Shown here in pieces: positions 1 through 57,187 of a DNA stretch of 57,187 nucleotides. This DNA is from Deltaproteobacteria bacterium CG11_big_fil_rev_8_21_14_0_20_47_16 (GTDB taxonomy: Bacteria > UBA10199 > GCA-002796325 > 1-14-0-20-47-16). The position numbers and the translations under genes were made by a program. The first letter of the stretch is position 1; the number at the start of each line of letters is the position of its first letter. The notes beneath the pieces are model-generated. The model was not told the origin of the DNA and did not search any database. It saw nothing but the letters and a program-made list of their open reading frames with translations. The stretch is taken from NCBI GenBank assembly GCA_002796325.1, contig PCXA01000009.1:1-57187 (forward strand), written 5' to 3'.

Positions 1-1
1 G

Positions 2-256
2 ATAATGAATGCGGATGGGAGTAATCAAAAGCCTGTCACGTCCGTAACTGCCTCAGGAATCGCGTGTGCCAATCCCCAATGGTCTTCCGATGGTTCCATG
101 ATTGTCTTCCAATCAAATCAAAAGGTGGATGGTAGCAACGTCAATGGTGGCACTCAAAATATTTGGGTAGTCGGAGCAGATGGCACGGGCCTTAAGGCCT
201 TAACAGCAATAACCGCACAAGGTGTGACCAGCGGCTTTCCCCAATGGTCGTTCTAA
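2..256 (+). CDS. TolB-like beta-propeller protein, C-terminal end (partial)
   Basis: Only the last 84 or so codons lie in the window; the frame is open to the left edge, so the gene begins upstream. Two PD40/WD40-like TolB repeats are visible. Each carries a 'PQWSxDG' or 'PQWSF' strand and a 'NADGSN' or 'GADGTG' turn, and the protein ends right after the last strand. Such propellers usually act in the periplasm or on the cell surface as binding platforms. The first Met in the window sits inside a repeat (typical 'VMNADG' context), so it is probably not the true start. The specific role is unknown. Confidence 0.6.
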   Translation: MMNADGSNQKPVTSVTASGIACANPQWSSDGSMIVFQSNQKVDGSNVNGGTQNIWVVGADGTGLKALTAITAQGVTSGFPQWSF

Positions 257-270
257 AGAGAGGAGTTGCC

Positions 271-891
271 ATGCAATCATACCCGGTACTTTGTTTTAAT
301 ACGGCCTCCTTGAGAGAATTTGTGGAATTCTGGAGCAAGGTGTACGGTTCACCATCCGTTGAAAAACTTTATACAGATCACATCAGCAAAAAGCGGTTCG
401 ATGCCGACGATATTCTTGCGCTGTATCAATGGAAGAATGGAACGCCTTTGAGTGAGCGTAAACGTGACTCCGTGGAGACTAATATAGTCGCGAAGCTCCA
501 CATCATCAACGAATTGAAATTGGATTACAGTGAAGAGGCCTTCCAGAAAAATTTTAAGGACATGACCGCTGTTTGGAAAATATTTCTGAAAAATATTATC
601 TCACCAAGCCAGTTCGCCATTTTCGATATGCACGTCTTTCGGGCCTTTTGGTTTTTAACAACCGGTGAGATCAGAGAGATTGATGATGTCCTTACTGATG
701 CTATTCTAAATACCCATAAGGAACGGGCGAAAGAGGATCTGTACAACATTAAATATCTGCCATTTATCCGCAGCTTGATGCACGACGACATTCCTCTCAA
801 AAAAAATGATGAGTGTTTGATGATGTTTGGAAAATTTTTAAGGTCAGAGTTTTCAAGGGCTTTGTTGCCGAATTCAAAATCTGACAAATGA
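271..891 (+). CDS. uncharacterised helical protein, possibly DNA-glycosylase-like fold
   Basis: This 206-residue protein has no signal peptide or membrane segment. The ATG at 271 is preferred because AGAGGAG sits at 259-265; an upstream in-frame start at 244 would overlap the previous gene. The sequence is mostly helical. Around residue 118 it has a 'PSQFAIFDMHVFRAF' stretch, which resembles the 'DxHVxRA' helix of proteins with an 8-oxoguanine-glycosylase-like fold; this is a resemblance from memory only. It begins 14 bases after the preceding stop. I do not recognise a family with certainty and assign no function. Confidence 0.55.
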   Translation: MQSYPVLCFNTASLREFVEFWSKVYGSPSVEKLYTDHISKKRFDADDILALYQWKNGTPLSERKRDSVETNIVAKLHIINELKLDYSEEAFQKNFKDMTAVWKIFLKNIISPSQFAIFDMHVFRAFWFLTTGEIREIDDVLTDAILNTHKERAKEDLYNIKYLPFIRSLMHDDIPLKKNDECLMMFGKFLRSEFSRALLPNSKSDK

Positions 892-956
892 TCGGTTTGT
901 ATCCCGGGCGAGTCCATATATGTGATGACTTAGCCAATCACTAAATGGGAGGATGA

Positions 957-1169
957 ATGGCCACATTTATAAACACATGTCCTAAGTGTAATTCGAATAC
1001 TGTTAGTGAGTTTAAAAAAGGCACCAATGCCTTCTGGATATGTCTGATCGGAGGGTTTGCTTTCCTTTTTGTCTGGTGGCCTGCGTTGTTTCTCGCAATA
1101 CCCGCAGCGCTAATGTGTAAGTCAGACGTGTGGTATAAATGCGACAGTTGTAAGTTAAAGTGGAAGTGA
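957..1169 (+). CDS. small zinc-ribbon protein with one hydrophobic hairpin
   Basis: This 70-residue protein begins with a CPKC knuckle (about residues 8-11), continues with a hydrophobic stretch of about 30 residues rich in Trp and Phe (about 27-53), and ends with a CDSC knuckle. The layout of two CxxC pairs bracketing a membrane-inserted segment resembles LITAF-like zinc-ribbon membrane proteins, but homology is not established. GGGAGG lies just upstream of the ATG. It is probably an inner-membrane-associated zinc protein. Its role is unknown, and it sits among other short orphan genes. Confidence 0.6.
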   Translation: MATFINTCPKCNSNTVSEFKKGTNAFWICLIGGFAFLFVWWPALFLAIPAALMCKSDVWYKCDSCKLKWK

Positions 1170-1178
1170 ATTGCCCAT

Positions 1179-1568
1179 ATGACTTGCGATGACTTGAATA
1201 AGGCCATGACAGCAGCTAAGCGGATATCGAAATCACTGGCCGCAAAGTATGAAAGTGCTTTTAAAGAAGTTAGGCCGTACTTGGTTTTTTCAAGTCGCTT
1301 AGGGCAAGTTGAAATCGATGCTTCGCTTGAAAAGCAAACCTCTGATTTTCCAGAAATGTTCACGGAAGAGACCCGAAAAGCAAAATTCAAGGGTGATATT
1401 GTCTATTTGGATAACGTTTGTATTGAATTGCGATTTACATCGCTTGCTTACGAACTGATCTGGCTTTTACAGAAAGACCCACTTGTTGATCGCGCGCTGA
1501 CTCCGCAAACTCATGCTTCGATCAGGATTGTCATTGGAACGGTAATCAACTTATCCAAGGCGTCTTAA
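1179..1568 (+). CDS. hypothetical protein
   Basis: This 129-residue open frame begins 10 bases after the zinc-ribbon gene on the same strand, so the two may be cotranscribed. It has no signal peptide, membrane segment or motif I recognise. The composition is mixed alpha/beta, with a 'RLGQVEIDASLEKQ' strand-turn and a C-terminal helix. No clear Shine-Dalgarno sequence precedes the ATG. It could be a genuine orphan gene of an integrated element. The main support is its length, its coding-like composition and its place in a same-strand run. Confidence 0.4.
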   Translation: MTCDDLNKAMTAAKRISKSLAAKYESAFKEVRPYLVFSSRLGQVEIDASLEKQTSDFPEMFTEETRKAKFKGDIVYLDNVCIELRFTSLAYELIWLLQKDPLVDRALTPQTHASIRIVIGTVINLSKAS

Positions 1569-1590
1569 AGGACCTGTGTCTGGCCCCCCA

Positions 1591-1638
1591 ACCTCCATGA
1601 CCTACATTGCATATATAGGGTGATTGAGATATGGAGGT
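1591..1638. repeat. 8-bp perfect inverted repeat upstream of the DUF2779 remnant
   Basis: ACCTCCAT at 1591-1598 and ATGGAGGT at 1631-1638 form an inverted repeat with a 32-base spacer. The right arm overlaps the ribosome-binding region of the truncated gene at 1642. It could be an operator of the original gene or chance. Confidence 0.25.
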
Positions 1639-1641
1639 CCA

Positions 1642-1791
1642 ATGTCGAAGCGCTACCTCACCAAATCCCGCTTTAAACTGGCTGTGGAGTGTCCCACCAA
1701 ACTCTATTATGCAGGCAAAGAGAACGAATATAAAAACAATATGCAGGGTGCCAACACGCGGTTGCATGGGGTCCGTATCAAGCTTCCATAG
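1642..1791 (+). pseudogene. 5' fragment of a DUF2779-family gene
   Basis: GGAGG (1633-1637) precedes an ATG that opens a 49-codon frame whose N-terminus reads 'SKRYLTKSRFKLAVECPTKL' and then YY. This is the characteristic start of DUF2779 proteins, in which a Lys-Ser-Arg segment is followed by a Cys-Pro that belongs to a nuclease-like fold, and which are normally hundreds of residues long. Here a TAG at 1789 ends the frame after divergent residues, and the YHS gene begins 46 bases later. I read it as a truncated remnant left by deletion or recombination. The family identification is from memory of the N-terminal signature. Confidence 0.55.
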
Positions 1792-1837
1792 CCAAATGCC
1801 GAGATCGTTGGTACTATAAAACAAGTGAGGATTGAAT

Positions 1838-2485
1838 ATGGCTGAGACCAAGAATTTTTCCGAAAAACTCGATGAATGTCTGGGTCAGCATCAGCAGGAG
1901 AAGCAGCGGACTCAGCGTCAAGTTGAAGGTACAATGAAACAGTTGGCCGAAAAGCGCGATGCTTTTAATAATGAGGCCTTTCGAATTCTCACTGCTGTTG
2001 TGTACCCAAAAATGCAGGAACTATCCCGCCGGTTTGATAACGCCAAGTTGGCTGATCTTGACAGGCAAGTTGGGTTGCATTGTCGGTGCAATTTCTCGCA
2101 CGCCGCTCTTTTCCCAGCCACGGCCCAATTAGACATTTCAATGTCACCGGGTGAGAATTACGATTCTTACATGGTTCATTATGACCTCGAAATACTTCCC
2201 ATTTTGATGGCGTACAAACCCCACGATGAGGCCAATTTCCCCATCAGAAAATCTTCAGAGGCCTTGATCGACCAATGGGCAGAGAAAAAGATTTTTGAAT
2301 TTATTAACACGTATCTCAAATTAGAAGTCGACACTCACTATCAGAGCGACAATATGATGGTTGATCCGGTGTGTGGCATGTCATTTCCCATCCAACAAGC
2401 CGCGTGCAGCGTCAAATCAGGCGAAAAAACGTTTTATTTTTGCTCAACAGTGTGTAGAGAGGCGTTTCTCAAAGAGCGCAGCTAG
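1838..2485 (+). CDS. YHS-domain metal-binding protein
   Basis: This 215-residue cytosolic protein has two parts. Residues 1-165 are helical and charged, with no recognised domain. The C-terminal 40 or so residues are a YHS domain: 'MVDPVCGM', then a 'FYFCSTVCREAF' strand and helix. YHS domains bind transition metals such as copper and are found in P-type ATPases and copper-handling proteins. The start at 1838 has GTGAGG eight bases upstream; the TTG at 1832 is too close to that site. It opens a run of metal-related genes (1838-9172), suggesting a role as a metal sensor, buffer or chaperone. The N-terminal part gives no clue to the partner. Confidence 0.7.
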   Translation: MAETKNFSEKLDECLGQHQQEKQRTQRQVEGTMKQLAEKRDAFNNEAFRILTAVVYPKMQELSRRFDNAKLADLDRQVGLHCRCNFSHAALFPATAQLDISMSPGENYDSYMVHYDLEILPILMAYKPHDEANFPIRKSSEALIDQWAEKKIFEFINTYLKLEVDTHYQSDNMMVDPVCGMSFPIQQAACSVKSGEKTFYFCSTVCREAFLKERS

Positions 2486-2539
2486 CCAATAAACAAAGCA
2501 TTTGACGGTAAGAAACGCGGGGAGTAGCCTCGAGACGAT

Positions 2540-2920
2540 ATGACAAAACGTCGGTGTACAGTTTATCAAGTGATGGCAGTTTTGGTGGCCCTGTATGGGG
2601 TCATGTCGGCCTGTATTTGCACGGATCATGCGGCTTCCCAGATGGCCATGCCGGCCTGCCATCATTGTAGTCCCTCCCAGGATGATGCCGCGGGGGCTCA
2701 GCTTGCATCCCATCATCAGTGTTGCGGAATGGAGCGCGCGCCAATCGCAGTTGAAAAAGTCTCATCTCCGATTCCAATACAATCTGGGATGGTTGTGTTG
2801 CTGTCGTCCGCTGTGTTATTCTCCGACGCGAATTCTAGAACTATTGCATTGCCCAGTCTCTCTCATGCTCCCCCAAACGAACTCCCGATTTATTTTACCA
2901 CCCAGCGTTTCGTGATTTGA
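2540..2920 (+). CDS. secreted Cys/His-rich small protein (DUF2946/CopL-like)
   Basis: This 126-residue protein has an N-terminal hydrophobic segment (residues 10-26) that should act as a signal peptide or anchor. A dense set of potential metal ligands follows: 'CICTDHAA', 'PACHHC' and 'SHHQCCGM' between residues 25 and 65. Short exported proteins of this style accompany copper and other heavy-metal efflux genes in many Gram-negative bacteria. It begins 54 bases after the YHS gene and ends 42 bases before the metal-binding lipoprotein. A periplasmic metal-binding role is inferred from composition and context. Confidence 0.55.
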   Translation: MTKRRCTVYQVMAVLVALYGVMSACICTDHAASQMAMPACHHCSPSQDDAAGAQLASHHQCCGMERAPIAVEKVSSPIPIQSGMVVLLSSAVLFSDANSRTIALPSLSHAPPNELPIYFTTQRFVI

Positions 2921-2962
2921 AATCCTCCGCAGGTTTGTTAAACACTAACCACGGAGGAGTGT

Positions 2963-3160
2963 ATGAAATTTCTGCGTCTATTTTGGATTTTTCCCGTTCT
3001 ACTGCTAGTTGCGGTGGGAACGGTGTCGTGTAGCAAAAAAGATCCCAATGTTCTGTATTATACTTGCCCGATGCATCCGCAAATTCAAAAATCAGAACCA
3101 GGCCAATGCCCAATATGCGGCATGTCGCTGGTGCCGGTCAAAAGGGATGAGATCCCATGA
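2963..3160 (+). CDS. lipoprotein consisting of a single heavy-metal-binding domain
   Basis: This 65-residue product has a lipoprotein signal (residues 1-23, lipobox 'TVSC'). The rest is one heavy-metal-binding domain: '[10 protein letters not shown]', then '[13 protein letters not shown]'. In known systems this domain forms the N-terminus of CusB/CzcB periplasmic adaptors or of metal-transport ATPases; here it stands alone. Good ribosome-binding context (ACGGAGGAG just upstream) and the ATGA overlap with the next gene argue that it is a complete gene rather than debris. It probably buffers or delivers metal on the periplasmic face. Its relation to the missing adaptor is discussed in the findings. 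Confidence 0.75.
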
Positions 3161-3636
3161 GGATGCTTGTTATTTTTATTTTTCTGAGTCTCTTTGGGGT
3201 CAAAGTTTCTTTGGCGCATGAAGGGGAGCGTCATATTGAAAGTCAGCCCCCCACGTTGGTAGAGGATGCGAGTCTTCTCAAGGCAATCAATGCGGAGTAC
3301 CTCGCAACGATCAAGCCAATCTTCAGACGTGCCTGCTTCGATTGTCATTCCACCCAGACGCAATATCCGTGGTACCACAACATCCCCGGAATTAAGCAGT
3401 GGATTGACAGCGATATCAAAGAAGCAAGGAAACATCTGGATATGACAAATGACTTTCCTTTCCAGGGGCATGGGAGCCCTCAAAAGGATTTTGAAGCGAT
3501 CCGAAAAACGATCCAGCAAAACACGATGCCCCCATTCCGTTACAAAATGATGCATTGGGACGCGGGTCTTACGGCGTCCGAAAAAGAGGGTGTTTTGAAG
3601 TGGATCGACGACAACCAAAAGAAAGTACAAAACTAA
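3157..3636 (+). CDS. periplasmic haem-binding (CxxCH) protein
   Basis: This 159-residue protein has a cleavable signal peptide (likely cut after 'VSLA', residue 20) and one c-type haem motif, CFDCH at residues 60-64. It is followed by the '[14 protein letters not shown]' stretch typical of the Haem_bd family. A second conserved patch, '[12 protein letters not shown]', could supply the distal Met ligand. It would need cytochrome c maturation in the periplasm. The gene overlaps the preceding lipoprotein gene by ATGA, so translation is coupled. Its place in a metal-resistance run suggests a redox role in metal detoxification, but this is inference. Confidence 0.75.
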
Positions 3637-3655
3637 CTCAACCTTGGAGGAAAAT

Positions 3656-4411
3656 ATGAAGATTACTACGATGATTTTTTTGGTGATGGTGAGTGTGGTG
3701 GGCAATACGCCACTTATTGCAGCAGAAAATGCGCCATTTAATGCTGCCCCCCCAGTTCAGAAAACCATCAGCCTGGATTCGCGGATTGATGCATCCAATA
3801 TTCGTATTGCCAGTCAGGGAAATAAAGTTCTCATTTCTGGGACGGTGGGGAGTCTGATTGAGAAACAATTGGTGGAGGAAGCCGCAAAGAGTGTGGTTGG
3901 CAGTGATTACAGTGTGAGTGGACTTAAGGTGGTGCCGCCAATGGTGTCAGATGTGGATATTCAACGTAGTATTGAAACATCTGTGCCGTCTCATTGCCAA
4001 GTAAAGCTCCAGAACTTTGAAGTGCAGGTCAGGGATGGTAATGTCACCCTTTCTGGACAGACCGACAGTCTTCACCATAGCACCATGGCCGGATACGTGG
4101 CATCTACCATTCGCGGTGTCAAAAGTGTCACAAACCGCATTGTCGTGGATGATAACCGGGCCTCTGATAAGCTAATCCGTGAAAACATCTCGGCTGTGTT
4201 AGATGATTATCTGAAAAAGAATAATATCAATTGGTTGGGCATTGCTGTCAAAAATGGAGCGGTGACTTTGAGCGGAGATGTAGACAATTATGAACAGGAA
4301 CGTCATATTACGGACGTTGTCCAGCGGTTGCCGGGTGTGGTGTCATTGAAAAACAAGCTGGTTATAAGAAGTGAACATTATGGCCAGAGGGATAGAACCG
4401 GTCGGTATTAA
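3656..4411 (+). CDS. periplasmic protein with three BON domains
   Basis: This 251-residue protein starts at 3656 behind TTGGAGG (3644-3650) and has a signal peptide (residues 1-23). Three BON-type repeats follow, at roughly residues 35-95, 100-165 and 170-240. Each ends with the typical 'GxVxLxGxV' strand and a 'gV.sv.n.l.v' closing strand ('VKSVTNRIVV', 'VVSLKNKLVI'). BON domains (OsmY type) bind phospholipid or peptidoglycan in the periplasm. The first copy is the most degenerate. It is cotranscribed with metal-handling genes and may stabilise the envelope under metal stress; no direct metal ligands are seen. Confidence 0.75.
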   Translation: MKITTMIFLVMVSVVGNTPLIAAENAPFNAAPPVQKTISLDSRIDASNIRIASQGNKVLISGTVGSLIEKQLVEEAAKSVVGSDYSVSGLKVVPPMVSDVDIQRSIETSVPSHCQVKLQNFEVQVRDGNVTLSGQTDSLHHSTMAGYVASTIRGVKSVTNRIVVDDNRASDKLIRENISAVLDDYLKKNNINWLGIAVKNGAVTLSGDVDNYEQERHITDVVQRLPGVVSLKNKLVIRSEHYGQRDRTGRY

Positions 4412-4461
4412 GAAAATAGTGTTGCAAACAACAGGGTTTTGTATTTGATGCTTTACCACCG

Positions 4462-4740
4462 ATGAAATTTGACCTTAAAAATATTCGGCTTGCCACCGTT
4501 GTCATTTTAATTGCCTTTATTTTTTCGGCAACGGAATGGCATGTGGATCACGACCACGATGCCAAACCATCGGAGTGCCAATGCTGTCTGCAGTGCTGTC
4601 CCTCTCATAATCTTGCCCCATTGCCTGATCAAATGACTTCCTTGATTGGGCAACCCATTGCCACTGAGTTTGTTGAATCAATCAATATCGTTCATCAATT
4701 ATTGATTCCTTCCAAAATAGACAGACCCCCCATCGCTTAA
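4462..4740 (+). CDS. short exported His/Cys-rich protein, probable metal binder
   Basis: This 92-residue product has a hydrophobic N-terminal segment (residues 10-23). It is followed by 'HVDHDHD' and a cysteine knot 'CQCCLQCCPSH', a cluster of at least ten potential metal ligands within 25 residues. The rest is unremarkable. It lies directly upstream of the outer-membrane efflux gene, in the position where cation exporters of the CzcCBA type often have a small exported metal-binding accessory protein. It resembles the 2540-2920 product in style but not in sequence. The role is inferred from composition and context. Confidence 0.55.
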   Translation: MKFDLKNIRLATVVILIAFIFSATEWHVDHDHDAKPSECQCCLQCCPSHNLAPLPDQMTSLIGQPIATEFVESINIVHQLLIPSKIDRPPIA

Positions 4741-4792
4741 ATATTCATCAGCAGTGCCAAGACAAAATAAATTCTGAGTGAGGATAATCTCG

Positions 4793-6025
4793 ATGAGACT
4801 CTTTTTGATTTTGCTCGTTGCGGGCATATTCAGCGTGTCCGTAGTGGAGGCCTGTACTGTTACCACCCCACAGGACATTCTAACATGCGCGTTGGAAAAA
4901 CATCCCGATGTGATCAATGCGGAGTCTGAGAAATTGCGTGATGACCACCTGGTCGATATTGCAAAGCAGCGGCCCAATCCGGTGCTCCAAAGCCTTTTCT
5001 TGAGCGGGAAAAATTTTAACGATAGCAACTTAACGGAGAACTCTCTTTTGCTGACGTTTGAATTGGGCGGCAAACGGAAATCCCGGATCAACCAGGCATC
5101 GGTGCTTGCTGAAAAGTCGGGCCTTGAAGTGAGGCGCAATAGAGAGGAGATAGCCCTTCGAACCGTTCTGACTTTGTATCGACTTCGACAAATCAGATCA
5201 GAACTAAGTCGTATTGAAGAAACTATATCGACCTTTAGCAAAATTATCACCGCGCTTAAATCCCGTCCCAAGCTGACGCCAGAGCAGGAAGTATCCCAAT
5301 CCTCCTTTAGTCTCGTCAGGGAGGATTATAAACTCAAGAAGATTACTTTGATTCAGGAACAGGCGGGGCTCGTGGCTTGGCTCGAGGTGGCGACTGGGGT
5401 GCCGGAACAGATTATTTTGCGGCATCTTCCACTCCCCAAGGCCAATTGGCCGGAATTCCCCGTCTCGATGGAAACGGAGTCATTATCCAATGCTACAGTT
5501 GCACTTGCGCGTTCCGAGAAAACCCTCGCAGAACGAAATAGCGCCATTGCCAAATCCAAGGCCTGGCCTGATCTGCAGATAGGGCCTAGTTTTGCCACAG
5601 AAGACCTGATGGGTAATGGTAGCAGCACAGGGTTTTTGGGCGGCTTTAGTCTTTCTGTTCCAATTCCAGTCTTGAACCTCAACCGCGGAGGGAAGGCCTT
5701 TGCACAGGCCGATCAGTCTCGCGCCGAAACCAATCTGGACCTGACCATTCAAAAGACCAGCGCTGAGAAAATTCTGCAATTCAAGCGGTATCAGGCGGCG
5801 ATCAAGGCGCTGCGGTCAACGCGGCAGATCAACGGTATGGCGACTGATCATGAAAAGATCGAAGAATTTTTTGAGAAGGGATTGGTCACCAGCGTTTTGG
5901 TGATTGAGACCCATCGGCAACTTTATGATATTACCCGCACCCGTAATGAGCAGGAACTCACTGGCATCGATGCCCTTTGGAAACTTTACATCCTCGAGGG
6001 CACAGCCCTCGATGCAAAAATTTAA
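4793..6025 (+). CDS. czcC: outer-membrane efflux channel, TolC family (CzcC-like)
   Basis: This 410-residue protein has a signal peptide (residues 1-20, ending near 'VVEA'). The usual TolC-family layout of long amphipathic coiled-coil helices follows, for example around 'EEIALRTVLTLYRLRQIRS' and the matching C-terminal helix pair. The ATG at 4793 is preferred because GTGAGGA lies at 4778-4784; the GTG at 4778 would fall within that site. The product forms the trimeric outer-membrane duct of a tripartite cation exporter. Its stop is 12 bases from the start of the RND gene, so they form one transcription unit. No adaptor gene lies between them, which is unusual. Confidence 0.8.
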   Translation: MRLFLILLVAGIFSVSVVEACTVTTPQDILTCALEKHPDVINAESEKLRDDHLVDIAKQRPNPVLQSLFLSGKNFNDSNLTENSLLLTFELGGKRKSRINQASVLAEKSGLEVRRNREEIALRTVLTLYRLRQIRSELSRIEETISTFSKIITALKSRPKLTPEQEVSQSSFSLVREDYKLKKITLIQEQAGLVAWLEVATGVPEQIILRHLPLPKANWPEFPVSMETESLSNATVALARSEKTLAERNSAIAKSKAWPDLQIGPSFATEDLMGNGSSTGFLGGFSLSVPIPVLNLNRGGKAFAQADQSRAETNLDLTIQKTSAEKILQFKRYQAAIKALRSTRQINGMATDHEKIEEFFEKGLVTSVLVIETHRQLYDITRTRNEQELTGIDALWKLYILEGTALDAKI

Positions 6026-6037
6026 GCGGGGGAATTT

Positions 6038-9000
6038 ATGATCAATAAAATTATTCAATTTTCAGTCAAAAACCGCTGGATGGTCCTCCTCCTAGCCATT
6101 CTGACGATGGTGGCAGGATGGATCGCCTTTGAAAATCTGACCATTGATGCCGTTCCAGATATCACCAATGTCCAGGTGTCGGTGAGCAGTGTGGTTGAGG
6201 GACTTGTGCCCGAAGAGATTGAACGGGTCATCACTTATCCCATTGAAGCCGCAGTCAATGGCATCGCAAAAGTAACGCATATTCGGTCGCTTTCAAAGTT
6301 TGGCCTCTCTCAAGTGACAGTCAATTTCGAGGACGGGACAGATATTTACTGGGCGCGTCAGCAGGTGGCTGAAAGGCTGTCCGCTGTTTTGGGCGAATTG
6401 CCCAAGGGTGTGCAACCCAAGCTGGGGCCGATTTCCACTGGTCTCGGTGAAATCTTTATGTACACGGTGGAATCGGATACCCCGCTTGTAGGACCGGAGC
6501 GCAAGGCGCAACTGATGGAGCTTCGGGCCATTCAGGAATGGGTGATTCGCCCGAGATTAATGACGGTACAAGGAGTGGCCGGGGTGGATACCACCGGAGG
6601 TTATGAGAAACAGTATCACATCCAACCCAACATCAAGACCATGAGGGAGTTGGGTCTGAGTTTTGAAGATTTGCATGCTGCCCTGGAGGCCAGTAATAAG
6701 AATGTGGGTGGTGGATACATTGAGCAGGGAAAGGATCTCTTCCTGGTTCAAGCGGTTGGTTTATTTGCCTCGGCCGATGACATTCGGAGGGTTCCCGTTA
6801 AAATCTTGGAAAATTTGCGCGTTGTGACCATCGGCGATATTGCTACAGTCACTGTAGGTAGCGGTTTGCGCGTGGGTGCTGCATTGGTGAGTGGAAAAGA
6901 AGCAATTTTGGGTACGGTGTTTCTTCTGATGGGTGAAAATAGCCGGGTAGTGGCCAAAAGGGTGGCCGAACGCTTCGATGAGATCAAAAAAAATCTCCCC
7001 CAAGGGATCAAGATTGAAACTCTCTATAATCGCGCAGAGGTGGTGGACGCCACATTGGATACGGTCATCCATAATCTCCTGATGGGTGCGATTTTGGTGG
7101 TTATCATTCTCTTGTTGTTCCTGGGAAATCTGAGGGCGGCGGTCATCACAGCCATTACAATTCCGTTTGCCCTTCTGTTTACCTTCCTGCTGATGAAGGC
7201 GCGGGGTATCTCTGGGAATTTGATGAGTCTGGGTGCTCTCGACTTTGGTATCATCGTCGACGGGGCTGTTATTGTCATGGATAACTGTGTGCGAGTTGCG
7301 CATGAAAGAATCAAGGGTCTCGGCCGCGCCTTGACACGCTCCGAACTCCAGGAAACGGTGGTCCATGCCACTATCGAAACACGAAAGGCGGCGGGCTTTG
7401 GTGAGTTGATAATTGTTCTGGTTCTTTTGCCCATCTTTGCCCTGACCGGTATTGAAGGCAAAATGTTTAAACCAATGATTGCCTCATTCTGTTTTGCCCT
7501 CCTCGGGGCTTTGATCTTTTCCTTCACAGCGGCTCCGGCGCTCGCCTCTCTTTTTTTGAGTGGAAAGGTTGCAGAAAACGAGCCTTGGCTGATGCGAAAG
7601 GCGCGCGATGCCTATCATGGTCTTCTGTTCTGGAGTTTGAGTCATCGGAAATATGTGTTGTCAGGCGTAGGAATCATACTGATTGTCGGTTTTGCTCTTT
7701 TTGCTCGCTTGGGTGCAGAGTTTGTCCCGCAGCTTAATGAGGGATCCATCGTCGTGATGCTTCAGCGAGACGTCAATATCAGTATGACGGAAGCAGTGCG
7801 GATGCAGGAAGAATCGGAAAAGCTCATTATGGATTTCCCTGAAGTGGCGAAGGTTTTTTCACGCACTGGAACCGCCGAGGCGGCCACCGATCCGATGGGA
7901 ATCTATCAGACCGACACGTTTGTGATGCTTAAGCCGAAAAAAGACTGGCCCAAAGTAGATGGCCGCCGTCGCGGAAAAGATGAGCTTGCCGAGGCAATCG
8001 CTGAAAAACTCAGAAAAGAAATGCCGGACCAGGAACCGATTCTGACCCAGCCGATCCAGATGCGGTTTAACGAATTGATGGAAGGGACGCGTGCTGATAT
8101 TGCGGTCAAAATATTTGGCGACGATCTTGAGCAGCTACTAGAGCAATCAGAGAAGGCTGAAACCATCTTGAAGAAAATCCCGGGTGCCGGAGATGTGGAG
8201 GCCGAAATTTCTGAAAAGGCCAAGCTGCTCAGAATTACCCCCAACCATACCTTGCTGGAAAAAATGGGCATCCCGGTCCAAGCAGTTCTGGATACGACTT
8301 CCACGGCCATCGGTGGCCTGGAGGCTGGGACCTTATATGAAGGTGTTCGACGATTTCCCATTGTGATTCGTGCCAATGAACAGGAACGTTCTGATCCTGA
8401 AGTGATTAAAACTCTTCCGGTCTCGATCGGGCCCTATTTAAATGTTCGCATTGCAGAGGTGGCTGATGTGGCGCCGACAGAAAGTTTTGGGCTGATCATC
8501 CGTGAAAATGCCAAACGACGGGCCGCCATTCTGGTGAATCCCCGTGGGCGCGATACGGAGAGCTTTGTAATGGAAGCGAGGGCGACTTTGGAAAAGGAAA
8601 TTCCACTTCAGGCCGGTTCTTATTTTGAATGGGGCGGGAATTTCAAAAATCTGGAGAAGGCCAAGGCCAGGTTGATGCTCCTGATGCCGCTGGTCCTTCT
8701 TTTGGTTCTTGTGATGATCTATGTTGTTTTCCGAAATCTCTTTCAAACCCTTCTCATTTTTAGCGGGGTTCCCTTGGCGATGGTGGGCGGCATTGTGATG
8801 CTCTTAATTACCGGCTTACCATTCAGCATCTCCGCGGGCGTTGGGTTTATCGCCCTCTCGGGCATTGCCATCTTAAACGGCGTGGTGCTCATCAGTTATA
8901 TCAATCTCCTCCGTCAGGAGACAGGGCATTCCGGTGTTACCCTTGTGTTTCAGGGTTGTCTGATGCGCTTGCGACCAGTATTAATGACAGCCTTGGTCGA

Positions 9001-9172
9001 AATATTTGGCTTCCTGCCCATGATGTTTTCGACGGGGTTGGGCGCCGAGGTCCAGCGTCCATTGGCGACAGTCGTCATTGGCGGTGTCTTCTCATCCACC
9101 TTGTTGACGCTGGTTGTCCTGCCGCTAGTGTACTTGATGTTTGAAGGCCGGTCACGGAGCCAGCCCGAATAA
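6038..9172 (+). CDS. czcA: heavy-metal efflux RND transporter (CzcA/CusA family)
   Basis: This 1044-residue protein is full length for the HME-RND family. It has an N-terminal transmembrane helix (12-30), a large periplasmic loop, a bundle of helices from about residue 345, the family signature 'DFGIIVDGAVIVMDN' near residue 402 in TM4, a second loop with 'RTGTAEAATDPMG', and a second bundle from about residue 885. It uses the proton gradient to expel divalent (Co/Zn/Cd) or monovalent (Cu/Ag) cations. The TM4 Asp pair of the signature fits the Czc group. The start follows GGGGGAATTT. The substrate metal is not proven. Confidence 0.92.
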   Translation: MINKIIQFSVKNRWMVLLLAILTMVAGWIAFENLTIDAVPDITNVQVSVSSVVEGLVPEEIERVITYPIEAAVNGIAKVTHIRSLSKFGLSQVTVNFEDGTDIYWARQQVAERLSAVLGELPKGVQPKLGPISTGLGEIFMYTVESDTPLVGPERKAQLMELRAIQEWVIRPRLMTVQGVAGVDTTGGYEKQYHIQPNIKTMRELGLSFEDLHAALEASNKNVGGGYIEQGKDLFLVQAVGLFASADDIRRVPVKILENLRVVTIGDIATVTVGSGLRVGAALVSGKEAILGTVFLLMGENSRVVAKRVAERFDEIKKNLPQGIKIETLYNRAEVVDATLDTVIHNLLMGAILVVIILLLFLGNLRAAVITAITIPFALLFTFLLMKARGISGNLMSLGALDFGIIVDGAVIVMDNCVRVAHERIKGLGRALTRSELQETVVHATIETRKAAGFGELIIVLVLLPIFALTGIEGKMFKPMIASFCFALLGALIFSFTAAPALASLFLSGKVAENEPWLMRKARDAYHGLLFWSLSHRKYVLSGVGIILIVGFALFARLGAEFVPQLNEGSIVVMLQRDVNISMTEAVRMQEESEKLIMDFPEVAKVFSRTGTAEAATDPMGIYQTDTFVMLKPKKDWPKVDGRRRGKDELAEAIAEKLRKEMPDQEPILTQPIQMRFNELMEGTRADIAVKIFGDDLEQLLEQSEKAETILKKIPGAGDVEAEISEKAKLLRITPNHTLLEKMGIPVQAVLDTTSTAIGGLEAGTLYEGVRRFPIVIRANEQERSDPEVIKTLPVSIGPYLNVRIAEVADVAPTESFGLIIRENAKRRAAILVNPRGRDTESFVMEARATLEKEIPLQAGSYFEWGGNFKNLEKAKARLMLLMPLVLLLVLVMIYVVFRNLFQTLLIFSGVPLAMVGGIVMLLITGLPFSISAGVGFIALSGIAILNGVVLISYINLLRQETGHSGVTLVFQGCLMRLRPVLMTALVEIFGFLPMMFSTGLGAEVQRPLATVVIGGVFSSTLLTLVVLPLVYLMFEGRSRSQPE

Positions 9173-9347
9173 CCGTAGCGCCACAGTTGACAAAAGACCG
9201 GTTTAAGTTTTGGAATCATCATTATATGAGCACTCGAAAAATATTTGGAAATGTGGTGGATGCATATAAGGCTGCTGAACGTATCAATCGAAAAAGATAC
9301 GCTGGGTAAGTCTCACCCGGTATGTCCTGTATAAATACTGCCACTTA

Positions 9348-9794
9348 ATGCTGAGGTATTTTTTTCGAGCCGATACCATGGCTGCTCAGGGGTTCTTGAC
9401 TTCAGAATTAGTTCGCGATAGCCATCATTTTATGGCTGACATTTATGACAATGACGATGAGCAACGTGAGAGTTGGCTGACGTGGCTGATTGTATTTTTG
9501 AAAAGAGGATTGCGACCAGTTGATTATGTAACAATTCATGGCCCGCACTCACCTCAGGCTAGCTACATGTGGGGTGAAGCGGAATGTGAAAGTATTTACG
9601 GACGGGGATTGGATGTAGTATTTCAAACATCTAAATGTCATTCAATTTGGGATGTGCGGGGAGTTAGAATCAAGGAAAAGGAAAAAAACACATTGTTGCC
9701 TATAGTTGAGATAAGTAAGCTTCCAAAAAAATGGCAAGAAGAGATTAAAATTTCAAAGGTCGAGTTGGCCATGTTGAAACGCAGCAAACGGTAA
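9348..9794 (+). CDS. hypothetical protein
   Basis: This is a 148-residue open frame with no signal peptide or membrane helix. It contains a Trp-rich segment ('ESWLTWLIVFLKRGL') and a 'WDVRGVRIKEKEKN' strand-turn; the C-terminus is Lys-rich. I recognise no family. A second in-frame ATG at 9378 is an equally plausible start; no strong ribosome-binding site marks either. It lies downstream of the exporter across a 175-base gap that holds nothing I can identify beyond a 27-codon frame at 9226-9309. Confidence 0.4.
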   Translation: MLRYFFRADTMAAQGFLTSELVRDSHHFMADIYDNDDEQRESWLTWLIVFLKRGLRPVDYVTIHGPHSPQASYMWGEAECESIYGRGLDVVFQTSKCHSIWDVRGVRIKEKEKNTLLPIVEISKLPKKWQEEIKISKVELAMLKRSKR

Positions 9795-10086
9795 TTCTAT
9801 AATAGAGTGTCCCAGCGTAATTCCATTCAACCTGTTAAAACACAAGCTCCTATTTTTGCAGTGAGAGGAAATGGGGCAGACATCGCACCTTGGTCGAGTG
9901 TTTTTTGCAGAACTCTCTTCCCAATGAAATAAAACCCACATGTAAGGAGAATCGCAAGTTGGGTGAAATTAGGGCTTGGAGTGTGTCCTCATCGAAATCA
10001 CTGTTCTTTATCCAGCCAAGCCTTAGTGCTACCCGCTTTCTCGGTATCTTCCTTCTTAATTCTTTGTATAGGGGGCAAAAAAACAA
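9753..10086 (-). pseudogene. endonuclease III-like DNA glycosylase, C-terminal remnant with a frameshift
   Basis: Two minus-strand frames together encode the tail of an HhH-GPD DNA glycosylase. The first (10086 down to about 9895) ends in 'LHVGFISLGREFC'. The second (about 9895 to 9753) continues 'PRCDVCPISSHCKNR'. If one A is removed from the six-A run after the first Cys codon, the joined frame reads C-x6-C-x2-C-x5-C, exactly the [4Fe-4S] loop spacing of endonuclease III/MutY. The catalytic helix-hairpin-helix half is absent upstream, where a different gene ends at 10111. It is therefore both truncated and frameshifted. It overlaps the 3' end of the opposite-strand gene 9348-9794. Confidence 0.6.
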
Positions 10087-10110
10087 CCAATCTGCGGTTG
10101 CCAGCAGTTA

Positions 10111-10425
10111 TTACTCACTTAACGCGACGGGATCGTCGTCGTTGTCTGGTTCAATTTGTGTAAGAGATTTTTGGGGAGCGGGGATAATGACAATCATGTC
10201 CTCAATTTTTTTCAGGTCCTTCCTGGTTTGCTCAATAATTTTATTGAGGCAGTTGAAACAATGAATCCTCTTTCTTGAATATGCACCAGATTTCATGGGA
10301 ATAATTACAGCATTTTCCCCCATGCAGATCGCTATTTCACATTTACTACATTTTACTTTTCGAGCGGCTTGATAGGGCATGGGTTTCCCATTACAACCGC
10401 TTAAGAGAGATGGTGTGTTAGCCAT
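10111..10425 (-). CDS. small zinc-finger-like protein downstream of the helicase
   Basis: This 104-residue protein has two CxxC knuckles, 'KCSKC' (about residues 24-28) and 'HCFNC' (about 54-58), separated by 30 residues: a treble-clef or zinc-ribbon arrangement. A charged helix and an acidic tail ('DNDDD') follow. Its start overlaps the 3' end of the helicase gene by 8 bases, so the two are translationally coupled and probably work together. No catalytic motif is visible. It may be a nucleic-acid-binding partner of the helicase. I do not recognise a named family. Confidence 0.6.
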   Translation of the reverse strand: MANTPSLLSGCNGKPMPYQAARKVKCSKCEIAICMGENAVIIPMKSGAYSRKRIHCFNCLNKIIEQTRKDLKKIEDMIVIIPAPQKSLTQIEPDNDDDPVALSE

Positions 10426-12430
10426 TGGCGAGTGCTTTCTTTAGTTGTCGTGTTGCGACATCGAGAAGGCTAGGTAGATGACCCATAGCAGTTTTAAAAT
10501 TCTCAATAGGCCATTGTTCACGCGGCCCCTTGTTTGGCATTTTTTTCGCGAGGGCTTGTGTCAAAATGATTGTAGCAATTACAAGATTTTGACCACGCAT
10601 AGCTGTTTTTGTTTGAAGTTCAATACCGTTTGGAAACAGGCCGCATCTGTTAAGTAAAATCTTAGCGTAGTGTTTTGTATCATCAAAGAGGCGCTTCCGT
10701 GCCTCTTGGTAGTCTCTTTGTGGGTGTACAGTGAAGGGTGCAGCAGCGTCTATTTTTCGTACCCCCCCGGTTCCTCGCTTGGCTTTTTCAAACATCTCCT
10801 GTGCAGCTGAAGGATCGAGACCAAGTGATGCCAGTTGTTCTCGTATGGCATTCAGCATTACCTCATCATCTGAGTCGATGACATCTTCTTCATAGAGGTG
10901 TTCTACAATTTCCTCCTCAATCCTTATGTCATCGTGTGCGCGCTTGCGTGCTGAACCTTCTTTGACTTCTCTGGGGGGCTCGGGATCTTCACCTGCGATA
11001 ACTTTTGCCCAAAACTCCTCATCATCTTTCTCGAAATCTCGAAAATCTTTGAGCAGGGTATCCTGGTTCATCCCAACATGAGTCACTATATATCCATAGT
11101 TGTCAGGATGTGTGGGATCATTTTGCACAACAACACGCATGGTGCGACCGATAAATTGGAGGAATGGTGCTAATGAACGAAAAGGTCTAAAAATTGCGGC
11201 AACACTAAGCTTAGGATGGTCGAACCCTTCTCCCAACATGGCTACCTGAACGATGCAGTCAAGGCGGCCATTTCTAAGATCCAGCATGACACGATCCTGA
11301 TCTTCTTGAGACATATGGCTATGGAGGATTTCGCATTCGAAGCCGCGTACTTTATAAAGTGAGCAGACCTGCTTTGCATGGCGAATGGAGCAGGCTACAG
11401 CGATGATCTGATGTCGTGTGCCAGATACGCGGAGTTTTTCAAGCTTCTCTAGGCTGTTGTTTACAATGTTCGTGTTGCAAGCTTCAGAAAGGGCTATGTT
11501 TTTACTGAACCATTCTTCATCCTTCATTTTTATTACTTCAGAGAGGGAATAAGTTCTCTTTCCGCCGTCTGCTGTAAAGACGATGACTTCATCTGGTGCT
11601 GTATAGCTGGCTGTTAACTTCTTAATATACCCTTTGATGGCGGCTTCTCTAAACGAATATCGGTATACAAGGTCTCCCTTTATTTCCTTTCTGTCGCTGC
11701 GAAATGGAGTTGCGGTTAAATTTAAAACCTTCGCGTTTGGAAATAAGGTAAAAACTTTTTGCCAACTTGATGCTGCGTTGTGATGAGCCTCATCGACAAT
11801 GATCATGTCAAAAAAATCGGGGCCAAATTTGTGCAGCCACTTTTCATCAACAAGTGCAAGTTCCTGAATGTTGGTAACTACAATGTGTGATTGGTTCACG
11901 ACATGAATATTAGATTTGTCGAGGGTGGTGATTAGTGGCCCTCCGACCATATCTTTATTTTCCAATATTCCTCTGCGACGAAGAAAACATTTCTGGCGGT
12001 TGTTGACATCAAGGTTCTCGTAAAGTTCCTTCTTAATAGTGAGGTTTGGAGCTATGTAGAGCACGCGCCCTTTACAGATTCCAAATGGCGCAATTGCAGC
12101 CATTCCTGATTTTCCGCAACCCACGGGGAGTTGGACAATTGCAGTTTTGCCACCGTCAGTAAAATAGTTGTAGATGCGTTCATATCCCTCTTGTTGAGGT
12201 TCGCGAAGTTGGGGGTTTTCGATGATATTATAATTAACTGCCACGAAGAAGTTCTTGATGGTTTTCTTGGTGTTCAGCCATTCATCAAGCTGGTTTTTAC
12301 TAAAGCGCCATTGCTTGCCAACTTTATTTGCAGGAATATTCCCCTCCTGGGCCATTGAATAGAGGAGGGTTTTGCCTAAATTTAGGTGCTTTGCCGCTTC
12401 TTCAACGCTGAGCCATTTTTGAGTTTCCAT
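10418..12430 (-). CDS. DEAH-box SF2 helicase with N-terminal excisionase-type HTH
   Basis: This 670-residue protein joins two modules. Residues 5-52 are a MerR/excisionase-type helix-turn-helix ('LSVEEAAKHLNLGKTLLYSM', with 'GKQWRFSKNQLDEWL'). Residues 80-450 form a superfamily 2 helicase core with Walker A 'LPVGCGKSG' (101-109), 'VDEAHHN' (DEAH 213-216), 'LTATPF' (238-243) and motif VI 'QFIGRTMR' (425-432). The core resembles restriction-enzyme and defence helicases. The C-terminal 220 residues are acidic and helical, with no nuclease motif that I can see. The HTH probably places the enzyme on its own promoter, where a tandem repeat sits. Neighbours are a zinc protein and an integrase, suggesting an island-borne defence or maintenance function. 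Confidence 0.8.
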   Translation of the reverse strand: METQKWLSVEEAAKHLNLGKTLLYSMAQEGNIPANKVGKQWRFSKNQLDEWLNTKKTIKNFFVAVNYNIIENPQLREPQQEGYERIYNYFTDGGKTAIVQLPVGCGKSGMAAIAPFGICKGRVLYIAPNLTIKKELYENLDVNNRQKCFLRRRGILENKDMVGGPLITTLDKSNIHVVNQSHIVVTNIQELALVDEKWLHKFGPDFFDMIIVDEAHHNAASSWQKVFTLFPNAKVLNLTATPFRSDRKEIKGDLVYRYSFREAAIKGYIKKLTASYTAPDEVIVFTADGGKRTYSLSEVIKMKDEEWFSKNIALSEACNTNIVNNSLEKLEKLRVSGTRHQIIAVACSIRHAKQVCSLYKVRGFECEILHSHMSQEDQDRVMLDLRNGRLDCIVQVAMLGEGFDHPKLSVAAIFRPFRSLAPFLQFIGRTMRVVVQNDPTHPDNYGYIVTHVGMNQDTLLKDFRDFEKDDEEFWAKVIAGEDPEPPREVKEGSARKRAHDDIRIEEEIVEHLYEEDVIDSDDEVMLNAIREQLASLGLDPSAAQEMFEKAKRGTGGVRKIDAAAPFTVHPQRDYQEARKRLFDDTKHYAKILLNRCGLFPNGIELQTKTAMRGQNLVIATIILTQALAKKMPNKGPREQWPIENFKTAMGHLPSLLDVATRQLKKALANG

Positions 12431-12438
12431 GTCCGCTT

Positions 12439-12466
12439 ACTATCGTTTGTTATCGTTTGTTGTCAA
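12439..12466 (-). promoter_or_regulatory. helicase promoter with tandem operator repeats
   Basis: On the minus strand TTGACA (12466-12461) is a perfect -35 box and GATAGT (12444-12439) a fair -10, with 16 bases between. Two abutting perfect 10-bp direct repeats (top strand TATCGTTTGT, 12441-12450 and 12451-12460) fill that spacer and overlap the -10. A predicted start near 12432 would place the ATG (12430) at the very 5' end of the mRNA. Repeats inside a promoter spacer suggest a repressor, plausibly the helicase's own HTH. Confidence 0.55.
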
Positions 12467-12540
12467 TGGCAATCGAAAAATATAAATTGTTCAATGCCAA
12501 CGATCGAAGCGCGGCTCCCACTTATTTAGCTTCTATTTAA

Positions 12541-12557
12541 GTCAGGCTTCGTCAGGC
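12541..12557. repeat. short direct repeat GTCAGGC x2
   Basis: GTCAGGC occurs at 12541-12547 and 12551-12557, ten bases apart (one helical turn), 65 bases upstream of the integrase start. It could be a regulator or recombinase half-site or chance. The rest of 12431-12621 holds only the helicase promoter and no other gene. Confidence 0.25.
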
Positions 12558-12621
12558 GGGGTTCCGTATCAGCCTATAAAAACGGTTTAAAAATCCCCCA
12601 AAAGACATTATTGGCTGCATT

Positions 12622-14457
12622 ATGGCAACTGACCCCAAACAAAAGAAGACCACCCGCTGCTTCGTCTACACCCGAGTCTCCACAGAAGAACAGCTCCGCG
12701 CCGGATTTGATTCCCTTGAGAGTCAGGAAAATTCCTGCAAGCACTTCATCCAAGCCCGGGAGCCTGAGGGGTGGGTGTACGTCAAAACATATTCCGATAC
12801 CGCCACAGGTGCGAACATCAATCGGCCCGGTCTTCAAGCCCTCCTTCAGGACATCCGCGATGGCCATGTGGACCAGATCGTTACCTATAAGATAGACCGC
12901 CTAAGTCGTAGCATCGCCGACTTTTATGACCTCTGGCGACAGTTTGAAGAACTTAAGGTGCAGTTGGCCTGCAGTACGCAATCTATTGATACGAGCGATG
13001 GTACGGGTCGGCTCATGCTGAACATCCTGTTGAGCTTTGCCCAGTTTGAACGTGAAATTAATTCGCAGCGCGTGCGGGATAAACGCGAGCAGTCGCTTAA
13101 AGCGGGGTTTTGGCAAGGGGGCTGGGTGCCGTTTGGGTTTGATCACGTCAAATCTCAAAAACATGAGCGGATGATGTTGGTGCCACACCCTAAAGAATCC
13201 GAAGCGATACGAATCATCTTCGATCATTTTCTAAAAACGGGATCCCAAGCTACTGTGAAGGACCTCATCAACTCAATGGGGTATCGGACCAAGGAACGAT
13301 TGCAGAAGAGCAAAGAAAAGGACACGCGCCGTGTGGGTGGCAAACGATTTGATGAAGACGACATTACGCGCATCCTCAAAAATCGTGTCTATATAGGGGA
13401 GTTGTATGACGAGAAGACCCAGACTGTTTATGATGGTCAGCACGAACCCATTATTTCCGACAAAGCGATTTGGGTAAAAGCCCAGGAAATTTTGAATGAA
13501 AAAGCGGTCGAGAGAAAAGGGAATCAGAAGGGGATTAAGCCCTATCGTGATAAGTACGTCTTCTTCCTGAAGGGCCTTGTTCACTGTTCCGACTGTAACT
13601 CCACCATGACCACATCGTTTTCGGGTAAGGTGTCTGCGGGTAAGCTGCCGTATCTATATTATACATGCACCGACGTGAATGAGGCAGGACAGGCCTCAAC
13701 GTGCTCGATAAGGAGCCTTCCTGCGCGACCATTGGAGGACTTGATTATAGAGGCAACGGTCAATCTGGCCAAGAATCCCAGTCTGATTGAAGAGACGATT
13801 AAAAGCGCCCAGATGAAGGCAAAGAAGGAGATTGGCCCCATTGAAAAAGAATTGGCCCAATATCTTACAAGAAGGGCGAATATTGAAACGCAACTAAGTC
13901 GGCTTCTTCAGCTAACGGTGGCCAAGGGCGTTGAGGCCCTTTCCCAGGTAGCTCGCAAAGAACTTGAGGGTTTGGATCAGGAAAAGCGGGTCGTTGATTC
14001 AGAGGTGTTCAGGTTACAGCGTGCGCAGGCAGACCGGAAAGACAGGCTGATAAATTTGGAGATCGTCCATAGGAGCCTTTCACATTTTGCCGAGGTGGTG
14101 GACAAGATGACGTTGGAAGAGAAGAAGATGTACTGCCAGGCCCTCATCGAACGCGTTGATGTGTACCCGTGGGACCCCACCGAAAAAGAGAAAAGCCCTC
14201 CCAAAAAAATATCCAAGGAGGGCCTTCTCAATCCTGAACCCAAGCTCAAAACCAAAAACAAGTGGTACCGATTAAAGATCCGATACCGAGAACTCCCTGA
14301 TGTTTCAACCTCTTCTGGAGGCGGGGGTTCGAGTTTGGGTTTACACCGACTTGGCTCCGCGAGCAAGATTCGAACTTGCGACCGATCGGTTACAGTTTGT
14401 TCCGCAGTTTTCACTGCAGCCTGGACTATATCATCACCGTATCACTTCGTGATTTAG
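12622..14457 (+). CDS. large serine recombinase (integrase)
   Basis: This 611-residue protein has the large serine integrase layout. A resolvase catalytic domain lies at residues 12-155, with the nucleophile in 'VYTRVSTEEQ' (Ser20) and the Arg-rich 'YKIDRLSRS' helix. A recombinase domain spans about 175-290. A zinc ribbon begins with 'HCSDCNSTM' and is completed by later cysteines ('YYTCTDVNEAG', 'STCSI'), and a coiled coil covers about 395-470. It would integrate and excise its element without host factors. Its last 35 codons run antisense through the 3' exon and core of the split tRNA-Asn gene, so the original C-terminus was probably replaced or fused on integration into the tRNA. The ATG lacks a strong ribosome-binding site. 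Confidence 0.9.
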   Translation: MATDPKQKKTTRCFVYTRVSTEEQLRAGFDSLESQENSCKHFIQAREPEGWVYVKTYSDTATGANINRPGLQALLQDIRDGHVDQIVTYKIDRLSRSIADFYDLWRQFEELKVQLACSTQSIDTSDGTGRLMLNILLSFAQFEREINSQRVRDKREQSLKAGFWQGGWVPFGFDHVKSQKHERMMLVPHPKESEAIRIIFDHFLKTGSQATVKDLINSMGYRTKERLQKSKEKDTRRVGGKRFDEDDITRILKNRVYIGELYDEKTQTVYDGQHEPIISDKAIWVKAQEILNEKAVERKGNQKGIKPYRDKYVFFLKGLVHCSDCNSTMTTSFSGKVSAGKLPYLYYTCTDVNEAGQASTCSIRSLPARPLEDLIIEATVNLAKNPSLIEETIKSAQMKAKKEIGPIEKELAQYLTRRANIETQLSRLLQLTVAKGVEALSQVARKELEGLDQEKRVVDSEVFRLQRAQADRKDRLINLEIVHRSLSHFAEVVDKMTLEEKKMYCQALIERVDVYPWDPTEKEKSPPKKISKEGLLNPEPKLKTKNKWYRLKIRYRELPDVSTSSGGGGSSLGLHRLGSASKIRTCDRSVTVCSAVFTAAWTISSPYHFVI

Positions 14458-14944
14458 GTGGTGGGCGCTCGTGAGGGAGTATTCTTTCGTCACCCTCTAG
14501 TCTCTGCACCTTCCTCCCGCCTTTGACATCGGGAGGCTTGGCTCAGGATTGCCATGCTGTTGCCAGCGAAGGTTTCCCTGAATTCACCCACTGTTCACCG
14601 CACCATTTCTAGTGCGGGCTGCCTGTTCGGCGTGAAGTTCTCGATGACAGTTGGCACATAGCATCACACATTTATCGAGTTCGCTTTGAACTCGTTCCCA
14701 ACTTCGGGTGTATCCTTTTGCAGAAATACTAAAGTCTTTCTGCATAGGATCAGTGTGATGAAACTCGAGAGCGTCCATGCAACGAGCGTAACCGCATCCT
14801 TCACACTTGCCGCCTTTGTAGGCTACTGCAAGTTCGCGTACCTTACGCCGTCTTTTGTGAACGGCTTCGATCAGGTAACTGCGTCGGTCGCTGTACTTTC
14901 GTTTCTCGAGTTTGGCCAAAGCCACCTCTTCTTCCGCCTTGTCT
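14393..14944 (-). ncRNA. group I self-splicing intron (IC3-like) in tRNA-Asn
   Basis: The 5' exon ends in U and the intron ends in G, as group I splicing requires. Visible helices are: P1, exon GGCTGT with guide GCAGCC (14622-14617), forming the U-G wobble at the splice site; P2 CGCAC/GTGCG (14616-14612, 14603-14599); P3 GTGGGTG/CGCCCAC (14591-14585, 14467-14461); P4 TCAGG/CCTGA (14581-14577, 14547-14543); P6 CCTCCCG/CGGGAGG; P7 GACTA/TAGTC (14502-14498, 14428-14424); P8 CACC/GGTG within 14460-14435; and a GCAGT-GAAA-ACTGC P9. An extra GAGGG/CCCTC hairpin lies between P7 and P3'. The core strings GGGAAACC, GAGCCAAGC and GCAGAGACTA match my memory of the Anabaena tRNA-Leu and Azoarcus tRNA-Ile introns. 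Confidence 0.93.
14584..14919 (-). CDS. HNH homing endonuclease encoded in the P1 loop of the intron
   Basis: This protein of about 111 residues has a Cys4-type HNH nuclease core: 'CEGCGYARC', 'LEFHHTDP' (first His of the motif) and 'CVMLCANCHRELH' (Asn and last His, second zinc pair). A basic N-terminal helix precedes it. The frame is open back to 15024, but that part would read through the tRNA 5' exon and upstream DNA. I therefore start it at the TTG at 14919, five bases after GAGG; the GTG at 14925 is an alternative. The enzyme would cut an intronless tRNA-Asn allele and promote intron homing. Its last 13 codons overlap the guide sequence, P2 and P3. Confidence 0.85.
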   Translation of the reverse strand: MAKLEKRKYSDRRSYLIEAVHKRRRKVRELAVAYKGGKCEGCGYARCMDALEFHHTDPMQKDFSISAKGYTRSWERVQSELDKCVMLCANCHRELHAEQAARTRNGAVNSG

Positions 14945-15097
14945 ACAGCCGATTGCTCTACCGCTGAGCTATCGCGGAATCGTAAAGCGGCGGCGTGCGT
15001 ACTAGAATCATTTCTGTGTGTCAATATACCGCTTGCAGATTGCGTCTTTTCCTTATAACGGCATCCTGCTCACGCAAACTTAACTAAGGAGACTGTA

Positions 15098-15271
15098 ATG
15101 CCTATCGTTGATGAATCCGAATACAAAGGTAACAAAATGATTGTTCTTAAAAATAACGAAGAAGACAAATTTCCATTTCAGTTTGGTCTGAAAAAGGCCA
15201 AATTGGTCATCGAATGCATCGAAGACATCAAAAAATTCGTCGCCAAATACGATAAGCCCAAGGAACAGTAA
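15098..15271 (+). CDS. small conserved-looking protein of unknown function
   Basis: This 57-residue frame starts at an ATG seven bases after TAAGGAG (15085-15091), a strong ribosome-binding site, and stops two bases before the Nudix-like gene. The product is charged and alternates a 'MIVLKNNEEDKFPFQFGL' strand region with a C-terminal Lys-rich helix ('KLVIECIEDIKKFVAKY'). It has no signal peptide or metal ligands. The clean initiation signal and close spacing to the next gene make it a credible gene. I do not know the family. Confidence 0.65.
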   Translation: MPIVDESEYKGNKMIVLKNNEEDKFPFQFGLKKAKLVIECIEDIKKFVAKYDKPKEQ

Positions 15272-15272
15272 T

Positions 15273-15833
15273 ATGCCGCGTGCCAAGCGCCCATCTCCGC
15301 CGCGGTCAAAGTTGCGGGTGTGGCAGTCACGGTCGCAGCAACACCTTCTCAAAAATAAGTATATTTCGGTGCGAAAGGACGATGTTTTGCGTCCAAATGA
15401 TCGATTTTCGCCCTATTATGTCGTAGAACGCACCGATTTTGCCGTAATTGTCCCTGTTTTACCCAACGGCGACCTGGTTTTGGTGCGCCAATACCGATAT
15501 CCACTAAAGCGTTATACTTGGGAGTTTCCCATGGGTATTGTGAATGGTGTTAGTATGCTTCAAGCCGCGAAAACCGAGTTAATCCAAGAAACCGGATATC
15601 GCGCAAGGCGTTGGCGTAAGCTGGGGGCGTACTATGTGGCGCCGGGCATGATGAATCAGCGTGCTCATGTCTACCTGGCCGATGGTCTAACGCCAGGCGT
15701 TCCAGAACCAGAAGAAGAAGAGTTTATTCGCTGCGAACAGTTTTCGGCCAAGATGGTCGATACGTGGATTCGCAAAGGTCAGTTTCTAGATGGCCCAAGT
15801 CTAGTTGCATGGTTGTATTTCACGAAATCATAG
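15273..15833 (+). CDS. Nudix-fold hydrolase with a degenerate Nudix box
   Basis: This 186-residue protein resembles ADP-ribose pyrophosphatases: 'VLPNGDLVLVRQYRYP', 'TWEFPMGIV' and 'GAYYVAPGMMNQRAHVYLADGL' are typical of that group. The Nudix box region reads 'AAKTELIQETGY'. The canonical RExxEE core appears as TExxQE, and the upstream Glu of the box appears to be missing, so metal binding and catalysis are doubtful. Family members hydrolyse ADP-sugars or other nucleoside diphosphates in the cytosol. It directly follows the 57-residue gene. It may have a regulatory or altered substrate role. My alignment is by eye. Confidence 0.7.
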   Translation: MPRAKRPSPPRSKLRVWQSRSQQHLLKNKYISVRKDDVLRPNDRFSPYYVVERTDFAVIVPVLPNGDLVLVRQYRYPLKRYTWEFPMGIVNGVSMLQAAKTELIQETGYRARRWRKLGAYYVAPGMMNQRAHVYLADGLTPGVPEPEEEEFIRCEQFSAKMVDTWIRKGQFLDGPSLVAWLYFTKS

Positions 15834-15882
15834 GATTTTGACGCAAATTGTCACAAGTTTTTGCGGTTTGGTTAATTTACTG

Positions 15883-15911
15883 TTGACGACAAAGGACCGT
15901 ATTTTTATACG
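15883..15911 (+). promoter_or_regulatory. sigma-70-like promoter of the regulator/antiterminator pair
   Basis: TTGACG (15883-15888) and TATACG (15906-15911) are separated by exactly 17 bases, 50 bases downstream of the Nudix stop. Transcription from about 15918 would yield a short leader ending at the ATG at 15943. Confidence 0.5.
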
Positions 15912-15942
15912 CGTTCAGCTTTTGAACATGGTGGGAGAGCAC

Positions 15943-16497
15943 ATGTCGCAACAGTTGGCTGTACAAGACAAATTGCTGCCAAGCGAAGTAACCGTTTTAG
16001 AAACGCTGGCCTCTAAAGATGTCCAATGGACACAGCGAGAATTGGCCCACCACACTGGCTATTCTATCGGGCTGATCAATACTATCCTCAAAAAACTATC
16101 CAGAACGGGCTACATCAAAATTGCCAATGTCAATAAACGCCGCTTGCAATATCTGCTAACCCCACAAGGGTTTGTCGCAACATCCAAGACTGCATGCAAA
16201 TACATCCTGCGCATTTTCAGAGACTATCGATGTCTGTATGAACAAGTTTCGATCTTTTTTAAGGATCTCTACGAAGAAGGTTACCGCGATCTTCATGTTA
16301 GCTGCGACGACGTTGAGTTATGCGAACTGATCCAAGTGGTAATCAAAGATGTGAATGTTGCGTCGGGAATAACGTTTCACCCAGCCGAAGCCAAAGGCAT
16401 TCCGGTTGTGCGACTGAAGGGTGCAGCTGTTACCAAGGCGGGCCCTATCTTGGATATGGCTGTTCAGTCACAGTCATATGAAGGGGGCGTCCAATGA
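15943..16497 (+). CDS. winged-helix transcriptional regulator (MarR-like)
   Basis: This 184-residue protein has a winged helix-turn-helix at about residues 12-80 ('TQRELAHHTGYSIGLINTIL' as helix-turn-helix; 'GYIKIANVNKRRLQYLLTPQ' as wing). A C-terminal domain of about 100 residues follows, which has a 'DLHVSCDDVELCELIQVVI' segment and a Rossmann-like strand order. The ATG at 15943 is chosen because GGGAG lies seven bases upstream; the frame continues further left without a good site. It overlaps the NusG-like gene by ATGA. The pair precedes a polysaccharide operon, so it probably controls the antiterminator or the operon. The inducing ligand is unknown. Confidence 0.75.
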   Translation: MSQQLAVQDKLLPSEVTVLETLASKDVQWTQRELAHHTGYSIGLINTILKKLSRTGYIKIANVNKRRLQYLLTPQGFVATSKTACKYILRIFRDYRCLYEQVSIFFKDLYEEGYRDLHVSCDDVELCELIQVVIKDVNVASGITFHPAEAKGIPVVRLKGAAVTKAGPILDMAVQSQSYEGGVQ

Positions 16498-16979
16498 ATG
16501 CATGGTACGTCATCCAAACCAAGCCGCAAAAGGAACAGGTTGTTCTTTCTCAGCTCAAGCAAGCTGGTTATGAAACTTTGTTTCCGATTCTAAAAAATTG
16601 TTTTTCAACAAGCGCACTCTTTCCATCCTATTTATTTGTTCGCCTTACAGCGGGCAGCGCCGCTGATTATCGATTGGTGCAATACACGCGCGGCGTGGTG
16701 CGGCTCTTGGGTACACAAAGCAACGGTCCAACAGCTGTTCCCGAAAATGTCATGACATTGTTGCGCCAGAGGACAGATTCACAAGGTGTGATTGTGCAAA
16801 AACTATTTAAGAAAGCCGGGGAAATGGTACTTGTGCAGCGCGGTCTTCTTAAAGATTTTGTGGGCATTCTGGAAAAGCCAGCGGATACGACTGGCCGGCT
16901 GCAGGTGTTGTTTAAATTGTTTAATCAGCCTTTACGGGCAGTACTAACGATGAGAGATGTCGCGCCACTCGCATGTTAA
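16494..16979 (+). CDS. specialised NusG paralogue (RfaH-like antiterminator)
   Basis: This 161-residue protein begins with an NGN domain (about 1-95: 'WYVIQTKPQKEQVVLSQLKQ', 'LFPSYLFVRL', 'RGVVRLLG') and ends with a KOW domain (about 105-155: 'GEMVLVQRG', 'FVGILEK'). It is the length of RfaH and shorter than most housekeeping NusG proteins. RfaH-type paralogues bind RNA polymerase at an ops element in the non-template strand and suppress pausing and Rho termination over long surface-polysaccharide operons. Here a perfect ops sequence lies 58 bases after the stop codon, ahead of a 31.5-kb operon. Start by ATGA coupling to the regulator. The antitermination role is inferred from family and context. 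Confidence 0.88.
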   Translation: MNAWYVIQTKPQKEQVVLSQLKQAGYETLFPILKNCFSTSALFPSYLFVRLTAGSAADYRLVQYTRGVVRLLGTQSNGPTAVPENVMTLLRQRTDSQGVIVQKLFKKAGEMVLVQRGLLKDFVGILEKPADTTGRLQVLFKLFNQPLRAVLTMRDVAPLAC

Positions 16980-17008
16980 GTGGTATTTAAATTTTTGAAA
17001 AATATAGT

Positions 17009-17032
17009 GTTTTGCTCGAGAAAGCGCAAAAC
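17009..17032 (+). promoter_or_regulatory. leader hairpin just upstream of ops
   Basis: GTTTTGC (17009-17015) and GCAAAAC (17026-17032) form a perfect 7-bp stem with a 10-base loop, five bases before the ops element. No U-run follows, so it does not look like an intrinsic terminator. It could be a pause hairpin or a recognition structure for the NusG-like protein. Confidence 0.5.
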
Positions 17033-17037
17033 ATAAG

Positions 17038-17049
17038 GGCGGTAGCCTG
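17038..17049 (+). promoter_or_regulatory. ops element (RfaH recruitment site)
   Basis: GGCGGTAGCCTG fits the enterobacterial ops/JUMPstart core GGCGGTAGnnTG at every defined position. It is in the untranslated leader, on the transcribed strand, 19 bases before the first ATG of the operon and just downstream of an RfaH-like gene. In known systems RNA polymerase pauses here and RfaH binds the exposed non-template strand. Confidence 0.85.
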
Positions 17050-17068
17050 TCTAAAATATAAGGATACT

Positions 17069-17572
17069 ATGTCATTGGTTGAATCAAAAATTTTATCACT
17101 TGAAGCACTCAAAGAACGCTTGGTTCCGCGCACAGGCACACTTGTTCATTGTCATGGCTGTTTTGACTTCTTGCATGTGGGGCATATGCATCACTTTGAA
17201 TTTGCAAAAAGTTTGGGCGATACATTGTTGGTATCATTAAACCATGACAACTTTTTTCCAGACAAGGGTGAGGGTCGACCCTTTTTCACGCATGAGCTGC
17301 GGGCGAGAGCTTTGGCTTATTTGCAAGTGGTGGATTATGTCTTGGTGTATGCAGGGTTCTTGCCGGATCAAATTTTTCAAACGTTGAAGCCTGATATCTA
17401 TGTAAAGGGCATTGAATATCATCCTGAACGATATCCAAAGCCAATTCCAGAAGAAGCGCTCATAGCGCCTCATGGTGGCAAAGTGGTTTATGGACCAGAA
17501 GACTGCATCTTTTCGTCGTCGAAAATAATCAACAACCTCAAACAAAGTTTTGCAAAGGAGAATAACACATGA
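17069..17572 (+). CDS. nucleotidyltransferase, RfaE/HldE C-terminal-domain type
   Basis: This 167-residue protein of the cytidylyltransferase fold has the 'GCFDFLHVGHMHHFE' motif (HxGH) and 'YVKGIEYHPE', and ends with 'SSSKIINNLK', matching the ISSS/STT end motif of the family. It would transfer a nucleotide to a sugar 1-phosphate or a polyol phosphate, as in ADP-heptose or CDP-glycerol synthesis. The ATG at 17069 follows AAGG; the longer frame from 17012 would run through the hairpin and ops element and is rejected. It overlaps the cupin gene by 4 bases, and a PfkB kinase follows, giving a split HldE-like pair. Confidence 0.8.
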   Translation: MSLVESKILSLEALKERLVPRTGTLVHCHGCFDFLHVGHMHHFEFAKSLGDTLLVSLNHDNFFPDKGEGRPFFTHELRARALAYLQVVDYVLVYAGFLPDQIFQTLKPDIYVKGIEYHPERYPKPIPEEALIAPHGGKVVYGPEDCIFSSSKIINNLKQSFAKENNT

Positions 17573-17952
17573 AGCTGATCAACAAGGAAACAGTCCGCAA
17601 GTTGTCACGCGGTGATGTAAAGAAGGTAGAACGTTCTTGGGGGCATGAGTTATGGATTGTCAATAAGCCCGAGTATTGCGGTAAAATTTTGTTTTTCAAA
17701 AAGGGCATGCGTTGCTCGTTGCACTTCCATCTTAAAAAAGATGAAACCTTCTTCCTTCAAAATGGCCGCCTCAAGGTGAGACTGCGCTATCAGGATGGTA
17801 TCGACGACATCATTGAAATGGTGCCCGGCGATTCGATGCATATTCCACAAGGTTTGATGCATCAGATGGAAGGGTTGGAAGACAGCGAACTATTTGAATT
17901 CAGCACCGAGCATTTTGATGAAGATGCATTTCGGGTTGAAAAGGGGTCCTGA
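17569..17952 (+). CDS. single-domain cupin protein
   Basis: This 127-residue protein is one cupin barrel. Motif 1 is 'CSLHFHLKKDETFFLQNGRL' and motif 2 is 'PGDSMHIPQGLMHQME', giving the His/His/Glu/His metal set. Small sugar-cupins act as sugar isomerases or epimerases (mannose-6-phosphate isomerase type) or as binding proteins. It lies between a nucleotidyltransferase and a PfkB kinase in one coupled set, so it may act on the same sugar phosphate. It resembles the C-terminal cupin of the NeuB-like protein further downstream. The exact reaction is unknown. Confidence 0.75.
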   Translation: MKLINKETVRKLSRGDVKKVERSWGHELWIVNKPEYCGKILFFKKGMRCSLHFHLKKDETFFLQNGRLKVRLRYQDGIDDIIEMVPGDSMHIPQGLMHQMEGLEDSELFEFSTEHFDEDAFRVEKGS

Positions 17953-17954
17953 TT

Positions 17955-18998
17955 ATGACGGCGTTTCAAACAAAAGAAGTCTGCGACAAAATAAGCCAAG
18001 CGGGCATCGAGCAAAGCAATATCGTGGCCGCGTTAGATTTGTTTCCCAAAAAGAAGATCTTGTTGGTGGGTGATTTAATCATCGACATCTATACCGAATG
18101 TACGGCCATTGGTAAAACAGCCAAGACCCCTACACTATCGGTTAAGCGCGGTTCTTCTAAACAATACTGGGGCGGATCCTCTTTGATCTGCAACAACTTA
18201 TTGGCAATGAATGGCGAAGTGACGTTTGTTGCTGTGACTGGCGACGACTGGGGATATGACTACTTCAGTCAGCGCAAACAACCTGGCTTTCAAGGTAAAT
18301 TTTTCAAGGATTCTAGTCGTCCAACCACGATTAAGGAACGCTTGTGGGTGGATGGCTATAAATTGTTACAGGTAGATACTGTTGAAAATCATGATATCTC
18401 GCCACAGCTTCAAGAAGAAATCTTCGGATTCATTGCGGCAGAAATTGAACGTCATGATGTCTTGCTAGTAGCCGACAATCGCCACGGCATGATGCCAAGC
18501 GCTCAAATTCAGCGTTTGAAAGCGTTGTGCAAAAAAGTGGGCAAGCCCATGGTGGTTGATACCCAAGTGAGCAGCCGTTGGGGCAATTTGGAAGAATACG
18601 CCGACGCATCTATTATCTGTGTAAACGAAACAGAAGCCCGATTTTTCTTGCGCGATGAACGTGCGCCAAAAGAAGAGTTGTTGGCACGCCTTGTCGAAAT
18701 GTTGCGCCCAGAGCGGCTGTTGGTGAAGTTGAAACATAAGGGTGTGATTGGTTGGGACCGTACTCAAGGAATCTTTAGCTTTCCAGCAGTTCCTGTGGCG
18801 CCAGTAGATCCCATTGGTGCGGGAGACGCTTTTTTAAGCGCAGCGACCTTGTCGTTCCATCCCGACGTTAACCTTATGACAAGCATGTTCTTGGCCAGCT
18901 GTTCTGGTGCAATTGCCGTGACCAAGATGGGAACCGATCCAAGTACATTTGATGAAATTCGTGATATGGCTTTGGGAATTATTGACAGCTGCGCTTAA
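17955..18998 (+). CDS. PfkB-family sugar kinase (RfaE/HldE N-terminal-domain type)
   Basis: This 347-residue ribokinase-fold protein has 'KILLVGDLIIDIYTEC' (about residue 34), 'YWGGSSLICNNLLAMNG' (substrate-binding Gly-Gly) and the ATP/catalytic motif 'DPIGAGDAFLSAATL' near residue 280, with the catalytic Asp in GAGD. It would phosphorylate a sugar phosphate at the anomeric or another hydroxyl, as HldE does for heptose 7-phosphate. Together with the nucleotidyltransferase at 17069 it forms a two-protein version of HldE. It is spaced 2 bases from the cupin gene. The actual sugar is not known. Confidence 0.82.
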   Translation: MTAFQTKEVCDKISQAGIEQSNIVAALDLFPKKKILLVGDLIIDIYTECTAIGKTAKTPTLSVKRGSSKQYWGGSSLICNNLLAMNGEVTFVAVTGDDWGYDYFSQRKQPGFQGKFFKDSSRPTTIKERLWVDGYKLLQVDTVENHDISPQLQEEIFGFIAAEIERHDVLLVADNRHGMMPSAQIQRLKALCKKVGKPMVVDTQVSSRWGNLEEYADASIICVNETEARFFLRDERAPKEELLARLVEMLRPERLLVKLKHKGVIGWDRTQGIFSFPAVPVAPVDPIGAGDAFLSAATLSFHPDVNLMTSMFLASCSGAIAVTKMGTDPSTFDEIRDMALGIIDSCA

Positions 18999-19032
18999 TG
19001 CTGCAGCAACAGACGAAGAGAGTGGTGAATAT

Positions 19033-19968
19033 ATGAAAAAGGATGTGTTGGTAACAGGTGGAGCAGGGTTTATTGGCTCCAATTTGGTACGACTTTTATT
19101 GAGTCGTGGATATGCTGTTCGAGTTCTCGATAATTTGACGACAGGTTATCAAGAAAATCTCGAAGGTTTGCAGGGTGTCGAGTTTGTTAAAGGCGACATT
19201 ATGGACGCACCGCTTTTACAAAAGATGGTGCAGGGAACAAGTGTGGTGTTTCACATGGCTGCCGCAGTTGGCAATGTCCGCTCATTAGAAGACCCTCACT
19301 TCGATGCCAATATCAATGTTATGGGAACGCTCAACGTGTTGGAAGCAGCACGTAAGACCAATGTTCGTAAAATTGTTTTCTCTTCATCTGCAGCCATTTT
19401 TGGTGAGCCCGTTGAAATGCCAATCACAGAAGATCATCCTGTGAATCCAGATTCACCATATGGTGTGAGTAAGCTTGCTGCCGAGAAATACTGTCTTTGT
19501 TATAATCGTCTTTATGGAATGGAAAATGTCTGTCTGCGCTACTTCAACGTATACGGGCAACATCAACGTTATGATGCATACGGCAATGTGATTCCTATCT
19601 TTTTGACCAAGCTTCGCCGCGGTGAAGCTCTGACTGTGTATGGAGATGGTGAACAGACACGCGATTTTATTAATGTGAAAGATATCGCTATGGCGAATCT
19701 GTTGTCTGCTGAAACCCCAGGCGCCAGCGGCCCAATTAATATCGGCACAGGTTCTGCTATTACAGTCAACACGTTGACGCAGTTAATTCAAAAGTTGGGT
19801 AAGGATGGCACTGTTGCCTATAAGCCCGCCCGTGCAGGCGAAGTGCTTCATAGTCGTGCAAATATTAGCAAGGCGCAGTCCATGCTCAACTTTCAGCCAT
19901 CTGTTCATTTGGCGGAAGGCCTCAAAATACATGCTGAATGGTTGAATACTCTGGAGTCCGCATCGTGA
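19033..19968 (+). CDS. NAD-dependent sugar epimerase/dehydratase (extended SDR)
   Basis: This 311-residue protein has the nucleotide-binding 'VTGGAGFIGSNLVR' at residue 6, 'FSSSAAIFG' (catalytic Ser region) and 'YGVSKLAAEKYC' (YxxxK), followed by the 'LRYFNVYGQHQ' segment of UDP-glucose 4-epimerase-like enzymes. It should epimerise or dehydrate an NDP-sugar in the cytosol. The ATG at 19033 is chosen because the glycine-rich loop then sits at the normal position; a longer frame from 18949 would overlap the kinase. It is translationally coupled to the 2-epimerase by TGA/GTG overlap. Confidence 0.85.
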   Translation: MKKDVLVTGGAGFIGSNLVRLLLSRGYAVRVLDNLTTGYQENLEGLQGVEFVKGDIMDAPLLQKMVQGTSVVFHMAAAVGNVRSLEDPHFDANINVMGTLNVLEAARKTNVRKIVFSSSAAIFGEPVEMPITEDHPVNPDSPYGVSKLAAEKYCLCYNRLYGMENVCLRYFNVYGQHQRYDAYGNVIPIFLTKLRRGEALTVYGDGEQTRDFINVKDIAMANLLSAETPGASGPINIGTGSAITVNTLTQLIQKLGKDGTVAYKPARAGEVLHSRANISKAQSMLNFQPSVHLAEGLKIHAEWLNTLESAS

Positions 19969-21053
19969 AAATAATGACCATTTTGGGTACGCGGCCCGAG
20001 ATTATTCGTCTAAGTACCATTATACCCAAGCTTGATAAAGCCGCGGAGCATGTTCTTGTTCATACAGGGCAAAACTATGCGGCCTGCTTAAATGATATTT
20101 TCTTTACGGATCTTAAGTTGCGGCGCCCAGACCATTGTTTGGATATTCGTGAAGCAACGGCCATGCAGCAAGTTGGGCGTATTTTGGTAGAAGTTGAACG
20201 ATTGATGCAGCAGGAAAAGCCAGATCGCCTATTAATTTTGGGCGATACTAATAGTGGCTTATCATCGATCGTTGCTAACCGCATGGGAATTCCTGTGTAT
20301 CATATGGAAGCGGGGAACCGTTGTTACGATGATCGCGTGCCAGAGGAAGTGAACCGCCGCATTATTGATCACTGCAGTAGCGTGCTTATGCCCTACACAT
20401 ATCGCAGCAAGGAAAATTTAGTGCGTGAAGGGATTGAAAGAGAACGTATGTTTGTGGTGGGAAACCCCATCTACGAAGTCATGCAGCACTACGATGCAGA
20501 TGTCTGTAGCAGTACCGTCAAAGAACGTATGGGTCTTTCTAAGAAGGGCTACTTTTTGGTAACCATCCATCGTGCTGAGGGAGTTGATGTTCCTCATAAT
20601 TTGGAACGACTGGTAGAGGCCCTGAAAAAAGTACACGAAAAATATAAGATGCCAGTGGTTTGTAGTTTTCACCCACGCACCAAAAATAAAATGGAAGCCA
20701 ATGGCATTGATTGGAAGTCGAGCGGCATAACTTTTGTGGAACCTCTTTCCTTCTTCGACTTTATTAATCTAGAGCGTGATGCATTTTGTGCTCTGTCGGA
20801 TAGTGGTACGGTACAAGAAGAATGCTGTATTATGAAGGTGCCAAACGTTACTTTACGTGAGGTAACAGAGCGTCCTGAAACCGTAGAGTGTGGCAGCAAT
20901 ATTTTAAGTGGATATGATCCCCAAACTATTTTGAATACCATTGAGCTTGTGGTTGGTCGGGATTCAAAATGGCAACCTCCAAAGGAATATTTGGAAGCGC
21001 AGGTTTCTAATCAAGTGCTCAATATCATTTTGGGTTATTCTGGGAAAAATTAA
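19965..21053 (+). CDS. wecB: UDP-N-acetylglucosamine 2-epimerase family (WecB-like)
   Basis: This protein of about 362 residues starts at a GTG overlapping the previous stop, with GGAG at 19952-19955. Family marks are 'ILGTRPEIIRLS', 'VHTGQNYAACLNDIFF', 'LGDTNSGLSSIVANRMGIPVYHMEAG' (kept short here), 'VPEEVNRRIIDH', 'HRAEGVD' and 'SDSGTVQEE'. Non-hydrolysing members convert UDP-GlcNAc to UDP-ManNAc; hydrolysing relatives feed sialic-type acids. Placed directly before NeuA and NeuB-like genes, it may supply the hexosamine for a nonulosonic acid, or the last step of UDP-FucNAc synthesis with the 44928/45811 enzymes. Which applies is open. Confidence 0.85.
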   Translation: MKIMTILGTRPEIIRLSTIIPKLDKAAEHVLVHTGQNYAACLNDIFFTDLKLRRPDHCLDIREATAMQQVGRILVEVERLMQQEKPDRLLILGDTNSGLSSIVANRMGIPVYHMEAGNRCYDDRVPEEVNRRIIDHCSSVLMPYTYRSKENLVREGIERERMFVVGNPIYEVMQHYDADVCSSTVKERMGLSKKGYFLVTIHRAEGVDVPHNLERLVEALKKVHEKYKMPVVCSFHPRTKNKMEANGIDWKSSGITFVEPLSFFDFINLERDAFCALSDSGTVQEECCIMKVPNVTLREVTERPETVECGSNILSGYDPQTILNTIELVVGRDSKWQPPKEYLEAQVSNQVLNIILGYSGKN

Positions 21054-21784
21054 TGACACTTCAATCTCAAATTGTTGGAATTATTCCAGCTCGTGCAGGT
21101 TCAAAGTCGATCAAGAACAAGAATCTGAAAATGTTGGGTGGAAAACCCATGATTGCCTACACGATTGAGGCTGCAAAACAGTCGCGTCATATTGGTCGTG
21201 TCATTGTGACAACGGAAGACGAGGGTATTGCTTCAGTTGCCAAAGAATATGGCGCAGAAGTCCCATTCTTACGACCAAAGGAATTGGCCGAAGACCACGT
21301 AACTGACTTGCCTGTATTTCAGCATGTGTTGCATGAGTTGGCACAGCAGGAAAATTATTTTCCAAAGATCGTGGTGCAGTTGCGTCCCACCAGCCCATTG
21401 CGTCGTACAATTGATATTGATGGTGCAATTGAATTGTTTTTACAGTCCCCTGAAGTGGATTGTGTGCGTACGGTGACAGCAGCACTTCAGCATCCGCTTA
21501 AAATGTGGCGGATTGAAGATGGAAGTTTGGTGCCATTTATTGCTCCATCACTATATGGGATTGAAGAAGCATATAATCAACCACGACAAAAGTTACCCAA
21601 GGCGTTTGTACAGAATGGCGCGGTGGATGTAATTCGTGCCGAAACAATTTTAGAAAAGAATAGCATGTCAGGAAGTGTGATGAAGGCATTTGTAATGGAT
21701 GAAGACATTTCAGTGAATGTAGACAGCCCAATTGATTTTGAATTGGCAGAACTTGCACTATCTCAAACTAGGAGGAAGTTATGA
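21053..21784 (+). CDS. neuA: acylneuraminate cytidylyltransferase (NeuA-like)
   Basis: This 243-residue protein has the 'IIPARAGSKSIKNKNLKML' P-loop-like start, 'VVQLRPTSPLRR' and 'QNGAVDVIRAETIL', hallmarks of CMP-nonulosonic acid synthetases. The enzyme activates a nine-carbon sialic-type acid with CTP in the cytosol. The start shares one base with the preceding stop, and the end overlaps the oxidoreductase by ATGA, so it is tightly coupled in the operon. The NeuB-like synthase is two genes downstream. The acid could be neuraminic, legionaminic or a relative; the sequence does not decide. Confidence 0.87.
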   Translation: MTLQSQIVGIIPARAGSKSIKNKNLKMLGGKPMIAYTIEAAKQSRHIGRVIVTTEDEGIASVAKEYGAEVPFLRPKELAEDHVTDLPVFQHVLHELAQQENYFPKIVVQLRPTSPLRRTIDIDGAIELFLQSPEVDCVRTVTAALQHPLKMWRIEDGSLVPFIAPSLYGIEEAYNQPRQKLPKAFVQNGAVDVIRAETILEKNSMSGSVMKAFVMDEDISVNVDSPIDFELAELALSQTRRKL

Positions 21785-22875
21785 AAGTTAAGGTGTATGG
21801 CGCAGGATCCATTGGAAACCACTTGGCACATGCTGCTCGTTGTATGGGTTGGGATGTTACAATTTGTGATCCAGATAGCGGTGCATTAAAGCGTACTAAA
21901 GAACAGATCTATCCACAGCGTTACGGTGCGTGGGATGAGGGAATTAAATTGTGTGAAAACAAAGACGCCCCAAAGGGTGGCTTTGATATGATCTTTTTGG
22001 GCACACCTCCAGATATCCGTTTTCGTTTGGCACGTGAATGCTTGGAAGAGCGTCCACGGTTGATGCAGTTGGAAAAGCCGTTATGCGGACCGAACTTGAA
22101 AGATGCTCAGGAATTATTTGAAGATGTTGCAAAGACAGATACTCTAATGTGCGTGGGATATGACCATGTTCTAGGTCGTGCAACTGAGATGGCGGAAAAT
22201 CTTTGGTTAGAAGGTCGTTGGGGTAATGTTGAAACCTTAGACGTTGAATTCAGAGAGCATTGGGGAGGAATTTTTTCTGCCCATCCATGGCTGACAGGTC
22301 CCCAAGAAACCTATTTGGGTCATTGGCAACGTGGTGGTGGTGCGAGCGGCGAACATTCGCATGCAACCAACATGTGGCAGCACTTTGCACACCGCCTAAA
22401 TGCAGGCCGCATTATTGAAGTAACCGCACAAATGGAAATGGTAACTGTGGGCGATGCCCAGTACGACAAATTGTGTGCAATGACGGTTAAGACTGAAAAG
22501 GGTCTTTTGGGTCGCGTGGTTCAAGATGTTGTAACCAAGCCACCTCGTAAGTGGGCACGCATTCAATGTGAAGGTGGTTATATTGAGTGGCAATGTGGTG
22601 GTCGTCCAGATGGGGATGTTGTTCGCTATCAGCGTGATGGTTATGCGTGTGGCGAGACGTTTGTTCCCAAGAAACGACCTGATGATTTTATTTTGGAAAT
22701 GCAGCATTTTGATAAGTTGTTGAAAAAAGAAACCACACTCGATCAGTCAGCTATTTCGTTGCAGCGCGGATTAGATACCGCTCTTGTAATTGCTGCTGCA
22801 CACAAATCCTTCCAAGAGAAGAGAACAGTGACAATCGATTATTCTAAGGGATACAGGCTAGAAGCCATCCGTTAA
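21781..22875 (+). CDS. Gfo/Idh/MocA-family oxidoreductase
   Basis: This 364-residue protein has an N-terminal Rossmann fold starting 'VKVYGAGSIGNHLAHA' and the diagnostic 'MQLEKPLCGP' (EKP, with the catalytic Lys). A 'GGGASGEHSHATNMWQHF' stretch contributes the active-site His. Members reduce or oxidise sugars and inositols with NAD(P). It lies between NeuA-like and NeuB-like genes, so it probably modifies the nonulosonic acid precursor or a nucleotide sugar. The start overlaps the NeuA stop, behind GGAGGAAGTT. Confidence 0.82.
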   Translation: MKVKVYGAGSIGNHLAHAARCMGWDVTICDPDSGALKRTKEQIYPQRYGAWDEGIKLCENKDAPKGGFDMIFLGTPPDIRFRLARECLEERPRLMQLEKPLCGPNLKDAQELFEDVAKTDTLMCVGYDHVLGRATEMAENLWLEGRWGNVETLDVEFREHWGGIFSAHPWLTGPQETYLGHWQRGGGASGEHSHATNMWQHFAHRLNAGRIIEVTAQMEMVTVGDAQYDKLCAMTVKTEKGLLGRVVQDVVTKPPRKWARIQCEGGYIEWQCGGRPDGDVVRYQRDGYACGETFVPKKRPDDFILEMQHFDKLLKKETTLDQSAISLQRGLDTALVIAAAHKSFQEKRTVTIDYSKGYRLEAIR

Positions 22876-22901
22876 GTGATGCGTATAAAAGGAGATGTAT
22901 T

Positions 22902-24428
22902 ATGGTAACTAATAAAAAGTACGACTTTAAAAACCTCTTCATTCTGGAAATGGCCAATAACCATCAGGGTGATGTAGAGCACGGACTTCGAATAATTCGA
23001 GAAATGTCTAAATGTGCTCGTGCCGCCGATGTGCGGGCTGCGGTAAAGTTGCAATTTCGGGAGTTGGATACCTTTATCCATCCTGACTGCATCAACGATA
23101 CTTCAAATAAGCATGTTTCTCGCTTTTTATCGACGCGGCTGAAGAAAGAGGAGTTTGCCAAATTGGTTGAGGAAACGCGTGCTTTGGGGTTGGTTACAAT
23201 GTGTACCCCGTTTGATGAGCCGTCAGTGGATCTGATCAATGAGATGGACATTGAAATCATTAAGATCGGAAGCCCTTCTGCAACAGATTGGCCCTTGCTT
23301 GAGAAGGTAGCCAGTGCAGGTAAGCCAGTTATCTGTTCTACCGGAGGCTTGGATAGTAAGCAGATTGATAAATTGGTGAGTTTCTTTACTCACCGTGGTG
23401 TTGATTTTGCGATAATGCACTGTGTGGGAATTTATCCAACACAACGCAAGGATCTTCAGCTTAACCAAATTCAAATCATGAAGAATCGATATCCTGATAT
23501 TTTAATCGGGTTCTCATCGCATGAAGACCCTGCTGATTTTGGCCCCATCCGCATTGCGTACGCTAATGGCGCGCGCTTGTTTGAGCGTCACGTTGGTGTG
23601 CCAACAGATAAGTATAAATTGAATGCATATTCATCTAATCCCGAGCAAGTGGCCAACTGGTTTTCAGCATATCGTGAAGCAATTGAAATGTGCGGCTCAG
23701 AGAGCCGGCCACCTGTGCCTCATGCTGAGGAAGAGTCCCTAAATACATTGATGCGTGGTGTGTATGTGCGCTCATCAATTAAGAAGGGTGATCCAATTAA
23801 GCGTGAAGACGTATTTTTTGCAATTCCTTGGAAACCAGGTGCCATGAAGAGCGGCGCTTGGAAGGATGGGCTTGTGGCGGATGCTGATTATTCTCCGAAT
23901 ACAGCGCTGTCCGAAACTTTGGCCAAACATGCGCCAACCAAAAAGGAAATTATTTATTCCGTAATCCATGAAGTAAAGGGAATGCTCAATGCTGCACGTA
24001 TCCCGACAGGTCGCGAATTTTCAATTGAAATGTCCCATCACTACGGTGTGGAGCGATTTTACGAAGTAGGTTGCATTTTAATTGAAGTGATTAATCGTAG
24101 TTATTGTAAGAAGTTGGTTATTCAGCTTCCCAATCAGTGGCACCCCTATCACTATCACAAGAAGAAGGAAGAAACCTTCCAGGTTCTGTGGGGTGAATTG
24201 GAAATCGAAATTGAAGGTAATAAGAAGATTCTGTACCCAGGTGATACTCAGTTGGTACAGCAAGGTGTTTGGCATAAATTCCGAACCAATACAGGGGTAA
24301 TCTTTGAAGAGATTTCAACCACAGCATATAATGATGATTCATTCTACGAAGACAAACAGATCAGTATGATGGATCGTTCCGAGCGTAAAACAAAGCTAGA
24401 AAATTGGGGGAGACACCAAATTGACTAA
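22902..24428 (+). CDS. NeuB-type nonulosonic acid synthase with SAF and C-terminal cupin
   Basis: This 508-residue protein has three parts. First is the NeuB TIM barrel (about 10-270: 'EMANNHQGDVEHG', 'CTPFDEPSVDL', 'IKIGSPSATDWPLL', 'ICSTGGLDSKQI', 'GFSSHE'). Next is an SAF/antifreeze-like domain (about 283-345: 'MRGVYVRSSIKKGDPI'). Last is an extra cupin (about 385-490: 'HPYHYHKKKEETFQVLWG', 'PGDTQLVQQGVWHKF'). The barrel condenses a hexosamine with phosphoenolpyruvate to give a nine-carbon acid. Ordinary NeuB proteins are about 345 residues, so the cupin is a fusion. AAGGAGATG precedes the ATG. The exact acid product is unknown. Confidence 0.88.
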   Translation: MVTNKKYDFKNLFILEMANNHQGDVEHGLRIIREMSKCARAADVRAAVKLQFRELDTFIHPDCINDTSNKHVSRFLSTRLKKEEFAKLVEETRALGLVTMCTPFDEPSVDLINEMDIEIIKIGSPSATDWPLLEKVASAGKPVICSTGGLDSKQIDKLVSFFTHRGVDFAIMHCVGIYPTQRKDLQLNQIQIMKNRYPDILIGFSSHEDPADFGPIRIAYANGARLFERHVGVPTDKYKLNAYSSNPEQVANWFSAYREAIEMCGSESRPPVPHAEEESLNTLMRGVYVRSSIKKGDPIKREDVFFAIPWKPGAMKSGAWKDGLVADADYSPNTALSETLAKHAPTKKEIIYSVIHEVKGMLNAARIPTGREFSIEMSHHYGVERFYEVGCILIEVINRSYCKKLVIQLPNQWHPYHYHKKKEETFQVLWGELEIEIEGNKKILYPGDTQLVQQGVWHKFRTNTGVIFEEISTTAYNDDSFYEDKQISMMDRSERKTKLENWGRHQID

Positions 24429-26022
24429 ACGCGTTCTGTTTGGCATTGCCGCGATCCTCTGTATTGGATTTGCATTGAGGCTCTACCAATTGACTGCGGA
24501 TTTGCCTTACGTTGATTTGGGTTCCAGTGGCGCCTTCCTGTTGGATGAGGGCGTTTATCAGGCCAGCGCAGCGCATAAGGTACTATTCGGTTCCTGGCAA
24601 ATGCCAGGAATTGTCTATTATGGCTGGACAGTACGTGCCTACAATCTCTGGCTCTACCCCTTCTTTAAAATCTTTGGCGTTACTTTGTTTGCAGCGCGCC
24701 TATCTTGTATGTCCGCATTTATGTTGGGCCTTGGCATTTTGATGATGGGACTGCGTCGATATGTAGCACCAATGGTGCTACTTGTTTTTGGGCTACTGTC
24801 TGCAACAAACTATCTTTTAGTGATGTGGTCAAAGATGCCGTTGCCATACACAGTTGTTTTATTGCCTGTTAGTGGACTGTTACTAACCACGGTATTTGCG
24901 ATTGCTCGAAAGTCAGTGTTGTATGCGGCTTTGGCGGGTTTTTTTGCTTTTTTATGTGTGTCTGTTAAAGAACCGGCACTCTTGTTCTTTCCAATTTCAG
25001 CGGCAGCCATAATGTTTGGGTTTAGAATTTATCACGGTGCACGCGTTCGTGATATGCTGCTAAATAAGGTGTTGTGGACATACATCGCGTCATTCGTGAT
25101 CTTATTTGCACTTTATCAAGTTTATTATTTGGCACCTGTCGCTAATGAGTGGTGGAATGATTCGGCACAGCAGGCGCGCATTGTTGCCAATGATGCTGTT
25201 AAAGGCTTGACCAGCCCTGCTCTCCAGAGTGGGCGTCAACATTATGGAGCGTTGTCCGCCCTAGAAAAGTTTTTCCTTAAATTTTTGGGAATGAAATATA
25301 TTGCCTGGGTTTGGGTGTTGGCATTTTTGAGTTTGGGGTTAATTGCAATTGGTCGTAAACAGATTGTTGCTCAGTTAAAAAACAATGTTGGATCCCTAGT
25401 GTCCCTTTACATGTTTCTTTGGGCGGTCATTATGATCCCCGGTTTGGTTATTACCCGTATGCGTGGAGGGTTGGCAATTCATTGGAGCCCACTATATCTG
25501 ACACCAATCATATATTTTGCTGCGTTGGGGTTTTATCAGTTATGGCATTACACCAAAGGTGCACAATGGTTAAAGGTCACACGTGGGATTGCACTTGTGC
25601 TTCTTTTGGGGGCGGTAACGACAGATTTAAATCAGTACCATCATTGGCTTAAGCAACTTCCAGAATATAGCAAAATCAATGAAGTGGCAGACCAAATTGC
25701 TGATGCGGTACAAGTAGATAATGCTTCTCCAACAATTTTGATGTTTGATGCGCCTATTGTGGCATTACGGCATCCAGAGGTAAATGTAATTGCGCTTCGT
25801 GATTTTCAGGCAAAATTTATTAGCAATGTATATCCAGAATGGAAGCCGCAGTATGTTGTGGTTCAAGAAGCTGCACTTCGCCCACAAAATTCAGAAGCGG
25901 TTGTAAAAACAATTCGAGATCAAGGTTTCACACTGAAATCCATAGGAAGCTATCCTGTAGGAGTTTTTGATGGTTCCGATGTTAGTTTGACATTATATAA
26001 ACTCAAAAAGAAGACTTTATAA
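24421..26022 (+). CDS. GT-C membrane glycosyltransferase (GT39/PMT-like)
   Basis: This 533-residue polytopic protein starts at a TTG (GGGGGAG at 24405-24411) overlapping the NeuB stop. The N-terminal helix is followed by the lumenal 'LLDEGVYQ' acidic pair characteristic of the PMT/ArnT group. About ten further hydrophobic segments and a soluble C-terminal domain (from about residue 430) follow. Such enzymes transfer sugars from polyprenyl-phosphate donors on the periplasmic side. It may add a side residue to the polysaccharide. The donor and acceptor are unknown. Confidence 0.78.
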   Translation: MTKRVLFGIAAILCIGFALRLYQLTADLPYVDLGSSGAFLLDEGVYQASAAHKVLFGSWQMPGIVYYGWTVRAYNLWLYPFFKIFGVTLFAARLSCMSAFMLGLGILMMGLRRYVAPMVLLVFGLLSATNYLLVMWSKMPLPYTVVLLPVSGLLLTTVFAIARKSVLYAALAGFFAFLCVSVKEPALLFFPISAAAIMFGFRIYHGARVRDMLLNKVLWTYIASFVILFALYQVYYLAPVANEWWNDSAQQARIVANDAVKGLTSPALQSGRQHYGALSALEKFFLKFLGMKYIAWVWVLAFLSLGLIAIGRKQIVAQLKNNVGSLVSLYMFLWAVIMIPGLVITRMRGGLAIHWSPLYLTPIIYFAALGFYQLWHYTKGAQWLKVTRGIALVLLLGAVTTDLNQYHHWLKQLPEYSKINEVADQIADAVQVDNASPTILMFDAPIVALRHPEVNVIALRDFQAKFISNVYPEWKPQYVVVQEAALRPQNSEAVVKTIRDQGFTLKSIGSYPVGVFDGSDVSLTLYKLKKKTL

Positions 26023-26038
26023 GCAAAGCAAAATAATT

Positions 26039-26992
26039 ATGAGCCAACTTAAATGTATTGTTTGTTCAAAGGATGAGCCGCTGCAGCTAAGGCACCAGTG
26101 TAGTCACCGGCCAGCAAAGGGATATTCCTTATATTATTGTTCCAAATGCGGTTGTGGTCGAACAGATCCATTTCCAGAGCAAGAGGAAGTAAATAAGCTG
26201 TATTCTACGACCACATATCGTGCTGATCAGGGAATTCGCTTTATTAAGCCGATGGAAGTATTGGTACGACAATTTCGCCGTCAAAGATGGCAACGCATTC
26301 GTCAGTATATTCCAAAGGGATCGCTTTTAGATGTTGGATGTGCGGGAGGGTACTTTTTAGATTTCTTACGCGAAAAGGGTTGGAAGGTTGCTGGTGTTGA
26401 AGTGAATGAGGCGATGGCTCGCCATGCGCGTGAGCATTACGGCATTGACGTGCGATCAGAAGGTCTTGAAAAGGCGGCATTTCCTTCTGAGTCATTTGAT
26501 GTTGTGACAATTTATCATGTTTTAGAGCACATTCCGAATCCGGATCAAACGCTACAAGAATGTTACCGGATTTTACGACCAGGAGGTCTTTTGGTGATTG
26601 CGGTGCCAAATTCAGAAAGTTGGCAGGCCAGTGCTACAGGTTCTAAGTGGTTTCATTTAGACGTGCCACACCATCTTCATCATTTTTCAGCACGAGGTTT
26701 GAAAGCGCTTGTGAATCAAAATGGATTTAACACAAAGCGCATTCGACATTTTTCATTAGAGCAGAATCCAATTGGTTGGCTACAGAGCTGTTTAAATCGT
26801 ATGGGTCTGGAATATAATATGTTGTACGATTTTTTAAAGACAAAGCAATTGCGACGCTCATTTTCATGGGCGCTTATTCCAACTATTCTTTCATTACCAA
26901 TTACCATACCAGTATCTATTATAGCGGCTGGTTTAGAGGCGTCCGCCAAGGGGGGCGGCACCATTGAACTATACGCGCTAAAGCAGAAGTAA
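26039..26992 (+). CDS. class I SAM methyltransferase with N-terminal zinc ribbon
   Basis: This 317-residue protein begins with a zinc ribbon ('CIVCSKDE', 'YYCSKCGCGRTDPFP'). The SAM-binding motif 'LLDVGCAGGYFLDFL' is near residue 100, followed by 'FDVVTIYHVLEHIPNP' and 'LRPGGLLVIAVPN'. The hydrophobic C-terminus could bind the membrane. It is a methyltransferase of the type common in surface-polysaccharide and lipid loci, probably acting on a sugar or lipid-linked chain. Another methyltransferase of the same layout is encoded on the opposite strand at 29621-30535. Confidence 0.82.
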   Translation: MSQLKCIVCSKDEPLQLRHQCSHRPAKGYSLYYCSKCGCGRTDPFPEQEEVNKLYSTTTYRADQGIRFIKPMEVLVRQFRRQRWQRIRQYIPKGSLLDVGCAGGYFLDFLREKGWKVAGVEVNEAMARHAREHYGIDVRSEGLEKAAFPSESFDVVTIYHVLEHIPNPDQTLQECYRILRPGGLLVIAVPNSESWQASATGSKWFHLDVPHHLHHFSARGLKALVNQNGFNTKRIRHFSLEQNPIGWLQSCLNRMGLEYNMLYDFLKTKQLRRSFSWALIPTILSLPITIPVSIIAAGLEASAKGGGTIELYALKQK

Positions 26993-26995
26993 CTT

Positions 26996-28327
26996 ATGAA
27001 AAGAAAACTACATATCATTTTTGTGATTGCACTATTGGTGCGCATTTTGATGCTCTTTCATCTCGGAGACACTCTCCATGTGGATGAAGGGCAAATGGTT
27101 AATCTCAAGAACTGGGTCGCGGGCCACGGTCTATCAGATTCCGTTACCGGGCCTGACGGCAGTGTTGTTTATATGCCAACTGCACGGGACTTACCCGGGC
27201 ACGGGATTTTGATCATTGCCACGTGGTATTTAACAGGCACCCAAAGTCTGGTTCCCATGCAGTGGATTCAAATTATCTTAGATGCCCTCATGATTTTTTT
27301 AGTGTTTGGCATTGGAAGACGACTCTTTTCAGACAAAGTGGGTTTGATTGCAGCAGCGCTCTATGCCTTGTATCTACCTGAAGTGTATTTGGCAGTTTTA
27401 GTTCGTCGTGATGTATGGGTTTCTTTTGGCATGATCACATCGTTCTACTGTTGTGTGAGATTTACTTCAGATAAGCGTTGGCGCTGGTGGTTGATAGCAT
27501 CAGTAGTTTTAAGTGCGACAGCCTACTTCCGCTCCACCGTCATTTTATACCCATTTGCTTTGGGCCTTGGTTTGTTGGGTTTTGTATCCTTAAAGCGTGC
27601 GGCAGTGGCAACAGCCATTATGACAGTCATTATTATACTAGGACTTTTACCGTGGGGCATTCGCAACTATATTGTATTTGATGGAAGGTTTTTGCTAACC
27701 GAATTGAATTTTGCTCAATCAATGTGGGAAGGTTTTGGTCAATTCCCCAATCCTGTTGGCGCGATTAACAATGACGTTCTTACAGAAAAGCGCATGCGGG
27801 AAGATGGCTATACAGGACGGTTTGCAACATTTGAGTACGAAGATTTTCTAAAACCAAAGGTGTTTCAAACAATTAAGGAAAACCCCAAATGGTATTTAGG
27901 AACCATCCTCCAAAGGATACCTCGTGCACTTGTAGTCAACCGTGTTCATTGGGGAATTTTTGAAAAAGAAGGGTTGGATTACCACACCTTCCATATAAAG
28001 GATGGCGAGCAAAAGGGTCCGAACGTGAGTGTAACGAGCTACGGCTTAAAAATGTTGAAACTGAACCCCGGATTTATATTTACTAAATTTTTAGATGTTC
28101 TTATTTTTGGGATGGCAATTTTTGGATTTTGGAAAGCATGTCGTCGACATTTTTCACAGTCAATTCTGCTTGGCTTGGTTCCGTTTTATTTCATTGCGAC
28201 GCTAATACCGATTCGCATCGAAGGTCGTTATATGGTGCCCACTCACTGGGCGCTTTTAATTTTTATGGCAATTGCAGTAAACTACATATCAGATCGTTTG
28301 CGCCATAGAAACACGCCATGGGCATAA
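26996..28327 (+). CDS. GT-C membrane glycosyltransferase (GT39-like)
   Basis: This 443-residue polytopic membrane protein has the lumenal 'TLHVDEGQMVNL' acidic motif after the first helix, a 'PTARDLPGHG' loop and about eleven predicted helices, all typical of the PMT/ArnT superfamily. It follows the methyltransferase gene by 3 bases and overlaps the ligase-like gene by 10 bases. It is a second candidate for transferring a sugar from a polyprenyl-phosphate donor in the periplasm. It shares fold but little sequence with the 24421 protein. Confidence 0.75.
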   Translation: MKRKLHIIFVIALLVRILMLFHLGDTLHVDEGQMVNLKNWVAGHGLSDSVTGPDGSVVYMPTARDLPGHGILIIATWYLTGTQSLVPMQWIQIILDALMIFLVFGIGRRLFSDKVGLIAAALYALYLPEVYLAVLVRRDVWVSFGMITSFYCCVRFTSDKRWRWWLIASVVLSATAYFRSTVILYPFALGLGLLGFVSLKRAAVATAIMTVIIILGLLPWGIRNYIVFDGRFLLTELNFAQSMWEGFGQFPNPVGAINNDVLTEKRMREDGYTGRFATFEYEDFLKPKVFQTIKENPKWYLGTILQRIPRALVVNRVHWGIFEKEGLDYHTFHIKDGEQKGPNVSVTSYGLKMLKLNPGFIFTKFLDVLIFGMAIFGFWKACRRHFSQSILLGLVPFYFIATLIPIRIEGRYMVPTHWALLIFMAIAVNYISDRLRHRNTPWA

Positions 28328-29712
28328 CCCTTACAATTATATTTTCTGTCTTATTTTTATGTCTCTGGCTGTTTTCTGCCAAGATGGCATTTCTTTTTGT
28401 TGTTATTGCTCGAACCACTGTTGATGCCGTTGGCCCTTCGTTCCCACTTATTGGGATCAAGGGTGGTTTTAATACAATTGAGCTTCAAGAGGTTTCAGCC
28501 GTTGCGTTGTTGCTGTTGGAGTTAGTTACTCTTGTAGATTTGCTATGGGTAAGAAGAATAAAATTTCCTGATTATGCGTGGGTTGGCATGATATTTATAA
28601 CACTACTCTTTGTTGGTGGTGCACGTACACATTCCAATCTCAGCGGGTATTCCGAATGCTTACGTGCTGTTACCTGGGTGATGATTATTGTCATTCTGCC
28701 GCAACTCATTAACACGTGGAAGGATGTTCAACAGTTTATAGTAGCAGGGTGTATTGCGATTTTGATCCCAATCCTGGGTGCATTCTATTCAATTATTACT
28801 GGATATAAGGTTGGCGCTTACTATGGTCAGATGATGGGTGGTCTTGCAGGGTTGAAGGATATTCAAGGATGGCATCAAAGCCCACCAAATTTAGGTGTAC
28901 TGGTGGCATCATTGACACCCTTTTTGCTGTATCAAATTTCTGTGATCAAGAAATGGCCGCTTGAACGACTGCTGTACGTACTACTATTATTTGTTTCGAC
29001 CTATGTCGTATACAGAACTTATAACCGCATTAGCTTGTTAGCCCTCGCAGTTCAATGCGCTGTATTTGCACTCATTATTAAGCCAACAAAGAAAAAACCT
29101 TTGCTGATTGCTGCAGGGATATTTGTTGTGTGGCTCTTGGCATTCAAAATGGATGTCATTACAATTAAAAAGCAGGATTTTAATTTTGCAGAAATGAAGG
29201 GCGAATCTTCAATTTTTCAACGAATGACGTTTTGGGTTATTGTGACCGAAGGTTGGATTAAGAGCGGTTGGTCCCAAAGGTTGCTTGGTCATGGTATTCA
29301 TGCCGTCAAGCAGCTGACTTGGGGAAAATCTGCACATAATGACTTTTTCAACATGTTATATGATGCAGGTCTGGTGCCGTTGATGATCTATCTTGGTTTT
29401 TTGGGAATGATTACACGCCGCATGTGGAAGTTGCGCAAGCGGTGCTATAATCAGCTGCCAGTGCGTGCGCTTGCTTGCGCAGGAATTTCTATTTTGATAA
29501 GCTCAATGTTGATCGCTAACACGATGCGCTTTCTATATAGCTTGTCGTGGATGATCTACATTGCCATATTTATTTCATTGTGTCTGGGTGCTTGTAATAT
29601 ATTAGAGAAAAACGGACGTATTAATATCGAAGAAGAGAAAGACGTCGTAATGCCCTCAATGGCAGAGAAGAGTACTGGAAAAGCATGTCGTAGTACCGCA
29701 GACGCTGTTTAA
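28318..29712 (+). CDS. O-antigen ligase / polymerase-like membrane protein (Wzy/WaaL)
   Basis: This 464-residue protein has about twelve membrane helices. A large periplasmic loop between late helices contains 'LLGHGIHAVKQLTWGKSAHNDFFNMLYDAG', cited in parts: the 'GHG' and 'HNDFFNMLYDAG' elements are typical of the Wzy_C domain in O-antigen ligases and polymerases. It would polymerise repeat units or ligate chains on the periplasmic face. Whether polymerase or ligase cannot be told from sequence alone. Its last 92 bases overlap an opposite-strand methyltransferase gene. Confidence 0.8.
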   Translation: MGITLTIIFSVLFLCLWLFSAKMAFLFVVIARTTVDAVGPSFPLIGIKGGFNTIELQEVSAVALLLLELVTLVDLLWVRRIKFPDYAWVGMIFITLLFVGGARTHSNLSGYSECLRAVTWVMIIVILPQLINTWKDVQQFIVAGCIAILIPILGAFYSIITGYKVGAYYGQMMGGLAGLKDIQGWHQSPPNLGVLVASLTPFLLYQISVIKKWPLERLLYVLLLFVSTYVVYRTYNRISLLALAVQCAVFALIIKPTKKKPLLIAAGIFVVWLLAFKMDVITIKKQDFNFAEMKGESSIFQRMTFWVIVTEGWIKSGWSQRLLGHGIHAVKQLTWGKSAHNDFFNMLYDAGLVPLMIYLGFLGMITRRMWKLRKRCYNQLPVRALACAGISILISSMLIANTMRFLYSLSWMIYIAIFISLCLGACNILEKNGRINIEEEKDVVMPSMAEKSTGKACRSTADAV

Positions 29713-30535
29713 TTTTCTTTACTGGTAATGACTGTATTTTTGTAGGTTGCTTGTGTTCTCCCCGATCAGTTTTGGCCATTAGGCGTAGATGAGGGAATCG
29801 GTCGTCAATTTTGATAATTGAAAAACCTGCCTTTTCAACAATGTTGCTCAATGTAATTTTATTAAACGTAAAAAGGTGAGGATAGGAAAAGAATTCTTCT
29901 AATCGTCCATTTGGTTTGAATAGATTTGGAACCTCAAGAATAAGAGTGCCATTAGCCGCCAATCTTTCTTTAGCAAGTTTCAAAGTTTCAAGCGGATTGG
30001 CTACGTGTTCAAGAACATGGACTAAAAAAATGGTATCAAACATCAATGTTGAAAAAGAATCCTTGGTAAATAGCCCAATTTCAATTTGATGGCCTTGTGC
30101 TTTGGCAAACTGAGCAAAGTTTTCATTGGGTTCTACTCCAAAGGTATTGAAACCATTTCCTTTTGCGAGATTAAGCAAATTGCCTGTGGATGCACCAATA
30201 TCGAGTATGTTGCCTGTAATTGGCGTGCTTTTATTCATAATTTCAGAATAGAAATTCCAGATGCGACGCGATTTGATATTTGTATTGCGCATTGCTTTTG
30301 CTGAAGGTGAGTTGATTGACGCGTCATCGCGATTTAAAACGGATTTATAGAATTGCCCGTAGTATTCTGAAAGGTCCCTTTCTGTTGGTTGATTTGGTTG
30401 AAAAACCAATGTGCAGTTGGGGCAAATGGAGTGGCAACTGTAATATGTAGAATTGCGAGATTCTATTAAAATCTCGCAATTTGTGCATGTACAAAGAGGG
30501 CAAACTGGTATATGTGTTTTCGCCATTTTCTGCAT
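29621..30535 (-). CDS. zinc-ribbon SAM methyltransferase, inverted within the operon
   Basis: This 304-residue protein has an N-terminal zinc ribbon ('CPLCTCTNCE', 'CHSICPNCTLVF'). The SAM motif 'NILDIGASTGNLL' is near residue 108, followed by 'FDTIFLVHVLEHVANP' and 'LAANGTLILEVPN'. It is full length and intact. It is the only gene on the minus strand within the 31.5-kb polysaccharide run, overlapping the ligase 3' end by 92 bases. Its start lies close to the start of the plus-strand gene at 30574. It shares its layout with the 26039 methyltransferase. Start could be 30535 or the in-frame Met at 30526. Confidence 0.8.
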   Translation of the reverse strand: MQKMAKTHIPVCPLCTCTNCEILIESRNSTYYSCHSICPNCTLVFQPNQPTERDLSEYYGQFYKSVLNRDDASINSPSAKAMRNTNIKSRRIWNFYSEIMNKSTPITGNILDIGASTGNLLNLAKGNGFNTFGVEPNENFAQFAKAQGHQIEIGLFTKDSFSTLMFDTIFLVHVLEHVANPLETLKLAKERLAANGTLILEVPNLFKPNGRLEEFFSYPHLFTFNKITLSNIVEKAGFSIIKIDDRFPHLRLMAKTDRGEHKQPTKIQSLPVKKIKQRLRYYDMLFQYSSLPLRALRRLSLLRY

Positions 30536-30573
30536 ATAAATTGCGGACTAAGCCTATGTCTGGAGGAAGTCAA

Positions 30574-32490
30574 TTGGTAAATTTGAGTAAAAATTGGGGA
30601 ATGCAAGTGCTTTTGTTGGCTTGCCTAACGGTGCTTATAATTTTCGCGAATGGCTATTTGTATGATTCGTCGGGAACAATTGCAAATACCTTAACATTGC
30701 ATGCAACAAAAAGTAATCCGCTGATGTTGCAGCAAGATCCGTTTGTGTTTTTTTTGATGAAGGTTGAAGGATTCATCGGTGTCCTAAATCAGCTATTGTT
30801 AGGTCTTGCAGGCATCTTCGGTCATTTTCGGTGGATTGTCTTTGTAACATTTATTTTGGTATATTTTTGCATTTTTGCGACGCTTTATAGATTAACGGCT
30901 AACTTAGCTGGACCACGTGCTGGCTTGATTGCTTGTGCGCTCATACTTATTGGCAAGCCGATTCTAGGTATTGGTGGTATGCCATATTTTGAACTGTCAG
31001 CACGTCTTCTTGTGATGCCACTTCAGATTTTAGCATGCAACTGGTTCTTTCAATCGAAATATAAGCGCTCTGCAATCGTTTTGGGTCTTTCGTGCAATTT
31101 CCATTTAATGCACACTGCCTTTCTTATTCCGATGATTGTGTTGGCGTATTTAATGTCTCATGGCTGGGGATGGCGTCAAATCAAACGAATTGCATTATAC
31201 AGTTTGTTGGGACTGCTCTTTGCTTTGCCAACAATCTTGAGCTTTCTAATTCCTCTGTTACAAAGTGAAGCAACGTCTAGGCATGGGTGGGGTTTTGTTG
31301 GACCAGATGATGCTTGGTTGCAGATTATGTTGAGGCGCAATGAACATGCATCATTCCCATTTAGTTGGTCGATCTTACGATGGTCACATTTCTTTAGCTA
31401 CCTCGCAATTTTAGGTTGTGCGGCAGCAATTTTTCGTTCTTGGGCACCTACAGCATGGAAAAATGCATCAATGCTGCGTCGTAAAGCCATGGGATTCCTA
31501 GTTGGAATTTTACTTTGGTGTGCTTTAGGTGTTGTATTAACGGAGTTCTGGCCCAATGTGATTGCCATCCAGGGCAGTTTTTTCCGATCAACTCTATATT
31601 TGGCTTTAATGGCCATTGTAGTTGCTTCCGCACTATTTGATTTTGTTTGGCAAAAAAATAGGGCGGGATGGCAATTTTTTGTATGGGTAATGCTGACATT
31701 ACTTTTGGTAATGGTGCGCATTAAGTCGGCGGCTATGATGCAAATTCTATGGTCAGTTGGTGGTACTCTAGTTGTTTTGGATTATATCAAAATGCCATTG
31801 CCTCATATTAATCGTCGGATTTGTTTTTGGGGCGCATTGCTTGTTTCACTTTTCTTTGCAGCTATGTGCTGGAAGTTAAACTATAGCGATGCACAAACCA
31901 TGGCGGATAAGTTAAAATTTGATTTTCTCCAAGTGGGATTGATTTTGAGTACTATGGTTTGGTCCTACTTATTAGTTCAAAGGGCCAAAGTCAAAAATCC
32001 ATTTTTTGTGGCTGCGGTTGGGTTGGTGGTTTTGTTTTCAACAGTTGAACCTGCAATGTTTTATGAGTTTCCTTGGCATCCTGCAGGCCCTTGGATTGAT
32101 GTTCAGTTGGCTGCAGCGCGCTTAACACCAAAGGAGGCGGTTTTGATTACACCGCCCTATCAGTTAGGCTTTAGAATGTATTCGCAGCGCACGATTGTGG
32201 GAGAAATACAAGATGGCTGTATCTTGCCATTAAGCAGGGAATTTACATTGCTTTGGCAGCCCCGAATGACCGATCTGGGCGTTGAAAACCGTAGAGATAT
32301 TCCGGCATTAGTAAAATATTATCGTGAGTTGAGCGAGAAGGATGTTTTACGATTGGCAAAAAAGTATAATGCTAGCTTTATTGTCGTTGAGTCAGACAAA
32401 GCACTTAATTTCAAGCAGCTCTATAAAAATGATACATACGTATTGTATGCATTGCCCACACCTAAGGTAAAAAACGGCTCCAATGGATAA
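30574..32490 (+). CDS. large polytopic membrane protein, probable GT-C-like glycosyltransferase
   Basis: This protein of about 638 residues has around fourteen hydrophobic helices and a C-terminal soluble part that ends with a 'NASFIVVESDKALNFKQLY' segment. The TTG at 30574 is chosen because GGAGGA sits at 30562-30567; an ATG at 30556 precedes that site and a longer frame from 30481 overlaps the inverted gene. An 'FELSARLLVMPLQIL' helix and the loop 'FSCNFHLMH'-like region ('LSCNFHLMHTAFL') resemble uncharacterised membrane proteins of polysaccharide loci. The function is unknown; a membrane glycosyltransferase role is inferred from topology and place. Confidence 0.65.
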   Translation: MVNLSKNWGMQVLLLACLTVLIIFANGYLYDSSGTIANTLTLHATKSNPLMLQQDPFVFFLMKVEGFIGVLNQLLLGLAGIFGHFRWIVFVTFILVYFCIFATLYRLTANLAGPRAGLIACALILIGKPILGIGGMPYFELSARLLVMPLQILACNWFFQSKYKRSAIVLGLSCNFHLMHTAFLIPMIVLAYLMSHGWGWRQIKRIALYSLLGLLFALPTILSFLIPLLQSEATSRHGWGFVGPDDAWLQIMLRRNEHASFPFSWSILRWSHFFSYLAILGCAAAIFRSWAPTAWKNASMLRRKAMGFLVGILLWCALGVVLTEFWPNVIAIQGSFFRSTLYLALMAIVVASALFDFVWQKNRAGWQFFVWVMLTLLLVMVRIKSAAMMQILWSVGGTLVVLDYIKMPLPHINRRICFWGALLVSLFFAAMCWKLNYSDAQTMADKLKFDFLQVGLILSTMVWSYLLVQRAKVKNPFFVAAVGLVVLFSTVEPAMFYEFPWHPAGPWIDVQLAAARLTPKEAVLITPPYQLGFRMYSQRTIVGEIQDGCILPLSREFTLLWQPRMTDLGVENRRDIPALVKYYRELSEKDVLRLAKKYNASFIVVESDKALNFKQLYKNDTYVLYALPTPKVKNGSNG

Positions 32491-33055
32491 ATTCTATCAA
32501 CTATATCTTCATGATACTGCACAGCTTCTGGAAGCAGTGTCGGCAACTACCAAAAATTTCGATAATTTGGAGTTATCCGAAGCGTTTCAGTCGACTTTTC
32601 TGTTGTTTAATGAGTGTCGACAAAGGGGTAACAAAATTTTCTATATTGGAAATGGTGGGAGCTCAACAATTGCCAGCCATATTGCGACCGATGCTTGGAA
32701 ATGTGCTGGCTTGAAGGCGCAGACATTCAATGATGCTGCAGGGTTGACTTGTATCGGGAATGATGATGGTTTTGAGCATGTTTTTGCTGCTCCGTTGCGT
32801 ATCCTTGGAAATCCGGGGGATATTCTTGTGGCGATTAGCAGTTCTGGTGCCTCTCCAGACATATTGAAGGCAGTTGAGGTGGCTCAGGAAAAGAAAATTG
32901 CAGTAATCACGTATTCTGGTTTTGATGAAAAGAATCCGCTGCGGTTGATGGGAGTAATTAATTTTTATGTACCATCTCGGCGATATGGACACGTTGAAAT
33001 TGCACATTTAGCGTTGTGTCACGCAATTTTAGACCGTTTTGCATTGGAGCAGTGA
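32483..33055 (+). CDS. SIS-domain sugar isomerase (GmhA-like)
   Basis: This 190-residue SIS protein has 'IGNGGSSTIASHIATDAWK' (phosphosugar-binding loop) and 'ISSSGASPDIL', matching sedoheptulose-7-phosphate isomerases of the GmhA/DiaA group. It would make a heptose 7-phosphate or bind a ketose phosphate in the cytosol. It overlaps the preceding gene by 8 bases and is followed two bases later by a radical SAM gene. A second SIS protein lies at 47929. With kinases and nucleotidyltransferases in the same operon, a heptose pathway is plausible. Confidence 0.82.
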   Translation: MDKFYQLYLHDTAQLLEAVSATTKNFDNLELSEAFQSTFLLFNECRQRGNKIFYIGNGGSSTIASHIATDAWKCAGLKAQTFNDAAGLTCIGNDDGFEHVFAAPLRILGNPGDILVAISSSGASPDILKAVEVAQEKKIAVITYSGFDEKNPLRLMGVINFYVPSRRYGHVEIAHLALCHAILDRFALEQ

Positions 33056-33056
33056 T

Positions 33057-34145
33057 ATGGATCAATATAACATAGATGGCCAAAAATTAGCATTTCATCC
33101 AGAGCGTGTTGCGCAATGGGTGGCTGCCGGAGATGATTGGGAAAAGGCTAAAAAAGTATATCCAATTTATATCGAAATTTCTCCTGTGGGCGCATGTAAC
33201 CATCGCTGCACATTTTGTGCTGTAGATTACATTGGTTATCAAAATCGATCGATTGAAACAAATCTACTCAAACAGCGTCTTTCTGAAATGGCAGAGCTCG
33301 GTGTAAAAAGTATTATGTATGCAGGTGAAGGTGAACCCATGCTACATAAAAACATTGCAGAACTCACAGTTCATGCAGCCAATGCGGGACTGGATGTTGC
33401 CTTTACAACAAATGCAACTGCATTAACGCAGCGTTTTTGTGAAGAAGCTTTGGGATCTGTAACATGGCTGAAGGCAAGCGTGAATGCTGGCAGTGCCGAA
33501 TCATACGCTAAAATTCACAGAACAAACGAGCGCGACTTTGAGCGTGTTTTTGAAAATTTGGCACGTGCGAGCACTATTCGTCGCGAGCGCAACCTTTCTT
33601 GTACTTTGGGAGTGCAGATGGTCTTGTTGCCAGAAAATAAACATGAAGCAGTAACATTGGCCAAGCGAGCACGCGATATTGGGCTCGACTATGTTGTGAT
33701 TAAACCATATTCTCAGCATTTGATGAGTGTGACTCAGCAATATTCTGACATTGATTATAGAGAGTTTATTAACCTGGATGCGGAGCTTGATGGATTAACC
33801 ACAGATACGTTCAATGTTGTATTTCGATCACATACAATGAAGAAGTTGGGTGCCGAGCGAAATTATAAAACTTGCCAGGCCACACCATCTTTTTGGGCAT
33901 ATATAATGGCCAATGGCGATGTGTATTCTTGTTCAGCATATTTGCAGGATCCACGGTTCATGTTGGGTAATATTGAAAAGCAGCCATTCCAAGAGGTTTG
34001 GGAAGGTGAGATTCGCCGTCAGAATTTTTATTATGTACGTAAGGATCTTAATATATCCGAATGTCGGAAAAACTGTCGCATGGACGAAGTAAATCGCTAT
34101 CTATGGAACGTCGTTACTCCTGTTCCCCACAAAAACTTTATCTAA
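33057..34145 (+). CDS. radical SAM/SPASM enzyme (copy 1)
   Basis: This 362-residue protein has the radical SAM cluster motif C47-x3-C51-x2-C54 ('ACNHRCTFC'), a 'YAGEGEPMLHKN' SAM-binding stretch and a C-terminal SPASM-like cysteine set ('YSCSAYLQ', 'SECRKNCRMDE') for one or more auxiliary [4Fe-4S] clusters. Such enzymes perform radical chemistry on peptides or sugars. It shares its start ('DGxKL'), core and ending ('NFI' before the stop) with the 36515 protein, so the two are paralogues. The substrate is unknown; a sugar intermediate is likely from context. Confidence 0.85.
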   Translation: MDQYNIDGQKLAFHPERVAQWVAAGDDWEKAKKVYPIYIEISPVGACNHRCTFCAVDYIGYQNRSIETNLLKQRLSEMAELGVKSIMYAGEGEPMLHKNIAELTVHAANAGLDVAFTTNATALTQRFCEEALGSVTWLKASVNAGSAESYAKIHRTNERDFERVFENLARASTIRRERNLSCTLGVQMVLLPENKHEAVTLAKRARDIGLDYVVIKPYSQHLMSVTQQYSDIDYREFINLDAELDGLTTDTFNVVFRSHTMKKLGAERNYKTCQATPSFWAYIMANGDVYSCSAYLQDPRFMLGNIEKQPFQEVWEGEIRRQNFYYVRKDLNISECRKNCRMDEVNRYLWNVVTPVPHKNFI

Positions 34146-34148
34146 ACT

Positions 34149-35678
34149 ATGAATTCAGTAAGACAAAAAATACTCTCTCTTGAAGAGCTGGCAACAAAAG
34201 TTGCTCAGGTGCGTAATTCTGGTCAAAAAACAGTCTTATGCCATGGCGTTTTTGATTTAATTCACCCAGGACATATTCGACATCTTGAATCAGCACGACG
34301 AGAAGGTGATGTGTTAATTGTGTCGCTTACCGCTGATGCAATGGTAAATCGTGGACCGGGACGACCAGTGTTTAATGAAAGGCTGCGCGCTGAGACAATT
34401 GCAGCGCTAGAATGCGTTGATTATGTTGTGGTGTGCCGTCATCCAACTGCTGTTTCGATCATTAATGAATTACAGCCAAATGTGTATGTCAAGGGACCCG
34501 ACTATGCGGAGCCAGATAAAAATGCAGAAGGGAACATTAGGCTTGAAATGGAAGCGGCCAAAAAGGTGGGTGGACGGATTCACTTCACTGAAGAGCTGCT
34601 TTTTAGTTCGACGCAGCTACTAAACGATTACTTTAGTATCTACCCACCTCAGACAGAAAACTTTTTGAATGAATTTAAGCAGAAGTTTACTGCAGATGAT
34701 ATTATTGAACGATTTGAGTCGCTCAGAAATTTGCGGGTTCTTGTGGTGGGGGAAGTTATTGTTGATGAGTATCACTATTGCAAAGGCATTGGGAAATCTC
34801 CAAAAGATTCTATTATTGTATCAAAGCACATTTCAGATGAATCCTTTGGTGGTGGTAGTATTGCTTGTGCTAACCATTTAGCTGAATATTGCAATGAAGT
34901 GCACTTGCTTTCAGTTGTTGGGGGTGTTGAATCTCGAGAGGATGTAATTGAAGAATGTTTAAATCCACGAGTAAAGAGACATTTCTTTAAGGATCCTGGA
35001 GCTTGTACAATTGTGAAGCGCCGTTATGTGGATCCTGACTTCATGCATAAGCTGTTCGAAATTTGTTATCTGCCCAATCCCAAACTTGAAGAAGCGGTTG
35101 AAAGGGAAATAATTGATTACTTGTCTACGGCAGCGTCTGAATTTGACATGGTTTTGGTGACGGACTTTGGTCATGGGATGCTATCCGAGAATGTTATTAA
35201 GACGCTTACCAAGACAGCCAAGTTCCTTGCTGTCAATACCCAAACAAACAGTGCCAACACCGGCTATAATGTAATTACAAAATATCCACGCGCGGATTAT
35301 GTTTGTATTGATGAACCCGAACTGCGACTCGCCACCTATGATCGTATTGGCCCGCTGGAACCCTTGGTAAAGCAGGTAGTAGAAAAGACAGGGGCATCTC
35401 GTGTTACAATTACGCGGGGTCACAATGGGGCGCTGACATATAGAACTGGGGATCATTTTCATGAAACCCCCATATTTTCGACGCGAATTGTTGACCGTAC
35501 TGGGGCGGGTGATGCATTTTTGTCGGTAACAGCGCCATGTGTGGCGGCAGAATTTCCAATGGAACTTATCGGATTTATCGGAAACGCAGTGGGGGCAATG
35601 GCTGTGCAAATTGTGTGTAACCGATCGCCTGTTAAGCGGGAGTTACTCTTTAAATTTATTCAGGGATTGCTTAAATAA
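34149..35678 (+). CDS. bifunctional nucleotidyltransferase-PfkB kinase, reversed HldE order
   Basis: This 509-residue protein has an N-terminal nucleotidyltransferase (about 1-165: 'CHGVFDLIHPGHIRHLE', 'VYVKGPDY', 'LFSSTQLLN'). The C-terminal part is a PfkB kinase (about 195-505: 'VLVVGEVIVDEYHYC', 'GGGSIACANHLAEYC', 'DRTGAGDAFLSV' near 449). E. coli HldE has the kinase first and the transferase second; here the order is reversed. It would phosphorylate and then activate a sugar phosphate. A separate split version of the pair is encoded at 17069 and 17955. The sugar is unknown. Confidence 0.85.
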   Translation: MNSVRQKILSLEELATKVAQVRNSGQKTVLCHGVFDLIHPGHIRHLESARREGDVLIVSLTADAMVNRGPGRPVFNERLRAETIAALECVDYVVVCRHPTAVSIINELQPNVYVKGPDYAEPDKNAEGNIRLEMEAAKKVGGRIHFTEELLFSSTQLLNDYFSIYPPQTENFLNEFKQKFTADDIIERFESLRNLRVLVVGEVIVDEYHYCKGIGKSPKDSIIVSKHISDESFGGGSIACANHLAEYCNEVHLLSVVGGVESREDVIEECLNPRVKRHFFKDPGACTIVKRRYVDPDFMHKLFEICYLPNPKLEEAVEREIIDYLSTAASEFDMVLVTDFGHGMLSENVIKTLTKTAKFLAVNTQTNSANTGYNVITKYPRADYVCIDEPELRLATYDRIGPLEPLVKQVVEKTGASRVTITRGHNGALTYRTGDHFHETPIFSTRIVDRTGAGDAFLSVTAPCVAAEFPMELIGFIGNAVGAMAVQIVCNRSPVKRELLFKFIQGLLK

Positions 35679-35727
35679 TAGCCAGAATTGGATTGACAAA
35701 CTAACCATTAATGAAAGGTAGTGTTTT

Positions 35728-36504
35728 ATGGACGCAACCGCACCATTTCGTGAGCAACAGCTGCAATCATCCCAGGATAACCTGCAAATTAGCCGACTTC
35801 AGGACTATATTGAGGCGAGTCCAGGGTCGTTATTTACCAAATTTGATAATTTTCCGAAATATGTACAGCGTTCAGCACTATCCCGATTTTTAGTCCGATA
35901 TGAATTGTTTAAAATGCAGTTGGAAGTGGCGGGTTCAATCGTGGATATTGGTGTGGGTCGCGGTGCAAGTCTGATGACATGGGCTCAGCTATCGGCGATG
36001 TTTGAACCTGTGAATTACACTCGAGAAGTGATCGGGTTTGATACCTTTAGTGGTATTGTGTCCATGGCTGAAGAAGATAATAGCCAACACAACCAAAATA
36101 GTAACTTGGCTCGTGAAGGTGGTTTTAAGACTGAAGCAGGTGTTTATGAAGATCTGCAAAAGGCCGTTGAAGTGTACGATATTACACGCCCCTTGAACCA
36201 TATTCCTAAGGTTACGATGGTTAAGGGTGACGTTGCCAAGACATTGCCAGGCTTTTTGGAGCAGAACCCTCATCTGGTAGTGTCTCTGTTAAATTTAGAT
36301 GCCGACTTGTTTGAACCAACAAAGGTTGGCTTGGACTACTTGGAGCCCCGCATGCCCAAGGGTGCCATTGTGATCTTTGACGAGCTTAATGTGAAGTGCT
36401 ATCCCGGTGAAACAGTTGCTGTGATGAAAACATTGGGTTTAGGTGCTCTACAAATTAAACGTTTCCCATGGGCCACAACCATAGCGTATGCAGTAAAGCA
36501 ATAA
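35728..36504 (+). CDS. TylF/MycF-type O-methyltransferase
   Basis: This 258-residue protein matches the macrocin O-methyltransferase group: 'SIVDIGVGRGASLMTWAQL' (SAM-binding loop), 'VIGFDTFSGI', 'LLNLDADLFEPTKVGLDYL' and 'GAIVIFDELNVKCYPGE' with the metal-binding Asp residues. These enzymes methylate sugar hydroxyls in a metal-dependent way. The gene lies between the two radical SAM paralogues, separated by 10 bases from the second, so it likely modifies the same unusual sugar. The ATG follows GAAAGG. Confidence 0.8.
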   Translation: MDATAPFREQQLQSSQDNLQISRLQDYIEASPGSLFTKFDNFPKYVQRSALSRFLVRYELFKMQLEVAGSIVDIGVGRGASLMTWAQLSAMFEPVNYTREVIGFDTFSGIVSMAEEDNSQHNQNSNLAREGGFKTEAGVYEDLQKAVEVYDITRPLNHIPKVTMVKGDVAKTLPGFLEQNPHLVVSLLNLDADLFEPTKVGLDYLEPRMPKGAIVIFDELNVKCYPGETVAVMKTLGLGALQIKRFPWATTIAYAVKQ

Positions 36505-36514
36505 GGAGCAACTT

Positions 36515-37579
36515 ATGAAAGACCAATTATACATGGATGGCACCAAGCTTGATCGTCACGTAGAAGAAGTGGCCAAGTGGAAAGCGGGCGAGTGGTTTGC
36601 ACCAATTCACATGGAAATTAGTCCTTCTAAGATTTGTAATCAAGATTGTAGCTTTTGTTATATTGATTGGAGTCACGGCTCCATTAATATGCCTGAAAAA
36701 ATGCTCATTGATTTGATTCGTGATGGCAAACGCATTGGAATGAAAAGCGCTTTGATTGCAGGTGAAGGTGAACCAACTGTGAATAAGGCTTACATTAAAG
36801 CGATTGAAGTTGCAGGTGAGGTTGGATTGGATGTGGCTTTGAATTCAAATGCTACACTATTCGACGAAGAAGCGCTGGAGCGCATTTTACCCCACTTGTC
36901 ATGGATGCGTATCAGCGTACAATCCGCAGATCCCAATTTATACGCTAAAATTCATAATTCGACCCCAGCTCACTTTGAACGTATGGTGAACAATGTTCGT
37001 CTTGCCGCTCAAATTAAGCGCAAGAAGGGCTACAAATGTACAATTGGTATGCAGCAGGTGCTTTTAAAGGAAAATGGCCATGATGTTGCAAACTTAGCGA
37101 CTTTGGCCAAAGAAGTTGGTGCAGACTATTATGTTTTGAAACCATGCCACGTGCACGAGCTTAATAAGCATGACTATCAAACTGAAGATGACTTGGTAGA
37201 AAAGCACATGGATGTATTGAAGCAGGCAGAAAAGCTAAACGACGATAAGTTTAAAGCAGTTGTCCGATGGAACTTTTTGTCTGAGAAAAAGCGAACATAT
37301 AATCGTTGTTTGGCATTACCATTTATTATTCAAATTGGTGCAAATGGTGATGTTTATACATGTTACCCGTGGGCTAATAAAAAGGAACATTGCTATGGGT
37401 CGTTGCGTACTGCGGGTATTGAGGAAATTGTGAAGTCGGAAAATTTCAAAAAGACCTGTGGATGGGTTGAAAACAATGTTAATGTACACAACTGTATGTT
37501 GCCATGTCGGCAACATAATGCGAACAATTACCTGTGGTGGTTAACAGAAGAAGAACCTCGCCATAATAATTTTATCTAA
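36515..37579 (+). CDS. radical SAM/SPASM enzyme (copy 2)
   Basis: This 354-residue protein has the C41-x3-C45-x2-C48 motif ('ICNQDCSFC'), 'IAGEGEPTVNKA', 'MRISVQSADPNLYAKIH' and a SPASM-like tail ('YTCYPW', 'KTCGWVE', 'NCMLPCRQH'). It is related to the 33057 protein along its whole length, including the 'QxVLLxEN' segment and the 'NNFI' ending. AAGGAGCAACTT precedes its ATG. Two related radical SAM enzymes may perform successive steps on one substrate, or act on two sugars. The reaction is unknown. Confidence 0.85.
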   Translation: MKDQLYMDGTKLDRHVEEVAKWKAGEWFAPIHMEISPSKICNQDCSFCYIDWSHGSINMPEKMLIDLIRDGKRIGMKSALIAGEGEPTVNKAYIKAIEVAGEVGLDVALNSNATLFDEEALERILPHLSWMRISVQSADPNLYAKIHNSTPAHFERMVNNVRLAAQIKRKKGYKCTIGMQQVLLKENGHDVANLATLAKEVGADYYVLKPCHVHELNKHDYQTEDDLVEKHMDVLKQAEKLNDDKFKAVVRWNFLSEKKRTYNRCLALPFIIQIGANGDVYTCYPWANKKEHCYGSLRTAGIEEIVKSENFKKTCGWVENNVNVHNCMLPCRQHNANNYLWWLTEEEPRHNNFI

Positions 37580-37583
37580 TCTC

Positions 37584-38303
37584 GTGATGACAGACAGCTT
37601 ATCCGTACAATTATCTATAGTTATTCCTGCATTAAATGAAGAAAAGTGTCTGGCAGATGCTGTAGCAACTGCGCGTCAGGCTGCGGCTCAGGCTGGCGTT
37701 TCTTGTGAAGTGATTGTGGTGAACGATGGTAGTACGGATAATACAGGAAAGTTGGCTGCCCAGCATGCTGATCGGGTTATCCATCATGCATCACCAATAG
37801 GTTTAGGTGGTAGTTTCTCTGAGGGGATTGCTGCGGCAAAAGGGCAATATGTTGTGATGGTTCCGGGTGATAATGAAGTAGAGGGTGATGCGATCCAGGC
37901 ATTATTTACGCAATTTAATAACGCAGACATTGTGACGCTTTATCCTGTAAATCCCCAAGTGCGTCGTTGGTATCGCCAATGGATTTCAACATTCTTTAAT
38001 GGGCTGGTTCGCTGGAGTTCTGGTGTGGCATTAAAATATTATAATGGTCCCACCATGTACCGCACTCAATTGGTTCAAGCATGTTTGCCGGTATCAGCGG
38101 GTTTTGGCTATAATGCGGAGTTGTTAATTACATTAATTCGTGGTGGCGCCTCTTTTTGTGAAATTCCAATGCATATCAAATTTCAAGCCGGCCGACGTAG
38201 TCGTGCATGGCGATTTTCAAATTGGTTTCAAGTTGGTGCCACACTATTTAAACTGTTCTTAAGCCGATTTTTTAAAGGTCTTCCTAAAAAAGTGTCTGTA
38301 TAA
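37584..38303 (+). CDS. family 2 glycosyltransferase
   Basis: This 239-residue GT-A glycosyltransferase has 'LSIVIPALNEEKCLADAV', 'VNDGSTDNTGKLA' and 'YVVMVPGDNEVEGD', the last supplying the DxD-like metal site. It resembles polyprenyl-phosphate mannose/glucose synthases (DPM1-like), which would load the donors used by the GT-C membrane enzymes of this operon; this link is inference. The start is a GTG immediately followed by an ATG at 37587, and either could serve. No membrane tail is present. Confidence 0.82.
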   Translation: MMTDSLSVQLSIVIPALNEEKCLADAVATARQAAAQAGVSCEVIVVNDGSTDNTGKLAAQHADRVIHHASPIGLGGSFSEGIAAAKGQYVVMVPGDNEVEGDAIQALFTQFNNADIVTLYPVNPQVRRWYRQWISTFFNGLVRWSSGVALKYYNGPTMYRTQLVQACLPVSAGFGYNAELLITLIRGGASFCEIPMHIKFQAGRRSRAWRFSNWFQVGATLFKLFLSRFFKGLPKKVSV

Positions 38304-38318
38304 ATGAGGAATAAACCG

Positions 38319-39323
38319 ATGCGATGTGTTGTTACGGGCGGCGCTGGCTTTATTGGGAGTCATTTAACAGAAATGCTCCTTCATGCAGGGCATACGGTAG
38401 TTGTAATAGATAACTGTGTTACTGGCCGCTGGAGCAACCTCCAGCAATTTCTAAATAGTCCTCAGCTTATTTGTCATGAATGTGATGTTGCCACACTAAA
38501 ACCTGAGTCGGAATTCTTTGATGGAGCGGATTGGGTATTTCACTTGGCAGCTCTAGCCGATATTGTGCCATCAATAGAGCGCCCCATTGATTATATTCGA
38601 ACTAACGTTAATGGTACTATGGCGGTGTTGGAAGCAAGTCGTCGTGTAAAAGTGAAGCGATTTGTCTATGCTGCATCTTCTTCTTGTTATGGAATTCCAG
38701 AACAATATCCGACACGCGAGACCTCAGAGATTCAGCCCCAATATCCCTATGCGCTTAGTAAATATTTGGGAGAAGAGTGTGTGTTGCACTGGGGAAAAGT
38801 TTATAAAATGCCTGTAGTGTCATTAAGATTTTTCAATGTTTATGGGCCGCGCGCTCGAACTTCAGGTACGTACGGCGCTGTTTTGGGTGTTTTTCTAGCT
38901 CAAAAATTGGCAGGGCAGCCATTTACAATTGTAGGAGATGGAAAGCAGTCTCGAGACTTCACTTATGTTACGGATGTAGCTGATGCTTTGTTTACAGCAG
39001 CAAGATCAGATAGTTCAGGTGAAGTATTTAATGTGGGTTCGGGAGAGCCACACTCAGTAAACGATTTGGTAAAATTGTTGGGTGGCCCTGTAACATATAT
39101 TCCCAAGCGTCCAGGTGAGCCAGATATGACATGGGCAGATATTTCAAAAATTCAGAAATTATTACACTGGAAGCCAAAGGTGAGCTTTTCGGAAGGTGTT
39201 CAAAGTGTTTTAAACGTCATTGATTACTGGAAGGATGCACCTGTGTGGTCACCAGAAAAAATTCAAAAGGCCACTGAAGGTTGGTTTAAATATTTATCTC
39301 CATCTGGGGAGAAAATTGTATGA
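38319..39323 (+). CDS. NAD-dependent sugar epimerase (UDP-glucose 4-epimerase-like)
   Basis: This 334-residue extended SDR has 'CVVTGGAGFIGSHLTEML', 'YAASSSCYGIP' (catalytic Ser), 'YALSKYLGEE' (YxxxK) and 'SLRFFNVYGPRARTSG'. It should interconvert C4 epimers of an NDP-hexose or NDP-hexosamine. The ATG at 38319 is preferred because TGAGGA lies ten bases upstream and the glycine loop is then at residue 6; an in-frame ATG at 38304 is an alternative. It overlaps the flippase gene by 4 bases. Confidence 0.84.
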   Translation: MRCVVTGGAGFIGSHLTEMLLHAGHTVVVIDNCVTGRWSNLQQFLNSPQLICHECDVATLKPESEFFDGADWVFHLAALADIVPSIERPIDYIRTNVNGTMAVLEASRRVKVKRFVYAASSSCYGIPEQYPTRETSEIQPQYPYALSKYLGEECVLHWGKVYKMPVVSLRFFNVYGPRARTSGTYGAVLGVFLAQKLAGQPFTIVGDGKQSRDFTYVTDVADALFTAARSDSSGEVFNVGSGEPHSVNDLVKLLGGPVTYIPKRPGEPDMTWADISKIQKLLHWKPKVSFSEGVQSVLNVIDYWKDAPVWSPEKIQKATEGWFKYLSPSGEKIV

Positions 39324-40642
39324 GTTTAGCACGTCATGCTAGTTCCATTCTGCTAACAAATACGGTTACAGAAGGGCTACAATTTCTATTAAAAATTATT
39401 GTTGCAGGATTGCTTGGACCCCAAACTTTTGGTGTTTATACCTTACTCCAATTGTTACCTCAGTATGCAGAGAAGTTTTTCAGATTTGGTGTAGATGATG
39501 GTGTGACATATTTGGCGGGCCGCGCGCGTGAGCGTGCAGGCCTGTTCTTTTTTAATGCACTAATTATTTTGTTTGTAGCTTCGCTTGCATCCATGATTTT
39601 AATTTGGTCCGCTCACTCCTCCTTTGTGAATTGGGTATTAAAGGGGAGCCATGTTAGTTTATTAACAATTGGCGTTACGCTGCTGCAAATTCCATCAGTA
39701 TTTTTAATTCGTGCTTCAACGAAGCGGTTAATGTTTTTGGAAGACATTAAGGCATATAATTTGTGGACTTATGGACCGCCACTATTGGCAGCGGTGGGTG
39801 TGGCTCTTGTTGCAGCATTTTCTCCCACAAACTTGTTTTTAATTATGGCTATTGTAACTTTGGCTATGGCGCTAGGTGCTACGGGAAGTGCACGTGCGGT
39901 CTATCGTTTGGAGCCAATGCAGTGTCATCTGGATAAGAAGGTTGTTTGGGAGCTGTTGCACTATGGACGCCGATTATATGTGCCTGGAATTATGAATTAT
40001 ATGCAATTCAGGGCAGATGTCCTGTTGCTTGGATTGTTTTTGAATCCTAAAGAAGTGGGAATTTATGCACTAGCAGCTGTTTTAGCTCAAATTGTATTTC
40101 GTCTCGCGAGCGTGGTCGCATCTTTGCTATATGCTAAAGCATCCAAAGAGTCTGAAGAGTATTCCTTAGTGATGGCGCTCAATGCATGTCGTTATACATT
40201 ATTGTGTAGTGCAATTATTTCAATTCCCGTGTTGCTGGCTGTTGAAGTTGGTGTAACATTTTTTATGCCAGCATATTTGTCCATGCTGGTACCTTTCTAT
40301 TGGTTGTTACCAGCGTGGTTAATTGTGGGAACGGGACATGTTTTACAGCATTATTATTATGGAATTGGTCAGCCCAGTGTCCCAACGAGAGCTATATCAA
40401 CAGCGGCAATAATTAATATTGTACTGAATGTTGTTCTGATTCCGCACATTGGCATTACAGGTGCTGCAATTTCATCGTTTGTTTCGTACTTATTATATTC
40501 AACTTGGTTAGTGATTGCGTTCCTGAGAAAAAACAAGACATCTTTGCAGGAGCTGATTTTGCCACGTAAGTCGGATTTCAAAATTCTAATTCAGTCACTT
40601 AGGTCGATACGCAGACCTGCTATAGAAGGTAAGGCGGCATGA
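39320..40642 (+). CDS. wzx: polysaccharide flippase (Wzx/MOP family)
   Basis: This 440-residue protein has about fourteen membrane helices evenly distributed, beginning 'SLARHASSILLTNTVTEGLQ' as in polysaccharide biosynthesis (MOP) transporters. It would flip undecaprenyl-diphosphate-linked repeat units to the periplasm. It overlaps the preceding gene by ATGA and the next by 4 bases. With Wzz, Wzi and a Wzy-like protein in the window, it defines a Wzx/Wzy-type pathway. Confidence 0.85.
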   Translation: MSLARHASSILLTNTVTEGLQFLLKIIVAGLLGPQTFGVYTLLQLLPQYAEKFFRFGVDDGVTYLAGRARERAGLFFFNALIILFVASLASMILIWSAHSSFVNWVLKGSHVSLLTIGVTLLQIPSVFLIRASTKRLMFLEDIKAYNLWTYGPPLLAAVGVALVAAFSPTNLFLIMAIVTLAMALGATGSARAVYRLEPMQCHLDKKVVWELLHYGRRLYVPGIMNYMQFRADVLLLGLFLNPKEVGIYALAAVLAQIVFRLASVVASLLYAKASKESEEYSLVMALNACRYTLLCSAIISIPVLLAVEVGVTFFMPAYLSMLVPFYWLLPAWLIVGTGHVLQHYYYGIGQPSVPTRAISTAAIINIVLNVVLIPHIGITGAAISSFVSYLLYSTWLVIAFLRKNKTSLQELILPRKSDFKILIQSLRSIRRPAIEGKAA

Positions 40643-42078
40643 AAAAATTACTATTAAGTCTTCCATATGGCATGTCAGCCCGAAATTTTCTAGGGTCGTC
40701 CGTCTTTTCCATGTTGCGACGCCATTTTCAGGTTGTCCTTGCTACGCCGCTTCATAAAGATCCTGCCTTTTGTGCTGAATTTAATCGGCAAGGTGTTGAG
40801 GTAGTCGACATACCAAAACCACCTATTGTGCCAATGCGCCTTTACCGCCACATGTTGGACATTATGGAAGGAGTACATTTTTCACGCAAAACACAAATTA
40901 AAACCCTTCAGATTTTAGAAAATTGCTTAAAGCGTGAACGGCCAGGCATTTATTATCGCAGAAAAATTATTGGAAGCATTCTCCTGGCAGTTCCAGGACT
41001 GTTTAAGTTTCTTAGGGGGATTCAAAATAAATTTATTGGCATGCCGTATTATGAAAAGCTTCTCGACGAAGTTCGTCCAGATGTCATATTTCAAACTCAC
41101 CCCTTATGTATTGATGAATTTCCGATGGCATTACATGCAAAGAAAGCTGGAATTCCAGTCGTGGCAATGCTGCATAGTTGGGATAATATTACGACAAAGA
41201 GCGGCATTCGCGTAGTAACATCCGATCGTCCAGGCCGCATGCTACCGATTATGTTCGATCATTTTTTGGTTTGGAATGAAGTGCAGAAAGCGGAATTGAT
41301 GCGATATTATGGTTATAGCGAAGCGCAAATTACAGTTACTGGCATGCCGCAGTTTGATTTTTATAAAACGTATCAATATTCATCCCGCGAAATTTTTTGT
41401 AAAAAGTGGGGGTTAGATCCAAAAAAGAAACTCATCGTATTTACCGCAGGAAGTCCAAAAATGCTGCCTAAGCAAAATGAGGTCATTGATATTTTAATTG
41501 ATAGTGTGATGACTGATAAATTTGGCCATTCTGCGCAATTACTTATTAGAACCCACCCAATGACAAAAATGGAATATCTGAAGGACAAGTTGAAGGAATC
41601 TTTTGTCCAGATTCAATATCCCAAAGCGGCATATGTTACCGATCGCATTACTTCAGGCTGGAACAACTCACATGACGACCAGAGTGAGTTTGCAGAGACG
41701 ATTCATCATGCAGATGTGGTGATTAATGTGGCGTCTACAGTGTGTTTAGATTGCGCTGCGTTGGACAAGCCTAGTATTTGCGTTGCATTTGATGGGCATA
41801 GCAATATGCCATACCATCAATCGATTGTTAAAAATTATGACTTCGATCATTTTTTGCCGATAATTAATTCAGGTGGAGTGCGAATAGCACGTTCTGCTGC
41901 TGAGCTTAGAGAGATGGTGAATAATTATATTGTGGACCCTTCCCTTGATAGTGAAGGGCGAGCCAAACTACGTGAAGTCGAATGTTATAGAGTAGATGGC
42001 AATTCAGCAGAGCGAGTCGCAGATGCGTTAGCGGCCTTTGCCTATGGAGCAGTTTCTCAGCGTGCAGTCGGAACCTAA
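40639..42078 (+). CDS. GT-B-fold glycosyl/glycerophosphotransferase-like protein
   Basis: This 479-residue cytosolic protein has a two-domain GT-B look: an N-terminal 'KKLLLSLPYGMSARNFLGS' strand-loop-helix, a linker near 'VVAMLHSWDNITTKSG', then 'KKLIVFTAGSPKMLPKQ' and 'DVVINVASTVCLDCAALDKP', the last like the nucleotide-binding end of CDP-glycerol glycerophosphotransferases and capsule transferases. It probably adds a unit to the repeat. The precise family is uncertain. It overlaps the flippase by 4 bases and the GT9 gene by about 40. Confidence 0.7.
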   Translation: MKKLLLSLPYGMSARNFLGSSVFSMLRRHFQVVLATPLHKDPAFCAEFNRQGVEVVDIPKPPIVPMRLYRHMLDIMEGVHFSRKTQIKTLQILENCLKRERPGIYYRRKIIGSILLAVPGLFKFLRGIQNKFIGMPYYEKLLDEVRPDVIFQTHPLCIDEFPMALHAKKAGIPVVAMLHSWDNITTKSGIRVVTSDRPGRMLPIMFDHFLVWNEVQKAELMRYYGYSEAQITVTGMPQFDFYKTYQYSSREIFCKKWGLDPKKKLIVFTAGSPKMLPKQNEVIDILIDSVMTDKFGHSAQLLIRTHPMTKMEYLKDKLKESFVQIQYPKAAYVTDRITSGWNNSHDDQSEFAETIHHADVVINVASTVCLDCAALDKPSICVAFDGHSNMPYHQSIVKNYDFDHFLPIINSGGVRIARSAAELREMVNNYIVDPSLDSEGRAKLREVECYRVDGNSAERVADALAAFAYGAVSQRAVGT

Positions 42079-43255
42079 AAAAATTCTAATAGTGGCACTG
42101 TGTGGAATTGGCGACACCCTGTCTTTTGTGCCGCATTTACAGCAATTGCGCGCACGTTATCCCAATGTCAAAATTGACTTTCTTGTGCATAACCCTCGCA
42201 TGATTCCCTGGCTTCGTCGATCAAAGCTTTGCGATAAAGCCTGGGTTGTGGATGACCGCCGTTATGTGTTTAATAAAGATAGTCGCTGGAAGAGAATATG
42301 TTCCTTCCTCTCAAGGACCTTTCAAATTCGCCGCGAACAATATGATCTTGCATTTTGGCCGTATGCCCAAACTACTTGGAAAAAAATTATCTTGGCGCGT
42401 CTATTGGGTGTGCGCTGTACATATATGCATACTGCATCTCACTGGGTAGAAGGGTGGCTTGCAAAGCGCATTGTGTTTGTGCCCTTCTCATTTACAGATG
42501 CTGTCTTGGAGCGCAACACTGGGCTCTTGATGGCGCATGATACACAATGGCCATCGATCCAAATTCAATTTTCTGCGGATTTGGCAGATGCGGAACGTGG
42601 GCGGCTGGCTTTAGCTCGATTTGGTTTTGCGCAGGGGCGTCATGTTGTTGGGTTTCATCCTGGGGGTAACGTAAATTGGACGCCTTATCGCCAGTGGCCG
42701 GCAGAACGATACTCGGAGCTCGCAGACCGCTTGTGCGAGACTCTTGATGCCGATGCTGTGTTAATTGGCCAACCAGAGGAAATTAAGTTGCTAGAGCATA
42801 TTCGCTCCAAAATGAAGCGGCCTGTAACTTTTATTACGGATACCACTTTTGAAGAGTTGGTGGATGTTATGGCTGCACTTCATGCCCTTGTAGGTAATGA
42901 ATCTGCAATGGTTCATTTGGCTGGATTTTCCGGAATTCCAAGTTTTTCTTTAGTTGGAGCCACCAATTATCGCCAAACGGGGCCGTGGGGACAGAGAAGC
43001 TATGTAGTGCGCCTCGATTTACCATGTAGTCCATGTTTTGAAACAGGCTATACGTCACGCTGTCCTCACAGAAAGTGTATGGCGGACCTTACTGTGGACC
43101 GCGTAGCGCATACAATTTTGCCCATCATTCTTGACTTGGCACCTAAAAACCACTTTAAACCGGCGGTAATCAGTATTCCAGTAGAGGTGCCGAATGATGC
43201 CCAATGGCAGCAGTTTATGTACGACCGAGATCAATGGAGCGCATTGCGGATCTGA
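42038..43255 (+). CDS. family 9 glycosyltransferase (heptosyltransferase-like)
   Basis: This 405-residue GT-B protein starts with 'KKILIVALCGIGDTLSFVPH' and ends its core with 'VGFHPGGNVNWTPYRQWP' and 'ALVGNESAMVHLAGFSGIPS', the hallmarks of ADP-heptose:LPS heptosyltransferases. It would transfer a heptose from a nucleotide donor, fitting the heptose-type kinases and isomerases of the operon. The start could be 42038 or the in-frame ATG at 42044; both overlap the previous gene. Confidence 0.82.
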   Translation: MPMEQFLSVQSEPKKILIVALCGIGDTLSFVPHLQQLRARYPNVKIDFLVHNPRMIPWLRRSKLCDKAWVVDDRRYVFNKDSRWKRICSFLSRTFQIRREQYDLAFWPYAQTTWKKIILARLLGVRCTYMHTASHWVEGWLAKRIVFVPFSFTDAVLERNTGLLMAHDTQWPSIQIQFSADLADAERGRLALARFGFAQGRHVVGFHPGGNVNWTPYRQWPAERYSELADRLCETLDADAVLIGQPEEIKLLEHIRSKMKRPVTFITDTTFEELVDVMAALHALVGNESAMVHLAGFSGIPSFSLVGATNYRQTGPWGQRSYVVRLDLPCSPCFETGYTSRCPHRKCMADLTVDRVAHTILPIILDLAPKNHFKPAVISIPVEVPNDAQWQQFMYDRDQWSALRI

Positions 43256-43997
43256 GGCACGAAAAGCTCGCCTGTTTGGAATACCGTTCGACAATCTGAC
43301 AGCTGCAGAAATGCGCGCTTTTGTTGTGTCTGCTTTAGAAGATAGGCGTCCGCGCATGATTTTTACCGCCAATGTTCATTTGGTTGTAACTGCGCGACAG
43401 AATGAGAATTTACGATCCGTATTTGAACGATGTGATTTGTTACCTGTTGATGGGCGTGGTGTTTATTATGCGTCGTATATTATAGGGAAGCCGTTAAGGG
43501 AAATGGTGGGAGCTCCACGTTTGTTCTTTCAAATGCTTGAACTTGCCAATGAGCGTGGATCTCGAGTCTTTTTCTTTGGTGCAAGCGAAGAGAATTTGCA
43601 AAAAGCTTTAGCAACAGTGCGAGTGCGTTACCCAAATATTGTCGTTGCAGGTGCGCGGAATGGGTATTTTACGACGGCAGATGAGCCGGCCATTGCTGCG
43701 CAAATTCGAGAGAGTCGTTCTGATATGTTGTTTTTGGGAATGAGCTCTCCCCGTAAGGAAATTTTTGTCGATCAATATCGCTTGGAATGTAATGTGCCTG
43801 CGAGCTTAGGTGTGGGTGGTATGTTTGATGTGCTTGCAGGCGTTACGCAGTTAGCGCCACATTGGATTGGTGTGATGGGGCTAGAGTGGTTTTATCGGCT
43901 TTTGCAAGAACCACGACGGCTTTGGAAACGCTACACAACAACAAATTTAATATTCTTGGGCATGGTGATACGAGGGTTATGGAAAAAACAATCTTAA
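43194..43997 (+). CDS. WecG/TagA/CpsF-family glycosyltransferase (GT26)
   Basis: This 267-residue protein has 'RLFGIPFDNLTAAEM', 'FTANVHLVVTARQN', 'LLPVDGRGVYYAS', 'FFFGASEENLQKA' and 'MLFLGMSSPRKEIFV', all typical of GT26. These membrane-associated enzymes add the second sugar, often ManNAcA or ManNAc, to the undecaprenyl-linked carrier. The gene overlaps the GT9 gene by 62 bases, and no later start codon fits. Its 3' end overlaps the next epimerase gene by 19 bases. Confidence 0.85.
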   Translation: MMPNGSSLCTTEINGAHCGSEARKARLFGIPFDNLTAAEMRAFVVSALEDRRPRMIFTANVHLVVTARQNENLRSVFERCDLLPVDGRGVYYASYIIGKPLREMVGAPRLFFQMLELANERGSRVFFFGASEENLQKALATVRVRYPNIVVAGARNGYFTTADEPAIAAQIRESRSDMLFLGMSSPRKEIFVDQYRLECNVPASLGVGGMFDVLAGVTQLAPHWIGVMGLEWFYRLLQEPRRLWKRYTTTNLIFLGMVIRGLWKKQS

Positions 43998-44935
43998 TTA
44001 CAGGTGTTGCAGGCTTTATCGGAAGCAACTTGGCGCGTGATCTACTTCAGTGTGGGTATCGTGTGCGTGGGTTGGATAATTTAACTGCTGGCCTGTTGGA
44101 TAATGTACCCAAGGGTGTTGAATTTCATAATGGAGACATCCGCGATTCTGAAACGGCAGCACTCTACCGCGGTGTAGATACGGTATTTCATTTGGCTGCA
44201 AAGAATTGTTTGGCGGATTGTGTAAAGGATCCAACAGCAGCAGCAGATATTAATGTGCGTGGCACAACTATGGTGCTGGAAGCCGTGCGGAATGCGGGCG
44301 TGCGTAAATTGGTTTACTCTGATTCCTCTGCTGAATACGAGGGAATCACCCGTTTTCCAACACCAGAAGATGATGTGGCGCCCGAAAGTATTTATGCTGT
44401 TACTAAGCGCGGTGGAGCATTACTGTGTGAGGCTTTTGCCCGACTTTATTCCACAAAATTGACAATGCTACGTTATTTCAATGTGTATGGGCCCTACCAA
44501 GATTGGCGACGTTCTATTCCCCCTGTTATGAGTGCGTTTATGCTGCATTTGCTACGTGGTGAAAGCCCTGTGATTTACGGAAATGGTGAAAAGCGCCGGG
44601 ACTTTATCTATGTTGATGATGTAAATGCGGTTCATCGATTGGTTTTAGAAGATGAACGTACCGATGGTCATGTATACAATGTTGGTACTGGCACCAATCA
44701 TTCAGTAAACGAAATGTTTAATATTATTGCTGAACTACTTGGTTCTGATTTGCGTCCCCGCTACTTACCCGATTTGCCGGGCGAAGCCCAAACAACCTTA
44801 GCAGACTCTTCACGTTTGAAAGCGTTGGGATGGATGCCGCAAGTGGATTTGAATTTGGGTTTAAAGCGCAGTCTTGAATATATTCAGCAACAAGTTTTAC
44901 CACAGAGTCGTAGCGAAGGGGTATCGTGTGGATAA
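43979..44935 (+). CDS. NAD-dependent sugar epimerase/dehydratase
   Basis: This 318-residue extended SDR has 'ILITGVAGFIGSNLARDLL', 'VYSDSSAEYEGI' (catalytic Ser region), 'IYAVTKRGGALL' (YxxxK) and 'LRYFNVYGPYQDW'. The ATG at 43979 follows GAGGG; the long upstream frame (from 43862) is a shadow of the GT26 gene. It acts on an NDP-sugar in the cytosol. It overlaps the RmlD-like gene by 8 bases. It is the third epimerase of this type in the operon. Confidence 0.83.
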   Translation: MEKTILITGVAGFIGSNLARDLLQCGYRVRGLDNLTAGLLDNVPKGVEFHNGDIRDSETAALYRGVDTVFHLAAKNCLADCVKDPTAAADINVRGTTMVLEAVRNAGVRKLVYSDSSAEYEGITRFPTPEDDVAPESIYAVTKRGGALLCEAFARLYSTKLTMLRYFNVYGPYQDWRRSIPPVMSAFMLHLLRGESPVIYGNGEKRRDFIYVDDVNAVHRLVLEDERTDGHVYNVGTGTNHSVNEMFNIIAELLGSDLRPRYLPDLPGEAQTTLADSSRLKALGWMPQVDLNLGLKRSLEYIQQQVLPQSRSEGVSCG

Positions 44936-45827
44936 TGTCTTGATTGTTGGTGGTAGTGGCATGTTGGGCCACAAAGTGGCTCAGGTTTTATCACCCAATT
45001 ATACTGTATGGGCAACAGTGCGAGATCAAGGACTTGGTCTAGCAGCGACCGGTATTGTGCCTGCAGAACGAATTATTACACAAACGAATGTAGAGGATTT
45101 TAACACGCTTGTGAAAGCGGTGAGCGTGGCTAAGCCAAAAATTATAATCAACTGTGTGGGGATCATTAAACAGTTGGCAGCGGCAAAGCAGGCAATTCCG
45201 AGTATAGAAATTAATGCACTTTTCCCCCAGCGATTAAACGCGTTCTGCGGTACCTCGGGTATTCGGTTGATTCATATCAGTACAGACTGTGTATTTTCAG
45301 GCGAACGTGGGGGGTATTCCGAAGATGATATTCCCGATGCAAAAGACCTCTATGGCCGCTCAAAATTGCTGGGTGAAGTTGTTTCTGACGGCTCAATTAC
45401 CCTTCGTACATCTATTATAGGGCGCGCCTTACATGGTGCAGAGGGGCTTATAGAGTGGTTTTTGGCCCAAAAGGGCAAAACCATCAAGGGTTATACAGAT
45501 GCAGTTTTTTCTGGAGTAACCACAGAAACACTGGCAGAAACCATCCGGGATGTAGTAATCCCCCGCCCGGAACTGAGTGGGCTATATCATGTATCAGCAA
45601 TGCCCATCAATAAGATGGACCTTCTAACACGATTTCGGGCGGTAGCTCATTATCCCGTAGAAATTGTAATGGACAAGGGTCCTCGTTGTAATCGTAGTTT
45701 GGATTCAAAACGCTTTTCATTGGCAACGGGCTGGATGGCTCCAGACTGGGATACAATGCTTTCACGTTTAGCCCAAGAGGTTGAACAATACGAAATATGG
45801 AGGAAAGACTATGTTACTGGAAAATAA
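44928..45827 (+). CDS. RmlD-like NDP-4-keto-sugar reductase
   Basis: This 299-residue protein starts at a GTG six bases after GAAGGGG. It has 'VLIVGGSGMLGHKVAQVL', 'INCVGIIKQL', 'ISTDCVFSGERGGYSE' and 'YGRSKLLGEV' (YxxxK), typical of dTDP-4-dehydrorhamnose reductases and of the SDR part of CapF/FnlB. It overlaps the 4,6-dehydratase gene by 17 bases. With that dehydratase and a 2-epimerase (19965) it could make a 6-deoxy-L-hexosamine such as UDP-FucNAc; this is inferred from family precedents. Confidence 0.8.
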   Translation: MDNVLIVGGSGMLGHKVAQVLSPNYTVWATVRDQGLGLAATGIVPAERIITQTNVEDFNTLVKAVSVAKPKIIINCVGIIKQLAAAKQAIPSIEINALFPQRLNAFCGTSGIRLIHISTDCVFSGERGGYSEDDIPDAKDLYGRSKLLGEVVSDGSITLRTSIIGRALHGAEGLIEWFLAQKGKTIKGYTDAVFSGVTTETLAETIRDVVIPRPELSGLYHVSAMPINKMDLLTRFRAVAHYPVEIVMDKGPRCNRSLDSKRFSLATGWMAPDWDTMLSRLAQEVEQYEIWRKDYVTGK

Positions 45828-46908
45828 ACATGTTGTAGTAACTGGTGGTACCGGGTCGCTGGGTCGTACTTTGGTACGCCGCTTGATGACAGGTGAAATT
45901 GGATTGCCTTCTCGTGTAACTGTATTTTCACGAGATGAAGCCAAGCAATATGAAATGCGGATGTCGTGGCTTCACTTGGCGGAAGCCACTGACGATGTGG
46001 TTTATCGTTGTGCGCGTGACCTGGTCCAATTCAAAATTGGGGATGTGCGCGATTACGCAACTGTTAAGCAGCTGGTTTCAGATGCAGATGTGATTTTTAA
46101 CACAGCTGCTTTGAAGCAAGTGCCCACCTGTGAATATTATCCTTACGAAGCAGTGCGGACCAATGTAACGGGTGTTCATAATATTGTTCGTGCTGTTTGC
46201 GAATCTCCATCAAAGCCAAGTCTGGTTGTTGGTATTTCAACAGATAAAGCCTGCAAACCAATCAATGTGATGGGCATGACAAAGGCGCTGCAGGAACGTA
46301 TTTTCATTCAAGGTAACCTGTATGCTCCCAATACTCGCTTTGTTTGTGTGCGCTATGGCAATGTGTTGGCTTCCCGTGGTTCTGTGATTCCACTATTCTT
46401 GGACCAAATTAGACGTGGTGGTCCAGTAACTATCACCATGAAAGAAATGACACGATTCCTATTGTCGCTGGATCAAGCAGTGGACACCGTGTTTGCTGCG
46501 GTACGCAGTGCAGAACCAGGTGATACCTACATTCCTCGCGTCCCATCAGCGAATGTGGTGGATATCGCCAAGTTGTTGATTGGTGATAGCAATATTCCAA
46601 TTCAATACACGGGTATTCGTCCAGGAGAGAAGATTCACGAAACCTTGGTTTCAGAGGAAGAGTGCTTCAGAACTGACCAAGTGGGTGATTACTATGTTAT
46701 TCGTCCAATGTTGCCAGAATTGCGGTTACAAAAGGCAGTTGAAAAACCTGCGTTGGATCGCGAATTTTCATCTGCATATCATTGTGTGGATGCAAACGAA
46801 TTGAAAGCAATGCTGATTAGTGGTGGCTTCTTGGATAAAGATGGTGTTGCGCGTGATGATTCCAAATTGTTGGGAAAATTAACAGCCATTAACTCATTGT
46901 CTTACTAG
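45811..46908 (+). CDS. UDP-N-acetylhexosamine 4,6-dehydratase (CapE/FnlA/WbpM type)
   Basis: This 365-residue extended SDR starts behind GGAGGAAAGACT. It has 'VVVTGGTGSLGRTLVRRL', the family tag 'VFSRDEAKQYEMR', 'ISTDKACKPINVMGMTKAL' and 'RYGNVLASRGSVIPLF'. The usual Tyr of the SDR YxxxK motif is Met here (MGMTK), as in WbpM- and CapE-class enzymes. It would remove water from UDP-GlcNAc to give a 4-keto-6-deoxy sugar in the cytosol, feeding the RmlD-like reductase just upstream. The precise stereochemistry is not determined. Confidence 0.85.
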   Translation: MLLENKHVVVTGGTGSLGRTLVRRLMTGEIGLPSRVTVFSRDEAKQYEMRMSWLHLAEATDDVVYRCARDLVQFKIGDVRDYATVKQLVSDADVIFNTAALKQVPTCEYYPYEAVRTNVTGVHNIVRAVCESPSKPSLVVGISTDKACKPINVMGMTKALQERIFIQGNLYAPNTRFVCVRYGNVLASRGSVIPLFLDQIRRGGPVTITMKEMTRFLLSLDQAVDTVFAAVRSAEPGDTYIPRVPSANVVDIAKLLIGDSNIPIQYTGIRPGEKIHETLVSEEECFRTDQVGDYYVIRPMLPELRLQKAVEKPALDREFSSAYHCVDANELKAMLISGGFLDKDGVARDDSKLLGKLTAINSLSY

Positions 46909-46917
46909 GAAAGTAAT

Positions 46918-47910
46918 ATGTTAGTAACACGTGCACCATTACGATTTTCATTGGGAGGAGGGGGAACGGATATCCCTACCTACGCCAATCAATTTGGTGG
47001 GTTCATCTTAAGTGTGGCCATTAATAAGTACGTGTATATTAATCTCAATAAGCCAAACATTAGTGATGTGCTACGAGTTAAATACTCACGTACCGAAGAA
47101 GTAGAGAACCCAGATCAATTGCAACATGAATTGGTCAAGGGCGCATTGAAGTTGACGGGTGTTTATGACAAAATTGAAATTTCAGCAATGGCGGATGTTC
47201 CAAGTGGTACCGGCTTAGGCTCATCAGGCAGCTTTTTAGCGGCCCTGTTGATGGCTTTACACACCTACAAGCGCCAACACGTACCGCCGATTGATTTGGC
47301 CGAAGAGGCGTGTCGCATTGAAATGGATATCGCTGGAAAACCTGTTGGCAAGCACGATCAATATCTAGCTGTATTTGGTGGATTTACATGTTTGGACATT
47401 CAAACAGATGGTAGTGTTAAAGTATCACCACTTAAAATTGACTTTCATTGTACTGAAGAGTTGCGAAACAATCTCTTTTTCTTTTATACGGGAGTGCGTC
47501 GCGACAGCTCATTAGTACTGGCTGACCAAGCTGTTGGTGTTGCGTCTAATCAACAAGTTTTGGAAGGTTTTCACCAGATTAAAGAAATTGGCTATCAAGT
47601 TAAGACCTGCTTGGAGAGAGGTGATTTGGATGGTTTTGGAAAGCTGCTTAACAGACATTGGGAAATTAAGAAGCAGACTTCAACGCAAATGACTAAGACT
47701 GCCCTAGATAAGGTATATGAAGATGGAATTGCGAGCGGTGCTTTGGGCGGCAAGTTAATTGGTGCTGGTGGTGGTGGCTTCATGATGTTCTACTGTCCAA
47801 GTGATGGTGGAAGACAGCGCCGTTTGCGTCAGGCAATGAATGAACATGGTCTCAAAGAAATGCTTGTTGATTTTGACTTAGAAGGAACCAAGGTTGTTAT
47901 AAACATTTAA
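46918..47910 (+). CDS. GHMP-family sugar kinase (HddA-like)
   Basis: This 330-residue kinase has 'TRAPLRFSLGGGGTDIPTY' at the N-terminus, the ATP loop 'PSGTGLGSSGSFLAALL' near residue 98 and 'KLIGAGGGGFMMFY' near the C-terminus. It closely matches D-glycero-alpha-D-manno-heptose 7-phosphate kinases (HddA) and related galactokinase-like enzymes. It would phosphorylate C1 of a heptose 7-phosphate. The SIS isomerase gene follows 18 bases later, as in known hdd loci, supporting a GDP-heptose-like route. No GmhB phosphatase or HddC gene is seen here. Confidence 0.85.
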   Translation: MLVTRAPLRFSLGGGGTDIPTYANQFGGFILSVAINKYVYINLNKPNISDVLRVKYSRTEEVENPDQLQHELVKGALKLTGVYDKIEISAMADVPSGTGLGSSGSFLAALLMALHTYKRQHVPPIDLAEEACRIEMDIAGKPVGKHDQYLAVFGGFTCLDIQTDGSVKVSPLKIDFHCTEELRNNLFFFYTGVRRDSSLVLADQAVGVASNQQVLEGFHQIKEIGYQVKTCLERGDLDGFGKLLNRHWEIKKQTSTQMTKTALDKVYEDGIASGALGGKLIGAGGGGFMMFYCPSDGGRQRRLRQAMNEHGLKEMLVDFDLEGTKVVINI

Positions 47911-47928
47911 CCAAGGCAGAGAGCGAAT

Positions 47929-48552
47929 ATGGAAAACCTCCAACAAAAAGTAGTAGGTGAATTTTTAAATAAGGTAGTCGACATTACGACACAGCTTCCT
48001 CAGCCTGAAATACAAAAGGCAATTGATACCCTATTTACCACATGGACAAAGGGTAGAATTGTCTATGCTATTGGTAATGGTGGGTCGGCATCAACAGCGT
48101 CTCATTTTGCGTGTGATTTGGCTAAGTGCACAATTGTTCCCAATAAGCCACCATTCAAGGTTCTTTCGCTTTGCGACAATATGGCGCTATTTAGTGCGTG
48201 GACCAATGACTTTGGATTTGGCTCAGTGTTTACAGGCCAAATGAAACCATGGCTCCAAGAGGGCGATACTTTGATTGTCTATTCAGTGCATGGTGGTTCT
48301 GGTGATGGAGATGCAGGTCCTTGGTCTCAAAATTTGGTGAAGGCTGTTCAGTTGGCCAAAGAAAAGGGTGCCAAAGTCATTGGCTTTACTGGATTTAGCG
48401 GTGGAGCTGTGGCTAAGTTGGCTGATGTCAGTATTGTGGTTCCAATTAACCAAGAACCATTAGGAACCGCGCTAGTTGAATCATTCCACGTTGTCTTGCA
48501 TCACCTACTTTGTGTGGCACTACGGCAGAAGATGGAAGCGTATAACGCCTAA
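47929..48552 (+). CDS. SIS-domain sugar isomerase (GmhA-like), second copy
   Basis: This 207-residue SIS protein has 'AIGNGGSASTASHFACDLAK' split around its Ser-rich loop and 'YSVHGGSGDGDAG', in the position of the phosphate-binding loop. It pairs with the HddA-like kinase and is a candidate sedoheptulose-7-phosphate isomerase. It is the last plus-strand gene of the operon; its stop codon is interleaved with that of the convergent oxidoreductase gene. It is only moderately similar to the 32483 SIS protein, so the two may serve different sugars. Confidence 0.82.
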   Translation: MENLQQKVVGEFLNKVVDITTQLPQPEIQKAIDTLFTTWTKGRIVYAIGNGGSASTASHFACDLAKCTIVPNKPPFKVLSLCDNMALFSAWTNDFGFGSVFTGQMKPWLQEGDTLIVYSVHGGSGDGDAGPWSQNLVKAVQLAKEKGAKVIGFTGFSGGAVAKLADVSIVVPINQEPLGTALVESFHVVLHHLLCVALRQKMEAYNA

Positions 48553-49568
48553 AGCGAATGTTGGGGCACTGGCAAAATTTGCCCCGTGCGACATGAATTG
48601 TAGATTGTATCAATAATTGCAGATGTTGCGTATCCATCTTGACCACTACCAAGTGGTGAACGCCCTTCACTAAGAGCTGCTTTAAATTCAGACCATTCTT
48701 CTATCCACGATATGTCGTCGGGTGGAAACTCTATGAGCTCTTCAACTGGCCGCCATCTTGCATCATCTCGCTTACCAATATAGAGGCGTTGTGAACCATA
48801 GCTTCCCGTGAGGCCTTCGATTTTTAAGTATCCGGTGGATCCCATTACCTCGAAGGAAAATAGATTCTTCCACTGTGTCCAGCTTGTGTGAAATTGTGCG
48901 ACTGAACCACCGGTTGTTTTGAGCAGAACGAAAGCGTTGTCTTCCAAAGAAGTTTTTTTCCAAAAATGATTAGTTAAAAGTCCATAGGCTTCAGAAATTT
49001 CGCCCATAAACCATCGGCACAAATCAATAATATGCACCCCTTGATCAAGAAGTTCGCCTCCACCAGAAGTGGATGCCTTTCCACGCCACTCTTCATCGTA
49101 ACCCGGTCGCCCACCATGACCATAGCGTGCACGAATATAAAGTAAGTCGCCAATTGCACCTTCAGTAAATAGTTGGTGGGCTTTAGTAATTCCAGGAAAG
49201 TGGCGGTGGTTAAATCCAGTTTTGAGAATGCGATTATGCTGCTTTGCAGTGCGAACCATTTCAGCAGATTCGTCAGCGGTGCACGCCAATGGCTTTTCAC
49301 AAATAACGTGCTTGCCGGATTGGAGTGCTTGAATTGTCATTGGGGCGTGCAAATTGTTCGGAGTTGCAACAACAACAACATCAATGTCAGGGTTTTGGAC
49401 AAGTTCCTGCCAAGTTGCAGCAACGTTGCACTGGGTGAGTGAAGCTATCTCTGTTGCTGAGGATGGATTTGGGTCAAAACATTGTATAACACGATCACCA
49501 AGTTCTAGTGCGGCAATGCTGCGCTTTTTTCCAATTAAGCCACACCCAATAATGCCTAATTTTAACAT
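48549..49568 (-). CDS. Gfo/Idh/MocA-family oxidoreductase
   Basis: This 339-residue protein has an N-terminal Rossmann fold 'LGIIGCGLIGKKRSIAAL', 'VVVATPNNLHAPM' and the 'VICEKPLACT' motif with the catalytic Lys, then 'GGGELLDQGVHIIDLCRWF' with the active-site His. It would oxidise or reduce a sugar with NAD(P). It is the last gene of the minus-strand operon that begins with the Wzi-like gene, one base after the sugar transferase stop. It differs from the 21781 protein. Confidence 0.82.
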   Translation of the reverse strand: MLKLGIIGCGLIGKKRSIAALELGDRVIQCFDPNPSSATEIASLTQCNVAATWQELVQNPDIDVVVVATPNNLHAPMTIQALQSGKHVICEKPLACTADESAEMVRTAKQHNRILKTGFNHRHFPGITKAHQLFTEGAIGDLLYIRARYGHGGRPGYDEEWRGKASTSGGGELLDQGVHIIDLCRWFMGEISEAYGLLTNHFWKKTSLEDNAFVLLKTTGGSVAQFHTSWTQWKNLFSFEVMGSTGYLKIEGLTGSYGSQRLYIGKRDDARWRPVEELIEFPPDDISWIEEWSEFKAALSEGRSPLGSGQDGYATSAIIDTIYNSCRTGQILPVPQHSL

Positions 49569-50219
49569 TTAACTTGCGCCTCGTGCAGTGAGAACTGCTG
49601 GAATTGTTTTGAGAAGAATTTTAATATCCAACCATAATGTCCAATTATCAATGTAGTCTAAATCCAATCGGATCCACTCGTTCCAATCACTGATCTCGTT
49701 ACGTCCAGATACTTGCCAGATACATGTGATGCCTGGGCGCACAGAAAGTTTTCGCTTCTGCCAATCTTCAAATTGAGAAAATTCATTGGCAGAAGGGGCG
49801 CGTGGACCTACCAAAGACATGTCTCCCCGCAAGACGCTCCAAAGTTGTGGTAACTCATCTAAGCTAAATTTTCGCAGAAAACGCCCAATTCCAGTGATGC
49901 GTGGATCGTTGCGCATCTTAAAAAAGGGCCCCGACATTTCATTTTGGTCCCATAGTTGTGATTTGATGTCATCGGCATCCACTACCATTGTGCGAAATTT
50001 ATAGCCAACAAATGGGACAGCATTTTGTCCGAGCACGTTCCAAGGATAAAAAATAGGTCCTCGTGATGTTAGTTTGACGAGTAATGCAATAATTAGAAAA
50101 ATGGGGCTGAGTAGGATAAGCAGGGCTAGGGAGACGGATATATCAAGAATGCGCTTAGAGAGTGGGAGGCGCCCCTGCTCAGCACATTCAGTAAGTTGTG
50201 ATGTACATGCCATAATCAT
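49569..50219 (-). CDS. undecaprenyl-phosphate sugar phosphotransferase (WbaP/PglC type)
   Basis: This 216-residue protein has one N-terminal re-entrant membrane helix ('ISVSLALLILLSPIFLIIAL'), 'VGYKFRTMVVDAD', 'RFLRKFSLDELPQL' and 'RPGITCIWQVSGRNE', the catalytic core of monotopic phosphoglycosyl transferases. It lacks the extra helices of full WbaP/WcaJ. It transfers a sugar 1-phosphate to undecaprenyl phosphate, the first step of repeat-unit assembly. It overlaps the Wzz gene by 4 bases. Confidence 0.88.
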   Translation of the reverse strand: MIMACTSQLTECAEQGRLPLSKRILDISVSLALLILLSPIFLIIALLVKLTSRGPIFYPWNVLGQNAVPFVGYKFRTMVVDADDIKSQLWDQNEMSGPFFKMRNDPRITGIGRFLRKFSLDELPQLWSVLRGDMSLVGPRAPSANEFSQFEDWQKRKLSVRPGITCIWQVSGRNEISDWNEWIRLDLDYIDNWTLWLDIKILLKTIPAVLTARGAS

Positions 50220-51295
50220 TCTAAAGTTTTGGGTTTAGTCAGTTCCGATCGATCGTAAACAATAATGCCTAAACACATGAAAAGAAGTGATGTCAGGAAG
50301 GCTGTTAAAACCATTTCACTCCGCTTGGGCCAACATTTGGTCAGGGGAATAATGGCAGGATCAACAACTTGAAATTTGAGTTCGTCTTTGGCCTCTTCCA
50401 TTTTGGCAAGTTCTAACTGTTGTGCCGTAACAGCACTCATCTTTGCCAGGATTTCGTGACGCAATGTTAGGTATTGCAGATAAACTTGTTGAGGCACTTT
50501 CTTAACATTAGGTGTGCTAATATCTTCGAGAGTATCGTTTGGCGAAGTGCCGTCCATGTCAACATTGCCAAATGTTTCTTTGGTCATTTCAGGTAAAAAT
50601 GCCTTCGGGCCATTGCTCTTGGCTGTCTCGGGTATGTCGTCATCTGTAATAACAATCTTGGATTCGACATTTGAAATTCGACCGTCCTTATAAAATGAAT
50701 TTAATTCATTTCCTGTTTCCAGAAAGGCTTCCTTATTTTTTGCAACCTGATTTTCCAGATAAAGTCGGTAATGTTTGGCCTGCGTGAATGCTGAAGCTTG
50801 AATAAAGGACCTTAGTTCGTTCAAAAAAGTATTAACAATGTCAACTGCCAATTGAGGGGAGTGAGCTTGCGCGGCGATTGTCACGGTACTTTGTTTTTTG
50901 TCTTCTCCAAATTCAAGTTGATCAGACAACTTTGATACAGCCACCTGCATTGGGATGTTCTTGCCGTTACCCAAAATAGGAATGAGATTCATTTTTTCGA
51001 TGACGCGTTCTGCTAAAGAGCGGCTTTTGAGGAGTACCATAAGTTGGTTGGATTGGCTGTTACCCCCACCAATGTCCAACAAACTGCCAATTCCGCCGCT
51101 CATGGAAGATGCCAAGGCAGAAGCACCGCCCGCTTTGGAAGCTAGAGGTAATATGACGGCCTCTGCGCGATACTTTTTGGGTAATAAGAGGGAAATAACG
51201 AGAACGACAAGGGTGCAAAAGATGACGACCTGAATGATCAATTTACGGCGGCGATTCAGAAGCAATAGGTAATCAAGTAGGTTTGTTTCGGTCAT
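50216..51295 (-). CDS. wzz: Wzz-family chain-length determinant
   Basis: This 359-residue protein has a membrane helix near each end (about 18-35, 'LIIQVVIFCTLVVLVISLLL', and about 325-345). A long periplasmic coiled-coil region lies between, including 'QAKHYRLYLENQVAKNKEAF'. A 'LLKSRSLAERVIEKM' segment is typical of Wzz. No cytosolic tyrosine-kinase domain follows. It sets the length of the Wzy-made polymer in the inner membrane. It follows the Wzi-like gene across 70 bases. Confidence 0.85.
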   Translation of the reverse strand: MTETNLLDYLLLLNRRRKLIIQVVIFCTLVVLVISLLLPKKYRAEAVILPLASKAGGASALASSMSGGIGSLLDIGGGNSQSNQLMVLLKSRSLAERVIEKMNLIPILGNGKNIPMQVAVSKLSDQLEFGEDKKQSTVTIAAQAHSPQLAVDIVNTFLNELRSFIQASAFTQAKHYRLYLENQVAKNKEAFLETGNELNSFYKDGRISNVESKIVITDDDIPETAKSNGPKAFLPEMTKETFGNVDMDGTSPNDTLEDISTPNVKKVPQQVYLQYLTLRHEILAKMSAVTAQQLELAKMEEAKDELKFQVVDPAIIPLTKCWPKRSEMVLTAFLTSLLFMCLGIIVYDRSELTKPKTLE

Positions 51296-51365
51296 GTTAT
51301 GTATTTAAAACAGTTATTAGTTTAGGGGGACTTGGTAGCAAGCCACTTTAAAAATGCAAGAGTAT

Positions 51366-53054
51366 TTAATGCATATTTTGACGCCACATGAGTCCTAACT
51401 TGAACAGGCCATGTTGTGCTGTCTGGCCTTGAACGAAATTTGCATTTTGAATCCAGTCTAATCCTGCTTGTGAGTAAAGTTGCCAGTGAGGCGCAATCTG
51501 AACATGAAATTCTCCAATGGCCATGTAGTGCTGCTCTTTTGGACCTGAAGAGACCGTCACGATGTCCACAATTCTGCCAGAGCCTGTACCATCACTCACA
51601 TACTTGTAAATATCACTTAGTCTTCGAATATAGAGTAAATTGAGATCTCCCCAGGAATATGGAGAAATAGTATATCGAAAATCAGTACGCACAAATTGTG
51701 TGTCTGGTCCAAATGTATGGGCAAGAAATTCTCGGTTTAATGTCCATCCGTTGAAATATTGAATATGTCGGTAGGGACGCGATCCTACGTATTCATATTC
51801 GGCATATAGAGACAGGCGGCCGTCGTTTGTGAGTCGAGGAACGCGTAAATTCCCGAAGTAGGTTAGGTAATGGCCTGGTACTGGTCCAAGATCACCGAAA
51901 CTAATATCTTCAAAATATATTTGAGTGGCAAATTCAATGTTGCGCAATGATGGAATCCGAAATCCCCCCGAAAATGTATAGGATCGATTTGTTGGATAGC
52001 CTCCGCCCAATGGATTTCCTGTAGCCATTGGAAAGCCAATTGTTTCCAGGATAACGTCACCAGGGGGGAGTGTAGGGTAGCCTTGACCGCCAAAGGTAAG
52101 CTCATGATTAAAACCGAGACGGATGCTGGGGATGATGTGCCAAACAAACTGAAGACCAGTAATCCATGGACGCTCAGGAGAATATTGGGGTCCGAGGTTG
52201 GATAAAAAGACGGCCAATTTATAGGAGCCAAGTTTCTTTAGCGCCCAAGGCAAATGAAAGGGATATGGGGTATCTAATTCAATCATGTCCAAGCCGCGTG
52301 GGTTATTAGAAAATAGCACGCCGCCGTTCTGAGCGCTTCCCCAGACAAGCTGGTCTCGACCCACTTCCAATTCAACATTTTTCCAACCCACTTTAGCTGC
52401 TAATGTCTTGGCATAAATATTAATGCTGCTGCCAATGCCAGTCACAGTTGGAACGGTGACTTCTATTTGGGGTCGACCAAATACAGACACATACTTGCCA
52501 AGCTGCAACGAGTGTCGTGTTTGGAGATCAAAGTTATTGCCTTTTACGTAGTGACGACCTTCTTGATCCCAATAAAATGGGTGGAATTCACCTGATATTG
52601 GATCAAGTCCATTGGGTGCTACAAGTGTGGGGTTTTCACCCAAATACATATATTGACCATAAGCAACTTCTAGTGGATGAACATAGACACCATGTCTTTC
52701 GTCTAAAGTATCTCGAAATTCGGAGTGTAGAGCCGAAAATATCTTCTTTAAGAATCGATTTTGACTAGCTGCCTTGGTAAATTTAGATAAAGAGGGTTCC
52801 TTGGCGTCATTTTCTTGTTTGATTTCGAAGTTTTTTTCAGCTTCTTTAATCAAGCGCGCAAATTCTAATGCGCTCCAGGGCCGTTGTTCTGGAAAGTCAC
52901 TTTTGATAAGGCCCGCCCCAATTAGTATTTGAACCCAGTCATAAGAGGGGTCATTAAGTGGAATATTAGCGCTAGTTTGGGCTAAGGTAGTGCTTTGGAC
53001 AAAAGCAAATAAACCAAGCCATACGCCCAAAGCGATAATTAAGCGATTTTGCAT
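51366..53054 (-). CDS. Wzi-like capsule assembly outer-membrane protein
   Basis: This 562-residue protein has a signal peptide (residues 1-26, ending 'TLAQ'), a helical segment to about 120, then a long series of amphipathic beta strands ending in an aromatic residue region ('LGLMWRQNM'). 'LEVGRDQLVWGSAQNGGVL' and 'MIELDTPYPFHLP' match the capsule-assembly Wzi family. It would anchor polymer at the outer membrane surface. It is the first gene of the minus-strand operon and is divergent from GalU. Confidence 0.78.
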   Translation of the reverse strand: MQNRLIIALGVWLGLFAFVQSTTLAQTSANIPLNDPSYDWVQILIGAGLIKSDFPEQRPWSALEFARLIKEAEKNFEIKQENDAKEPSLSKFTKAASQNRFLKKIFSALHSEFRDTLDERHGVYVHPLEVAYGQYMYLGENPTLVAPNGLDPISGEFHPFYWDQEGRHYVKGNNFDLQTRHSLQLGKYVSVFGRPQIEVTVPTVTGIGSSINIYAKTLAAKVGWKNVELEVGRDQLVWGSAQNGGVLFSNNPRGLDMIELDTPYPFHLPWALKKLGSYKLAVFLSNLGPQYSPERPWITGLQFVWHIIPSIRLGFNHELTFGGQGYPTLPPGDVILETIGFPMATGNPLGGGYPTNRSYTFSGGFRIPSLRNIEFATQIYFEDISFGDLGPVPGHYLTYFGNLRVPRLTNDGRLSLYAEYEYVGSRPYRHIQYFNGWTLNREFLAHTFGPDTQFVRTDFRYTISPYSWGDLNLLYIRRLSDIYKYVSDGTGSGRIVDIVTVSSGPKEQHYMAIGEFHVQIAPHWQLYSQAGLDWIQNANFVQGQTAQHGLFKLGLMWRQNMH

Positions 53055-53120
53055 AAGAGTGCAGGTTTGTTGTGTATGAGCAGGTGTATGTCAAGAGTAG
53101 TTCTTGACTCCCTAGGGTGT

Positions 53121-53972
53121 ATGGTGAAATGGACTGAATCAATGGCAAATAAGAAAATACAAACGGCTGTTATCCCCTGTGCGGGCTATGGTACGCGGCT
53201 GTTTCCCGTCACAAAAAGTGTACCAAAAGAGCTGCTGCCAATAGTGAGTACGCCAGCAATTCAATATGTCGTAGAAGAGCTGGTATCGGTGGGTATTTCT
53301 GAGATTGTCCTCGTGACGAATAGTTACAAAATGTCCATCGAGGACTATTTTTTACCCAATAACCAACTGAACGCTTTCTTATCTGATCGTCATAAGAATG
53401 ATGAGTTAAGACAATTGAACGATATTCAAAATATGGTGAAAATTTCGGTTGTTAATCAGCCTGAACCAAAAGGTTTGGGAGACGCGGTTCTTTGTGCAGA
53501 AAATTGCATAAGGGATCAATTTTTTGTAGTGGCTCTCCCCGATGTAATCTTTCCAAAAGAATCAAAATCAACTGCCCGCCTCTTGAATCAATGCAAAGAA
53601 AATGAATGTGGGGGGTTGTTGTTGAAGGAATTTTTACCGCAAAATAGTAAGCAATACGGTGTTGTGAAGGCCCAATCGATTGATGATGGAGTGTATTGTA
53701 TCAAGAGAGCTGTTGAGAAACCGGCTCCAGATGAAGCACCATCTAATCTGGGGATTATTGGCCGCTATGTGTTATCAAAAGAAGTATTTAGTCAGTTGAA
53801 ACGTACAGCAGTTTCTAAGTCAGGCGAAGTAGAGTTGACATCGGTTCTGGATAATACGGCTGAAAAAGACAAGTTTTTAGGGGTACTTGTAGACGGACCG
53901 CTGTTTGATGTTGGGACTATCGACGGATATGTCGCCGCCACAAATCATTTTTTTCAAAAGGGCAAATCCTAA
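53121..53972 (+). CDS. galU: UTP-glucose-1-phosphate uridylyltransferase
   Basis: This 283-residue protein has 'VIPCAGYGTRLFPVTKSVPK' (nucleotide-binding and catalytic Arg/Lys), 'EPKGLGDAVLCAE' and 'AVEKPAPDEAPSNLGIIGRY', hallmarks of bacterial GalU. It makes UDP-glucose for nucleotide sugar synthesis. Starts at 53121 or 53142 are both possible; 53121 has AGGGT upstream. The annotated frame from 53049 would overlap the Wzi start and lacks support. It is divergent from the Wzi-Wzz operon. Confidence 0.9.
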   Translation: MVKWTESMANKKIQTAVIPCAGYGTRLFPVTKSVPKELLPIVSTPAIQYVVEELVSVGISEIVLVTNSYKMSIEDYFLPNNQLNAFLSDRHKNDELRQLNDIQNMVKISVVNQPEPKGLGDAVLCAENCIRDQFFVVALPDVIFPKESKSTARLLNQCKENECGGLLLKEFLPQNSKQYGVVKAQSIDDGVYCIKRAVEKPAPDEAPSNLGIIGRYVLSKEVFSQLKRTAVSKSGEVELTSVLDNTAEKDKFLGVLVDGPLFDVGTIDGYVAATNHFFQKGKS

Positions 53973-53974
53973 AA

Positions 53975-53991
53975 AATCTAAAAGTTAGATT
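53975..53991 (+). terminator. weak AT-rich hairpin after galU
   Basis: AATCTAA and TTAGATT pair perfectly around a three-base loop, three bases after the galU stop. The stem has only one G-C pair on each side and no clear U-run, so it could at best be a weak terminator. Confidence 0.3.
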
Positions 53992-54015
53992 GTTATCTGG
54001 TTATAATAAAGCCTA

Positions 54016-54049
54016 CAAACCATTGACAATACTGGTTTTGAATGGTTTG
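54016..54049. repeat. 9-bp perfect inverted repeat in the leader of the 54088 unit
   Basis: CAAACCATT (54016-54024) and AATGGTTTG (54041-54049) are perfect inverted copies with a 16-base spacer, 38 bases before the ATG at 54088. It may be an operator or an RNA hairpin in the leader. Confidence 0.4.
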
Positions 54050-54087
54050 AAGCTGCACGCCGAAAGGGGGGGCTTAAGGAGATTAAA

Positions 54088-55299
54088 ATGACAGAGTTAC
54101 GAGTATCCCCCATTCTGAGCTTCTCAGACATTCATCACACACAGACATCATCAACCAATATTCCCGGTGTAGGGACCGTAGTTACCCCCTTTACAGGCAC
54201 ACCTACGATCAGGGGCACCGGTATTCGTCTTGATGGTAGCGTCACCATCACCCGACCATCTCCCTGGATCAGCCTAGAAGCTGGACTTGGCGCCGCTGCC
54301 TCTTATGGGCTCGTCAACAGCTATTCTGCCAATGCTGGCATTGGTGCTAAACTGCACTTACCCAATGATCGTGCCCGTGCCTTTCTGAATCTCGGTGTTG
54401 CGGGTTGGAAGCTTTTATCCAGTGATGACAATGTCACCACACTTGGTGCATCCATTGCCTTTGGAGTTGAAGCGCCTCTTTCAGATCGTTTGGCGTTCTT
54501 TGTTGATGCCAACTATGCCACCAACTTTGATCTATCCCAAACAGCTGTGGGTGCAGGTCTCCTCTGGCGTTTTGGTCGTCAGTCATTACCACCTATTCGG
54601 CATACAGAGGATGTAATGAATATCCATATTGGCCTTGAGAACGCAGCCCATGTTGTTCAACAAGTAAAAGCGCTTTTTGGTGTTTCTATGGCAAGGCAAA
54701 TTGAAACATTTGCCGAAAAAAATACAGTGGAAGAACGAGTGTTGGGATTGGTAACTTATTTTCGTTGGGTTTCTGGAAGTGAGGGTGCTGGAAACTTGCT
54801 GGCCATGTTGCCATCGCTGACAAAAGTTTTTGGCCAGATTGACCACGCAGTTGGATTGGCATCAAGCACCAGCAATATTCTCCTGGATGATGTTATTAAG
54901 CGTCGCATTGATGATCTTAAACGTCAAAGGGAAACGATCCTACCCACATTGGCTGCATTGGGGATTGACTATTTACACTCTGAAAAGCCATCGATTATGG
55001 AGCAACTGATATCACTTGCACTGAAAACCCTCCAAACTATCCAGTCTGAAGCAACAGCAGAAGTCAAAGCAGCTGCATTAAAATCTCTTAAAACAGCTGT
55101 AATTGATGGGTTCAAGGTTGTGGAAATGCTGGGAAGTGAACAGCTAAAGCCCAACATCACACCAGATCGTATGCAACAGGTTGAAAAGTTTAAGGCCGTA
55201 TTGAATTGCATTCAAACGGGTAAGGCATGTGATAAATTTCCTGGTTTTCCAACAATGGCGAATATTGAAGCCATGGAGAAGACACTCCCTAGTTTATAA
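54088..55299 (+). CDS. unknown protein: beta-rich N-terminus, helical C-terminus (unit protein A)
   Basis: This 403-residue protein has no signal peptide. Residues 1-170 look like amphipathic beta strands of an outer-membrane barrel type ('SLEAGLGAAASYGLVNSYS', 'NAGIGAKLHL', 'AVGAGLLWRFG'). Residues 175-400 are helical. Near the C-terminus a 'CIQTGKAC' loop (C-x3-G-x2-C) is also found, in altered form, in the 55380 protein. TAAGGAG is just upstream of the ATG. I do not recognise a family. The lack of a signal peptide on a barrel-like domain is odd. Confidence 0.6.
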   Translation: MTELRVSPILSFSDIHHTQTSSTNIPGVGTVVTPFTGTPTIRGTGIRLDGSVTITRPSPWISLEAGLGAAASYGLVNSYSANAGIGAKLHLPNDRARAFLNLGVAGWKLLSSDDNVTTLGASIAFGVEAPLSDRLAFFVDANYATNFDLSQTAVGAGLLWRFGRQSLPPIRHTEDVMNIHIGLENAAHVVQQVKALFGVSMARQIETFAEKNTVEERVLGLVTYFRWVSGSEGAGNLLAMLPSLTKVFGQIDHAVGLASSTSNILLDDVIKRRIDDLKRQRETILPTLAALGIDYLHSEKPSIMEQLISLALKTLQTIQSEATAEVKAAALKSLKTAVIDGFKVVEMLGSEQLKPNITPDRMQQVEKFKAVLNCIQTGKACDKFPGFPTMANIEAMEKTLPSL

Positions 55300-55379
55300 C
55301 GCAATGCGCAACAACCTATTTGGCCAATCGACGATAAGAAGATGTCAATTAATCAAGGCCTTTAGGGAGTTGAAACGAT

Positions 55380-56630
55380 ATGGTTCAGCCAAAAGACAAT
55401 AATGATTTTACAAGAAAGCTGACTGCCGAAGTGGGTATTGGTGCTGCAACGACCCTTATTCACACTTCAGCGGCAACAGTAATCCATATTCCAGAAGGAA
55501 CAATCCGAAATCCGTTCAGTTTTGACTCTTATCAACCATCTGTAGTGGTTAATGCAGGTGGTGAATATGCTACACTCGACTTGGGCCGCTATGGTGTATC
55601 CGCAGGTTTGAAGGGACAGTTTGGTTACGCCAATAACCACAATTTTTGGGCCGGCTCGGTTTATGGAAAAGCGCTGCGCACCTCTGATTATGACCAGTAT
55701 AATGCGTACATTAAACTCGGAGCCAGTTGGATCAATACAACAACGCAGGTAAGCTCCGAAGGCAATTTGGCCGCATTGGCTGCTGTTGGTGTACAGCTAA
55801 AGCTAGCACCCAAATGGGGCGTATCGATTGAATTGGGCGCAAAGGGCGTTACCAGTGTGCAACAATTCGAAGGTTCGGTTGGATTCTATTACCAACCCAA
55901 TGGAAACTCAACGCCTGCCGATAAGCTTGCCCAAAAAGCTGAAGAGACGCTTCAAACAGCCAAAGATGCCATCCAGGATATCAGAAAATTTTCAGAATAC
56001 TTTGTAGCGGGAACCAGTGCCGATATCGACGAGGTCTTAATTACAATTGAAGGTTATGTATCTTGGATAACAGATCCAAACTATACTTGGTTGGAAAATG
56101 AAAAATCTGCAAAGCGCTCCTATATTTATATCAAACGATCTATTCAGCAGGCTGTGGCATATGCCATACCTGCAACCACCTATTCCAAGGAATGGATGGC
56201 ATCAGAAGCGCGGCAAGTGAATCAAGAGTTGGTACAGCTGGATACAGAGGTATTATATCCCGTATTGCAATTACTCTATCTCAGAAAAGATTCGGTTTCT
56301 GATCTTCTTGATAAGCATGCAAAAGAAATTGATAAAGCACTTTATACTGATAAGGATCCACAAAAGGCAAAAGGCACATTTGATAACTATAAAGATTACG
56401 TTAAAAGAACCAATGAACTATATATAAAAATTCGCAACCGACTGTCACCTGAGCAACGTGCAAAAATGGAAAATTTTGACAAACAAATTGGCTGTTTAGA
56501 AAATGGGGACATGTGTCCCAATTCTGAATCCCAAAATCATTCTTTACCACACTTTCAGCGTGCCCTAGAGGCACTGATTGCTGAGAAGGGTGTTGCGGGT
56601 AACAAAGCTGTCCAAGGAGATACAAAATGA
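55380..56630 (+). CDS. unknown protein: beta-rich N-terminus, helical C-terminus (unit protein B)
   Basis: This 416-residue protein has the same two-part layout as the preceding gene. Residues 10-180 form barrel-like strands ('SVVVNAGGEYATLDLGRYG', 'AYIKLGASWINTTTQ', 'FEGSVGFYYQPN'), and residues 185-400 are helical and charged. The 'CLENGDMC' loop near the C-terminus matches C-x3-G-x2-C of unit protein A. No signal peptide is present. TTAGGGAG lies upstream. It overlaps the next gene by ATGA, so the set is coupled. Function unknown. Confidence 0.6.
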   Translation: MVQPKDNNDFTRKLTAEVGIGAATTLIHTSAATVIHIPEGTIRNPFSFDSYQPSVVVNAGGEYATLDLGRYGVSAGLKGQFGYANNHNFWAGSVYGKALRTSDYDQYNAYIKLGASWINTTTQVSSEGNLAALAAVGVQLKLAPKWGVSIELGAKGVTSVQQFEGSVGFYYQPNGNSTPADKLAQKAEETLQTAKDAIQDIRKFSEYFVAGTSADIDEVLITIEGYVSWITDPNYTWLENEKSAKRSYIYIKRSIQQAVAYAIPATTYSKEWMASEARQVNQELVQLDTEVLYPVLQLLYLRKDSVSDLLDKHAKEIDKALYTDKDPQKAKGTFDNYKDYVKRTNELYIKIRNRLSPEQRAKMENFDKQIGCLENGDMCPNSESQNHSLPHFQRALEALIAEKGVAGNKAVQGDTK

Positions 56631-57187
56631 ATAATTATACCAAGAACCCAACAGCTGTCAGGATAGAGATGCCCAGAGAAGCGGGTATTACCTATGTGAA
56701 GCAGCCAACTGTCGTGGCGGAGGCCCCCGTTTCGGATCCATTCAAAGCGGGATATGTTGAATTGCCTGATGCCTATGTTGAGACAACCGACAGATTTGCA
56801 GATGGTCGATATACAGGTTCTTCTTCATTTGGGAGTGGCCTCGGTACCACCCTTGCTGTTGCTGGTGGTGCAGCTATTGTTGTCGCTGCAGGGCCAGAAA
56901 TTGCAGCAGCGGCCGCCCTTGCCATTGCACGTTACGGTGTTCAATGGGCAGCGACAGCTGCAACCGCAGCCCTTGTATCGGCATGTAGCCCTTCAGAATC
57001 AGTTTATCAATCTAGCGCTCCTGAATTTTTTGCAGAGGATGGCGGAGCTGTTGACGGTGCTATCGATGGTGGTGTGGATACGGGTCATCCCGATACATCC
57101 CTGAAACAAGATGTAACAGATACATCGGTTGAACCGGATACAGTTGCTGACGCCGATGGCGATGGTGTTGCGGATTCATCGGTTGAA
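56627..57187 (+). CDS. Asp-rich protein with thrombospondin-3-like repeats (partial, 5' end)
   Basis: The first 187 codons are present and the frame is open at the window end. The N-terminal 65 residues are charged, followed by an Ala/Val-rich hydrophobic segment (about 75-108) that ends in 'LVSACSPSE', a lipobox-like string set far from the N-terminus. An Asp-rich region then begins ('DTSVEPDTVADADGDGVADS'), resembling calcium-binding thrombospondin type 3 repeats. It starts by ATGA overlap with the previous gene behind AAGGAG. It is probably an envelope or surface protein working with the two preceding products; this is inference. Confidence 0.6.
   Translation, partial: MNNYTKNPTAVRIEMPREAGITYVKQPTVVAEAPVSDPFKAGYVELPDAYVETTDRFADGRYTGSSSFGSGLGTTLAVAGGAAIVVAAGPEIAAAAALAIARYGVQWAATAATAALVSACSPSESVYQSSAPEFFAEDGGAVDGAIDGGVDTGHPDTSLKQDVTDTSVEPDTVADADGDGVADSSVE

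Follow-up and report, generated by a model that had tools for sequence, protein, structure and literature searches.

We found that in the window (the whole stretch of 57,187 nucleotides analyzed here) the gene of a short, RfaH-type paralogue of NusG is followed by a hairpin and a perfect ops element at the head of a polysaccharide cluster, that the paralogue carries two key residues for base-specific reading of ops, and that this arrangement is conserved in many relatives across the phylum. On the basis of these sequence comparisons, we consider it probable that the locus specifies a cis-encoded, ops-dependent antiterminator of the RfaH type, which would be loaded where polymerase pauses just past the gene that encodes it, and which may not be autoinhibited. 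The genome containing the window comprises 1.95 Mb in 20 contigs, and the phylum was sampled with 46 genomes of one class. The features of the window are collected in Table 1.

Table 1. Features around the ops element and in the polysaccharide cluster
Feature	Positions	Strand	Basis and remarks
Winged-helix regulator, MarR_EPS (TIGR04176) type	15943..16497	+	46.6 bits, E 2.9e-12, below the 88-bit cut-off
RfaH-type NusG paralogue (NGN + KOW)	16494..16979	+	161 aa; profile matches, alignment, AlphaFold, structure matches
9-bp stem-loop (GUGUUUUGC...GCGCAAAACAU in RNA)	17007..17034	+	3' arm ends 3 nt before ops
ops element GGCGGTAGCCTG	17038..17049	+	zero mismatches to GGCGGTAGNNTG
Shine-Dalgarno-like AAGGA	17060..17064	+	direct reading; precedes the first operon gene
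First operon gene, cytidylyltransferase-like (RfaE domain II type)	17069..17572	+	profile matches
First sense block: cupin, heptokinase-like, epimerase, WecB-like, PseF-like, NeuB, methyltransferase, PMT, Wzy-like	17569..29712	+	profile matches
Methyltransferase gene (SAM) breaking the operon	29621..30535	-	PF13489, 69.4 bits
Second sense block: SIS, radical-SAM, HldE-like, glycosyltransferases, flippase, WecG, epimerases, GHMP kinase	30481..48552	+	profile matches

Results

The ops element and the paralogue in the window

An earlier note on this DNA had reported a perfect ops element 58 bases after a short NusG paralogue, and this proved accurate: GGCGGTAGCCTG begins 58 nt past the paralogue stop codon, and its 3' end is separated by 19 nt from the ATG of the cytidylyltransferase-like gene. 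The scan for other copies in the genome, also proposed there, returned four occurrences of GGCGGTAGNNTG, compared to seven of the reversed control; thus, the element is not significant by genome count alone. Of the other three copies, one is inside dnaX, one crosses the end of sufC on its antisense strand, and one is antisense within an SDR gene; only one copy in this genome is extragenic. The note had held that many random ops-like sites would refute its reading; this condition was badly chosen, as chance copies do exist, yet they are intragenic. We regard the element as real by its position, not by its genome count.

Two genes of the NusG family are present in the genome, the paralogue and the housekeeping nusG. 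The housekeeping NusG was excluded as the identity of the paralogue; its gene is on a separate contig, and its residues 10 and 73 are Y and P. The Pfam NusG profile (PF02357) matches residues 3-89 of the paralogue at 54.5 bits. Among NCBIfam models, the top match is RfaH (TIGR01955) at 75.1 bits, under the equivalog cut-off of 144.5; the NusG model scores less (48.3 bits), and the UpxY model (NF033644; 49.0 bits, cut-off 100) and the LoaP model (NF033641; 44.6 bits, cut-off 125) likewise stay below their thresholds. A search of genome contigs with the paralogue protein yielded a single weak match, in Bacteroidota. In the tree, the phylum paralogues form one clade (support 100/99), separate from E. 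coli RfaH. We infer that these proteins are RfaH-like in function, while they score below the RfaH equivalog cut-off and lack the full set of autoinhibition contacts.

Residues and fold

It is known that K10, H20, R23 and R73 of E. coli RfaH touch ops directly (PMC5995543). Alignment of the paralogues to these contacts, another check put forward earlier, gave a divided answer. K10 and R73, the residues of base-specific reading, are present in 26/26 phylum paralogues and are missing from the housekeeping NusG. The T6 pocket (H20, R23, Q24) is not conserved: the window protein has Q20, Q23 and A24, and the relatives are variable; therefore, the mode of ops reading may differ. It should be noted that position 20 in the alignment of 26 paralogues is polar (Q, H or R) in 14/16 proteins that have a cis ops, compared to L or I in 7/10 that lack one (Fisher p 0.009, relatedness ignored); five of the ten paralogues without a cis ops belong to one clade (G038, G041-G044).

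The residues of autoinhibition follow another pattern. Neither E48 nor F130 occurs in any of the 26 phylum paralogues, and F126 is absent from 25 of them. In the window protein, E48 is replaced by S and F130 by L, and R138 is kept, so that the set of contacts considered (E48-R138, F126, F130) is incomplete. The AlphaFold model of the paralogue (pLDDT 92) has a beta-barrel KOW; the input was a 17-row alignment in which NusG-like relatives came from viral contigs only, a bias to beta is possible, and the model is thus weak evidence against an alpha state. The top matches of the model among solved structures include recruited-state RfaH (8phk, 6c6s) and NusG.

Conservation of the pairing

The paralogue is present in 26/46 phylum genomes, at 33-46% identity. 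Of about 24 cases that could be assessed, 16 have a sense-strand ops (pattern GGCGGTAGC[CTG][TC]G) 47-244 nt (median about 78) after the paralogue stop codon; these 16 cis sites span nine families, and 0.003 are expected from the density of the motif. The same downstream stretches contain no antisense ops and no site of the reversed pattern. The cis sites vary at positions 10 and 11 only, and positions 1-9 and 12 are invariant; position 9 was unconstrained in the first scan, and it is still C in 16/16. At position 11 the only change is T to C, so that the Y-1/G+1 consensus pause (a pyrimidine, then G) is kept. Beyond the element, position 13 is Y in 16/16, position 14 is C in 14/16, and position 15 is Y in 15/16. 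The retention of the pairing in nine families is strong evidence for function, as judged from this footprint. The claim that a true ops is linked to a paralogue of the RfaH type outside the enterobacteria is thereby upheld, and it extends outside Pseudomonadota, since the whole phylum has only 46 genomes in the set used here.

Four assessable genomes bearing the paralogue (G038, G041, G043, G044) have no convincing ops, which indicates that the element is not obligatory. No perfect ops was found near 12 NusG paralogues encoded on plasmids of Alpha-, Beta- and Gammaproteobacteria or near 21 paralogues from viral contigs, in stretches of up to 3 kb; across whole plasmid records, ops is no commoner than the control. 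One of the viral-contig proteins (L112, positions 2968-3471 of IMGVR_UViG_3300014325_000049) has K10, H20, Q24 and R73, with no ops nearby.

The hairpin before ops

The stem-loop of the window has a minimum free energy of -11.3 kcal/mol (z -5.1). At 12/16 cis sites, roughly five or more contiguous pairs form a stem that ends 1-4 nt before ops; dinucleotide shuffles of these 16 sites gave on average 2.8 stems, with a maximum of 8 in 1000. As a comparison set we used 23 extracted ops copies, mostly from genomes without the paralogue and treated as chance; four of them have a stem, the same as in their own shuffles, i.e., there is no excess. Under other settings the excess at cis sites ranged from z 4.3 to z 6.9, and it weakens when the examined stretch is shifted upstream.

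Stem sequences are unrelated between families, and the loops differ. The JUMPstart model (RF01707) scores 18.2 bits in the window, below the threshold of 35, which none of the relatives reaches; three E. coli leaders score 55-60 bits. Thus, the shared feature is the layout, not the sequence, and the window has the layout of JUMPstart, with a short stem just 5' of ops. RNA polymerase is known to pause on ops at U11 (PMC11001881); with a pause at this position, about 13-15 nt would separate the end of the stem from the RNA 3' end, which would put the stem where the exit channel opens. By our own reasoning, the stem probably limits backtracking or lengthens the pause.

The winged-helix regulator and the polysaccharide cluster

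The gene of the winged-helix (wHTH) regulator and that of the paralogue overlap by 4 nt, which makes co-transcription probable. A promoter-like sequence (TTGACG-17-TATACG, positions 15882-15910) lies shortly 5' of the regulator gene and could be the start of the transcript. No terminator-like and no sense-strand promoter-like site was found in positions 15000-17600, and thus none between the regulator, rfaH and the first operon gene; a single transcript is the simplest interpretation. Behind ops there is a polysaccharide cluster, as had been described, with sense-strand gene runs at 17069-29712 and 30481-48552. The single operon of about 31.5 kb that had been proposed is interrupted by the minus-strand methyltransferase gene; therefore, the long operon is either split or read through antisense to that gene.

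Homologues of the regulator are associated with the paralogue: the gene is found in 16/26 genomes with the paralogue, compared to 1/20 without it (p 1e-4), and among the 16 other genomes with a homologue, it adjoins rfaH or ops in most. The gene order varies (wHTH-rfaH-ops, rfaH-ops-wHTH, or ops-wHTH apart), suggesting that wHTH, ops and operon travel as a unit, to which rfaH is usually joined. On Sulfitobacter and Marivivens plasmids (L099, L100), a MarR_EPS regulator stands divergently beside RfaH, so the association occurs in Rhodobacterales as well; this pairing either predates the studied phylum or was exchanged.

Remote ops sites

In three genomes, ops is found upstream of an operon-heading wHTH gene at some distance downstream of rfaH, namely 0.9 kb in G011, 7.3 kb in G042 and 9 kb in G014. 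G030 and G036 have ops at the head of a polysaccharide operon that is 65 kb off or on a different contig. G037 combines a cis ops with a second, remote one, placed about 24 nt 5' of the start codon of a wHTH gene that heads another operon (L221, C5:264000-282000; reverse-complement position 3145, with the ATG of the MarR_EPS-like wHTH gene at 3180 and a sugar operon), and by its sequence this genome would have a two-site RfaH regulon. Distant ops sites are thus mostly at the head of a wHTH gene or a polysaccharide operon, and those of the six genomes imply that the paralogue would also act in trans. In the genome of the window, the scan for ops gave no sign of a regulon unlinked to the gene, whereas G037, G036 and G030 have one by this measure. 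It should be noted that in G042 (L072, C26:62000-76000) the interval from rfaH to ops contains a phd/vapC-like toxin-antitoxin pair along with other genes; a Phd/YefM gene is found immediately 3' of RfaH on a Marinovum plasmid (L096).

The earlier interpretation of a cis-encoded RfaH system is, consequently, partly supported: the linked package of paralogue and ops stands, the linkage is not strictly cis, as the ops of some relatives is remote, and cis-encoded NusG paralogues had already been described (PMC7593976, PMC7819879, PMC13015549).

Discussion

Proposed mechanism and alternatives

The steps that we infer, i.e., binding, pausing, antitermination, loading in cis and lack of autoinhibition, could be arranged as follows. 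Polymerase would transcribe the wHTH regulator and rfaH, and next the short hairpin, and would pause on ops about 70 nt beyond the rfaH stop codon, with the ribosome that is finishing rfaH just behind. The exposed non-template ops hairpin, with G5 and T6 read by K10 and R73, would load RfaH on the polymerase; this RfaH may be freshly released by the trailing ribosome or may come from a pool, and the upstream RNA hairpin would probably restrict backtracking or extend the pause. RfaH would then remain on the polymerase, excluding NusG and Rho across the polysaccharide operon, so that the paralogue would be made from the same transcript that it then modifies. Such tight coupling of synthesis and target could stand in for autoinhibition as the source of specificity.

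Several alternatives have to be weighed against this model. The protein could be an autoinhibited RfaH like that of E. coli, acting in trans, with the adjacency of gene and site merely an economical gene order. The remote ops sites of G014, G011, G042, G030, G036 and G037 would agree with this, as would the fact that ops and K10/R73 are the same as in E. coli; nevertheless, we consider it unlikely, given the absence of E48 and F130 from all 26 paralogues and of F126 from all but one, the beta KOW of the AlphaFold model, the close linkage in 16 genomes, and the single extragenic ops in the genome of the window. Recruitment through the RNA hairpin, as for LoaP, with ops acting only as a downstream pause that gives time, appears somewhat more doubtful. 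LoaP is indeed recruited by a leader hairpin aided by a downstream pause (PMC12691694), and the hairpin described here is kept at a fixed spacing 5' of ops; however, its stems and loops differ by family, positions 1-9 and 12 of ops are invariant, far beyond the pause consensus, and the LoaP model score is far under its cut-off.

A further alternative takes the site for an ordinary consensus pause, serving to couple ribosome and RNA polymerase where the operon begins, with no reading by the paralogue; we consider this very improbable. While ops alone is a strong consensus pause (PMC5995543) and some relatives have no ops near the paralogue, the invariant C3, G4, G5, T6, A7, G8 and C9 are not needed by the pause consensus, ops co-occurs with a K10/R73 paralogue, and the NusG paralogues of plasmids and viral contigs have no such site nearby. 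A chance motif, to which the low number of genomic copies relative to the reversed control would point, is hardly credible at all, being refuted by the phylogenetic footprint (16 observed versus 0.003 expected). The cis-encoded, ops-dependent antiterminator thus appears to be the reading that these observations favor.

Comparison with known systems

NusG paralogues encoded in cis beside envelope operons have been described before (PMC7593976, PMC13015549, PMC7819879), and their recruitment has been stated to be unknown (PMC7593976). In the literature found, the coverage of which is incomplete, there was no report of a cis-encoded RfaH followed by ops. What appears to be new is the pairing of a cis-encoded paralogue with ops in proteins without the known autoinhibition residues. 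It has been proposed that residues for ops and for autoinhibition were gained together and late (PMC7593976), and that coupling of synthesis to target could take the place of autoinhibition in ancestral or beta-folded RfaH (Belogurov 2009, as related in PMC13015549 and PMC7819879). We tentatively suggest, as a possibility that we hold with less than even confidence, that in the studied phylum a constitutively active, beta-folded RfaH reads ops and is confined to its target by translation right behind the ops-paused polymerase, i.e., that ops is read without autoinhibition. If this is true, the phylum would represent a surviving intermediate in which ops recognition came before fold-switch autoinhibition, contrary to the coincident late gain (PMC7593976). 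The order of the two has so far been inferred from trees only; a set of proteins in which ops-reading residues are kept, autoinhibition residues are absent and a matching ops is mostly adjacent makes both the recruitment and the evolutionary order testable, and provides a living test case for the evolution of the RfaH switch. The retention of a stem before ops in a distant phylum, likewise, suggests a general role for the little-studied JUMPstart hairpin.

The system shares with E. coli RfaH and its ops/JUMPstart element (RF01707) the 12-nt ops, K10, R73, the NGN and KOW size, the polysaccharide targets and the small stem just 5' of ops. It differs in that the gene is directly before its own ops, E48 and F130 are absent, and the proteins form a separate monophyletic clade; the hairpin sequence is also different (18.2 bits versus the 35-bit threshold), and the stem is mostly 2-4 nt from ops, compared to a 5-bp stem at 1 nt in the E. 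coli JUMPstart. The monomorphic "betaRfaH" proteins (PMC13015549) are similar in their location beside long operons, a predicted beta KOW and missing autoinhibition contacts; however, the betaRfaH tested there were without key ops residues and ops-independent, whereas the phylum paralogues keep K10 and R73 and the ops of the window is perfect. As in Bacteroides UpxY, which heads a capsule operon, the gene of a NusG paralogue is at the head of an envelope-sugar operon; the leaders in which UpxY suppresses termination are located upstream of the gene encoding it (PMC7819879), and the UpxY model gives the window protein 49 bits versus the cut-off of 100. LoaP is likewise a cis-linked NusG paralogue with a leader hairpin, but it requires a specific UNCG RNA hairpin, whereas in the phylum neither loop nor stem is constant from family to family, and the hairpin is followed by a DNA ops.
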